From the NCBI GenBank assembly GCA_003135475.1, contig PLBW01000064.1:1-41599 (forward strand): DNA of 41,599 nucleotides, read 5' to 3'. Below, piece after piece: positions 1 to 41,599 of the stretch. Position numbers and translations under genes: made by a program. Position 1 is the first letter of the stretch, and each line of letters starts with the position of its first letter. The notes beneath the pieces were generated by a model. The model was not told the DNA's origin. It was given only the letters and a program-made list of their open reading frames with translations, and did no database searches. Source of the DNA: Acidobacteriaceae bacterium (GTDB lineage: Bacteria > Acidobacteriota > Terriglobia > Terriglobales > Acidobacteriaceae).

Positions 1-2
1 CC

Positions 3-2663
3 ATCATCACGGCGCAGAATGAAGCCGCCAATGCGCATCTGCAGGGCATTGCGCTGGTGCAGTCGCAGGAAGAGCAGGCCATCGACGCCGTGGTGCGCAA
101 GTTCTACCTGGGCGAGATCTCCAAGCAAGGCATGATTGCAGAGTCGGCCGCCATCTGGGAAAAGTTTGAAGCGCAGAAGCTGCTCAAGCTGCAGGAAGAG
201 CAGAAGCTGGTGGACCAGGCCTTCGCCCACGCCGGACAGGTGGGCGACACCGGAACGAAGGCGATCCGCAACACGCAGCAGGATACGATAGCGGCCATTC
301 CCCTCGGCACCGACCCCGGAATGGCGGTCGGCTTGCGCGTTGCCGCTGAGCAGCACGGGGATGCCGAGGTACTTGAAGCCCACGAAAAGTTCGCGCTGGA
401 GATGGCGCAGATCGACCAGCGCGCCGATGATGCGATGCTGGGCGGTTATGCCCGCATCGACGCTGAAGCGCAGAAGCTGATCACCGCCGCGCAGGTCAAG
501 TTCACCGAGGCGAACAAGGGCGCCAACCTGGAAAACCCCACCGACTATGCCAAGTACGCGGCCGATTACCAGACAGAGCAGGATGCGGAGACGCGCATCC
601 GCGCCAACGCACAGCGTGAGCGTACGGCCCTGACCCAAAAGGCCGATGAGCAAATCTCGCAGACAGAAGCGGAAGCAGCGCGCGCTTCTCTGCCGGCGTG
701 GCAGGCAGCGCAACAGCGCATCGAAGACGATTACACCCAGCGCCTGGCCAAGATCAAAACCGACGTTGATCAGCACGTCCTGACCGAGCAGCAGGGTGCA
801 CGCGCCGCCACCGCCGCCTGGGCGCTGGCCAACAACGAGATGGAGCGCCAGCAGGAACAGACGCGCGATCGGCTCTCCGGAGAGTTGTCGTCGCTGTTCG
901 ATAACCCCGCGAAGTACATGGAAGAGCGCGGCAAGAAGATCATGATGGACATGCTGGCCAACTGGGTGCTCCAGCTCACCGAAGCCAAAGGGCCGATGGG
1001 CAACGCCATGAGCGTGCTGTTCGGCATGAACCCAGAGATGTCCACTTCGACCAATCCAAAGACGGCGCTGGGCAGCATCTTCGCGCCGCAGCACCACGGG
1101 GCGGCCGGGGCTGGAGGCACAGCGACATTGAGCGCCGCCGGAAGCACGCTGAGCAGCGCAGGCTCGACGCTGAATGCAGCCGGGTCCACTCTGTCTTCCT
1201 CGGGCACGATGCTGGTGTCAGCAGCGCAATCGCTGACCTCGGCGGCGATGGCAATTGGCAGCATGACTGCCCAAGCAGCGGAGGAATCGGGGGCAGCATC
1301 CGGTGGCGGCGGTGACTTCACCGGCATGTTTGGCGGCGGGGGCGCCATGGGCGGCGGCTTCCAGCCCAGCGACATCAATCCGGCCCCGAGCGGATCGACT
1401 GGCGTGATGGGCGTGCCTCCTGGCATGGCCGCACTGTTCGGGGGCGCCATGGGCGGCGGCATCAGCCAGAGCACAATGGGCGGCGGCGGCGGCGTGTCCG
1501 GCAGCGGAACGCAGAACTCTATGACCGGGGGAACCGGCGCGGCCGGAGCGATGGGCGCAGCGCCGGGGATGACATCGGCTATCGGCGGCTCCACCGCCGG
1601 TGCAATCGGCCAGGCCACAAGCCTGTTCGGCACGCTGGCCAGTGGCGGCGTCTTCGGAAGCGGAGTGCAAGGCTTTATGACCGGGGGAACGGGCGCGGCG
1701 CCGTTGCTTAATCCCAACGGAGTGCCCGGAGTAGCGGGCGGCTTCCAGCCCACTGACATTGCGCCCACCAACGATGCAGGAGTACCGGGAACACCGCCTT
1801 CTGGCGCGTCCAGCGGCAGTGGCTTCGGCATGAGTGGGATGCAGATCGCCGGGATGAGCGGGGCTGCGGCCGCCGGCACCATGAGCATGATGCAGGACTG
1901 GAAAGAGGGACACACCGGAGCTGCGGTTGGCCAAGGCGCGATGACCGGTATGCAGATCGGCAGCAACTTTGGCCCGATCGGCATGGGCATCGGCGCAGCC
2001 GTGGGAGCGCTGGTAGGGCTTATCGGTTCGGAATTGGGCAACAAGGGCGCATCGCTGGCGCGGGTTTACAACTGGGGAACGGTGGTGCCGGCCATCACCA
2101 AAGAAATGACCGCATACACCGCCGCCGAAGTGGGCTACGACCAGGGGATGCAAGACATGGAGATGCTGCAAATGCAGGCGCTGGTGCAAATCAAAAAGTG
2201 GGGCAGCGGCGCGATGGCCGTCTATAAAAATACGATTCTGCCGGAGATCAACGTCGCGATGGCCGAGATGCAGCGCCAGCAGGACACTGACCGCAGCGGC
2301 GCCATCACCATGCAAGCCGCGCAGTACGATTCCGGCGGCGTGATCAGCCACTTCGGCGACTTCTCGACCGGGCCGAACTCGGGCTTCATCCACGCGGAAC
2401 TCGGTGAACGCATGGTGGACAAGATGACCAACATGCGACACGGCGGCACGATCAGTGCGTTGAGCCGCGGTGCCGACATCTCGCGCGGCAGCGGCTCTGG
2501 TTTGGGCGGCAACAGTGGCGGCGGCGGCGGAGAACTACACCTCCATATCCATGCGCTCGATGTGCAAGACTTCTCGCGCTTCCTGCGCAACGGCGGTGAC
2601 GAGGTGATCCAGACGCACCTAAATGCTTTCGCGGGCCGTTATGCAGGGAAGGCTTTGGGGTAA
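3..2663 (+). CDS. Phage tail tape-measure protein, C-terminal part (5' end outside window)
   Basis: The reading frame is open to the left edge, so the N-terminus is missing; about 886 residues are visible. The first third is alpha-helical and rich in Gln, Glu and Ala, as in coiled-coil tape-measure proteins that fix tail length. The middle (about 1090-1860) is low-complexity Gly/Ser/Ala/Met sequence with short tandem AGSTLSS-like units and a duplicated MTGGTGAA / GGFQP(S/T)DI module. A glycine-zipper hydrophobic stretch lies at about 1900-2040, a feature often used for membrane insertion during DNA ejection. The C-terminus has a GGVISHFGDFS...HAELGERMVD segment resembling the conserved end of many tape-measure proteins. 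It leads a same-strand tail operon. The functional call rests on composition, length and position; the family is not certain. Confidence 0.75.
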   Translation: MITAQNEAANAHLQGIALVQSQEEQAIDAVVRKFYLGEISKQGMIAESAAIWEKFEAQKLLKLQEEQKLVDQAFAHAGQVGDTGTKAIRNTQQDTIAAIPLGTDPGMAVGLRVAAEQHGDAEVLEAHEKFALEMAQIDQRADDAMLGGYARIDAEAQKLITAAQVKFTEANKGANLENPTDYAKYAADYQTEQDAETRIRANAQRERTALTQKADEQISQTEAEAARASLPAWQAAQQRIEDDYTQRLAKIKTDVDQHVLTEQQGARAATAAWALANNEMERQQEQTRDRLSGELSSLFDNPAKYMEERGKKIMMDMLANWVLQLTEAKGPMGNAMSVLFGMNPEMSTSTNPKTALGSIFAPQHHGAAGAGGTATLSAAGSTLSSAGSTLNAAGSTLSSSGTMLVSAAQSLTSAAMAIGSMTAQAAEESGAASGGGGDFTGMFGGGGAMGGGFQPSDINPAPSGSTGVMGVPPGMAALFGGAMGGGISQSTMGGGGGVSGSGTQNSMTGGTGAAGAMGAAPGMTSAIGGSTAGAIGQATSLFGTLASGGVFGSGVQGFMTGGTGAAPLLNPNGVPGVAGGFQPTDIAPTNDAGVPGTPPSGASSGSGFGMSGMQIAGMSGAAAAGTMSMMQDWKEGHTGAAVGQGAMTGMQIGSNFGPIGMGIGAAVGALVGLIGSELGNKGASLARVYNWGTVVPAITKEMTAYTAAEVGYDQGMQDMEMLQMQALVQIKKWGSGAMAVYKNTILPEINVAMAEMQRQQDTDRSGAITMQAAQYDSGGVISHFGDFSTGPNSGFIHAELGERMVDKMTNMRHGGTISALSRGADISRGSGSGLGGNSGGGGGELHLHIHALDVQDFSRFLRNGGDEVIQTHLNAFAGRYAGKALG

Positions 2664-2666
2664 CTA

Positions 2667-2693
2667 GAAACTTGAAACTCGAAACTCGAAACT
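2667..2693. repeat. Tandem heptamer repeat, GAAACTY type, copy 1
   Basis: About four 7-bp units (GAAACTT, GAAACTC, GAAACTC, GAAACT) fill the gap between the tape-measure stop and the next start. The same array recurs at 4833-4865. It leaves no recognisable ribosome-binding site for the following gene. Confidence 0.85.
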
Positions 2694-2701
2694 GATTCAC
2701 C

Positions 2702-3526
2702 ATGCCTGAGACTGATGTCCTAAACTCGACGCCGACCGATCCGCTGAACCCGGACTACGGCTGGCAGAAGAAGCGCCCGGTCACCCACCTGGTGGGCAAG
2801 GCCAACGTTGGGCCGTCCTACACGCGCGAGATCACCGACGTCGGGCATCAGTTCCTCTTGAGCTGGGGCACGACGCTGGACAGCCAAAAGGCGGAGAGCG
2901 ACATCCTGCGGCTGAAGCGCTATTACGAACAATATCGCGACGGCTTCTTCACGCTGATCGACCAGGAAGGCGCGACCAAACGCGAATTTGTTGGCCGATT
3001 CGTCACGCCTGTCGAGCCCATTCCGATCGGACACAATCGTTGGGCTGCGCAGAATGTGCTGTTCGAAGAAGTGCCGGACGCGCCCATGCGGACCGGGCAC
3101 TATCCCAGCGACTGGACGAATGACTCGATCTGGCGCTTCACGATGAACGACTTTGGCGAAGTGCAGCCGGCAGTGGACGATCCCGCGAGCTGGCATTTCG
3201 AGGGTTCGGACGGCGGCCCCAGCTACTATCAGCTCGTGAGTACAGAGACGGACGCTTATGCGCAGCTCACCTATCTGGGATGGGGATGCCAGGTGTACGG
3301 GGTTATCGGCCCAGGGCTCGGCATCGCGGAGATCCTGCTGGACGGCGATTCGCAAGGCACCGTGGACCAATACAACGTGACCGAAGACTTCACCGGCGTG
3401 CTGCTGATGACAATTACAGATGTGCCGTTGGGGCTGCACACGTTGCGCATGCGCGTAACTGGCACAAAGAACGGCGCATCGAGCGGCTACGGCTGCATTT
3501 TCTATGCGCTCAAGGTCATGAGATGA
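2702..3526 (+). CDS. Minor tail protein with C-terminal carbohydrate-binding-like domain
   Basis: This is a 274-residue protein just after the tape measure, the slot where lambda-like tails and gene transfer agents encode a distal or minor tail protein (gpM/DUF2460-like). Residues 1-150 look like the tail part. Residues about 160-274 resemble a beta-sandwich, galactose-binding-like module: the pattern G.AEILLDG...GTVD.YN, then LGLHTLRMRVTGTKN..SSGYG is typical of such domains. I infer a structural tail-tip protein that may touch cell-surface sugar. The ATG is chosen because it directly follows the heptamer repeat; no good Shine-Dalgarno sequence is visible. The stop overlaps the next start by 4 bp (ATGA), suggesting translational coupling. 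Confidence 0.6.
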   Translation: MPETDVLNSTPTDPLNPDYGWQKKRPVTHLVGKANVGPSYTREITDVGHQFLLSWGTTLDSQKAESDILRLKRYYEQYRDGFFTLIDQEGATKREFVGRFVTPVEPIPIGHNRWAAQNVLFEEVPDAPMRTGHYPSDWTNDSIWRFTMNDFGEVQPAVDDPASWHFEGSDGGPSYYQLVSTETDAYAQLTYLGWGCQVYGVIGPGLGIAEILLDGDSQGTVDQYNVTEDFTGVLLMTITDVPLGLHTLRMRVTGTKNGASSGYGCIFYALKVMR

Positions 3527-4239
3527 CGATCCCGACTAACCAACTCGCTGGAGCGATGGCGCGGCATTCGGCGGTCGCGCCCATCATGCTGCTGGACGTG
3601 CTCGACGTGTTGGGGAACTCGTATCACTTTGCCTCGATGCCGATCCCGTCCGCTGCGGCGCGCGGTATCACACCGATCTTCACCGGCACGACGCCCGCGT
3701 GGAACTGGCATCTTCGCCTCGGCACCTGGGACGACGTCTATCTGCCCTGGCTGCTGACTGCCGGGCCGTTTCACTTGTCCCGATCGATGCAGTCGGACGT
3801 GGGCAACTTCACCCTGCAAAACATGAGCGGCACCAGCAGCGAGCGCGACATGAACAAGCTGATCACCGCGTCGGCGTTCGAAGGCGCGCTGTTCGCCTTC
3901 CGCGAGTGGAACCTGGACGCGCAGAAGGCCGAGTTCGAGATGCACGGGCATCTGTCGATTGTCAGCGTCACCGAGCAGGTGGCCGAGCTGATGGGCGAGC
4001 AGCTCTTCAACCCGAGCGACTATCAAGCGGTGGACCTGGTGAGTGAGACGTGCCGCTGGCGCTATGGCTCGACAGCGTGCGGAGACACCAGCGAGGATCC
4101 ATGCCAGAACACCTATGTGACGTGCAGGCTGGCGAACAAGGAAAGGTTCAGCGGCTTCATCAACAATATGGTGGACGTCCAGCCGATCGGGCTGGCCAAT
4201 GTAAGCACCCGCGACGTGGTGCGGAATAGGCAGGTCTAG
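3523..4239 (+). CDS. DUF2163/phage BR0599-type tail protein
   Basis: This is a 238-residue protein starting at the ATG that overlaps the previous stop. It fits the DUF2163 / phage_BR0599 family, a tail-tip component equivalent to gp13 of the Rhodobacter gene transfer agent. Support comes from the early SFTLQNMSG-like segment (LSRSMQSDVGNFTLQN) and a C-terminal Cys-rich block, CRWRYGSTACG followed by DPCQNTYVTCR, where this family carries conserved cysteines. It lies third in the tail operon, after the tape measure and minor tail protein, which is the expected order. The reading frame is open further upstream, but the overlap start is clearly the better choice. Confidence 0.75.
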   Translation: MTIPTNQLAGAMARHSAVAPIMLLDVLDVLGNSYHFASMPIPSAAARGITPIFTGTTPAWNWHLRLGTWDDVYLPWLLTAGPFHLSRSMQSDVGNFTLQNMSGTSSERDMNKLITASAFEGALFAFREWNLDAQKAEFEMHGHLSIVSVTEQVAELMGEQLFNPSDYQAVDLVSETCRWRYGSTACGDTSEDPCQNTYVTCRLANKERFSGFINNMVDVQPIGLANVSTRDVVRNRQV

Positions 4240-4241
4240 TT

Positions 4242-4269
4242 GCCAGTAGCCAGTAGCCAGTTGCCAGTG
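4242..4269. repeat. Tandem heptamer repeat, GCCAGTA type
   Basis: Four 7-bp units (GCCAGTA, GCCAGTA, GCCAGTT, GCCAGTG) begin three bases after a tail-gene stop and run to the likely start of the methyltransferase. The unit differs from the GAAACTY heptamers at 2667 and 4833 but has the same period and gene-joint position. Confidence 0.85.
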
Positions 4270-4866
4270 AGACGCCCTCCTTATCCGGTTGCTGTGCTGT
4301 GGTGCGGCGGCGCACCTCGTGCCCACTCAAACGGATGGGAGTTCCCCCGCGCAGTCCGGGAGTTACTAATCCGCGAAAATGATGGGCTATCGGTCCTTCA
4401 CCTTTTCGGCGGCCGGGCCGATTTTGGAACGCGCATGGACATCGACCCGAGCACGGACCCGGACATCGTCGGTGATGCGTGGCTACCGCCCTTTGCCCGC
4501 GATTCCTTTGACACAGTCGTCCTCGATCCCCCGTACTGTGGCGACTTCCAAAACATGAACAACCAGAAGGTGAGGGACCTTCTTGCGGGGGCAGCCTACA
4601 TCGCGTGCCGGCGCGTGGTGTGGTTTCATCCAACCTGGATCGAATACCCCGCACACATGAAGCCCGAAAAAGCATGGCTTGTGCGCGTCGGGCGGAGTTG
4701 TGTGGTCCGAGCGCTCCAGTTTTTCATTCCGCCGGCCGTGAAGGAGCCGGTTAAGTACTTCACGCGAGGTCCGGCGGTGAAATACAACCGCTGGCTGCAG
4801 CAGCCTCAAGGGCTGCCGTTCGGGGCACTGCCAACTCGAAACTTGAAACTCGAAACTGGGAACTGA
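4267..4866 (+). CDS. Small DNA methyltransferase (DPPY class) inserted in the tail operon
   Basis: The product is a class I SAM-dependent methyltransferase of about 199 residues. A LHLFGG loop looks like the SAM-binding motif, followed by an acidic DIDPS strand, then SFDTVVLDPPYCGDF. The DPPY tetrad is the catalytic motif of N6-adenine and N4-cytosine DNA methyltransferases. No target-recognition domain or restriction partner is visible, so it looks like a phage orphan enzyme. The frame is open back to a TTG at 4240, but that extension is translated from the GCCAGTA heptamers; I prefer the GTG at 4267. The last residues (TRNLKLETGN) are encoded by the second heptamer array, so both gene edges are repeat-derived. 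It sits between the DUF2163-like gene and the hub gene, where gene-transfer-agent-like tails usually have an NlpC/P60 peptidase. Confidence 0.65.
   Translation: MRRPPYPVAVLWCGGAPRAHSNGWEFPRAVRELLIRENDGLSVLHLFGGRADFGTRMDIDPSTDPDIVGDAWLPPFARDSFDTVVLDPPYCGDFQNMNNQKVRDLLAGAAYIACRRVVWFHPTWIEYPAHMKPEKAWLVRVGRSCVVRALQFFIPPAVKEPVKYFTRGPAVKYNRWLQQPQGLPFGALPTRNLKLETGN
4833..4865. repeat. Tandem heptamer repeat, GAAACTY type, copy 2
   Basis: Units AACTC, GAAACTT, GAAACTC, GAAACTG and GGAACTG cover the 3' end of the methyltransferase frame and stop 4 bases before the hub gene start. The core matches the array at 2667-2693. Confidence 0.8.
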
Positions 4867-4868
4867 CT

Positions 4869-6380
4869 TTGGCCATCAACATCACTTGCGCGTCGATGGG
4901 CTCTCCGATCCCGCTGTGCTATGGCTACATCCATTGCACCGGCATGCGCTTCATCGATCACACTGAGCCCACGCCGCGCTGGCAGGCTGACCATGACTAT
5001 GCGACTCCAACGGCGGCCAACGACACCTGTCTCGACTCGAACGGCAACCTGCAAGTCTGCATGACGCCGGGAACCTCTGGGGGAACTGAGCCCGATTGGA
5101 ACACCAACATCGGCGGGTTCACCGGCTCCGCGCCGCGCTTCCAGAACTACGGCGCCGAACAGGATGGCCCGCAAGTCGGCTTCTGGCTGCTCGGGGAGGG
5201 CGAATGGGATGGGTTCGTCTCACTCTATAACCAGGTTGCGCCGCTGGCTCCCTTTGCCTTCACCTATGATCCTTCGACGGGACTGTACGGAACTGAAGGG
5301 CCAGATGTCTTCGAAGTCCACTTCCACAGTGGCTGCGACACCCCTCTGGGATCGCCAGTCACGCCCGGATCCACCGGCCCAGACCAGCTTTGCGACGCTT
5401 TCTTCAGCGAGCTGCCCGGCGGGATAGTGCCCCTCTGCTACTCACGCATGGCCTACTACGCGCTGAAGTGGACGCCGCCCTTCTATCAGGCTGGCTCTAC
5501 ACTCAATCCGATCGGCAACTGGCGCTCGATGAAGTGCCGCATCTTCGACGACACCGGTGCGCAGACAGACTATAAATTCACCACCAACCCGGCCTGGCAC
5601 TGGGTAGATGCCATCCTACGGCGCGCGGCTTTCCCAAATTCGGAGTATTACATTGACGTCACCGCCGGCATCCAGGCCATCGATACCATCGCAAAAAATA
5701 GTATCGACTGGGGCAGTGTGGTGGAGTTCGCCAACGATTGCGACTATGTGCTGGCCAACGGTCGCAAGCGCTTTGAGGGAAGCTATGCGTTCGCTGGGCA
5801 GACCACCCTGACCGCCATCCTGGAACAGATCCTGATGTGCAGCCGTGGCTATCAGCAGGAGTCGGCCGGCAAACTATTCGTGGCCATGGACAAGCCGCGC
5901 AGCTCAGTGTTCACCCTGACTTCGAAGCACCTTATCCCTGGCACCTTCTCGGTGGACGATAAGACTGTGCACCAGGGCGCCAATGACTACAACGCGTCGT
6001 TCCTCGACACCGACATTCCCGCCATCTCGGATGTGTCCACCATCACCAATGCCGCGGGAGGATATGTTGGTTCGGGCGGCCCCGGAGACCTGGCCACCAT
6101 CGTGACCGAGGAAAAGAACCCGGTCGCGCTTAACGACTGGATCTTTATCGGCGGCAACGACAACGCGCTGCTGAATACAATGTGGCTGGTGAGCGGCAGC
6201 GATGTTGGGGTTGATCCGATCATCGACGATTACACCTTCACCGCGCGGCCGCTGGCCAACGTGGGCGATCAGACGGGCAGTGGCGGAGTGCTGGGCTATC
6301 CGCAAGCGCGGTTCAGCAAGCGCACTCCGCGCATCATCCACAATCGCCACGCCAGGGCGCGAGGAGCGATAGGACCATGA
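4869..6380 (+). CDS. J-like tail hub / host-specificity protein
   Basis: This is a 503-residue protein resembling the central tail-tip (gpJ or gene-transfer-agent gp15-like) hub. Near the middle is MKCRIFDDTG...TTNPAWHWVDAILRRAAFP; the NPAW...D.L segment is a hallmark of J-type hubs. Residues about 40-100 contain a TCLDSNGNLQVCMTPGTSGG...PDW segment like the small modules found in tail spikes and collars. It starts at TTG 4869 just after the heptamer array; an ATG at 4896 is a possible alternative. The stop overlaps the next ATG by 4 bp (6377-6380), so the two are probably translated together. It is shorter than typical J proteins; the next gene may supply the rest of the tip. Confidence 0.65.
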   Translation: MAINITCASMGSPIPLCYGYIHCTGMRFIDHTEPTPRWQADHDYATPTAANDTCLDSNGNLQVCMTPGTSGGTEPDWNTNIGGFTGSAPRFQNYGAEQDGPQVGFWLLGEGEWDGFVSLYNQVAPLAPFAFTYDPSTGLYGTEGPDVFEVHFHSGCDTPLGSPVTPGSTGPDQLCDAFFSELPGGIVPLCYSRMAYYALKWTPPFYQAGSTLNPIGNWRSMKCRIFDDTGAQTDYKFTTNPAWHWVDAILRRAAFPNSEYYIDVTAGIQAIDTIAKNSIDWGSVVEFANDCDYVLANGRKRFEGSYAFAGQTTLTAILEQILMCSRGYQQESAGKLFVAMDKPRSSVFTLTSKHLIPGTFSVDDKTVHQGANDYNASFLDTDIPAISDVSTITNAAGGYVGSGGPGDLATIVTEEKNPVALNDWIFIGGNDNALLNTMWLVSGSDVGVDPIIDDYTFTARPLANVGDQTGSGGVLGYPQARFSKRTPRIIHNRHARARGAIGP

Positions 6381-7321
6381 GCTTCGTCACCTTCGACGTT
6401 CCCGGAGCTGCGGGCACTTTCCCGTGGGGGATGAACAGCAGCGGCGTGATTGCGGGCAGTTACGCCGACGGCTCAAGTAACTACCACGGCTTTGTGCGCG
6501 CGGCCGACGGGACGATCACCACCTTCGATGTGCCAGAGGCTAACCAAACGCAGCCTGGCGGAATCAACGACGACGGGGTCATCTCTGGCTCCTACTACAA
6601 CGGTTCCATAAGTCACGCCTTTGTGCGCGCGGCCGACGGGACAATCACCACCTTCGATGTGCCCAGCGCGACCACTACCAGCGCGGCTGGGATTAACAGC
6701 TCCGGCGTGATCGCCGTTGGATACACGGATGGCTACGAATGCAACCGGGGAGCCGTGCGCGCAGCCGACGGGACGATCACCACCTTTGACGTTTCGGGAG
6801 CTGGCTCGGGGGCCAGCCAAGGAACGAGCCCTTTCAATATCAACGATGATGGCACCATCGATGGCTCGTACATCGATTCGTCCGGGGTGCAGCATGGCTT
6901 TATGCGCGCCCCCGATGGCACGATCACGACCTTCGACCCCCCAGGCTCGACCGCAACTTCAGTGGCTGGGATTAACGCCGGCGCCGCAGTCGTTGGGTAC
7001 TATGCCGACGGGAGCGGCTCCCACGGCTTCCTGCGCGCCACTGGGGGCGCTATTACCAGCTTCGATGCGCCTGGCGACGTCGAAGGGTCGTTCGGATACT
7101 CGGTCAACTCCTCTGGGGAAAGCACCGGTTCGTACAACGATGCCAGTTCGAATAGCCATGGCTTTCTTCGCTCCGCTGGAGGGACGTTCACGGAGTTCGA
7201 CATCCCGTCGGCTGTGCAGACAACCCCTCATGGGATGAACGACAGCGGAGTAATAGCTGGATGGTGGACGGATGCAGAAGACGTCAATCATGGCTTTGTA
7301 GGGACTCCCGACAGCGGCGGT
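6377..7321 (+). repeat. Seven-copy coding tandem repeat (129-147 bp units)
   Basis: Units begin at codons 1, 49, 92, 136, 185, 228 and 273 of the tail protein. The block GCGGCCGACGGGACGATCAC and the following ACCTTCGATGTGCC recur with one or no mismatch near 6500 and 6640, and with a few changes near 6765. Later copies are more diverged. Confidence 0.85.
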
Positions 7322-7861
7322 CCAGCCATCCTCCCACCGGTGCGAATGAAGCGCTTGCCACTCACCGTCGATCTTGCGAGCTGTACCTACGATCAGCAGA
7401 ACCGCCTGCTGCAGTATGAGATCTATCGCGCGCTCGGCCCTGATCCCGACAAGAATGGCATCACCAGTGATCCGTGGAAGCTGCCGTACACGATCGTGCT
7501 GCGCGCCTGGGGCGAGGCGGTCGACGATCTGTGGAACATCCTGAAGGGCGAAGCGGGACAGCCAATCTGCGGCCGGCGCATCACCCTCGATGCCTCGGTG
7601 TCGCCGGAGTGGGCTGGCGATTACGAGATCATGGAGATGCAGACCTTCGCCTTCCAGGGCGATGCCAGCGCGATGTCAACCGGCGGCAGCGTTGGCGGAT
7701 CGACGCGCGCTAGCGCCACTACCGTGCAGCCGCCCAGCGGGGACAGCGGCAGCCTCCAATTGACCCTGCGCACATACTCGGAGGACTGCATGGTCGAGGT
7801 GTCCGACGAACCGACTTACGCCACGGTTCCGGGCGCGGATTTGGCCACAGGAGGGTGGTGA
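6377..7861 (+). CDS. Tail tip/fibre protein with seven HAF-like repeats
   Basis: This is a 494-residue protein in two parts. Residues 1-315 are seven tandem repeats of 43-49 residues, each of the form TFDVP...GIN.SGVI.GSY.DG...HGFVRA.DGTIT. They resemble HAF extracellular repeats (HGF/HAF and GxIN motifs) known from bacterial secreted proteins. Seven equal units suggest a seven-bladed beta-propeller. Residues about 325-494 (from MKRLPLTVDLAS) are not repetitive and look like a phage structural domain. The 4-bp overlap with the hub gene argues for a role in the tail tip, and the repeat part may be the receptor-binding head. Neighbouring repeats share almost identical DNA, so some duplications are recent. 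The function is inferred; no homologous tail protein was recognised. Confidence 0.65.
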   Translation: MSFVTFDVPGAAGTFPWGMNSSGVIAGSYADGSSNYHGFVRAADGTITTFDVPEANQTQPGGINDDGVISGSYYNGSISHAFVRAADGTITTFDVPSATTTSAAGINSSGVIAVGYTDGYECNRGAVRAADGTITTFDVSGAGSGASQGTSPFNINDDGTIDGSYIDSSGVQHGFMRAPDGTITTFDPPGSTATSVAGINAGAAVVGYYADGSGSHGFLRATGGAITSFDAPGDVEGSFGYSVNSSGESTGSYNDASSNSHGFLRSAGGTFTEFDIPSAVQTTPHGMNDSGVIAGWWTDAEDVNHGFVGTPDSGGPAILPPVRMKRLPLTVDLASCTYDQQNRLLQYEIYRALGPDPDKNGITSDPWKLPYTIVLRAWGEAVDDLWNILKGEAGQPICGRRITLDASVSPEWAGDYEIMEMQTFAFQGDASAMSTGGSVGGSTRASATTVQPPSGDSGSLQLTLRTYSEDCMVEVSDEPTYATVPGADLATGGW

Positions 7862-8193
7862 AGAAGTTTGTTAGCTCGACTGATTAAGCTAAGGCTAATG
7901 CCGCTCCATTCCGCAACCTCTTTGAGGAGCGCGGTTGGATACTGTTCTAGGGCCTTTTTTGCCCGCTCCAACTTTGCTATGGTGAGGGGCTGCGGAATGC
8001 CTTTGTCGCTTCGCCGCTTCCGACTGAAGGTCCCGTCGGGGTTAATTCGCTCTGCTTGATGGTAGATGCGTAAAAAAGCTGTGTTGAGTGCTATGCCTTG
8101 TTCCTCTGCGTATTGTTTCACAAGGCTTGCGCGCTCAGGGGAACGACGCCGTGTGCGGAGTAGTAGTTCATAGGTACTAGGTCGCTTAGTCAT
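7816..8193 (-). CDS. Small HTH-like protein, possible phage regulator
   Basis: This is a 125-residue basic protein, convergent to the tail operon and overlapping the last 46 bases of its final gene. Two segments look like helix-turn-helix units: EEQGIALNTAFLRIYHQAERI, followed by a basic FSRKRRSDKG, and LKEVAEWSGISLSLISRANKLL near the C-terminus. The family was not recognised. Its ATG at 8193 has AT-rich DNA upstream (8194-8300), unlike the surrounding GC-rich sequence. It may be a phage regulatory gene or the first host gene after the prophage; the window does not show which. The coding assignment rests on length and plausible composition. Confidence 0.55.
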   Translation of the reverse strand: MTKRPSTYELLLRTRRRSPERASLVKQYAEEQGIALNTAFLRIYHQAERINPDGTFSRKRRSDKGIPQPLTIAKLERAKKALEQYPTALLKEVAEWSGISLSLISRANKLLHHPPVAKSAPGTVA

Positions 8194-8300
8194 ACATAGA
8201 GCATATAGGCGACACTCTATTATGTCAAACCGTTACTCCATAATAACTAAGCGCGTGCTGGTTACTATATAGTAATATTTAGTCATCACTCCGATTTAAA

Positions 8301-9236
8301 ATGATAAAACGCTCCAAAATAGCGTGCAAAGCCACATCCGCCATCATCGTGACCCACAACTCCGCCGCCAGCATTGGGTCCTGCCTGGAGGCGCTGGGGA
8401 ATGAGGACTGCGAGATCGTAGTCGTGGACAATGCTTCGCACGACGAGACCGTGCAGCGGGTGGAAGAATTTGTCGCCTGGCATCCTGTGCATCTGATGGC
8501 GAACCCAGAAAATCTTGGCTTTGCCGCGGCCGTGAACCAGGGAGCAGGCGAGAGCGCGGGAGATGTTCTGCTGGTGCTCAATCCCGACGCCACCGCCGAG
8601 CCCGGGGCCGTCAAAGCGCTGCTGCAGTGCCTCGAAACCACTGGAGCAGCTGCAGTTGGCGGTGCGCTGCTGGAAAACGACGGACAACCGGCGCGCGGTT
8701 TTGCCTTTCGACGGCTGCCCACTCTCATCAGCTTGCTCTATGAGGCGATGCTGGTGAACCGGCTGTGGCCGCGCAATCCCGTGAATCGACGCTATCGCTG
8801 TCTCGACGCCGACCATTCACAGCAACAGGAGGTCGAGCAGCCGGCCGGCGCATGTCTCGCCATCACACGAGCGGCATGGGATTCGGTTGGCGGTTTCGAC
8901 GAGCAGTTCTTTCCCGTGTGGTTCGAGGATGTCGATCTCTGCCAGCGGCTGCTGGAACACGTTGGGAAGATCGTGTATTGCCCTGCAGCCCGTTTCCGCC
9001 ACAGCGGCGGGCATAGCGTGGGCCAGTTGCCGTTCCGTGATAAACAGTTGTTCTGGTACGGAAACATGCTGCGCTATGCACGCAAGCATTTTTCCGGTGC
9101 TCAGGTAGCAACACTGCGTGTGGGGATTGTTGCGGGGGCGTTGTTGCGTTCGCTGGCGGCCTTGTTCGGCGCTCGCCAGGCTTCCCTCGGCGAAACATTA
9201 TCGGCTTACTGGGCGGTGATGCGCAGTAGGCTTTAA
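8301..9236 (+). CDS. Family 2 glycosyltransferase (rhamnosyltransferase-like)
   Basis: This is a 311-residue GT-A enzyme of family GT2, of the WbbL/rhamnosyltransferase type, which transfers a nucleotide-sugar residue during cell-surface polysaccharide synthesis at the inner face of the membrane. The sequence shows IIVTHNSA near residue 15, VVDNAS at 41-46, the NLGFAAAVNQG block at 71-81, NPDA at 94-97 in the metal/nucleotide-binding position, and GFDEQFF...WFEDVDLC at 198-214, which carries the catalytic acidic residues. There is no clear membrane anchor. It is the first clearly non-phage gene after the tail block and stands alone on this strand before the rhodanese-like gene. The acceptor and donor cannot be told from the sequence. 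Confidence 0.85.
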   Translation: MIKRSKIACKATSAIIVTHNSAASIGSCLEALGNEDCEIVVVDNASHDETVQRVEEFVAWHPVHLMANPENLGFAAAVNQGAGESAGDVLLVLNPDATAEPGAVKALLQCLETTGAAAVGGALLENDGQPARGFAFRRLPTLISLLYEAMLVNRLWPRNPVNRRYRCLDADHSQQQEVEQPAGACLAITRAAWDSVGGFDEQFFPVWFEDVDLCQRLLEHVGKIVYCPAARFRHSGGHSVGQLPFRDKQLFWYGNMLRYARKHFSGAQVATLRVGIVAGALLRSLAALFGARQASLGETLSAYWAVMRSRL

Positions 9237-9330
9237 CCAGGCAGTTCTTCCCCTGCAATGTTCGCCATGGTTTATGCTGCTGTGTTGCGGGCGAATCTCC
9301 GCAATGGCTGACTTATGGAAAGGCGCTCCG

Positions 9331-9801
9331 ATGAAATCTCTCGTAAGATTTTGCTTCGTTGTTGCTGTGCTGGGGCTCTCGACCGCCTCGCAAATGCAGG
9401 CCCAGTCTGCATCTGACTTAGCGCCGGGCAGCACCCATCTGATCAATCCCGAGGACCTGGTCAAAATTCTGCAATCGCCGAAAGGCGAAAAGCCGCTGGT
9501 CCTCAACGTCGGCCCTCATCTTCTTTACATGCAGGCGCACATTCCCGGCTCTGAGTACATTGGGGCCGGTTCGGATTCGCAAGGCATCGAATTGTTGCGC
9601 AGGCGAGTAAAACCACTGCCCCACAAGACGTTCATCGTTCTTTATTGCGGCTGCTGTCCCTGGAGCCACTGTCCCAACGTGCTGCCTGCCTACAACGAGT
9701 TGCACAAAGCGGGCTTCAGCAATGTGAAGGTACTCTACATCGCCGACAACTTCGGGGCCGACTGGGTGTACAAGGGCTACCCCACCATCAAAGGCCAATA
9801 G
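9331..9801 (+). CDS. Secreted rhodanese-like protein with CGCCPWxxCPN motif
   Basis: This is a 156-residue protein starting at ATG 9331, chosen because it gives a proper signal peptide (MKSLVRFCFVVAVLGLSTAS, then QMQAQ). The body has a rhodanese-like layout: a LINPEDL strand, LVLNVGP, HIPGSEYIGAG, then FIVLYC. The active-site loop is CGCCPWSHCPN (cysteines 106, 108, 109, 114), not the usual single cysteine of sulfurtransferases, and a conserved NFGADWVYKGYP tail follows. The multiple cysteines suggest thiol redox or metal/sulfur handling outside the cytoplasm. It lies 3 bp upstream of a TlpA-like thioredoxin, so the two probably form an operon and may work together. Confidence 0.75.
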   Translation: MKSLVRFCFVVAVLGLSTASQMQAQSASDLAPGSTHLINPEDLVKILQSPKGEKPLVLNVGPHLLYMQAHIPGSEYIGAGSDSQGIELLRRRVKPLPHKTFIVLYCGCCPWSHCPNVLPAYNELHKAGFSNVKVLYIADNFGADWVYKGYPTIKGQ

Positions 9802-9804
9802 TCG

Positions 9805-10332
9805 ATGAGGCGGGCTGTCCTGATTGTCGTCGCGATCATACTCGCGGCCGGCATCTACGAAGTGGGCCGGCGGAGTTCCGCACACTCCAAACTCGGCGTC
9901 CCGTCAGCCGTAGTTCATTCGCTCGCGCCCGATTTCTCGCTGCAGGATTTGAACGGGCAGCCGCTGGCGCTTGCGAACTATCGAGGTAAAGTCGTGCTGC
10001 TCGACTTCTGGGCGACCTGGTGTGCGCCCTGCCGAGATGAAATCCCGCACTTTGTGGCGTTGCAGAACGAGTATCGCGAACAGGGCTTACAAGTGATCGG
10101 CATTTCCATGGACGACGGCCCCAAGCCGGTGCGCGAGTTCTACCAGCAATTCAAGATGAACTATCCCGTCGCGTTGGGAACTGAAAAGCTGGCGGAGGCC
10201 TACGGCGGCGTCCTGGAACTGCCGATCACCTTCCTGATCGGCCGCGATGGCCAAGTTGCGGCAAAGTATGTCGGCGAGGTGCAAATGCCCGTCCTGGAAC
10301 AGGAGATCAAGTCTCTGTTTCCGGCCAAGTGA
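9805..10332 (+). CDS. TlpA/ResA-like membrane-anchored thioredoxin
   Basis: This is a 175-residue thiol-disulfide oxidoreductase of the AhpC-TSA/TlpA/ResA type. An N-terminal hydrophobic anchor (residues 4-18) puts the domain outside the cytoplasmic membrane. The sequence then follows the family: APDFSLQDLNG, GKVVLLDFWATWCAPC with the redox pair Cys73/Cys76, and ELPITFLIGRDG with the cis-proline. ResA-type proteins reduce apocytochrome c haem-binding cysteines, which would fit the cytochrome-rich cluster later in the window, but they also serve other periplasmic thiols. The gene is coupled to the rhodanese-like gene 3 bp upstream and is convergent with the next gene. Confidence 0.9.
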   Translation: MRRAVLIVVAIILAAGIYEVGRRSSAHSKLGVPSAVVHSLAPDFSLQDLNGQPLALANYRGKVVLLDFWATWCAPCRDEIPHFVALQNEYREQGLQVIGISMDDGPKPVREFYQQFKMNYPVALGTEKLAEAYGGVLELPITFLIGRDGQVAAKYVGEVQMPVLEQEIKSLFPAK

Positions 10333-10368
10333 GGAGCCGTGCGCGATTGCAAGTCGCGCTCGGCTATA

Positions 10369-11895
10369 TCAACGACCATCGGAATAAGGCGTGAACTCCA
10401 CGACGAAGATCTCGTCGAAGCTTCCCAGTACGCGATAGGTATGCGTGCTTTGCGAGTCATAGGCAAGAAGCTCTACGATTCGCAAAGACGGCCAGGGAGC
10501 CAGCACCAGGAAGCGAGTGTGCTCCTGGGCCGCCTTCAGCAGGAACTGTTTGGCTTGGCGCTCGGCCTCTGCATTCAAGGTGCGGGGAAGTGGGACCACC
10601 GGCGCGCTCACTTTGTAGTAGCTCAAGGGCGAATACAGCACGCTGTCGTTGGCGACCGCTGGCATGGGCTGAAAATCGGCTTCCACCAGGGGACTGCACA
10701 TCAGCAGAGGCGCGCGGTCTGCGGCCGCGTTGGCATCGGCAAACGCAAGCGCTGCCTTCCATGACTCTTCGTGCCGGCGCGACAGTGGCGAGGAATAGGC
10801 CTGCAACACGCACAGCGCCACAAATGCGAAGTAGAAGAAACTACGGAACGCGCGCGAATCGATGAGGCTGCACAGCCCTCCCCAGCACAAGGCAATGCCA
10901 GGCACGGCCACCAGCAGATAGCGTGGGATGAAGACATGCACCGAGGTGCTCACGCTGATCGCATACAGACACAAAGTAGGCACCAGCGCCAGGCTGACGC
11001 ACAGCAGAAGCTTGTCTAACATCTCGCGCCTGGGAAGGACCAACTGGCGCGCTACCACCGCGAGGAGGATGACGCCAGCCAATACCAACAACTGCCCCTT
11101 TCCAGGATTTAGTACCTGAAAGAACGATGTCCATTGCGGCGCGGGGGCGAAGGAGTGTGTAGTCCGCGTCTGGTAGATGTACCTGAGCCGCGGCAACACC
11201 GGAAGCAGGAAGATGGCAAAGCAGCCGAGCGCGACACCAATTTGCCGCAGATCGGCTCGCAGCGAAGAATGCCGAGTCAACAGGTAATAGACCGCAAGCG
11301 CTGCCAGAATGCTGGCGAACAGATAGTGGAAATAGAAGATTCCCGCCGACGCGATGCCAAACAGCGCAGCGTACACCGTCCGACTGGTTTTCATCCAGCG
11401 CAGGAATAGAAAAATCGTAAGGTTGGTCACCAGCAGCGCGAACGGATAAGGACGCACGTCGATCGCGGCAAAGGCGATTCCTCTGGGCAGGATGAACACC
11501 ATGGTCGCGATGAGCGACACATCCCAGGCGAACAACTCGCGCGCGCACCGGTAGAACACATACACGGCGGCAAGCATCGCCAGGATGGAAGGAATCCGGA
11601 GGACGAGTTCACTGCTGCCGAAAAGCGTCTTGGTAAGCCACAGAATGTAGGCGTAAGCAGCGAACGAATTGCCCTGTACGGAGCGCGCCCAAATCTGCTT
11701 GAAACCACCGGCGATCTGCCAGTAGGAAAGAGTTTCATCCGTCCATAATGGCGCGCGTACCGCAAGCAACCACACCGAAAGGCAGACTACCAGAGCAATG
11801 CCATAGGCCGCAGCCAGCCAGGTGTCATACTTCGGGCGTGAAACGGCTTCCACTTCGGGACTTGCTGCTACCGCATCCAGGGTGGCGTTCGACAT
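10369..11895 (-). CDS. GT39-like integral membrane glycosyltransferase
   Basis: This is a 508-residue polytopic membrane protein of the GT-C fold, similar to ArnT/PMT-type (GT39) enzymes that move sugars from polyprenyl-phosphate carriers to lipid or protein acceptors at the outer face of the inner membrane. The first membrane helix is at about 25-48 and is followed at once by APLWTDETLSYW (Asp53, Glu54), the acidic catalytic loop typical of this fold. About ten more hydrophobic helices follow. A VRPYP segment in the third loop region is also usual in this group. The C-terminal 100 residues form a soluble domain. The gene is convergent with the thioredoxin gene and downstream of the TPR gene on the same strand (30 bp gap). 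Confidence 0.75.
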   Translation of the reverse strand: MSNATLDAVAASPEVEAVSRPKYDTWLAAAYGIALVVCLSVWLLAVRAPLWTDETLSYWQIAGGFKQIWARSVQGNSFAAYAYILWLTKTLFGSSELVLRIPSILAMLAAVYVFYRCARELFAWDVSLIATMVFILPRGIAFAAIDVRPYPFALLVTNLTIFLFLRWMKTSRTVYAALFGIASAGIFYFHYLFASILAALAVYYLLTRHSSLRADLRQIGVALGCFAIFLLPVLPRLRYIYQTRTTHSFAPAPQWTSFFQVLNPGKGQLLVLAGVILLAVVARQLVLPRREMLDKLLLCVSLALVPTLCLYAISVSTSVHVFIPRYLLVAVPGIALCWGGLCSLIDSRAFRSFFYFAFVALCVLQAYSSPLSRRHEESWKAALAFADANAAADRAPLLMCSPLVEADFQPMPAVANDSVLYSPLSYYKVSAPVVPLPRTLNAEAERQAKQFLLKAAQEHTRFLVLAPWPSLRIVELLAYDSQSTHTYRVLGSFDEIFVVEFTPYSDGR

Positions 11896-11925
11896 GGCCT
11901 GACCTGTCTAAGAAAGACTGTCAAC

Positions 11926-12615
11926 CTATCCCTTCGGTGGGTTCGAAGACTGCGCGGTGTTTTTTTGCTGCTGGGCCTCAGTGATCATGTGCTCGATCAC
12001 TGCCTTCTGCGGGAAGTTCGGGTTGAGCTTGAGCAGCTTCTCCCAAGCGGCCACTGCGCCGTTGACATCGTTCTTGCCCTGCCACTTGATGATTCCGATG
12101 TTCATCAGTGTTCCCGGGTGCTTCGGATCGTAGGTCAGCGACTTGTCCAATTCTGCGAGTGCGCCATCCGCGTCGCCGGTGTAGTACATGCACGAAGCCA
12201 TGTCGGTGCGGATCGGCACGTTCTTCGGATCGACGCCCAGGGCTTTCTGGAAGTACGAGATGGCATCTTTGAATTGGTGGGCCGCCTTGTAAGTAAGCGC
12301 GGTCTTGTTGAGCAGATCGACATTCTTGGGATCGGTCTTCAGCTTGGCCAGCAGCGGCTCCGCTTGCTTGTCGGCCATGCGCTTCATGTCATCCAGGGTC
12401 GGCATCTTCTGTTGTCCCACGCTGGATGGCGGGGCGGCTGCGGCCTGCTGCATCTCGGTGGAAGCCGGGGTCGCCTGGGCCGCGGGTTTGGCCGAGCCGC
12501 GCACCAGGTATCCCACCAACACGCCAATCAGCAGGCAGACGGCCGCCATGGCATAGGTTTGGGTTGCCGTCCAGTTGGTGGTTGTGGTGCCGCTTTGCTT
12601 CGGTTCCGCTTCCAT
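11926..12615 (-). CDS. Membrane-anchored TPR protein
   Basis: This is a 229-residue protein starting at ATG 12615, which has a good GGAG ribosome-binding site 10 bases upstream; the frame is open for 26 more codons but without such a site. It has a short cytoplasmic tail, one transmembrane helix (about 22-41, ending YLVRG), a Gln/Ala/Pro-rich linker and three to four tetratricopeptide repeats (about residues 95-205), for example DLLNKTALTYKAAHQFKDAI and YFQKALGVDPKN. The layout is like the TPR domain of CcmI/CycH/NrfG, which present apocytochromes, but TPRs are generic scaffolds. It precedes the GT39-like gene on the same strand. The function is unknown. Confidence 0.75.
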   Translation of the reverse strand: MEAEPKQSGTTTTNWTATQTYAMAAVCLLIGVLVGYLVRGSAKPAAQATPASTEMQQAAAAPPSSVGQQKMPTLDDMKRMADKQAEPLLAKLKTDPKNVDLLNKTALTYKAAHQFKDAISYFQKALGVDPKNVPIRTDMASCMYYTGDADGALAELDKSLTYDPKHPGTLMNIGIIKWQGKNDVNGAVAAWEKLLKLNPNFPQKAVIEHMITEAQQQKNTAQSSNPPKG

Positions 12616-12961
12616 CTTCACTACTCCTTCGTGACAATCCGGGAGGGTTCCACCCAAGTTTCTCTGCTCGGGTCGGGGAGTGCGAGGGCGCACACTTGCA
12701 GGAACCTATGGAAAGTGCACACGGCTTGCCAAACACGGCAGACCGGAAACCCGAGGCTAGTCATTCTTATTCAGTGACTTAGCGTGGCCAGCTAAGCCAC
12801 CCGGAGCAGCAGCGAAGTTCAGGAAGCGTGTTTGTCCGCACTGCGCGTGTGATTTGGCGCGGCAGGGGTTGGCTTTCGAGCCCCTTGAGGCATGTAATTC
12901 GCTGTGCAGTTTAGACTTATTCCAGTTCTTCTTTGGAAGGACACCTGCACGAGATACAGAT
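12616..12961. other. Divergent intergenic region
   Basis: These 346 bases separate two divergent genes and must hold both promoters. I see a GGAAGG tract at about 12935, far upstream of the plus-strand start, and a small inverted repeat CTTAGC...GCTAAG at 12778-12796 that overlaps a second one (GTGGC...GCCAC, 12784-12800). No RNA gene or coding region was recognised. Confidence 0.5.
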
Positions 12962-14527
12962 ATGAGTGTTGTCGCCGACGAATCGCGCCCACAGCCTCTG
13001 GCGAAAAGCGAAGAGCGAACCGCAAGAAGCGAGAACGTGGGTTTTATCGACGAACTGCGCCCGCTCCTCCGTCTGCGCTGGCTGCAGTTGCTCACCCTGG
13101 CCGGCCTGCTGGTCACGGTGGGAGTGATCGCCTTCAATCTGAAGTTCTCGGTGCTCGACCTCGACATTTGGTGGCATCTCAAGGCTGGCGATTGGATGGT
13201 GCAGCACGTGGCCGTTCCCCACACCGGCCTGTTCTCGTGGACGGCAGCCGATCGTCCGTGGGTGGCCTACAGTTGGGGCTACGAAGTCCTGATGTCTCGT
13301 GCCTACGCCTGGTTCGGGCTGCTCGGCATTGGGCTGTACGGAACACTGCTGACGCTCGGAGTCGCCTACTTCATTTATTGGATGACGCGCCGTCTTTCCG
13401 GCCGATTCTGGCTGGCGTGCATTTTGGCAATCATTGCCTGCTCGGCGTTTCTCTTTAACCTGATGCCGCGTCCGGTCTTCTTCTCCATGATGCTGTTCTG
13501 CGTAACGCTGACGCTGGTGTTGGAAGCGCATCGCACAGGGCGCGTGCAACCTCTCTACTGGCTGCCGCTGATTTTTCTGTTGTGGGCGAACCTGCACATC
13601 CAGTTCATCTACGGCTTGTTGGCGGTTGGATTGCTGCTGGCGGTGAATGGGGCGCAGCGGCTAGCCGAGCGTTTCGAATTCGCGCCCACCTGGCTGCTGC
13701 CTCCCAACCTTCCGACCGCAACGTTGGCCGCCATTTTTGCCGCGTGCCTCATCGCCACCTGCATCGGACCGTACTCTTACCATCTGTACCAAGTGATCTT
13801 CCAATACGCCCAGGCGAAAGTCCCATACCGCATGATCAGGGACCTGCAGCCGATAAACTTCCGGGCTGGCAGCCATTATGTGCAGCTGCTTCTGATGGCT
13901 TTCGCGTTCTTTGCCGTCGGGCGGCGACGCCAGGTTGACGTCTTCAAACTCCTGCTGCTGTCCATTGCCGGCGCGGTAGCATTCCGCACTATGCGCGACG
14001 CCTGGTTCATCTGCATTCCGGCAGCAGCCTGCATCGCTGACTCGCTTGCAGACGAGAGCGAGCGGGAGCCGCAAGAAACCTGGCTGGAGAACGTGGGAGT
14101 GGCGGCGGTGGTCGCCGTGTCATTGTTAGTTTTCGCGGGCAGCACCGACTTCAACACGCGCGGCCTCGACCGGGCCATCAGCGGCTTTCTGCCCGTCAAC
14201 GCGGTGAACTACCTGCGCAAGAATCCGGCGCAGGGACCGCTGTACAACACGCTCGACTGGGGCGGCTTCCTCATCTGGTACATGCCGGATTACCCGGTGG
14301 CCATCGATGGGCGCACCGATCTTTACGGAGACGAGCTGGATGAGCAGTTCTTCACCACAGCCAATGGGGCGCCGTCGTACATAAACGATGCTTACCTCAA
14401 CCAGGCGGCCGTGGTGATTCTGCAGAAGAGCAACAACCTGGTGAGTGTTCTGCAGACGGACCCCCGATTCCAACTGGTGTACGAGGACCGACTCGCGGCG
14501 GTGTTTGGGCGCACACCACAACGATAA
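12962..14527 (+). CDS. Polytopic membrane protein, GT-C-like
   Basis: This is a 521-residue protein from ATG 12962. A soluble N-terminal tail of about 38 residues is followed by a first membrane helix (about 41-58) and then SVLDLDIWWHLKAGDW, with Asp66/Asp68 and WWH at the start of the first outer loop. A loop acidic pair just after helix one is the arrangement of GT-C glycosyltransferases. Roughly ten further helices follow, and a C-terminal soluble domain contains NTLDWGGFLIWY and DGRTDLYG. Similar proteins are usually annotated only as hypothetical membrane proteins. I infer a lipid-linked sugar transferase but am not sure. It is divergent from the TPR gene. Confidence 0.6.
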   Translation: MSVVADESRPQPLAKSEERTARSENVGFIDELRPLLRLRWLQLLTLAGLLVTVGVIAFNLKFSVLDLDIWWHLKAGDWMVQHVAVPHTGLFSWTAADRPWVAYSWGYEVLMSRAYAWFGLLGIGLYGTLLTLGVAYFIYWMTRRLSGRFWLACILAIIACSAFLFNLMPRPVFFSMMLFCVTLTLVLEAHRTGRVQPLYWLPLIFLLWANLHIQFIYGLLAVGLLLAVNGAQRLAERFEFAPTWLLPPNLPTATLAAIFAACLIATCIGPYSYHLYQVIFQYAQAKVPYRMIRDLQPINFRAGSHYVQLLLMAFAFFAVGRRRQVDVFKLLLLSIAGAVAFRTMRDAWFICIPAAACIADSLADESEREPQETWLENVGVAAVVAVSLLVFAGSTDFNTRGLDRAISGFLPVNAVNYLRKNPAQGPLYNTLDWGGFLIWYMPDYPVAIDGRTDLYGDELDEQFFTTANGAPSYINDAYLNQAAVVILQKSNNLVSVLQTDPRFQLVYEDRLAAVFGRTPQR

Positions 14528-14658
14528 ATGGGTCGCAACCATAGGCCCCCTCGTAACTTCTGTGATAATAATACGATATTTATGTGTAATTTACTTGCTT
14601 TTACTAGGCGATTCTGCCATCCTATCAATCAGTTCTCCACCGGTTGGAGGGATCATCG

Positions 14659-15048
14659 ATGGCCACGAAAACGCTCTCTCGTCCTGGGTTGGAGGCCCAT
14701 CGCGAATCTCTGACTCTGGCATTTCCGGAACTTGTATCCCGTTTAGCAGATTCCATCGGCCGCAAGCTGACGGCCTATGTGGCAGGCGTGAAAGATGTGC
14801 GTGCATTGGATCGCTGGATCGACGGGAAAGAACCGTACGGCGAAGCGGGACCTCGCCTCAGGCTGACATTTCAGGTGGTCCGCACCCTGTTGGATCATGA
14901 TCCGCCGAAGGTCGTTCAAGCTTGGCTGATGGGAGTGAACCCGGAACTGGGAGATCGTGTGCCGCTGCGGCTTCTGCGCGAGGGAGACCTGTCCTTGGTT
15001 GCGCCCGAAGTTCTTGCTGCTGCGCGGGCGTTCATCGCTGGAGGATAG
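14659..15048 (+). CDS. Xre/MbcA/ParS-type antitoxin (DUF2384)
   Basis: This is a 129-residue protein starting at ATG 14659, with GGAGG a few bases upstream; an in-frame TTG at 14644 overlaps that site and is rejected. The N-terminal half is helical and would be the Xre-like DNA-binding part (LTAYVAGVKDVRALDRWIDG). The C-terminal half (about 65-129) matches the toxin-binding DUF2384 domain: LTFQVVRTLLDHDPPKVVQA, then WLMGVNPELGDRVPLRLLREG. It precedes a RES-domain toxin by 6 bp, the standard order for this toxin-antitoxin type. The DNA just upstream (14560-14610) is AT-rich, and autoregulation by the pair is expected from the family. Confidence 0.85.
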   Translation: MATKTLSRPGLEAHRESLTLAFPELVSRLADSIGRKLTAYVAGVKDVRALDRWIDGKEPYGEAGPRLRLTFQVVRTLLDHDPPKVVQAWLMGVNPELGDRVPLRLLREGDLSLVAPEVLAAARAFIAGG

Positions 15049-15054
15049 AAATCA

Positions 15055-15708
15055 TTGGCGCTGGAGACGAAAATCCCTCCGCAACCGATCTATCGCGTCG
15101 GACGGCAGCCCGATGCTTGGCAGCCTCCTGATTGGTCGCGGGCATCGCGGCTGGATGGAACGTTCGGCAACCGCTTCGACGATCCCGAAAGCTACTACAG
15201 GGTTCTTTATGCCTCCAGTCAAGAAGTCTCGTGTTTTATCGAAACCCTGGCTCGCTTCCGCCCCGATCTCACGTTATTAGCGGAACTAAAAGCGATCGAA
15301 GGGGAGGATGATTTCTTCCCTTTGGGCGAAGTCCCACCTGATTGGTGCGCCAACCGCGTGATAGGAACCGCGTCGGCGGGAGGAAATTACGCCGAGATTT
15401 GCGGTGGTGAGTGGATCACTTATCTGCGCCGCAAGCTCGCGTCTGAATGCCTGCGGCTAGACCTCAAGGACCTGGACACTAGTGTGCTGCAGAGCGGATC
15501 ACCTCGCCATATCACCCAGCTGGCTTCTCGGGTCGCATATGAGCTTGGGCTTCCGGGGATCTATTACCGATCCAGATATGCACAGGACCTTGAAAACTGG
15601 GCACTGTCCGAACCATTTCGAATTCACGATACTGAGTCGAAGCCGATTGCGAATGACTACCCTGCCCTTCGTAAGGCTGTATGCATTCTTGGGCTGAAAT
15701 TGATCTAG
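15055..15708 (+). CDS. RES-domain toxin (NAD+-degrading family)
   Basis: This is a 217-residue RES-domain protein. Toxins of this family (Res, MbcT) deplete NAD+ by phosphorolysis or hydrolysis and arrest growth. The sequence shows PIYRVGR near the start, then GNRFDDPESYYRVLYAS (Arg40 and Tyr52 in likely active-site positions) and CFIETLARFRPD with Glu62, followed by ITQLASRVAYELGLPGIYYRSRY near the C-terminus. The start is TTG 15055, with GGAGGA about ten bases upstream inside the antitoxin 3' end; no better start exists. It is convergent with the kinase gene 35 bp away. The three-residue active site was assigned by eye. Confidence 0.85.
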   Translation: MALETKIPPQPIYRVGRQPDAWQPPDWSRASRLDGTFGNRFDDPESYYRVLYASSQEVSCFIETLARFRPDLTLLAELKAIEGEDDFFPLGEVPPDWCANRVIGTASAGGNYAEICGGEWITYLRRKLASECLRLDLKDLDTSVLQSGSPRHITQLASRVAYELGLPGIYYRSRYAQDLENWALSEPFRIHDTESKPIANDYPALRKAVCILGLKLI

Positions 15709-15742
15709 ATCGATCGATTGATGAAATAGCTTCCAGGCTCTA

Positions 15743-18718
15743 TCAACGTATTTGTTGATACTCGGCCTTGGCTGCTTTCAGTACAGGCATGTCGGGGTCG
15801 GCATCTTTCCAAAGGGCAAAAAACTCCTGGTAGCTGCCACGCGCCTTGATGGAGTCTCCTGACAGAGCGTAGGCCCGGCCGAGCTGAAGGCGGGCCAACG
15901 CCGCTAACGGACAATTTACTGCTACACCACGCTGATCTAGAAACTTGCGGAATTCGGCGGCTGCTTCCTTACCTTTCTGCAGCGACAAATAGGCCAGGCC
16001 CCGTATATACACGGGATAGAGCGACCCGCCCACCTCGAACTGGGGAAGGGGTGTGCCGAGTTCGTAAGGCTCGGCGGTCTGAAGTATATCGAGGGCTTTG
16101 GCCGGATTGCCGCGCCTGATCTCGATGGAAGCATAAATGGCAGGCAGCCAATAGTGATTTATGACCGTGTTCAGCGGAAAGCGCTCAGCCAAATCGTCCG
16201 CCATATGCTTCGCCCGGTCGGCATCTCCGATACGAGCCAAGGCCAGGGCCGCCAGAATGTTCACATCGCGAGTGGGCGCGGCAGCGAGCGCGGAGGCGAT
16301 ATCCTCCCGGCTCCGGGCAATGTCGTTAAACTCGGCTTCGCGTAATGCGGCGTCCATCTGCCATGCCGCCGCGGTTTCCATGGAGCCATTGCGCCGGGCC
16401 GACTCGGCGGCTCGCCTGGATAATTCCCGTGCACCGTTGAGGCGTCCGTAGAAAGCTTCTGTATCGGATGCGAACGAAAGAAGAATGTCCTCCCCTGGTT
16501 TGCCGCTCGCCAGCGCGACTTGACGCTTCATCTCAGAGTCGTCGCTCTCAAGAAAGGCAACTCCATAGCGATTGCCATACAAAATCGGATTGGCAACCTT
16601 GTGCTCGAGGGCTTCCTTGTACTTCGTCTTCGCATCCTCGAGACGATTCAGGGCGGCATACAGGCCTACCAGATTAATGAAGGCAGCTGCGCTTCCCGGA
16701 TTGATGCGGAGATCCTCGAGGCTTGCCGCCACAGCTTTCTCATATTGTCCTAAATAGCTGTAATCAACCCCTAAGTTGCCATAGGGTTCGCCGTTGCGCG
16801 GATAGGTCTTGGCCCACATCTCATACGTCTGGATGGCTTTCTCCAGTTCGCCCGTCGCCAGCAGGTAATAGGTACCCGAAATACGGAACCTCTCGCGCTC
16901 GCTCACTTTGTCCCGCAGATCATAGGCCTTCTGCAGATTCTGACTGGCGAGGCCGGGCTCTCTCGAATTAGAGTACGAAATTCCCAAGGCCACGTATGCT
17001 GCGGCGAAGTTGGGGTCGAGTTCGGCGGCGCGGTTAAAGAATGGAATCGCTGCCGAGCTGCCTTGCTCCTGCAGCGTCTTTCTCCCCTCCGAGAGTGCCT
17101 TCAAGGCTTCCAGGGACGGGGTGGTAGCCTGATCCAGAGGGGTGTCGAACTTCTCCACCGTGCTCAGAGACTCGCCGAGTTTTTCCCGGAGCTTAGTCGA
17201 TGCCTCGTCCAACGCTTTTAAGACGTGTTCTTTGTTTTCCGCCGTCACTTGTTCCTGCGCCAGGAGATCACCCGTCGTGCAATTGACGGCATCGAGGCCG
17301 ATTACATACTGCCTCCCCAGACTTGCAATGGCGCCTGCGATGTAGGCTTTTGCGCCCGCGCGCTGACAGAGATCACGCGCCACCTCTGGGGTGAGCTTTG
17401 TACCTCGTGGCATTGCCATCAGCTTCAGGGTGGCGCGAATTCTGGCATCGGACAGGATGTTCAGAAAGGGGGACTGCCCCAGTTGCACCGAGATCGCCTG
17501 CTTCAAGGTGTCATCGAAGACGGGATCTCCGGTCGTATTGTCGAAGTCGGCCAGCACCAGGGTGTCCTGGTCGCTCAACTTAGGGGCGCGGTGCGAGCGC
17601 CAGTACAAACCAGCGGCAATGATTACCGCGATTAACAACACGACGGGCGCGCCTATCTTCCACGAAAAAGCGCGCGGCCCTTTGGTGATCGCCGCTTGAG
17701 AGACGTTCTCTTTTGCCGACCCAACCTGGCTTTTGACTTTGGATGGTCCGCTGGCAGCCGCAACCAGCTCAGCCGGCGTTTCATCCTCTGCGGCGACAAC
17801 GACCGAGTGTTGCGATGAGTCGGTGTCGCGCTTAAGGCGGCGCAGTTCGGCCCGCATGTCAGAGGCATTCTGGTAGCGCAGGGTGCGGTCTTTCTCCAGC
17901 GCGCGGTTGATGATGTCTTCCAGTTTCGGAGGCAGGTCGGGGTTCAGTCGAACCGGCGCGACTGGGGCTTTGTGAAGGATGGCGTCGAACAACAAAGCGG
18001 AGGTGTCGCCGCGAAAGGGCAGTACTCCCGTTGCCATCTGATACAGCACTGCGCCAAATGAGAAAAGATCGGTGCGGCTATCCAGCGGCTTTCCTCGCGC
18101 CTGCTCAGGAGACATATAGGCGAGAGTGCCCAACGTGCTGCCGGGGCTGGTGAGATGCTCCTCTCGCCTCGCGCTGACCGTGAGCCCCGATTGATCGGCA
18201 GGAGAACTCGTACTGACAACGGTTACTTTTGCCAAACCAAAATCAAGGATCTTGGCGTGGCCGTTCTCGCTCACGAAGATGTTGGCCGGCTTGATATCGC
18301 GATGAACGATCCCCTTGGAATGGGCCGCATCCAATCCATCGGCGACCCCAATGGCGATGTCCAGCAGCCGCTCCATCTCCATGGGTCCTTTGTCGACCAG
18401 ATGCTTTAGTGTCGTTCCGTCGAGAAACTCCATTACCAGGAATGCGCGACCGTCCTCTTCGCCAATATCATAGAGGACGCAGATGTTGGGATGGTTCAGC
18501 GCCGAGGCGGCACGCGCCTCGCGGCGAAACCGTTCCAGGGCCTCGGGGTCGCGTTCGACCTGCTCAGGAAGGAACTTGAGTGCGACCAGACGGCCCAGGC
18601 GGATGTCCTCGGCCTTATACACGACCCCCATTCCGCCACCGCCGATTTTCTCGACGATGCGATAGTGCGAAATGGTCTTGCCCACCACCTGGGAGAGCCC
18701 CCTTCGTGCGCGACCCAT
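15743..18718 (-). CDS. Receptor-like Ser/Thr protein kinase with TPR domain
   Basis: This is a 991-residue protein. Residues 18-290 are a complete bacterial Hanks-type kinase: glycine loop GGGGMG (26-31), ATP-binding Lys48 in VALKF, catalytic HRDIKPAN (139-146), DFG (159-161) and the [10 protein letters not shown] activation/P+1 region. A linker leads to one transmembrane helix (about 356-373). Outside the membrane lie a segment starting [17 protein letters not shown], a [14 protein letters not shown]-type domain, and then many TPR units to the end. This kinase-TM-TPR plan is very common in Acidobacteriota. The external part probably senses or binds proteins; the substrates are unknown. The gene is monocistronic as far as seen and is convergent with the RES toxin. 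Confidence 0.9.
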
Positions 18719-18765
18719 GTTAGGAGTTGCGCGTGTGGCAAGTCAATGCGTTGCTGGGATGTTAT

Positions 18766-18930
18766 CCGTTGAGGGAATTTTGCTACAGCACCACTTGGGG
18801 TGCGCCCTGCTGGAGCTGTGTTGCGTGTGGGAACACGTTGTCGAGCTAATTGTTTGGGTGGAGTGCGCAGGGATTTAGGCGCGCGGTGCGTGCGGGCGCT
18901 CGGCGTGTGAGCTGCTCGTTTCCGGCTAGC
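18766..18930. repeat. GC-rich dispersed intergenic repeat, copy A
   Basis: This region aligns by eye with 21954-22110: CCGTTGAGGG, then about 62 bases later GGAACACG.TGTCG, GGAGTGCGCA, TTTAGGCG and GCGTGCGGG in the same order and spacing. The whole gap 18719-19095 between the kinase and the next gene has no other recognised feature; its 3' part (about 18930-19090) returns to ordinary composition. Confidence 0.65.
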
Positions 18931-19095
18931 GCGCGGCGCGGGTGCACGCTGCGGCGCGGGCTATGCACTGGGCGAGTCGGCGTACGGAACCGGAGTGCGC
19001 TGGGCGTGGGGGAAAAATCTGGCCCAGGGACATTTCAGGACGCCCATCCCTGAGCAGAATCGATAGTCATTTTCTGGTAAATTGTCCCAGGAGTT

Positions 19096-19416
19096 CTAAA
19101 TTTTTACGCACACGTACTTGCACTCTCCCTCTTTCGTCGGAACGTAATAGCAATAATAGCCAGGAATACTGTCTGGGTCCGGATCCGGGCACGGGTGGAA
19201 ACCAAGCCCAACTCCACCAAGCGTTATTGCTTTCCGAGTATGCGTCGTCGTCTCCACGCCGTGTTTCTTCGCCAGAGCGTGGAGTTCCGCCTCCCGCTCT
19301 TTCAGTTTCGCTGTGTCTGCCTTCTCGGAAGATTTCGGAATCAACCTATTCCATTTTTCTTGGAAGGCCTTAAACTCCGCGCGCCAGGCTGCAGTTTTGT
19401 CCTCGTTCATTTTCAT
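19096..19416 (-). CDS. Small hypothetical protein with Cys/Tyr-rich C-terminus
   Basis: This is a 106-residue protein starting at ATG 19416, preceded by a GAGGGAG ribosome-binding site. The first 65 residues are charged and helical (FKAFQEKWNRL...KLKEREAELHALAKKHG). The last 40 are rich in Gly, Pro, Asp, Tyr and Cys (HPCPDPDPDS, GYYCYYVP, GECKYVCVKI) and could form a small disulfide- or peptide-like tail. No signal peptide is visible. The family is not recognised. The ending resembles short modified peptides only superficially; I see no modification enzymes nearby. Confidence 0.45.
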   Translation of the reverse strand: MKMNEDKTAAWRAEFKAFQEKWNRLIPKSSEKADTAKLKEREAELHALAKKHGVETTTHTRKAITLGGVGLGFHPCPDPDPDSIPGYYCYYVPTKEGECKYVCVKI

Positions 19417-19816
19417 CGCGTCTCCCTCTACGCACACTACAAAGTGTGGCCGGAATTTTCATCTGTGACTTCCCGGGCCCAACCAGTAATTTACATCTAA
19501 ATTACCTACCTGTGCTGCTGGCAACGGATTCATGGACCAGCGTGCCAGCTTGCGGCTGGCGAAGCTTGCCCCTTTCCCCGCAAGGTAGGGCGTCCAATTC
19601 CTTAGAACCAATGCCGCAACTTTGTGCATCACTAGAACCTCCTGGCCACGGATTTAAAGACCTTATAGTGGCAAGAAAATTGCGATCTACTTTGTTAACC
19701 TCCCTTACAACTGAGGCCGAACCCTGGGTTGAACCAATTGAAACCGAACAATTTCAACTGAATCGGCACATTGAGTGCCCGGCCCTGGCTAACTACCACT
19801 GGAGTCATTAAAGATC
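19417..19816. other. Intergenic region without recognised gene
   Basis: About 400 bases separate two divergent small genes. I see no coding region, RNA gene or clear terminator. An imperfect inverted pair (TTGAAACC...AATTTCAA) lies near 19738-19760. Confidence 0.4.
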
Positions 19817-20179
19817 ATGACTGCGATCAGTTCACCACTCCAAGCTATCGGAAATTTCGTGCTTCCCAAATACCACAAGCGGTTTTCGCTGTACGTGGTG
19901 TACGGTACGCTCCTGTTGGTGGCTTATGCCGCGAGTTTTCTCCTGAGGTATGACTTGCCTCTCGATCACAAGCTGCTGGTGCTGCTGTTTGTTACGGCAC
20001 CCGTCGTTGTTATCGCGAATCTCTTTGGCCTAGAGGTGGTTGGTCAACTGGGTAAATGGTGGCAATATACCTTTATAGGCCTCGCCGTTTTGCTATCCAC
20101 ATGGATAGTGCGCCTATCCAAGCGGATAGATTGCAAAGTCTTCAAAACCTGGCAACAACTGAGCAAATCAGAGCTATAA
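19817..20179 (+). CDS. Membrane protein resembling the N-terminus of CapD-type polysaccharide enzymes (possible fragment)
   Basis: This is a 120-residue protein with three hydrophobic helices. The sequence LYVVYGTLLLVAYAASFLLRYDLPLD followed by PVVVIANLFGLEVVGQLGKWWQY resembles the transmembrane N-terminal domain of CapD/FlaA1-like nucleotide-sugar dehydratases (aY..sf.LRyd pattern), which normally continues into a large Rossmann domain. Here the frame stops after the fourth hydrophobic stretch, with a basic tail. The rest of the enzyme is absent downstream. It is therefore either a decayed remnant or a stand-alone small membrane protein. GGAG lies about 14 bases before the ATG, a little far. 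It sits in accessory, repeat-rich DNA. Confidence 0.5.
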   Translation: MTAISSPLQAIGNFVLPKYHKRFSLYVVYGTLLLVAYAASFLLRYDLPLDHKLLVLLFVTAPVVVIANLFGLEVVGQLGKWWQYTFIGLAVLLSTWIVRLSKRIDCKVFKTWQQLSKSEL

Positions 20180-20295
20180 CAACTACTTACGGACAGCTTG
20201 TGAGGGAGCGAGCTGTGGATATTTAGTGGCGGTCGGCGTGCACTATCTCTACCACTCCGGTTAGAAAACTGGAGAACCTTGAAAGGAATAAAGCG

Positions 20296-21516
20296 ATGGC
20301 AAACAAAAGAATATCTGACATTCGAATAACTCCGGACAACCAGACAGTGCTAAAGCAATTGGGCCTTCTTCAGGATCTCGCCGGAACATGGAAGGGGAAG
20401 GGGTTCAACTTGATTGCCCGACCCAACTTTCACGATAAGACGGACCTCTACCTGCAACTAAATCAGACCCGTGAGACGTTGAAGTTCGACCCGATTGGGT
20501 CATCCATCCCGAATCGTGGTTTCGGCCAGGATGACATTGAGTTGTTCGGCTTAACCTATCTGCAACAGATTTCCGATGCCGCCTTCGACGGGGCACTGCA
20601 CATCGAGCCGGGCATCTGGGTCAGGCAACCCTCTACTGCATTTCCGCCCGAAACGGCACCCGCGCAAGGGCAACTCGTGGCTCGGATGGGCACGATCCCC
20701 CACGGCAACTCGTTGTTAGCCGAAGGTGTTGCTGAGCCTTTCACGGGTCCCCCCGTGCTCACGGTTCCTGGTAGTCAATATAATTTCTCACTCTTCCCGT
20801 CATTTAACAGCACGCCCTTTGCTGTTCCGCCGACCGCCCCAGGGATCGTCTTCAATGCCGCAGGCTCATCGGAGAAGCTCACCGCCCCCACCGTGCCAGC
20901 CACACCGTTTCCCCAATACGATGTCACCGTTCCGGTCGGCGCCATCCCCGCAGGCCCTTTCAATCCGCCTTTTACGCTCAACACCCGAACGCCCTTTGAC
21001 ACCACCCCACCGGAACCGCCTCTGCCTCCGAACATCGACGGTGTTCCCATGCAAGACGTCATCAACGATCCGATTTTGCTTCTCCAAAAACGCGTCGAGC
21101 AACTTGTGGCCGACGGCTATAAGTTTGAGGGGACAGCCCTCAACATCGCCACCACCACACCGCTCAGCTTTCTCAAGAATGCCAACTCCGGTGCAGCCGG
21201 GCCGGCAGTACCAGTCACGGTACCGCAGTTCGGTGGGGGCATCGAAAATATTCAGTTTCTGAATGGTGAGAGCCCCGTCGTCGCAGGCAAGACGGAGCTA
21301 CAAGAAAATGCCGAGACAGCGGTTGTCTATGCGACATTCTGGATCGAAAAAGTGACGCACAAGACGAACGGCCACACGTTCATGCAGTTGCAGTACGCAC
21401 AAATGGTGGTGCTCAACTTCCCCATATTCCATTTGCTCAATCAAGCACCCCCTGCCTATGTGAACTTGGGATGGCCGCACATCTCGGTGGCGACGTTGAG
21501 GAAGAGCTTTAGCTAA
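20296..21516 (+). CDS. Lipocalin/nitrobindin-like protein
   Basis: This is a 406-residue protein. The N-terminal segment LGLLQDLAGTWKGKGFNLIARP followed by LYLQLNQTRETLKFDPIGSSIPNRG and IHIEPGIW-like (ALHIEPGIWVRQP) strands resembles the fatty-acid-binding-protein/nitrobindin-type beta-barrel, in which GxW near the start is conserved. A long proline-rich middle (about 110-260: PFNPPFTLNTRTP, TPPEPPLPP) separates it from a C-terminal barrel-like half ending in ATFWIEKVT...FMQLQYAQMVVLNFPIFHLLN. There is no signal peptide. The ligand is unknown; haem or fatty acid binding is only suggested by the fold. AAGGAAT precedes the ATG. It stands alone, with a 115-bp gap upstream. Confidence 0.6.
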   Translation: MANKRISDIRITPDNQTVLKQLGLLQDLAGTWKGKGFNLIARPNFHDKTDLYLQLNQTRETLKFDPIGSSIPNRGFGQDDIELFGLTYLQQISDAAFDGALHIEPGIWVRQPSTAFPPETAPAQGQLVARMGTIPHGNSLLAEGVAEPFTGPPVLTVPGSQYNFSLFPSFNSTPFAVPPTAPGIVFNAAGSSEKLTAPTVPATPFPQYDVTVPVGAIPAGPFNPPFTLNTRTPFDTTPPEPPLPPNIDGVPMQDVINDPILLLQKRVEQLVADGYKFEGTALNIATTTPLSFLKNANSGAAGPAVPVTVPQFGGGIENIQFLNGESPVVAGKTELQENAETAVVYATFWIEKVTHKTNGHTFMQLQYAQMVVLNFPIFHLLNQAPPAYVNLGWPHISVATLRKSFS

Positions 21517-22221
21517 GCGAGCGCCGTTGTTAGCCCGGCGACCAAACTACTTGTTTGCGTCAGTCATGGGCGCAGGTAATGGCGCTCAGGCAAACTTCTT
21601 GATGGGCGAGCCCGCTTTCCGAAGCCGCGTGCTCGCCCGTCGTCTTGGCTAGTGCGATTCCGTGCGGTTCAAGCTAACCTTCCTTCAACGCCCTATTCGG
21701 CGGTCAACAATCAACTGTCGCGGTCCAAGCCGCTGCAGCACCGATGCCCGACGTAAAAGACGTAAAAGACGAAAGCATTTTGGGATCGACTTAATGCCGA
21801 GCGTGCTTCCGGTTGTGGCGGTTCTTAATTAAACGCGATAATGTATTCTAAACTGGAATTTTCGTTCTAGCTCCCAACCGCCCACAATATATACCTACCG
21901 AGGGATTCGAGCGCACGATTTTTGTTTGTGTGTGCTTTGTTGGCCAGGCCACCCCGTTGAGGGCGCGACGTACGCGAGCGGCGTGCGGAACCTGGCGCGC
22001 GCGATTTTGTGTGTTGGAACACGGTGTCGCTAGTTGGCGGGCGGAGTGCGCATGGTTTTAGGCGTGCGGCGTGCGTGCGGGGAGCGCGGTGCGCGGTGTT
22101 GCTCCTCGGGCGCGTCAAACGCCCCGCTTTTCGGCAGGAAAATTGGGGCAGAGCCAGCACTACCGCCATCGGCGAGTGCTTGGGCAACAAGATGGTGCAA
22201 GCGGCGGCCAGTCGCGGGCTA
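21517..22221. other. 705-bp intergenic region with repeats
   Basis: This gap between convergent genes holds a short direct repeat (GTAAAAGAC twice, about 21756-21772), an AT-rich stretch (21825-21860), a motif around 21886-21925 shared with 41449-41480 (CGAGGGATTC followed by GCGCAC/GCACAC), and the GC-rich repeat copy B (21954-22110). No coding region was accepted. Confidence 0.55.
21954..22110. repeat. GC-rich dispersed intergenic repeat, copy B
   Basis: It matches copy A at 18766-18930 in motif order and spacing: CCGTTGAGGG, GGAACACGGTGTCG, GGAGTGCGCA, TTTAGGCG, GCGTGCGGGG. Divergence between the copies is substantial, so it is an old or rapidly changing element. Confidence 0.65.
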
Positions 22222-24120
22222 CTACCTCTTGGGAGGCATCGTTGGAGGGCCCCCCCTGTTCTTCTGGGTGGCTTGTGAGACGGAGCCGTCCGGGTTGTGA
22301 GCGACATTGTGGCACACCAACGTGCAGGTGTTCGTGGCGCGGGTGTAGGAGACTGGCGTACCAGCATTCGCAGCGACCACATTGATGTCGAAGTTCACCA
22401 GACGCTCGCCGGAGATGGTCCCGCTTCTCGCGCCCATGCCGTGGGCGGTATGGCAAACCGAGCAGGTGAAGCCGGTGTTGATGTGGTCACCGTGATGGTT
22501 CCAGCTTGCATTGGAGACGACATTGTGAAGGTCGTGGCACTTGCCGCACATGGCGTAAGGACCCTTGATGCTTAGGTCAGGGTTCGGGTACAGGTTCGTA
22601 ATCAACTGACCGGGTCCGGGCGCCTGGCTGAACTCATAGTCCCGTTCGAGGATGTGCTTGTTGGTCGATCCATGGGGACCATTGGGACCCACGCCCCCAA
22701 ATTCGCGATTGTCATCGCTGTTGTGGCAGTCGGTACAGAAAATCTGGTTACCCATGGAACGCCCGTGAGTGGTGCCGCCGTTCAAATCCAACATCGTAAT
22801 CAGCAAGCTGGGCTGGGGTAGCGAACTGGTGCGCGTATGGGTCAGGGGATGGCTCGAGGAAGCGGTGGCGGCGAACTGCGGGATGACATTCAGGGGATCG
22901 CCCGCCGAGCCCGCCCTCAGCGGCAGATACCCGAACACGGGGTTGGAAAGTTTTCCCGAACTTGTACCGTGGCAACGCAGACAATTTTCGTACTGATTGA
23001 CCGAAGGATTAAGGATGGATATGCCGTCCGTGGCACTGATTCCGGCAACCCCATTCTGCGACACACGAATGGCCGGAGGCGGCGGGAAGATCGATACCTG
23101 GTTGGACGAATGCCCGTTGTGGCAGTCCGCGCACGTGGCATGCCGGTTGTTGTTTAACAGAACGTCTTCGGCAGCGTCGTGCGCATTGTTACCCGCGGGA
23201 AACGGATGTCCCACCTTGGCAAACTCGGCGTACACATTGGGAATCGGAGGGTTGAGATTTGTGCTGCCGTTATGGCAGGCAATACAGTCCTGCTCATTGG
23301 GCCCGCGCAGCAGCCGCATCGGTCCCTGCGCGTTGTGGGGCACGTGGCAGGAGATACACGCATTTTGCCCGACTGTGCCGTAGCTGCCAAGGTTCGCCTG
23401 CCCGGCTACTTTGTTAGTCACCAGGGCGTGCGCGCTGGTGGCCCATCCCGCAAGCGGATTGATCTGGCCGGACATGGTCCGGGTGGGATCGTGGCAGGCA
23501 AGACACATCTGCGCGTTCGAACTGTCGCGCACCAAAAAGTTCTGCGATAACCTATCGATGGCCTGCACGTGAGGGTTATGGCAGGAAGTACACTCAATGT
23601 TCCCGTCGATCAACTTCACTGCTCCCGTGGGATCGCCTGTCTTGCCCTGTGAAGCCAGGGATGCGATCAGGTCAATCGTATCCTTGATGGGCAGTACCAG
23701 GCTGAAGGGATGCGAACTCTGGAGGTTGGTCCCGAAGACATCGGCGGGATACATGGATCCCTTCATTGTGATCTGGCCATAGACAATCGTTTGGCCGACC
23801 GCGACGGTCCCGTCGTGGCAGCTCAAACACAAGTTGCTGTCGGCGCCCATGGTAGGTTGGGTGCCTTTTTGGTGATAGGTCGTGCTGGTGTAGAGCGAAT
23901 AGGTCGCCTTGGTCTGCGTCTGGTTCCACAGCGGAGTTCTTCCCCCCGCACCGGAGTGGGGCTCATGGCAATAGGTGCAGGAACCAGGGCGAGCGCCGGT
24001 AATCGGCGATTTGCTGGCCGGCCCCAAATCATGCATGCCGATCACATCCCCAGTGATCTGCGCCAGCAGGGTAGCCCCAGCCAACATCAGCACCGTGCAG
24101 ACAGATAATGCTCGCTTCAC
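22222..24120 (-). CDS. Twelve-haem c-type cytochrome
   Basis: This is a 632-residue exported multihaem cytochrome. A signal peptide (1-20, ending TLLA) is followed by a MHDLG segment and CTYCHEPHSG (Cys48-His52), the typical opening of doubled-CXXCH cytochromes, then LWNQT. I count eleven CXXCH motifs (CTYCH, CLSCH, CTSCH, CLACH, CISCH, CIACH, CADCH, CLRCH, CTDCH, CGKCH, CSVCH) and one unusual CX3CH (CTLVCH, 599-604). Extra histidines (for example SHPF, GHPF, SHPLTH) could give bis-His ligation. It would carry electrons in the periplasm, outer membrane or cell surface. The GTG start overlaps the upstream NHL gene by 4 bp (GTGA), indicating coupling. It is the last gene of the porin-cytochrome operon. 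Confidence 0.9.
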   Translation of the reverse strand: MKRALSVCTVLMLAGATLLAQITGDVIGMHDLGPASKSPITGARPGSCTYCHEPHSGAGGRTPLWNQTQTKATYSLYTSTTYHQKGTQPTMGADSNLCLSCHDGTVAVGQTIVYGQITMKGSMYPADVFGTNLQSSHPFSLVLPIKDTIDLIASLASQGKTGDPTGAVKLIDGNIECTSCHNPHVQAIDRLSQNFLVRDSSNAQMCLACHDPTRTMSGQINPLAGWATSAHALVTNKVAGQANLGSYGTVGQNACISCHVPHNAQGPMRLLRGPNEQDCIACHNGSTNLNPPIPNVYAEFAKVGHPFPAGNNAHDAAEDVLLNNNRHATCADCHNGHSSNQVSIFPPPPAIRVSQNGVAGISATDGISILNPSVNQYENCLRCHGTSSGKLSNPVFGYLPLRAGSAGDPLNVIPQFAATASSSHPLTHTRTSSLPQPSLLITMLDLNGGTTHGRSMGNQIFCTDCHNSDDNREFGGVGPNGPHGSTNKHILERDYEFSQAPGPGQLITNLYPNPDLSIKGPYAMCGKCHDLHNVVSNASWNHHGDHINTGFTCSVCHTAHGMGARSGTISGERLVNFDINVVAANAGTPVSYTRATNTCTLVCHNVAHNPDGSVSQATQKNRGGPPTMPPKR

Positions 24121-25220
24121 TGCGACCCTCCCTTGCCCGGCTTGGCGACGCCGTAGTAGTGGAAGACCTGAACCCGCCGGTTAAAGGAATCCACCACGAA
24201 AATCCGGTCGTTGTGGTCGATAAACAAGCCGGCCGGCAACTGAAATTCACCTGCACTTGTGCCGCGATTGCCGAAGTAGTAGAGCAGGTCGCCGTCGCGG
24301 TTGAAGACCTGCACTACGCCCCACAACCCGTCCACCACGTAGAGGTCGCCTTCGGAGTCGAGCCCAATCCCTTTAGGACGAAACATGGTTCCGGGGCTGT
24401 CGCCGATCTTCCCCACCGCGTACTTAAAGGCGCCGGAGCGGTCCAGCACCTGCACGCTGAAGTTCATGGCATCCACCACGATCAGGTTCTGGCCGTCCAG
24501 CCGCAGCTCGGTCGGAAAATTGAATTTGCCGGGGCCCTCGCCGTTTTCCCCAATGGTCTGCACCACGCTGCCCTGCATGTCCAGAACAAATATCTTGTTG
24601 CGCAGCGTGTCGGTGACATAGATCCGCTGGGCCGCTGAATCCACCGCAATCCCGGTAGGGCGCTTGAAGAAACCTTCGCCGCCCTTCAGGCTCCCGAGCG
24701 CCCGCTGATACTTCCCGTCGGAGTTGAAGACAAACACCTTGCCCGATTCCGAATCGGTCACGTAGATATTGTCCTGGGCATCCACCGCGACGCACTGTGG
24801 CGCCAGCATAGGGTCCTTGCCTTTGCCGGCGCGCGACAGGAACTTGTACTTCTGTTGCTGGAAATCGAAGATGTGGACTCCGATCGCTCCCGGGTCGGTC
24901 ACGATGATGCGCCCGCGGGAATCGACGGCGATGCTATAGGGACGGACCAAACTGTGGAATTCCGGCTCGCCGGCAACGAAGTCGAGCACTTTGTTCCAGA
25001 AACCGCGCTTCGGTTTCACTTCGCGCTGGGAACTGAAGCTGCGCTCGTAGCTAAGCTTGCGGCCGCCTTCCAGCAACATATCCGGAGGCGCAGGCTGGGC
25101 GGGCTTCTCTTTGGGCTTGGACGCCCACGCCGGGGTCAGCAGGAGAAGAAGAATGCAGGCGACGTTGGAGAAAAAATGTGAGGTCCTCGTGCGCGCTCCC
25201 GCTAGAAGAAGTTGAACCAC
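24117..25220 (-). CDS. Exported NHL-repeat beta-propeller protein (second copy)
   Basis: This is a 367-residue protein with a hydrophobic export segment (about 20-34, LLLLLTPAWA) and six NHL repeats from about residue 90 to the end, each with the pattern P.GIAVD...IYVTD...N.I.VFD..G, including RPTGIAVDS..QRIYVTDTLRNKIFV. NHL units form a six-bladed propeller that acts as a protein-binding scaffold. The start is GTG 25220, 19 bases inside the beta-barrel gene; no better start precedes the signal segment. It lies between the beta-barrel and the 12-haem cytochrome, overlapping both, so strict co-translation is likely. Its paralogue is at 29476-30762. I infer a periplasmic or surface assembly factor for the cytochrome complex. 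Confidence 0.85.
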   Translation of the reverse strand: MVQLLLAGARTRTSHFFSNVACILLLLLTPAWASKPKEKPAQPAPPDMLLEGGRKLSYERSFSSQREVKPKRGFWNKVLDFVAGEPEFHSLVRPYSIAVDSRGRIIVTDPGAIGVHIFDFQQQKYKFLSRAGKGKDPMLAPQCVAVDAQDNIYVTDSESGKVFVFNSDGKYQRALGSLKGGEGFFKRPTGIAVDSAAQRIYVTDTLRNKIFVLDMQGSVVQTIGENGEGPGKFNFPTELRLDGQNLIVVDAMNFSVQVLDRSGAFKYAVGKIGDSPGTMFRPKGIGLDSEGDLYVVDGLWGVVQVFNRDGDLLYYFGNRGTSAGEFQLPAGLFIDHNDRIFVVDSFNRRVQVFHYYGVAKPGKGGSQ

Positions 25221-27034
25221 CTGGTCACCCCAAGGAAAAACGAGGATATTTTGGCGGGCGGAAGACCTGACGCGCTGAAGCCCTGCGAAAGGTGTGCGTA
25301 TCCCCCCGTCAAGTACATTTTACGGAATTGGTACTGCAGCAGCGCATTCATTCCCTCAAATTCGTTGGAAGACCCAATGCCGGCATTCACCGTGTTGGTC
25401 GATGATTTGGAGTAACTGGCCGACACGGTCAGCTTGCGCAGCGGCGTACTGCCAAGCCCGACTCCGTAGCTGGTTCCACCATAAAGGGTGATCAGGTCCG
25501 ATGGTATGATCGGCGACAGGTTCAGCGGCAGTATCCCGCCCCCGGTAATAAGTCCGATGCCATTCGATTTGGCGTAATTGGCATTGAGATTGATGTACTG
25601 TTTCCACCCAAAGCCGGTCGTGTAACCCTGGCTGCTGCTGTTCGTACCGGGTAGGTTAGTCAGGCCGCTGCGGCTGAAGTTTGCCGCTCCGCTCCAATTG
25701 AAGCTGCCGAAGCGGCGTCTCACATTCCCCGAGTAGTTATAGTACGAAGTCGTATAGGTGATCAGCAGGGTCGAGACATTCTGCGCGTAGTTGAAAGACC
25801 CGCCCACAAACCACTGGCCGATTCGGCGCGTATAGTTCGTGTTGATCGAGAAACCGAGTGCGTTCTGGCTGCTGTTGTCCACCATGCTGTCAATCAAGCT
25901 CAGGCCAGTGTTCAATGAGCCGCCCAGGAGACCATGCGCGTAGGTGACACCCGCGCCAAAGGACGTTGCTCCGAAGTTTTCCCCCAGGTAAGTCTGATCG
26001 CGGCGATCGACTTGAGCCTGGAGCTGCAGGTTCGGCGCCAGGGAATAACTTGCCGTCCCGTTCAGGTCCCAGGCATGCGACGATTGCAGGTCGTTTGCCG
26101 GCAGAAGGTTACTGCCCGACTGGAGCAACGATTGAAAGATAATTCCAGCCAGATTATCGGTGTAGCTACCCGTCATTGCCATATGCAGCTTGTCGGTAGG
26201 TTGCACCCCCGCGCTGGCAACCACTGTATCAAAGCTCCCCTTGTAGCTATAGCCAAGGTAATCCGTATCAATATTTGACCGGTAGAAGCTGGCGCTAAAT
26301 TGTCCTTGCAGGGGAAGTTTATGCGACACGTTCAAGCCGTACCCGCTGTTGTCGGTAGTGATGGTCCCCGTCTGCGAGCCCTGGAAAACCTGTGGCACGA
26401 GTGCGTTGGAAGCTCCCGTCTGATAAGAAGCCGCCAGATTGAAACCCGCAATCGAGTAACTTGAGCTCAGGCCGAAGGAATGAAAGTTGGATCTCCCATT
26501 GCTATTTTCCCCATACACCGAGTACTGGTTGTTGCCCATCTGGAAATTTGCCGTGAGGCTGGGCCAGTCGGGAAGGAACTCGCTCCAGTTAATCCCAAAG
26601 GTGTCGCTATTGCCGTGGGTGGTGAAGTTGGGCAACCCGGGAACGGCAAATTGTCCCTCGCTGTTATACGCCTTGGCGTAGCTGATCGATCCCGGAAAAT
26701 GGCTGCCGTTGAAGATGGAACTGGAGAAATTGACGCCGCTGCTGTCGGAGATGGATTGGAAGTTGGAGTTGGCCCGCGACTGCCCGTAATAAGGCGAGAG
26801 ATTGAAGGAGACAAAATTGGGACTGTAGTAATAGCCGGAGGCAGTGGCATTGCCCCCTACACTGACGCCGTGTGACGACTGAATCTCATTGCCATAGTCT
26901 GCGCTGTAGCCGGCGGAAACCACCCCGCTCAGGTTGCTGCTCAGCTCGCCCACCTGGATCTGGCCAGCCGCCGGCAGCACCCAAAACAACAGCCCGGCTA
27001 TCCCGCAAAACGCATCTCGGATAATACGGCGCAC
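25202..27034 (-). CDS. Outer-membrane beta-barrel protein (porin-like)
   Basis: This is a 610-residue protein from GTG 27034, chosen because GACGAGG lies just upstream and the start gives a good signal peptide (RRIIRDAFCGIAGLLFWVLPAAG). The frame is open further, but that part overlaps the PpiC gene. The mature protein is a long series of alternating hydrophobic/polar strands rich in Ser, Asn, Gly and Tyr (for example FGLSSSYSIAGFNLAASYQTG), and ends in ...TRWFNFF with a C-terminal Phe, the signal for the BAM machinery. It has more than 20 likely strands. No Pfam family was recognised. Next to multihaem cytochromes it is a candidate for the insulating sheath of a trans-outer-membrane electron conduit, by analogy with MtrB/OmbB. 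Confidence 0.8.
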   Translation of the reverse strand: MRRIIRDAFCGIAGLLFWVLPAAGQIQVGELSSNLSGVVSAGYSADYGNEIQSSHGVSVGGNATASGYYYSPNFVSFNLSPYYGQSRANSNFQSISDSSGVNFSSSIFNGSHFPGSISYAKAYNSEGQFAVPGLPNFTTHGNSDTFGINWSEFLPDWPSLTANFQMGNNQYSVYGENSNGRSNFHSFGLSSSYSIAGFNLAASYQTGASNALVPQVFQGSQTGTITTDNSGYGLNVSHKLPLQGQFSASFYRSNIDTDYLGYSYKGSFDTVVASAGVQPTDKLHMAMTGSYTDNLAGIIFQSLLQSGSNLLPANDLQSSHAWDLNGTASYSLAPNLQLQAQVDRRDQTYLGENFGATSFGAGVTYAHGLLGGSLNTGLSLIDSMVDNSSQNALGFSINTNYTRRIGQWFVGGSFNYAQNVSTLLITYTTSYYNYSGNVRRRFGSFNWSGAANFSRSGLTNLPGTNSSSQGYTTGFGWKQYINLNANYAKSNGIGLITGGGILPLNLSPIIPSDLITLYGGTSYGVGLGSTPLRKLTVSASYSKSSTNTVNAGIGSSNEFEGMNALLQYQFRKMYLTGGYAHLSQGFSASGLPPAKISSFFLGVTRWFNFF

Positions 27035-27050
27035 TGCATATACCTCGTCC

Positions 27051-28067
27051 CTACAGCACCTCGACCTTGGCGCCCTGGTGCAGTTGCTTGTCGAAGCTGG
27101 CGCGCAGGTCGTTGGTCTTCTTCTGCTGCAGCTCCTTTTGCAGAGAGGCTTTGACATCTTCAAATTTCGCTTTGCCGGCAGGAATGTGCTTAACCAGCCG
27201 AACGATGGTGTAAGCCTGCTCAACCTGGATAAGGTCGCTGACCTGGCCCGGCTGCATGGCCGCCAGTGCCTGCACCACGACGGGCGGCAGCTTGGCGCGA
27301 TCTACCGGCTTGTGGAAACCCATCATCACGCGGTAGTCATCTTCGGAGATCTTTTCCGCCAGCATGCCAAACGCTTCATCGGTTTTCGCCGCTTTCGCCT
27401 GTTTGAGCGCATCATCGGCCCGCTTGCGCTGCTCTTTCAACAGGCTTGGGGTCGGCTTTTCCGGCGGCAGGAGGGTAATGGTCTGAAAAGCGAAGGATTC
27501 GGGATACTTAAATCGCTCCGGGTTCTTATCGTAGTAGGCCTTCAACTCGGCCAGGCTCACCGTGGACTTGTTGTCCACTTCGGCCTTCAGCAGTTGGTCA
27601 ATCAACAGCGAGCGCTTGATCTTTTCGCGCAATAGCTGTTCCGAGCCTTGAAATTCTGCCTTCAGGAACTGGTGGTACTCCTCGGGAGTGGCGAACTGTT
27701 TGCGAAAATCCGCTTCCGCACGGCTCAGACGTTCAGGCGAAACTGTCATCTTCCGCCGCTGCGCCTCCTGATAGACCAGTTCCTCGAAGATAATCATCTT
27801 CAGCGCGCCGCGGCGGATGCCCGGTTCCATCTCCGCAGGAATGTTGCCGTTATGCTGGCGCGCATAAGGAAACATGGTGAACATCTCAGTCTGCAAATCG
27901 CGGTCCGTAAGCACCGCCCCGTTCACCCGCGCCACCGGCTTGCCGCTGGGTTGGCCGGTTGTCTTTTGCGGGCCTGAGAACTGGGTGGGGGCGTGTGAAG
28001 CAACCTGGGCGGATGCCGCGGAGACTGTGAGCAGAACTATAGCGATTGCATTCCGGTACTTCATCAC
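27051..28067 (-). CDS. PpiC/SurA-like periplasmic peptidyl-prolyl isomerase
   Basis: This is a 338-residue parvulin-type foldase. A signal peptide (1-20, ...VSAASA) is followed by a SurA-like N-terminal chaperone region (VARVNGAVLTDRDLQTEMFTM, then MIIFEELVYQEAQRR). A LKAYYDKNPERFKYPESFAFQTI linker leads to a parvulin domain with GMLAEKISED...GFHKPVDRAKLPPVV, then MQPGQVSDLIQVEQAYTIVRL, which is the conserved PpiC ending. It would help fold exported or outer-membrane proteins in the periplasm. It lies 16 bp upstream of the beta-barrel gene and 65 bp downstream of the tetrahaem cytochrome, so it probably serves those two products. Confidence 0.9.
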   Translation of the reverse strand: MMKYRNAIAIVLLTVSAASAQVASHAPTQFSGPQKTTGQPSGKPVARVNGAVLTDRDLQTEMFTMFPYARQHNGNIPAEMEPGIRRGALKMIIFEELVYQEAQRRKMTVSPERLSRAEADFRKQFATPEEYHQFLKAEFQGSEQLLREKIKRSLLIDQLLKAEVDNKSTVSLAELKAYYDKNPERFKYPESFAFQTITLLPPEKPTPSLLKEQRKRADDALKQAKAAKTDEAFGMLAEKISEDDYRVMMGFHKPVDRAKLPPVVVQALAAMQPGQVSDLIQVEQAYTIVRLVKHIPAGKAKFEDVKASLQKELQQKKTNDLRASFDKQLHQGAKVEVL

Positions 28068-28094
28068 CGCTCCTCACCCCTGAGGTTAAAGATT

Positions 28095-28117
28095 GAGGGG
28101 AGGAAATTCCTCCCCTC
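28095..28117 (-). terminator. Hairpin after the tetrahaem cytochrome gene
   Basis: A near-perfect inverted repeat, GAGGGGAGG...CCTCCCCTC, with a 5-nt AAATT-type loop lies 15 bases past the tetrahaem stop and before the PpiC gene. On the minus strand it is followed by AATCTTTAACC, a poor U-tract. It may be a partial terminator or an mRNA-stabilising hairpin that sets cytochrome and foldase levels apart. Confidence 0.6.
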
Positions 28118-28132
28118 GGTTAAGGCGACAAA

Positions 28133-29005
28133 CTAGAAGGTTGTCGGAATGGCGTCGCCGCCGTTCATTTCGTTGGCTTCGCCACCATGGCACTGACGGC
28201 AGAATTGCGCCGTCTGGTTGGAGCCGGCCGTTCCGCTGCCCGGGTTGTAGGGCGCGCGGATGAAGAACATCGTCTTGTAGATGCCCGGAGGCAGACCTGA
28301 CTTCGAAGCGGTGACCTTCACCACATTCATGAGGTGCTGGTTGTGGCAGGTCGTGCAGGTAACCACAGCGGTGTTGTTATAGGCGCTCAGGCTGACGAAG
28401 AAGCCGTAGTTAACTTTGAACTCAGACGACTTCGGGCCGTTCATGTTGATTACGCCATTGGTTTCGGTGCAATCCCAGTCATACGTGCCACCGCAGCTAA
28501 CCGCCGCATTCAAGCCCACCGGATGGTCGTTGAGGTAATCGCCGGTACCGTTGCCGTCCTTGCCGAGCAGGGTCGGAATGACGTTCTTGGTTCCATAAGT
28601 TGGCGGCAGGCTCTCATAGACCTGGTTCCTCATCATGGCGCCTTGGGCGTAGTTACCGTCGTGGCAGCTCAGGCACAAGGTGATGTTGAGGTCAGGTGTG
28701 GAACCGGTAAATCCAATCAAGGTCTCCGAGTAATTGTGCCCGGGACCGGTTCCGCCGAAGAGCAGGGTTTTGCCGACCAGATTGCCTACGTCCTGGCCCC
28801 ACAGTGCGACGTCGCCGGAGGTAGTATCGCCAGAGCCGTTGATGCCGTTGCCCCACGCGCCGCTATGCGGAGCGTGGCAGGCAGCGCAGCCGCGGCCGTA
28901 GTTAAGGTGAGCGCCCAGAACGTCAGACGTTGGGCCGCCCATCTGGGCCATCGCGAACATCCCGAAGGCCAGAATCGTGAGGGTTACTAGAATTACTTTT
29001 TTCAT
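28133..29005 (-). CDS. Tetrahaem c-type cytochrome, OmcE-like candidate
   Basis: This is a 290-residue exported cytochrome. A signal peptide (1-20, FGMFAMA) is followed by GAHLNYGRGCAACHAPHSG. Four CXXCH motifs bind haem at His44, His115, His211 and His273. Five other histidines (33, 47, 90, 151, 214) are enough for four bis-His haems, including NDHPVG, a motif often seen in such cytochromes. Cys161 and Cys169 may form a disulfide. The long Gly/Asn/Ser/Tyr-rich linkers with only four haems recall the small cytochromes that polymerise into extracellular filaments (OmcE type). This is a resemblance in size, haem number and gene context, not a demonstrated match. AGGAG lies before the ATG. Confidence 0.85.
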   Translation of the reverse strand: MKKVILVTLTILAFGMFAMAQMGGPTSDVLGAHLNYGRGCAACHAPHSGAWGNGINGSGDTTSGDVALWGQDVGNLVGKTLLFGGTGPGHNYSETLIGFTGSTPDLNITLCLSCHDGNYAQGAMMRNQVYESLPPTYGTKNVIPTLLGKDGNGTGDYLNDHPVGLNAAVSCGGTYDWDCTETNGVINMNGPKSSEFKVNYGFFVSLSAYNNTAVVTCTTCHNQHLMNVVKVTASKSGLPPGIYKTMFFIRAPYNPGSGTAGSNQTAQFCRQCHGGEANEMNGGDAIPTTF

Positions 29006-29395
29006 GAGATCGATCTCCTGATATGGACTGCAGTTTTTGATTCCGAACTCCCGGAGACCCTAGGCCCCGATGGCCTCCGCTAGTGGTAACAGCAACTGGC
29101 TGGCCGAAGAATGAACGGCGGCTCATTTTTATGTAACTTATTAAAAATGCTGGTGTTGTGAGGGTCGTGCACACTCAGCTTTAGCTTCTCCGGGTGGGTG
29201 AAATGATCCACTTGGCAGGACTAGCTGGTTAAATGCCCCAATCGGAGCAAAAGCTGGATAAGTTTCGTAATGGGAAACATCGGGAGGAAACTACAGCGGA
29301 GCCTTCAGTCGCGCTCACAAGGATACAACTTTGGATGTAGGCTGTGGGAGGGAATTGCCGTGTCTCCGGCTGCTGGATTCCAGGGCCGGTTTGCG
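29006..29395 (-). promoter_or_regulatory. Long 5' leader/promoter region of the tetrahaem operon
   Basis: About 390 non-coding bases lie upstream of the tetrahaem gene. An AT-rich stretch (about 29125-29150, minus strand TTTTTAATAAGTTACATAA) is the best promoter candidate. Just before the ATG, GAGATCGATCTC (29006-29017) is a perfect 12-bp palindrome overlapping the AGGAG ribosome-binding site. Several small hairpins (for example AGGCC...GGCCT near 29065) can form. No known riboswitch was confirmed. Confidence 0.45.
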
Positions 29396-29427
29396 TCAGG
29401 GCACCGCTTTCTTTAGCCGTGCCCTGA
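29396..29427 (-). terminator. Strong hairpin after the first NHL gene
   Basis: TCAGGGCAC and GTGCCCTGA pair perfectly (9 bp), continue after one mismatch with GCT/AGC, and enclose a 6-nt loop. It starts about 50 bases past the NHL stop on the minus strand. There is no T-run, so it may be an intrinsic terminator without U-tract or a processing/stability hairpin separating the two halves of the cluster. Confidence 0.6.
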
Positions 29428-29475
29428 TACAAAGCAAAGTGGTTCTCTTAAGAGCGCCTATCCACGCTCGAACTT

Positions 29476-30762
29476 CTACTTCTTGACTTCGGGCTTGGCC
29501 TGCGCCGCCTGCTGCGTCGTCGCTGGCGGCTCGTTGGCCGCCTTCTGGCCGCCTCGCTGCGCTTCCTTCTCCTTCTTGACCTGCTCGGCTTCGGCATCGG
29601 TGATGTAGCGGAATTGCTGCACTCGGCCGGGGTACTGCTCCGAGGTGAAGACGCGGTTGTTCTTGTCGATTGCAACCCCGACCAGCGATTCAAACTGGCC
29701 CGGATAATGACCAGGTCCGCCGATGTAAGTCAGCAGTTGTCCCTCGCGATTGAAAACCTGCAACTGATTCTGCATCGCATCAGCCACCCAGATGTGCCCA
29801 TCGCCGTCCACCGCAATCCCCTTGGGCCGGGCAAAATATCCGGGACCGTCGCCGTTCTTGCCGAAGGTACTGAGGAACTTGCCGTCGGCATCGAAGATTT
29901 CTACCCGATCGTTGAGAGTGTCGGTGACGTAAACGTTGCCGTCCTTGTCGAGGGCCACACCTTGGGGCGCGGCAAAATCTCCCGGTTCCGTGAGGAAGTG
30001 GTTCTTGCCGGAAGTGCCAATCTTGCGCAACAGCTTGAGGCTGTCTGCGTCGTAAACCAGCACCTGGTCCTGTTGGGTATCCACGATGTAAAGAAACCGG
30101 TTCTCCTTGTCAATCGCCAGTCCCACCGGATCGACCAGGCCCTTGTCAATCTGGTCCACCACCTCATGCTTGGCGTTGAAAATCAGCACCCGGCGCAGCT
30201 TTCCATCGGAAACGAAGATGCGGTCGTCGTCGTCGATGGCTAGACCGTTGATCAGGCCGAAGTGCGCCTCGTAACCGTTGCGAATCAGCACCACATCCCG
30301 GGTTTCCGTGTTGAAGATGAAGATCGCCCCTACCCTTTGGTCGGCCACATAAAGCTGGCCCTTGGAGTCCACTGCCATGCCGTAAGGACCAAGCAGTTGG
30401 AAGGGGAAATTCTTAAGATTTTCCTTTTCGTCCTGCGGCTTGGAGCCTGCCAGCCGGTCCATCCAGCCCTGCTTGGGCTTGGGTTTCGACGCGGCCGGGG
30501 TATGGTCGATCTTCATCCCCGCGTAGTAGGCGATGTAACGAACTCGCGGAATGGACGGCGGCTGCGGCCAGACGAGTTTGGAAATGTCGATCTTGGACAG
30601 ATCGACCATTTGTTCTAAACCTGGTCGGGAGGGGGCCGCTTCGGTCTTCTTTTTCTTGCCGGCATAAACCGAAACGGGCGAAGCCAGCCCCACCATTAAC
30701 ACGACCGCCAGCGCCATCCCAGCTTTGCCGCGGCAAAAACGAGTTGGGTAAATCGTAAGCAT
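29476..30762 (-). CDS. Exported NHL-repeat beta-propeller protein (first copy)
   Basis: This is a 428-residue protein from ATG 30762, which has GGAG ten bases upstream; in-frame ATGs further up lack a site or overlap the cytochrome. A signal segment (about 12-34, MALAVVLMVGLASPVSVYA) is followed by a KKKKTEAAP linker, then WPQPPSIPRVRYI and six NHL repeats (about residues 125-395), for example GVALDKDGNVYVTDTLNDRVEIFDADG. The C-terminal 50 residues are charged, Gln/Ala-rich and probably disordered. It lies 26 bp downstream of the 16-haem cytochrome and is a paralogue of the propeller at 24117-25220. I infer a scaffold for cytochrome assembly or secretion. Confidence 0.88.
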   Translation of the reverse strand: MLTIYPTRFCRGKAGMALAVVLMVGLASPVSVYAGKKKKTEAAPSRPGLEQMVDLSKIDISKLVWPQPPSIPRVRYIAYYAGMKIDHTPAASKPKPKQGWMDRLAGSKPQDEKENLKNFPFQLLGPYGMAVDSKGQLYVADQRVGAIFIFNTETRDVVLIRNGYEAHFGLINGLAIDDDDRIFVSDGKLRRVLIFNAKHEVVDQIDKGLVDPVGLAIDKENRFLYIVDTQQDQVLVYDADSLKLLRKIGTSGKNHFLTEPGDFAAPQGVALDKDGNVYVTDTLNDRVEIFDADGKFLSTFGKNGDGPGYFARPKGIAVDGDGHIWVADAMQNQLQVFNREGQLLTYIGGPGHYPGQFESLVGVAIDKNNRVFTSEQYPGRVQQFRYITDAEAEQVKKEKEAQRGGQKAANEPPATTQQAAQAKPEVKK

Positions 30763-30788
30763 CTTCACTATTCTCCACATCCTAAAAT

Positions 30789-32219
30789 CTATTTCGTAAT
30801 CACCCTCATGTCGAACCGGTTCTTGTGGCAGTTGTCGCAAAACGCCATGTTGTTGGCCTGGTCCTTCGCCAGCAGATCGGGCTGGGCGGAAGAATGCGGC
30901 TGGTGGCAGCTCAGGCAGCTCATAGGATACTTGACCTTGGTAATGTTCGCCGGATCCATGACGTCACCAACCGGGTGGGCCTCCGTCGGATGGCCCAGGC
31001 CGTATCGCAATGGAAGTATTGCCACCTTGTTCTTCACATAGTAGTCGGCGGGCAGCTTCACCTTCCCATTGAAGATGGTCAGCAGGTGTTCGGATTCCAA
31101 CTTCTCCGGTCGCGAATCCGGGCCATGACACTCCAGACATAACGCATTACCTTGCGCCCGCAGCAGCTTCGGATTGTTCCCGCCATGCGGCTCGTGGCAG
31201 GTGGCGCAGCCTTGGCCAAACGCCGGTTGATGCAGGTGCGCTTTCTTCATCTGCTCCGCTTGTTCACTGTGGCAGGTGAGACATGCGTTAACCGGATCAG
31301 GCTGCAAAAAGCCCGGCGTCGCTCCGGCGTGCGGATTGTGGCAGGCAATGCATTCGCCCTGCGCGCCCGGATGTTGCACCTTCGCCTTCTCAATCTGCTC
31401 TGCCTGATCGCTGTGGCAGGTAACGCAGAGGGCCTTGGTGTCGCTCTGGGTCAGCACCACCTTGCCGTCTTTGGCGGGCGCGTGACAGGTATCGCAGCTC
31501 CCGCTGGCGAAGGGCGCATGCGTGAACGCCTGCATCAGCTTGGGCTGCGACGACTGGTGGGGATCGTGGCACTGCACGCAATTGGCAGTGGCGAACGGTT
31601 GCCCTTGATGCGCCTTGATCAAGCCAGCGTCCTTGGGATCGTGGCAATCGAGGCACAGCGCCGGAGGCGCCTTGGCCAGGTGATAGTCAAACTCGATCTT
31701 GCCCTTCTCCCCGACCTTGTGAGTAATGTGGCAAGTGTCGCAGCCCATATCCAGCGCGGCGTGCCGGCTGCCTTTGTCGGGAACGTTGAGCCCCTTGTTG
31801 TGGCAGGTCAGGCAAAGGTTCTCTTTGGCCCCGCCCGAAGTCGGCTTCAGCAGTTGGTTCTTGTTGTCCGAAGTGTGCGGATCGTGACACTTGAGGCAAT
31901 CACGAACTGCCGGAGGATGGACCGTGCCTTTCAGGTCGGCAGCGTTCTTGTCGGCGTGGCAGGTAAGACAAAGCGAGTATGGCGTTGCAGTGATAAGCTT
32001 CACGCGAGTGACATCTTTGCTCACCCGCACTTCGTGGCAACTTGTGCAACCGGTCGCGATGGCAGAGTGGACGAACTTGCCCTTCGCCTTGTCCTCATGA
32101 CACTCAATGCACTTGGCGGAGGGTGTGTCCTTGTCCAGCGGTACCGGATGTGTGGCCGCGCCGCAGAGTCCGGCGCTCAAAATCAGGCCCAATCCCAGAA
32201 ACAACCGCATTGCCCTCAC
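30789..32219 (-). CDS. Sixteen-haem c-type cytochrome
   Basis: This is a 476-residue exported cytochrome from GTG 32219, chosen because GGGGAGG lies six bases upstream and gives MRAMRLFLGLGLILSAGLCGA as signal peptide. I count sixteen CXXCH motifs: CIECH, CTSCH, CLTCH, CLKCH, CLTCH, CDTCH, CLDCH, CVQCH, CDTCH, CVTCH, CIACH, CLTCH, CATCH, CLECH, CLSCH, CDNCH. Most are paired about 30 residues apart with CH(D/N/E)PH contexts, the doubled-CXXCH architecture. One haem per 30 residues makes it a wire-like periplasmic or outer-membrane electron carrier. It is the first structural gene after the sigma-factor pair and is followed 26 bp later by an NHL propeller. Confidence 0.93.
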   Translation of the reverse strand: MRAMRLFLGLGLILSAGLCGAATHPVPLDKDTPSAKCIECHEDKAKGKFVHSAIATGCTSCHEVRVSKDVTRVKLITATPYSLCLTCHADKNAADLKGTVHPPAVRDCLKCHDPHTSDNKNQLLKPTSGGAKENLCLTCHNKGLNVPDKGSRHAALDMGCDTCHITHKVGEKGKIEFDYHLAKAPPALCLDCHDPKDAGLIKAHQGQPFATANCVQCHDPHQSSQPKLMQAFTHAPFASGSCDTCHAPAKDGKVVLTQSDTKALCVTCHSDQAEQIEKAKVQHPGAQGECIACHNPHAGATPGFLQPDPVNACLTCHSEQAEQMKKAHLHQPAFGQGCATCHEPHGGNNPKLLRAQGNALCLECHGPDSRPEKLESEHLLTIFNGKVKLPADYYVKNKVAILPLRYGLGHPTEAHPVGDVMDPANITKVKYPMSCLSCHQPHSSAQPDLLAKDQANNMAFCDNCHKNRFDMRVITK

Positions 32220-32417
32220 AAACTGCCTCCCCACCTTAGACTAACTATGTGTGCACGTCGATTACCGCGAGCCTCCGAAGCCGCCGGGATTTGCCTCTGA
32301 CCACGCTAAGTTGCTGTTTTGGAGACAATTAGGTGGTCTCAGGATTTCTCCGTTAGCATCCCGGAAAGCTCGGATTGAGACTCGCGGAATGGGTTTTCCT
32401 CCGCATGTAAAGGTGAA

Positions 32418-32446
32418 ATCCCCCACCAAGTTGCCTTGCGGGGAAT
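32418..32446 (-). terminator. Hairpin between the sigma-factor pair and the cytochrome operon
   Basis: On the minus strand ATTCCCC pairs with GGGGGAT around an inner AAG-GCAA-CTT hairpin, followed by TTTC, about 20 bases past the membrane-protein stop. A weak terminator is plausible. The remaining 200 bases (32220-32417) would then hold the cytochrome promoter; no consensus was seen. Confidence 0.45.
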
Positions 32447-32465
32447 CCTGGGCTTTCTCCCTGGA

Positions 32466-33098
32466 CTACAGGCACGGGGTCTCTCTCTCAAACGCGAGCA
32501 ACTGCTCGATCTCCTTTTGACGCCTTCCGCGACGTCGCTTCCTCAGGTAGAGGAAGATCGGCAACCATATGGCGAGCAGCACAAAAAATGGCAAAGAGTT
32601 CAGCATGAATTCCCGTGGGTTGCCAAGCGAGCTGATCAGCGCCGGCACGATAACTAGCGCCATCCCCACAAAACAAGGTATCAGAACGAGCCAGACACGC
32701 CGCTCAAAGTCGCGCCCTTTCTCCAGTTGGCTTCTGTACCACTGGAGCGTGGTATTCAGTGGCGCATCCGGCGCCAGCCGCGCCGGCCAAACCCACTTGT
32801 ACAGTAGAAACAGGAGAGCGAGGCCCCAGAGACTTAACAGGCCAAGCCCCATGCGGGTGCTCCAAAGGCTTAGCGGGTGGCCCACCCCCCACCAAACATG
32901 GTTAACCTTGATGAGGTTCCATGCGAAGAACACGGAAAGGACGAGCCCGATGATTGCATCCCGGAGCACTTGAGAGCGAACTCCCTTCTGACGTTTTTGC
33001 GCCTTAAGGCGTAGTTGAGCTGCTGACATTTTGAAACCCTCCGTACGTTGTTTTTGCCAGATATTTTGCGGGTCGTTCATCGGGAACTCACTTGGCAT
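32466..33098 (-). CDS. Membrane protein partner of the ECF sigma factor
   Basis: This is a 210-residue protein from ATG 33098, which has a GGAGG five bases upstream inside the sigma-factor gene. A soluble N-terminus (NDPQNIWQKQRTEGFKMSAAQLR) is followed by four hydrophobic segments (two around a NLIKVNHVWWG loop, then WLVLIPCFVGMALVIVPAL and FFVLLAIWLPIFLYL) and a very basic tail (RKRRRGRRQKE). Proteins with this QN.WQ.Q.TEGF..S start commonly follow ECF sigma genes in Acidobacteriota and could be anti-sigma factors, but no zinc-binding anti-sigma motif is present. The 11-bp overlap with the sigma gene supports joint regulation. Confidence 0.7.
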   Translation of the reverse strand: MPSEFPMNDPQNIWQKQRTEGFKMSAAQLRLKAQKRQKGVRSQVLRDAIIGLVLSVFFAWNLIKVNHVWWGVGHPLSLWSTRMGLGLLSLWGLALLFLLYKWVWPARLAPDAPLNTTLQWYRSQLEKGRDFERRVWLVLIPCFVGMALVIVPALISSLGNPREFMLNSLPFFVLLAIWLPIFLYLRKRRRGRRQKEIEQLLAFERETPCL

Positions 33099-33600
33099 GA
33101 AGTCCTCCATCGTCGAACCAGCGCCTCAGGATGTTCTTGATCCGGTGAACTTTCATCCCAATGTTTGCCGGCGATAGCCCGGTGATTTCACTAATCGAAT
33201 TAGCGTCCATCCCCTCGAGATAGGAAACGATAATCTGACGGTCGAGCGGTTTCAGGCGTTGGATCAGCGTTGAGAGACGCTCCAGCGCCTGGGTCTGGCT
33301 GGCGGCGAGTTCATGATCGCCGCCAGACATAGCCTCGACGTTCTCGATGCTTACCAGTTTGTTCCTGACCCTGCTCTGCCGGATCACGTGCCCGGTGGCC
33401 ACGTTGTGCGCGACACGGTACACCCACGTCCGCATCGAACATCGCTGGTCGAAAGACGCGAAGCTGCGCCAAAGATGGAGATGAATCTCCTGGAGCAGGT
33501 CACGGCGCGTGTCGGGATCAAGCTCATACGCTCGCGCCAGCCGGTCGAGTGCAGAACCGTAGGTGTCCGCCGCCTGTTCATACAGCGAATCCTGGCTCAC
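33088..33600 (-). CDS. ECF-family RNA polymerase sigma factor
   Basis: This is a sigma-70 factor of the extracytoplasmic-function type, about 170 residues. Sigma-2 is seen in TRRDLLQEIHLHLWRSFASFD with CSMRTWVYRVAHNVATGHV, the core- and -10-binding region. Sigma-4 is seen in LKPLDRQIIVSYLEGMDANSISEITGLSPANIGMKVHRIKNIL, a helix-turn-helix for the -35 element. The frame is open to a GTG at 33669, but those first residues (RGPEPI twice) are translated from a tandem DNA repeat; I prefer a start near GTG 33600, without a strong ribosome-binding site. It sits directly upstream of the multihaem operon on the same strand and may control it. Confidence 0.85.
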   Translation of the reverse strand: MSQDSLYEQAADTYGSALDRLARAYELDPDTRRDLLQEIHLHLWRSFASFDQRCSMRTWVYRVAHNVATGHVIRQSRVRNKLVSIENVEAMSGGDHELAASQTQALERLSTLIQRLKPLDRQIIVSYLEGMDANSISEITGLSPANIGMKVHRIKNILRRWFDDGGLHAK

Positions 33601-33613
33601 GCCTTCAACCGGT

Positions 33614-33685
33614 ATGGGTTCAGGCCCTCGCACAGTAGGGTAGTCGCTAATGGGTTCAGGCCCTCTCACAGATAAGGTAGTCGTT
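33614..33685. repeat. Tandem duplication of a ~36-bp unit
   Basis: Two copies of ATGGGTTCAGGCCCTC followed by CACAG and GGTAGTCG, at 33614 and 33650, differ by a few bases. They lie over the apparent N-terminus of the sigma-factor reading frame and probably form its untranslated leader. Confidence 0.8.
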
Positions 33686-33981
33686 GACCATTGAGCTTTC
33701 TAACAGATCTAGCCAAATATATTTGAAATTTCCCAGCTAACCCGTTTGTCCCAGTCTCTTGGCGGCCTGCCCGAGGATGATCCGGTCCCAGACCGACCCA
33801 TGATTGAGCAGCTGGCCAAATGCGCGCTTTCATCACAGAAATGGGTGATATGCCTCACTCAAGCGGCGGACATTGAAGTGTTCCTTGTCGCGCAATCGCC
33901 TAAATCGCAATAACTTACGCGTTTATGGCGGGATGGCTTCCGACGTGCACTTTAATCAGTTGCTCACGGGAAGGAGCACGC
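33686..33981. other. Divergent promoter region between sigma factor and resB
   Basis: It must contain the promoters for both directions. An AT-rich stretch lies at 33705-33730. A small open frame (TTG 33746 to 33913, about 55 codons) exists on the plus strand, without a ribosome-binding site; I do not call it a gene. Confidence 0.4.
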
Positions 33982-35457
33982 ATGGCCTTCAGCCTTTCAT
34001 CGATTCCAAAACGCATTCATAAGACCTTCGCTAATTTGCGGACAGGCATCGTCCTGCTGATTCTGGTTGTGATCGCCTCTGCCATGGGGACATTCGTTCT
34101 GCAGCGTCCCGCCACCGACGCGGACAGACTCGCCCAAGCTTACTCGCCCAACACACTGCGCTGGCTCGATCGCTTCATGCTCACCGACGTGTTCCATTCG
34201 TGGTGGTTTCTCACTCTGCTGGGATTGGTGAGTTTGAGCATCGTGCTGGTGTCCCTTGATCGCTTTCCTAATGCATGGCGCTTTTACGCCAGGCCATACC
34301 GCAAGACGGACTGGCACTTTCGCGCAGCACTTCCCCACAAAGTTGAGCTGCCCATCAAGAACGCCGAAGACGGACTGAACGCCGCCGAGCGCGCACTCAA
34401 GAAGCTGGGCTGGCCGGTCGAGCGCGTCGCCTACAAAAACGAACCCTCCTTATATTCCGAGCGGCATCGCTTCTCGGTAATGGCGGTGTACATCGTCCAC
34501 GCCAGCCTGCTTCTGATCTTCGCCGGCGGCATCATTGATGGGGCCTTCGGGTATAGCGGCTTTCTGGCGCTGCACAAGGGTCAAACCGGCAACGTCATCG
34601 AGCTGCGGAGCGGTGGCAAGAAACAGCTTCCCTTCGCGGTGAAGTGTTACGCCGCCGGACAAGACAACTATGCTGACGGTTCTCCTAAGAAGTGGTGGTC
34701 GAAACTGGCCGTCGTGCAGGACGGAAAAGAGATCGAGTCAAAAGAAATTGTGGTGAACGATCCCCTGGTTTATCGGGGATTGCGCTTCTACCAGTCCAGT
34801 TACTGGCTGGACAACCACACGGTGGACTCGCTGCAAATCGCGTGGGTGGCAAAAAACGGCAAGGAAACGCCTCTCCAGTTGCACATGAACCAGCCTGTCG
34901 CGTTGGATAGCGACGCCACCGTTTCCCTGGTGGACTACATTCCGGACGCATTCGTTCGCGATGGCCAGGTCTTCAAGAAGTCCGACGACATTGAGAATCT
35001 GGCGTTCGGGCTGGAAGTAAAAAATCGCGCCACCGCCGAGGTCAGCAAGGTCTGGCTGTTGCCGGCACAAGGCATCGTCCTCGGTGGAGAGAACCTGAAC
35101 TACCAATTCAAGAATCCGACCGGCGCCCAGGACATCGCTTTGGCGGCGGTTACCGGCCTGGAAGTCTCACATGAGCCCGGACAGTGGCTGGTGTGGGGCG
35201 GCGTGCTGTTGATGTGCGCCGGACTGGGGGTTGCGTTCTACATGGTGCATATGCGGCTGTGGATCGTGGCCATTCCCGACGCCAAGGGCAAGCTGGTGTT
35301 GTGGGTCGGCGGTCAAGCCAACAAGAACCGCGACCGCTTCGAACAGAAGTTCAATGACGTGGTCGAGGGTATCCGGAGCGAACTGGAACGCGAGTCGCTT
35401 ACATCGCGGCCTGCTCGCAAGGAACAACCGGAACTAACACTGGCTGGCGTGAAGTAA
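33982..35457 (+). CDS. resB: ResB/Ccs1 cytochrome c biogenesis protein
   Basis: This is a 491-residue membrane protein, one half of the System II cytochrome c synthase that exports haem and joins it to CXXCH motifs outside the membrane. It has ResB features: a membrane helix at LRTGIVLLILVVIASAMGT, a second at WWFLTLLGLVSLSIVLVSLDRF, a third at VMAVYIVHASLLLIFAGG with the conserved His, then a large external domain with GLRFYQSSYW, and a last helix at about 410-435. The start ATG 33982 has GGGAAGGAG upstream; the frame extends further but without such a site. It is followed by ccsA after a 190-bp gap holding a REP-type element. It fits the 32 haems encoded just upstream on the other strand. 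Confidence 0.9.
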   Translation: MAFSLSSIPKRIHKTFANLRTGIVLLILVVIASAMGTFVLQRPATDADRLAQAYSPNTLRWLDRFMLTDVFHSWWFLTLLGLVSLSIVLVSLDRFPNAWRFYARPYRKTDWHFRAALPHKVELPIKNAEDGLNAAERALKKLGWPVERVAYKNEPSLYSERHRFSVMAVYIVHASLLLIFAGGIIDGAFGYSGFLALHKGQTGNVIELRSGGKKQLPFAVKCYAAGQDNYADGSPKKWWSKLAVVQDGKEIESKEIVVNDPLVYRGLRFYQSSYWLDNHTVDSLQIAWVAKNGKETPLQLHMNQPVALDSDATVSLVDYIPDAFVRDGQVFKKSDDIENLAFGLEVKNRATAEVSKVWLLPAQGIVLGGENLNYQFKNPTGAQDIALAAVTGLEVSHEPGQWLVWGGVLLMCAGLGVAFYMVHMRLWIVAIPDAKGKLVLWVGGQANKNRDRFEQKFNDVVEGIRSELERESLTSRPARKEQPELTLAGVK

Positions 35458-35462
35458 GAGTT

Positions 35463-35605
35463 CGGGTAGTGCGGCGCTTCAGCGCCGCGTCCGGGCAGAA
35501 ATTTGAATTGAAAGCCGGGCTTTAGCCCGGCGGCATCGGACAGGGGCTAAAGCCCCGGATCATTAGCAACAGGGTTGACGCGGGCCTGAAGGCCCGCACT
35601 ACCCG
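35463..35605. repeat. Mirror-symmetric REP/BIME-like element with four hairpins
   Basis: A 143-bp element is bounded by perfect 12-bp inverted repeats (CGGGTAGTGCGG / CCGCACTACCCG). Inside are four hairpins: GCGGCGC-TTCA-GCGCCGC (35471-35488), GCCGGGC-TTTA-GCCCGGC (35514-35531), GGGGC-TAAA-GCCCC (35543-35556) and GCGGGCC-TGAA-GGCCCGC (35580-35597). The loops of 1/4 and 2/3 are reverse complements, so the unit is palindromic overall. It separates resB from ccsA. Confidence 0.9.
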
Positions 35606-35648
35606 GACTTGCGAAAAATCAATTAGTGCGGAAGACGGAGGAAAGAAG

Positions 35649-37067
35649 ATGGCAACCCGCGCACGGGTCGTACGAATGGAACCACCGGCCGCAACCGGCG
35701 GCAACGCCCTGCTGGTCCTGGTTGGACTGTCAGTGGTTTTTCTGCTGATCGTGGCCTTGCTGGGCGTGGCCAAATCTGGCGGCAGCCTGATCAGCGAAAG
35801 CAATTTTCTATATGTTGCGCTGATCTTCTACGCCGGCGCCGGCTCGTTGTACATGGGATTTGGAGTCACCGGAACGCCGCGTTACGTGAGATATGCCTCG
35901 GTGGCAACCTCGATCGGCCTGGTGGCTAATACGCTGGCCGTGGCGCACCGCTGGTATCTCTCCGGGCGCCCGCCCTTCGCCAGCATCTACGAGATGCTGT
36001 TGAGCTTTGTTTGGGCGGTGGCCGCCATGACCCTGATTGCCGAGAAGAAGTTCGGCGTCAAGATCATTGGCAGCATCACCATGCCCCTGGCGGTAGTTTG
36101 CGTCATCCTAATGCAGTTGCTGCCTTCCGAAGTGCGGCCGCTGGTGCCAGCGCTGCAATCCACCTGGCTGCATGTCCATGTCACGCTGGCGATGTTGAGT
36201 TATGCCGCCTGCGCCTTGAGTTGCGCACTGGCCATGATGTTCCTCATCCAGGACGGCTTCCAGACCGAAACTTTCCTCGCCTGGACGAGCGCGATGGTCA
36301 GCGCCATCTACATCGCCATCGTTGCCACTCGCTTCGAGAAGTGGGGCGGCTTGTCGGTCACCGGATGGAATGCCCAAACCAAGTCCGACATTTTTCTGGG
36401 CCAGGGCATGCGCCTGTTCGTCACCGTACCCGACCTGGGTTGGCTGTTTGTGATTGCGGCCTTAGCTGCAATCGTTCCTCTTCTTCTATATTTCGCGGGT
36501 CGCGTGCGGAACGATGGATCATTCTACGGGACCGCCAACAAGGCGGTATTTATCAGCATTCTCCTGCAGCTGGTGGTGGTGGCTGCTTTCGTTCTTCGCG
36601 TCCGCGATGCGGCTTACCCGTCACCCGACCAGGATGGACTCTTCCCGACCAGTCTGGCTGCCAGCCCGTTCCTACTGGGGGGCATGGTGACGGGTATTTT
36701 TGCTTCTTTGTTGTACCTGATGCTGCTGTGGCGGCGCGCCGACCTCCAGGGTCTGCTGCCCTCGGCCGACACGCTCGATCGCGTCACCTACAAGACCATC
36801 GGCATCGCCTTCCCGCTGCTGACCGGCATGATCGCCGCCGGCGCGTACTGGGCGAACCGCACCTGGGGCTCGTATTGGAGTTGGGACCCGAAAGAAACCT
36901 GGGCCGCCATTACCTGGCTGGTTTACGCGGGTTATTTACATATGCGAATCACGCGGGGATGGCGCGGGCGTAGGGCCGCGTACTTCGCCATTCTGGGCTT
37001 CGGGGTCGTGATCTTCACTTTCCTCGGCGTCACGTATCTGCTTCCCGGCTTACATGCGTACGCATGA
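35649..37067 (+). CDS. ccsA: CcsA/ResC cytochrome c synthase subunit
   Basis: This is a 472-residue polytopic membrane protein of the CcmC/CcmF/CcsA haem-handling family, the second half of System II cytochrome c synthase. The WWD signature is present as [13 protein letters not shown] (406-418), flanked by histidine-bearing segments ([21 protein letters not shown] before, [13 protein letters not shown] in the middle), which ligate haem at the outer face. There are about ten hydrophobic helices. ATG 35649 has GGAGG upstream. Its length is longer than many CcsA proteins because of an N-terminal addition with two helices. With ResB it would mature the multihaem cytochromes of the neighbouring cluster. 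Confidence 0.92.
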
Positions 37068-37206
37068 GGAACAGGGCTGGCCGATCCGGTTCTGAGGATG
37101 GATTAGGCCCCAAGATTCAGCGCCGATCCCCCAGCCCTGAAATTTGATTCATCAAGGAGCCGAGCAGTAGCCTTAAAGGAGTAGCCTTACAGCAGTTGTC
37201 TTCCAG

Positions 37207-38355
37207 ATGTCAGTCTCATCTCCATTCCGACTCTATGATGCCGATCCCCCGGCGCGAGCTGAGACTCCGCCTTGGGAGCAGCCGCCGGTGGCGCGTAAGC
37301 GCCATCTCAACTGGGCGCTCAAAGCGGTATTGCCAATCGCGGCGGTGTTACTGAACGGCCTGCTGCTGTTTGTGCTGGTTTCTTTGTCGCTCGGCGAAGG
37401 AGAACGGCACGTCATCCTCGCCGTCGCCGCCGCTGGCGCGTTACTCATTTGCGTCGCGGTCATCATGGTGCTGGCGGTTTCCGTCCGCCGTCCCATGTTG
37501 GAGTTGCAGGACAAGATCGCGCGGGTCCGGCTGGGCGACATGGATGTCGCTGTCAGCTTTGCCTCGCGTAACGACGAGATTGGCGACCTGGGCCGCGACT
37601 TCAATGACATGGTGGCGCAACTGGAGGCCAGCCGCGAAGAGATACAGCGTCTGCATCAGACGCAAATGTCGCGCGCCGAACACTTCGCCACTCTGGGAGA
37701 ACTGGCGGCGGGACTTGCCCACGAAATCCGCAATCCTTTGGCCGGCATTGCCGGAGTGATCGAGATCATCGGCAGAGATCTGCCGCCCAACAGCCCGGCG
37801 CGTTCCGTCATCAAGGACGCCAAGGAAGAGGCGGTGCAGATCAATCGCATTCTCACCGAACTGCTGGAGATTGCCCGGCCCAAACCGTCGCAATTCCGCG
37901 TCGGCGATATGTGCAGCACGGTCGAGCACGCGGTCATGTTCGCGCGCCAGCAGGCTATCACCAAACGCATCATTGTCGAATTGGAAATCAAAGATGCGAT
38001 TCCGCCGGCCGAACACGACCCCAATCAAATCAACCAGGTGTTGCTGAACCTGTTGCTCAACGCCATTCAATCCATGGACAAGCCCGGTGTCATCCGCGTT
38101 TCCTTGGAGAGCGATGAGGACGACGTGCTCATCAGCGTCGCTGACGAAGGCAAGGGAATTCCGCCGGAACACCTGCCCAACATCTTTCGTCCCTTCTTCA
38201 CCACCAAGGGGCACGGCACCGGATTGGGACTCTCGCTCGCCCGTCGCATGGTGGAAGCGCACGGCGGCCACATCGACGTCAGCAGCGTGGTAGGCAAAGG
38301 GACCGAATTCCAGGTCCGATTACCGATTGCACCTCTCCAGGCGGAAGCCTCCTAA
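37207..38355 (+). CDS. Membrane sensor histidine kinase
   Basis: This is a 382-residue two-component kinase. A short cytoplasmic N-terminus is followed by two membrane helices (about 38-60 and 70-92) with almost no external loop, a HAMP linker (about 93-145, RNDEIGDLGRDFNDMVAQL), a HisKA domain with the phospho-acceptor His172 in AHEIRNPLAG, and a HATPase domain with the N-box (NLLLNAIQS, Asn285), DEGKGI (313-318) and GHGTGLGL (335-342). The tiny sensor loop suggests signals from within the membrane or cytoplasm. It lies 139 bp after ccsA, with a 9-bp direct repeat (GTAGCCTTA twice) upstream. No response regulator follows; an IS element is inserted 51 bp downstream. Confidence 0.93.
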   Translation: MSVSSPFRLYDADPPARAETPPWEQPPVARKRHLNWALKAVLPIAAVLLNGLLLFVLVSLSLGEGERHVILAVAAAGALLICVAVIMVLAVSVRRPMLELQDKIARVRLGDMDVAVSFASRNDEIGDLGRDFNDMVAQLEASREEIQRLHQTQMSRAEHFATLGELAAGLAHEIRNPLAGIAGVIEIIGRDLPPNSPARSVIKDAKEEAVQINRILTELLEIARPKPSQFRVGDMCSTVEHAVMFARQQAITKRIIVELEIKDAIPPAEHDPNQINQVLLNLLLNAIQSMDKPGVIRVSLESDEDDVLISVADEGKGIPPEHLPNIFRPFFTTKGHGTGLGLSLARRMVEAHGGHIDVSSVVGKGTEFQVRLPIAPLQAEAS

Positions 38356-38406
38356 AATAGAATTAGTGCGTTAGCCTGTCCAGATGCTCCATCCCTGGCT
38401 AATTTG

Positions 38407-38431
38407 GGCAATTATTACCTTGACTCGTCCA
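38407..38431 (+). repeat. Left terminal inverted repeat of the IS1595 element
   Basis: A 25-bp end, identical in reverse complement to 40676-40700. The transposase gene starts 36 bp further in. Confidence 0.9.
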
Positions 38432-38467
38432 CTGTTTTGAGCTATGATTTTGACAGTGAGGCGGTCG

Positions 38468-39427
38468 ATGAAAGAGCACAAAGAACCTGAGAGCCTGCAA
38501 GAAGCGATCATCTACTTTGCAGACCCTGACAATTGCATCCGCTACCTGTCCGTGCGGCGCTGGCCGGATGGCAAGGTCATCTGCCCGACTTGTGGCTCGG
38601 ATGGAGTGAGCGAGTTCAACAGCACTCGCCGCACTTGGCAGTGCGCTAGTCACCACACTAAGCGCGAATTTTCCATCAAGGTTGGCACGATCTTCGCGGA
38701 GTCTCCTATCGGCCTCGACAAGTGGCTCACTGCGATGTGGATGCTCACCAACTGCAAGAACGGTGTAAGCAGTTGCGAAATTGCGCGTGCTGTGAAGGTT
38801 AGCCAGAAGGCTGCTTGGTTCATGCTTCACCGCATCAGGCTTGCCGTGCAGGACGATTTCTTTGGCGGCAAGTTGGGCGGTGAAGTCGAAGTGGATGAGA
38901 CCTTCATCGGCGGAAAAGCTCGCAACATGCACTTGAGTGAACGCGAACGCCGCATCACTGGTACTGGCGGAAAAGGTAAAACCATTGTGTTCGGCGCACT
39001 GGAACGTGGCGGCAAGGTTCGAGCTGCTGTGGTTGAAACTCGGAAGAAAGCAGGGCTTCAGGCTTGCGTTAGAGAACATGTCGAAGCTGGTGCTGCGCTC
39101 TACTCCGACGCGCTGGCATCCTATGACGGATTGGCTCAGGAGTACGCCCACAAGGTTGTTGACCATGCCGAGAAATACGTTGACGGGCAGGTTCACACCA
39201 ATGGGCTGGAGAACTTCTGGAGTCTCCTGAAGCGCGGCATTGCTGGAACCTATGTAAGTGTGGAACCATTCCATCTGTTTCGCTACCTTGACGAGCAGAT
39301 GTTCCGCTATAACAACCGTGCCACGAAAGACAATCCGTTGACCGACGCTGATCGTTTCGATATGGCTGTGCGCCAGATCGTCGGCAAGCGCGTCACCTTT
39401 GCCGAGTTAACTGGCAAACCTAACTGA
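38468..39427 (+). CDS. IS1595-family (ISXO2-like) transposase
   Basis: This is a 319-residue transposase. It has an N-terminal zinc ribbon (CPTCGS ... WQCASHH), a helix-turn-helix region (SSCEIARAVKVSQKAAWFMLHRIR) and the ISXO2-like catalytic domain with VEVDETFIGGK (first Asp), YSDALASYDGL (second Asp) and NGLENFWSLLKRGIAGTY (third, Asn/Glu). ATG 38468 is preferred because GAGG lies seven bases upstream; an ATG at 38444 without a site is the alternative. It is full length for the family and shows no frameshift, so the element may be active. It is convergent with the passenger genes (16-bp gap). Confidence 0.93.
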   Translation: MKEHKEPESLQEAIIYFADPDNCIRYLSVRRWPDGKVICPTCGSDGVSEFNSTRRTWQCASHHTKREFSIKVGTIFAESPIGLDKWLTAMWMLTNCKNGVSSCEIARAVKVSQKAAWFMLHRIRLAVQDDFFGGKLGGEVEVDETFIGGKARNMHLSERERRITGTGGKGKTIVFGALERGGKVRAAVVETRKKAGLQACVREHVEAGAALYSDALASYDGLAQEYAHKVVDHAEKYVDGQVHTNGLENFWSLLKRGIAGTYVSVEPFHLFRYLDEQMFRYNNRATKDNPLTDADRFDMAVRQIVGKRVTFAELTGKPN

Positions 39428-39443
39428 CCAAGGACTGCGAAGT

Positions 39444-39608
39444 TCAAGCGCCAGAATCGCGGGAAGCGGACGAAGAAGCCTTTGCCCGCTTTTTTCTTGC
39501 CCTCTTCTGCTTATACTTTTGTTCTCTCGCTTTCAGTTCGTCGTAGGACACCGAGAGCACCTTCCGCACTACAGCGTCGAATTTTGCGGACTCTTCGCTC
39601 ATCTTCAT
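39444..39608 (-). CDS. Passenger gene: 54-residue basic protein
   Basis: This is a small protein starting at ATG 39608, which overlaps the preceding passenger stop by 4 bp (ATGA), evidence for a real coupled gene. The frame is open for 34 codons upstream but inside the other gene. It is helical and acidic at first (EESAKFDAVVRKVLSVSYDELKAREQKYK), then very basic (KQKRARKKRAK) with a Ser-rich tail. The FDAVVRKVLSVSYDELKARE part resembles short proteins found near mobile elements or toxin-antitoxin loci, but I cannot name a family. The function is unknown. Confidence 0.6.
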   Translation of the reverse strand: MKMSEESAKFDAVVRKVLSVSYDELKAREQKYKQKRARKKRAKASSSASRDSGA

Positions 39609-40024
39609 CGCCTGACCTTTGGCTGGGGCGGCGATATGAGTTCTGTCTGGATGCGGACAGACCACTCGACCCCTACTTTGTCGCACTCCGATTGGCGCAT
39701 AACCCGACAAAGCTCTTTCACTGCCAGGTGCATCTCGATATCCCCTAAGACGGCGTTATCGCCTTTCAACAAAACTGCGGCATGGGCTTCGCGGAGTGCG
39801 CGCTTTGCGTCTTGTCTCGCCCCTTGGTACTCGCGCTCCGATTCCCATACATTGATCTCCCTCACCGCATCGGAAGCGACGATCAATTTTGGTCTACACT
39901 CCGCGCTGATCGTGAGCTTGGGCGTGGGGCCGCTTGGTCGCAGCCTCGGGTCCATCTGTGTTTGAGCTAGTGCTGGCAACCCAACGAAAAGGAGTGCAAG
40001 TGTAAGCATGTTTTGCGTTTTCAT
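39605..40024 (-). CDS. Passenger gene: exported protein of unknown function
   Basis: This is a 139-residue protein with a signal peptide (MKTQNMLTLALLFVGLPALA, then QTQ). The mature part contains LTISAECRPKLIVASDAVREI, a charged helix (ESEREYQGARQDAKRALREAHAA) and a C-terminal strand region. AGAGGGCG precedes the ATG. The family is not recognised. It lies second in the three-gene passenger operon and overlaps the 54-residue gene. An exported protein as transposon cargo is odd and suggests a cell-envelope function. Confidence 0.6.
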   Translation of the reverse strand: MKTQNMLTLALLFVGLPALAQTQMDPRLRPSGPTPKLTISAECRPKLIVASDAVREINVWESEREYQGARQDAKRALREAHAAVLLKGDNAVLGDIEMHLAVKELCRVMRQSECDKVGVEWSVRIQTELISPPQPKVRR

Positions 40025-40122
40025 TTCGCCCTCTTGGGCCGCTTAGGTTTCGGGAGCAGCTTTCCCGTTACAACGCCTTTGGCTTTTCCTGTGTTTCTTC
40101 TCAACATTTCAGATGACCTCCG

Positions 40123-40659
40123 CTATAGATACCTCTCCGGTTTGTCAGCGATGGCTCGCAAGTTAGCCATCTTACGATTTAATAGCACGTAGAAGCGGTG
40201 CACATGGGGATGGACATCTGAGTAATCTGCTGATGTGACAGTCGAGTCATCCATAAAGACGCCCGTTGCTGTGGCTGGGAACTCTCTCAACTTATTGCCA
40301 GCCTGCAAAACCCAAACTTTGACAGACTCACACCACTTCAAATGCTCTTCCCGTGCCTTGTTTAGGTCAGGTTCGTGTGCCCACTTCGAGGGGGCTGCAC
40401 TCATCAACTCCAGAGCCGCGCCCATTAAGAGAAAAATTGTGTCTGACCGTTGCTTTACTTGGCGTGCTCGCCTGTTGGCTTTTATCTTTCCCCAGACAGT
40501 CTCCCAGACTTCATAGCCAACGAGAAGGAGGATCAGCAACTCCATGACCCACATCGAAATCTCGTATCGACCGTAGGTCTCAGACAACATACGTCTCCTG
40601 TGATCTAGCAGAATAAGTGCCAGCACAGCGAGGTAAAGCACTCTCCGCCTTGGGGTCAT
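40123..40659 (-). CDS. Passenger gene: membrane protein of unknown function
   Basis: This is a 178-residue protein with two membrane helices (about 7-19 and 36-52) in an N-in hairpin, then a cytoplasmic domain of about 120 residues beginning KIKANRRARQVKQRSDTIFLLMG and ending with DVHPHVHRFYVLLNRKMANLRAIADKPERYL. The pattern of two helices followed by a helical soluble domain recalls small membrane effectors, but no family was recognised. ATG 40659 is only 16 bp inside the right inverted repeat, so its promoter must lie in or beyond the element end. Confidence 0.6.
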   Translation of the reverse strand: MTPRRRVLYLAVLALILLDHRRRMLSETYGRYEISMWVMELLILLLVGYEVWETVWGKIKANRRARQVKQRSDTIFLLMGAALELMSAAPSKWAHEPDLNKAREEHLKWCESVKVWVLQAGNKLREFPATATGVFMDDSTVTSADYSDVHPHVHRFYVLLNRKMANLRAIADKPERYL

Positions 40660-40675
40660 CGTATGCCCCCAAGAC

Positions 40676-40700
40676 TGGACGAGTCAAGGTAATAATTGCC
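40676..40700 (-). repeat. Right terminal inverted repeat of the IS1595 element
   Basis: A 25-bp end, the exact reverse complement of 38407-38431, followed by the CTAATTTG target duplication. Confidence 0.9.
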
Positions 40701-40735
40701 CTAATTTGGACAATAGTGTCGGCACACAAAGGAAA

Positions 40736-40761
40736 GCCGGAGCCAGTTGGCTCCGGCTTTT
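40736..40761. terminator. Rho-independent terminator, probably bidirectional
   Basis: GCCGGAGCC-AGTT-GGCTCCGGC forms a 9-bp GC-rich stem (40736-40757) followed by TTTT on the plus strand and TTTCCTTT on the minus strand. It lies 20 bases past the PEP-CTERM stop and would also have ended the kinase transcript before the IS insertion. Confidence 0.8.
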
Positions 40762-40781
40762 CGAATTAGGAGGGTTGGAGT

Positions 40782-41387
40782 TTACCGATTGATCTTGCGG
40801 CGCAAAATGCCACCGAGTCCGATGATCCCGGAGCCGAACATCACCAGCGTGCCGGGCTCAGGAGTTGTGCCCTGATTCTGGTCGTATCGGAAGGTATCCC
40901 AGCCGATGCCGCCACCGTCGGTGATGTCATAGAGGCGGATCTCCGTGATGTTAGAGAAGCTACTGAGGTCGACGTGATCGGGGGCATAGCCTTGCGAATT
41001 TCCAATCAGTTGCACCGTCGAATTGAAGTGGCCGTCTGTGTATACATCGATGAGCGCTACGACGCCAACGTCATTCACGCCCATCCCGTCGAAATTCAGG
41101 TTGTTCACCGGAGACGAGAAATTCAAAAACGTCTCCTGCGCGCAATCGATGCCACCGCTCGCTGGTCCGGAGCACAAAAAATTCGGGGGCGTGCTCATAT
41201 ACTGGGGCTGCGCCGTCACATAGTTCACATTACCAGGCGTTGACGAGAACAGCACCCCGGCATACTGATTCGTAACTACGTCCATGTCGCTCAAGTTGTC
41301 GAAGTTGACTTCGACTGAGCCGGCAAGGGCCGCCGTTGAAAAGACGGCAGTCAGCAATAGAAAACTTAGCGTGCGAAACGTTCTCAT
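40782..41387 (-). CDS. PEP-CTERM sorting-signal protein
   Basis: This is a 201-residue secreted protein from ATG 41387, preceded by GGAGGAG. The signal peptide is RTFRTLSFLLLTAVFSTAALA. The mature part is a beta-rich domain (VEVNFDNLSDMDVVTNQYAGVLFSS and ITEIRLYDITDGGGIGWDTFRY). The C-terminus is a PEP-CTERM tag: TPEPGT, a hydrophobic helix (LVMFGSGIIGLGGI) and a basic end LRRKINR, recognised by the exosortase/EpsH pathway for surface display or release with exopolysaccharide. No exosortase is in the window. The ligand or role is unknown. Confidence 0.9.
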   Translation of the reverse strand: MRTFRTLSFLLLTAVFSTAALAGSVEVNFDNLSDMDVVTNQYAGVLFSSTPGNVNYVTAQPQYMSTPPNFLCSGPASGGIDCAQETFLNFSSPVNNLNFDGMGVNDVGVVALIDVYTDGHFNSTVQLIGNSQGYAPDHVDLSSFSNITEIRLYDITDGGGIGWDTFRYDQNQGTTPEPGTLVMFGSGIIGLGGILRRKINR

Positions 41388-41599
41388 TTCAGGCTCCTCC
41401 TCCGGCTCGCTAGCCGGAATTTCCCCTTTTGGTTGCCAATAGCCCACGTACTATACACCCATCGAGGGATTCCCGCACACCTTTTTTTTGCCTGGGGTCC
41501 CGGGTGTGTGTCACAACCATCTTGCGTTGCGCAAGCAGTCAAAAATCCCAGCAAGACAGCCGCGCAGCGGCGGCTTTGGTTTGAGCCCGGCGCGCAAGC
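41388..41599. other. Upstream region of the PEP-CTERM gene with a repeat fragment
   Basis: 41449-41485 shares TATACACCCATCGAGGGATTC and a following GCACAC with 21886-21925 (ATATACCTACCGAGGGATTC, then GCGCAC), so a third piece of the dispersed repeat family is likely. No gene is seen to the window end. Confidence 0.5.

Follow-up and report, generated by a model that had tools for sequence, protein, structure and literature searches.

A Seven-Gene Acidobacterial Cassette with an OmcE-like Fusion Cytochrome as a Candidate System for Building and Wiring Cytochrome Filaments

A cassette of seven genes in an Acidobacteriaceae bacterium probably builds and wires an extracellular cytochrome filament of the OmcE type, together with its own foldase, the parts for its export and a conduit across the envelope. 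The window considered here is the whole 41,599-nucleotide stretch of contig PLBW01000064.1, and the cassette occupies positions 22222-32234 of its minus strand as seven intact, complete open reading frames. In the order of transcription these encode a 16-haem cytochrome (h16), an NHL propeller (NHLa), a 4-haem cytochrome (h4), a PpiC-type isomerase, an outer-membrane barrel, a second propeller (NHLb) and a 12-haem cytochrome (h12). The cassette, a hairpin within it and its divergent neighbours are as follows.

30789..32234, minus strand: h16, first cassette gene, 16-haem periplasmic-type cytochrome, MtrA/DmsE-like, 16 CxxCH; proposed feeder
29476..30768, minus strand: NHLa, exported six-bladed NHL propeller (NHL E=5.8e-28)
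28133..29005, minus strand: h4, 4-haem cytochrome of a diverged OmcE family, 4 CxxCH; proposed wire subunit
28095..28117, minus strand: GC-rich hairpin directly 3' of the h4 stop, 10-bp stem, -18.7 kcal/mol; proposed attenuator or 3' stabiliser
27051..28067, minus strand: exported PpiC/SurA-type peptidyl-prolyl isomerase (Rotamase_2 E=1.7e-16, SurA_N_3 E=5.2e-13)
25202..27034, minus strand: outer-membrane beta-barrel of MtrB-like fold, 28 predicted strands
24117..25220, minus strand: NHLb, exported NHL propeller (NHL E=1.2e-23), overlapping the barrel gene by 19 bp
22222..24120, minus strand: h12, 12-haem cytochrome with an OmcE-like N-terminus and an 8-haem region (profile match; gene split elsewhere); proposed wire base
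33925..37067, plus strand: divergent ResB and CcsA-type cytochrome c assembly genes (PF05140 E=1.8e-82, PF01578 E=4.6e-45), for haem attachment

Composition and Conservation of the Cassette

All seven proteins carry an N-terminal signal sequence of the Sec type, as judged by eye, and no convincing lipobox was found in any of them. NHLb and h12 overlap by 4 bp, and the overlap between the barrel gene and NHLb is kept at 16-19 bp in most relatives. The start of NHLa was placed at VKMLTIYP, while the barrel most likely starts at the GTG at 27034, preceded by the Shine-Dalgarno-like GGGACGAGG, and with this start the barrel gene does not overlap the PpiC gene. The twelfth haem motif of h12 is a non-canonical C-x3-C-H (residues 599-604), which is invariant in 38 relatives; the other 11 are CxxCH. 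Shuffled proteins of equal composition, used as a control, hold 0-2 haem motifs, so that the counts in the cassette lie far above chance. Pfam recognizes the propellers (NHL), the isomerase (PpiC/SurA_N) and the multihaem cytochromes (Paired_CXXCH), and NCBIfam likewise supports all three kinds of protein. The first-pass annotation, made from the letters alone, had described seven same-strand genes in this place with 16-, 4- and 12-haem cytochromes, overlaps of 19 and 4 bp, a PpiC foldase and two paralogous propellers. All of this was borne out, NHLa and NHLb being 32% identical to one another.

Searches with the barrel and with h4, run separately on 200 related genomes, returned an identical set of 42 genomes, and the order h16-NHLa-h4-PpiC-barrel-NHLb-h12 recurs in about 40 extracted neighbourhoods; at a few loci h16-NHLa is placed behind h12. 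The synteny proposed earlier as a check is present in these relatives, and the case that had been set against the annotation, a barrel conserved without cytochromes, was never seen in these genomes and neighbourhoods. Mean identity is lowest for the barrel (43%) and h4 (54%) and highest for h16 (69%) and NHLb (68%). The genome itself has a single copy each of the barrel and the cytochromes, and a plasmid search returned nothing. Chance grouping of the genes was considered as an explanation and is ruled out by the conserved order. The ResB and cytochrome c assembly genes adjoin the cassette in many relatives too.

Beyond these close relatives, the h12 profile has matches in 48 of 396 genomes sampled from the phylum of the window and in 81 of 246 genomes of Nitrospirota. 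Neighbourhoods in both phyla contain an MtrA-like cytochrome, an NHL protein, an OmcE-like 4-haem protein, often PpiC, a large barrel-like protein, a further NHL protein and an OmcE-octahaem pair that is either fused or split. The same kind of cassette occurs in distant families of the window's phylum, and a Gammaproteobacteria metagenome-assembled genome (MAG; L101) has a related gene set. A scan of named genomes with OmcE and 9yuq matched two MAGs, with Geobacter not among them.

The OmcE-like Cytochromes

The family profile of h12 matches OmcE (7tfs), the Geobacter nanowire subunit, at E=1.7e-24; the match spans residues 8-211 and takes in almost the whole of the OmcE chain. A second match, at E=2.2e-20, is to 9yuq, an entry of 16 chains that shares 45% identity with OmcE. 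The next-best PDB match reaches only 3e-5, and common CxxCH motifs alone therefore cannot explain the match to OmcE. From its extent, h12 consists of an OmcE-like domain, at about residues 1-214, followed by eight more haems. The h4 family profile gives weaker matches to the same two entries (9yuq, E=1.9e-9; OmcE, E=3.6e-4). Four haems and one common order of eight conserved histidines, four proximal and four others able to act as distal ligands, are found in h4, the h12 N-terminus, OmcE and 9yuq. Unlike OmcE and 9yuq, h4 is longer, at 290 aa, and strongly diverged, and h12 has its eight additional haems. By sequence h4 is nonetheless a diverged member of the OmcE family, and as a stand-alone wire candidate with four haems it matches OmcE and not the hexahaem OmcS. 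An AlphaFold2 model of h4 was weak (pLDDT 62) and gave no fold match, which is uninformative because the protein is held together by its haems.

In the window the OmcE-like domain and the octahaem part are fused in one gene. In the Nitrospirae bacterium Kmv42 (L102) and in several other lineages they are two adjacent genes, and 7 CxxCH motifs were counted in the octahaem-like part where it stands separately. A branch with support of 100/99 divides a tree built from 67 OmcE-like domains: on one side are the stand-alone 4-haem proteins of distant cassettes, together with OmcE and 9yuq, and on the other the octahaem-linked domains, both fused and adjacent-gene. This split points to two old paralogous lineages, here termed wire-type and base-type. 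The h4 family forms a very long branch beside the base-type domains; a constraint that places it among the wire-type domains lowers the log-likelihood by 13 units (AU p=0.076), a result that neither confirms nor rejects that placement. The assignment of h4 as the repeating wire subunit therefore draws chiefly on where its gene lies, on its size as a stand-alone 4-haem protein and on the hairpin behind the gene.

A Hairpin behind the h4 Gene

Excess of a major subunit is commonly achieved by a partial terminator or 3' stabiliser that follows its gene. The hairpin behind h4 is of the kind expected if h4 were made in excess. Hairpins of at least -12 kcal/mol in strength follow h4 in 88% of 42 relatives (median -19.0), against 0-11% for five other cassette genes, 31% for NHLa and 1% for shuffled sequence. 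Over 34 loci the spacer behind h4 averages z = -3.3, and compensatory changes are found in 5 of the 9 consensus pairs. In distant cassettes a hairpin follows 18 of 26 wire-type and 4 of 18 base-type genes (Fisher p=0.005, with relatedness ignored), and the stems there are mostly unrelated in sequence. No Rfam family was found, nor any sigma-70 promoter upstream of the h4 gene. The hairpin data suggest that more h4 is made than of the other parts, although the hairpin could simply end one transcript ahead of another promoter.

The Outer-Membrane Barrel and the 16-Haem Cytochrome

The outer-membrane beta-barrel of the first-pass annotation is predicted as such, although without a family match: no sequence relatives of the protein were found in Pfam, NCBIfam or the PDB. 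An AlphaFold2 model built from 39 sequences has 28 long strands and a mean pLDDT of 79.7, and its best solved match is MtrB (6r2q_B), which ranks first in Foldseek (E=1.9e-10) and which VIA-align superposes with Z=16.3 and an rmsd of 5.8 over 459 residues, the next entry scoring 13.9. Estimated from simple barrel geometry, the backbone radius is about 24-28 Å, near that of a 26-strand barrel. A pore too narrow for a haem chain had been named as evidence against a conduit; the predicted pore is as wide as that of MtrB. The modelled likeness is one of fold, and function does not follow from it. In profile comparison the barrel is linked to its counterparts in the most closely related cassettes (L143 and L144 at 98-99% probability, L135/L136/L152 at 97-99%), and no sequence similarity to the barrels of more distant cassettes is detected.

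By sequence h16 resembles MtrA. It scores 182.8 bits against TIGR03508, the MtrA/DmsE family, a little short of the curated cut-off of 192.2, with 16 haems and not 10, and it matches chain 6r2q_A of the Mtr complex in the PDB (E=1.9e-15). With h4 and h12 in the OmcE family, a barrel of MtrB-like fold and an MtrA/DmsE-like h16, the earlier proposal of an electron conduit or cytochrome-filament system gains independent support for each of its halves.

Proposed Mechanism and Alternatives

In the proposed mechanism PpiC would help the haem-loaded cytochromes to fold in the periplasm, the MtrB-like 28-strand barrel would provide the passage through the outer membrane, and the propellers would serve as docking or assembly partners of the barrel. 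Outside the cell h4, present in excess owing to the hairpin, would polymerise as the repeating subunit. The fused protein h12 would offer one ready-made OmcE-like end at the cell surface, to which h4 subunits could add, while its octahaem part, in or near the barrel, would take electrons from the MtrA-like h16. In filaments of the OmcE type a histidine ligand is shared between neighbouring subunits (PMC12954529, PMC9473688). In h12 the chain runs on covalently from the haem-4 end of the OmcE-like domain, which would leave only the other end for adding further subunits, as would fit a base. This makes h12 a candidate base of the wire. A fuller version, that h12 is the membrane base of a nanowire in at least two phyla, a wire subunit joined to an octahaem connector that plugs the MtrB-like barrel, such that the wire grows from an electrically connected anchor, is put forward tentatively and is rather less probable than not; h12 could also be a conduit or surface cytochrome of the ordinary kind.

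The genes may instead encode a porin-cytochrome conduit without a filament, in which electrons pass from h16 through the barrel to a surface-exposed h12 and h4 is a soluble or surface-bound shuttle. The MtrB-like barrel with its MtrA-like feeder is what such a conduit would contain, part of h12 matches the Pfam model of MtrC/MtrF domain II/IV, and homology to the OmcE family is no proof of polymerisation. Against this stand the membership of both h4 and the h12 N-terminus in a family of known filament subunits, the excess of h4 suggested by the hairpin, and the presence of a foldase and two propellers, which MtrCAB is not known to need; a conduit of this kind is accordingly judged unlikely. 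About equally unlikely is that the cassette serves cytochrome export only, with the barrel as a secretion pore and not an electron conduit. The PpiC gene does adjoin that of the barrel, but mere export would not call for the MtrA-like 16-haem protein encoded first in the cassette, and in fold the barrel is best matched by MtrB, a haem conduit.

The roles of the two OmcE-like cytochromes might also be exchanged, so that h12 itself polymerises or forms the distal tip of the wire, and h4 is an accessory. The N-terminus of h12 is indeed far closer to OmcE than h4 is. A filament, however, uses both ends of the OmcE unit, and here one end is occupied by eight covalently linked haems. In the tree the distant stand-alone 4-haem proteins lie with OmcE and 9yuq, across the supported branch from the fused domain, and the hairpin follows the h4 gene and not the h12 gene. 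This exchange of roles seems improbable, more so than either of the other two alternatives. An OmcE-type filament with h4 as its repeating subunit remains the preferred reading of the cassette.

Relation to Known Systems and Significance

The closest described system, compared here by description, is the omcS-companion (osc) operon, which belongs to Geobacter sulfurreducens. In work by Shen et al. (Cell Chem Biol, 2025), OscH is reported to be a prolyl isomerase, OscEFG to be channel-like and OscD to be a beta-propeller. Proteins of this operon are proposed to fold (OscH), secrete (OscE, OscF and OscG) and shape (OscD) the OmcS wires (PMC13194489; also PMC12977616). In both clusters a nanowire cytochrome, in the cassette a candidate one, is accompanied by a folding factor, putative or proposed secretion proteins, a propeller of the morphology-protein type and other multihaem cytochromes, and the osc hallmark of a PPIase chaperone, a channel protein and a beta-propeller next to the nanowire cytochrome is found in the cassette as well. 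The cassette differs in that its candidate wire subunit is a 4-haem protein of the OmcE type where osc has the hexahaem OmcS, and in having the fused OmcE-octahaem protein and the 16-haem MtrA-like protein. The first-pass annotation had suggested that the combination may be undescribed, and had allowed that homologues might be known as a different system. The known counterpart, the osc operon, is a system of the same kind (PMC13194489, PMC12977616), and the suggestion that the combination is undescribed holds only in part: the OmcE-type wire and the fused base candidate set the cassette apart from osc.

At the barrel the cassette may work like MtrCAB (6R2Q), whose MtrB has the closest fold and whose MtrA resembles h16. 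Unlike MtrCAB, it has 16 haems in place of 10 in this protein, 28 predicted strands in the barrel, and the additional PpiC and propellers. TIGR03507, the OmcA/MtrC family, is unmatched by h12 and h4 and scores 48.9 bits with h16 against a cut-off of 209.3. With no OmcA/MtrC-family protein in it, the cassette is not a member of the MtrCAB group. No Pfam or NCBIfam family model of the OmbB-OmaB-OmcB (Pcc) conduit was matched either. Propeller, PPIase and large cytochromes also occur together, as in the cassette, in a four-gene operon of methanotroph-partner bacteria that encodes a propeller, a 16-haem protein, a 26-haem protein and a PPIase, described as periplasmic; unlike in the cassette, a fused OmcE-octahaem protein is not described there (PMC5539420).

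The physiological role of cytochrome filaments as conduits is itself contested in one paper (PMC11077965). Among the challenges that a 2025 review counts as open are the membrane anchoring of nanowires, their electron entry points and how far the secretion machinery is conserved between taxa (PMC12307469). In the cassette a wire domain of the OmcE type is naturally fused to an octahaem part and encoded next to both an MtrB-like barrel and an MtrA-like feeder. This fusion is a concrete candidate for both the anchor and the entry point, and makes the question of how a wire is anchored testable. The cassette also supplies gene markers for wire-building bacteria outside Geobacter, in the phylum of the window and in Nitrospirota.

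Variation among related cassettes

The proposed feeder cytochrome, represented in the window by the 16-haem MtrA/DmsE-like protein h16, carries 5, 9, 13, 16, 21, or 42 haems across cassettes. Relatives of h16 with 21 haems (592-617 aa) stand at cassette heads in families f34, f54, and f85, and feeder length is therefore variable:

L139:4618-6414, 21-haem h16 relative
L141:1046-2821, 21-haem h16 relative
L142:16558-18408, 21-haem h16 relative
L149:1877-3679, 21-haem h16 relative

Two very large MtrA-like cytochromes of family f32 that match the h16 profile each contain 42 CxxCH motifs (L145:3022-6399, 1126 aa; L146:11461-14547, 1029 aa), with OmcE-like genes close to both. A second 4-haem gene, encoded on the opposite strand, is found in some related loci, where it is flanked by the 12-haem gene h12 on one side and a relocated pair of h16 and the NHL propeller gene NHLa on the other:

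L067:8190-9053, opposite strand
L069:12814-13671, opposite strand
L071:5199-6056, opposite strand
L080:10916-11761, opposite strand
L099:6451-7305, opposite strand

The barrel of the relative L143 (L143:11158-13920) bears an N-terminal AMIN domain (E=6.6e-7).

Other genes in the window

A 406-aa protein without a match in a Pfam search (20296-21516) adjoins the 3' end of the cassette. The window also contains:

38444-39427, IS1595-type (ISXO2-like) transposase, close to the right end
40782-41447, PEP-CTERM sorting motif in a small protein
32466-33110, predicted membrane protein without family match, overlapping the next gene
33088-33669, sigma-70-family (ECF-like) factor, upstream of the cassette and possibly its regulator
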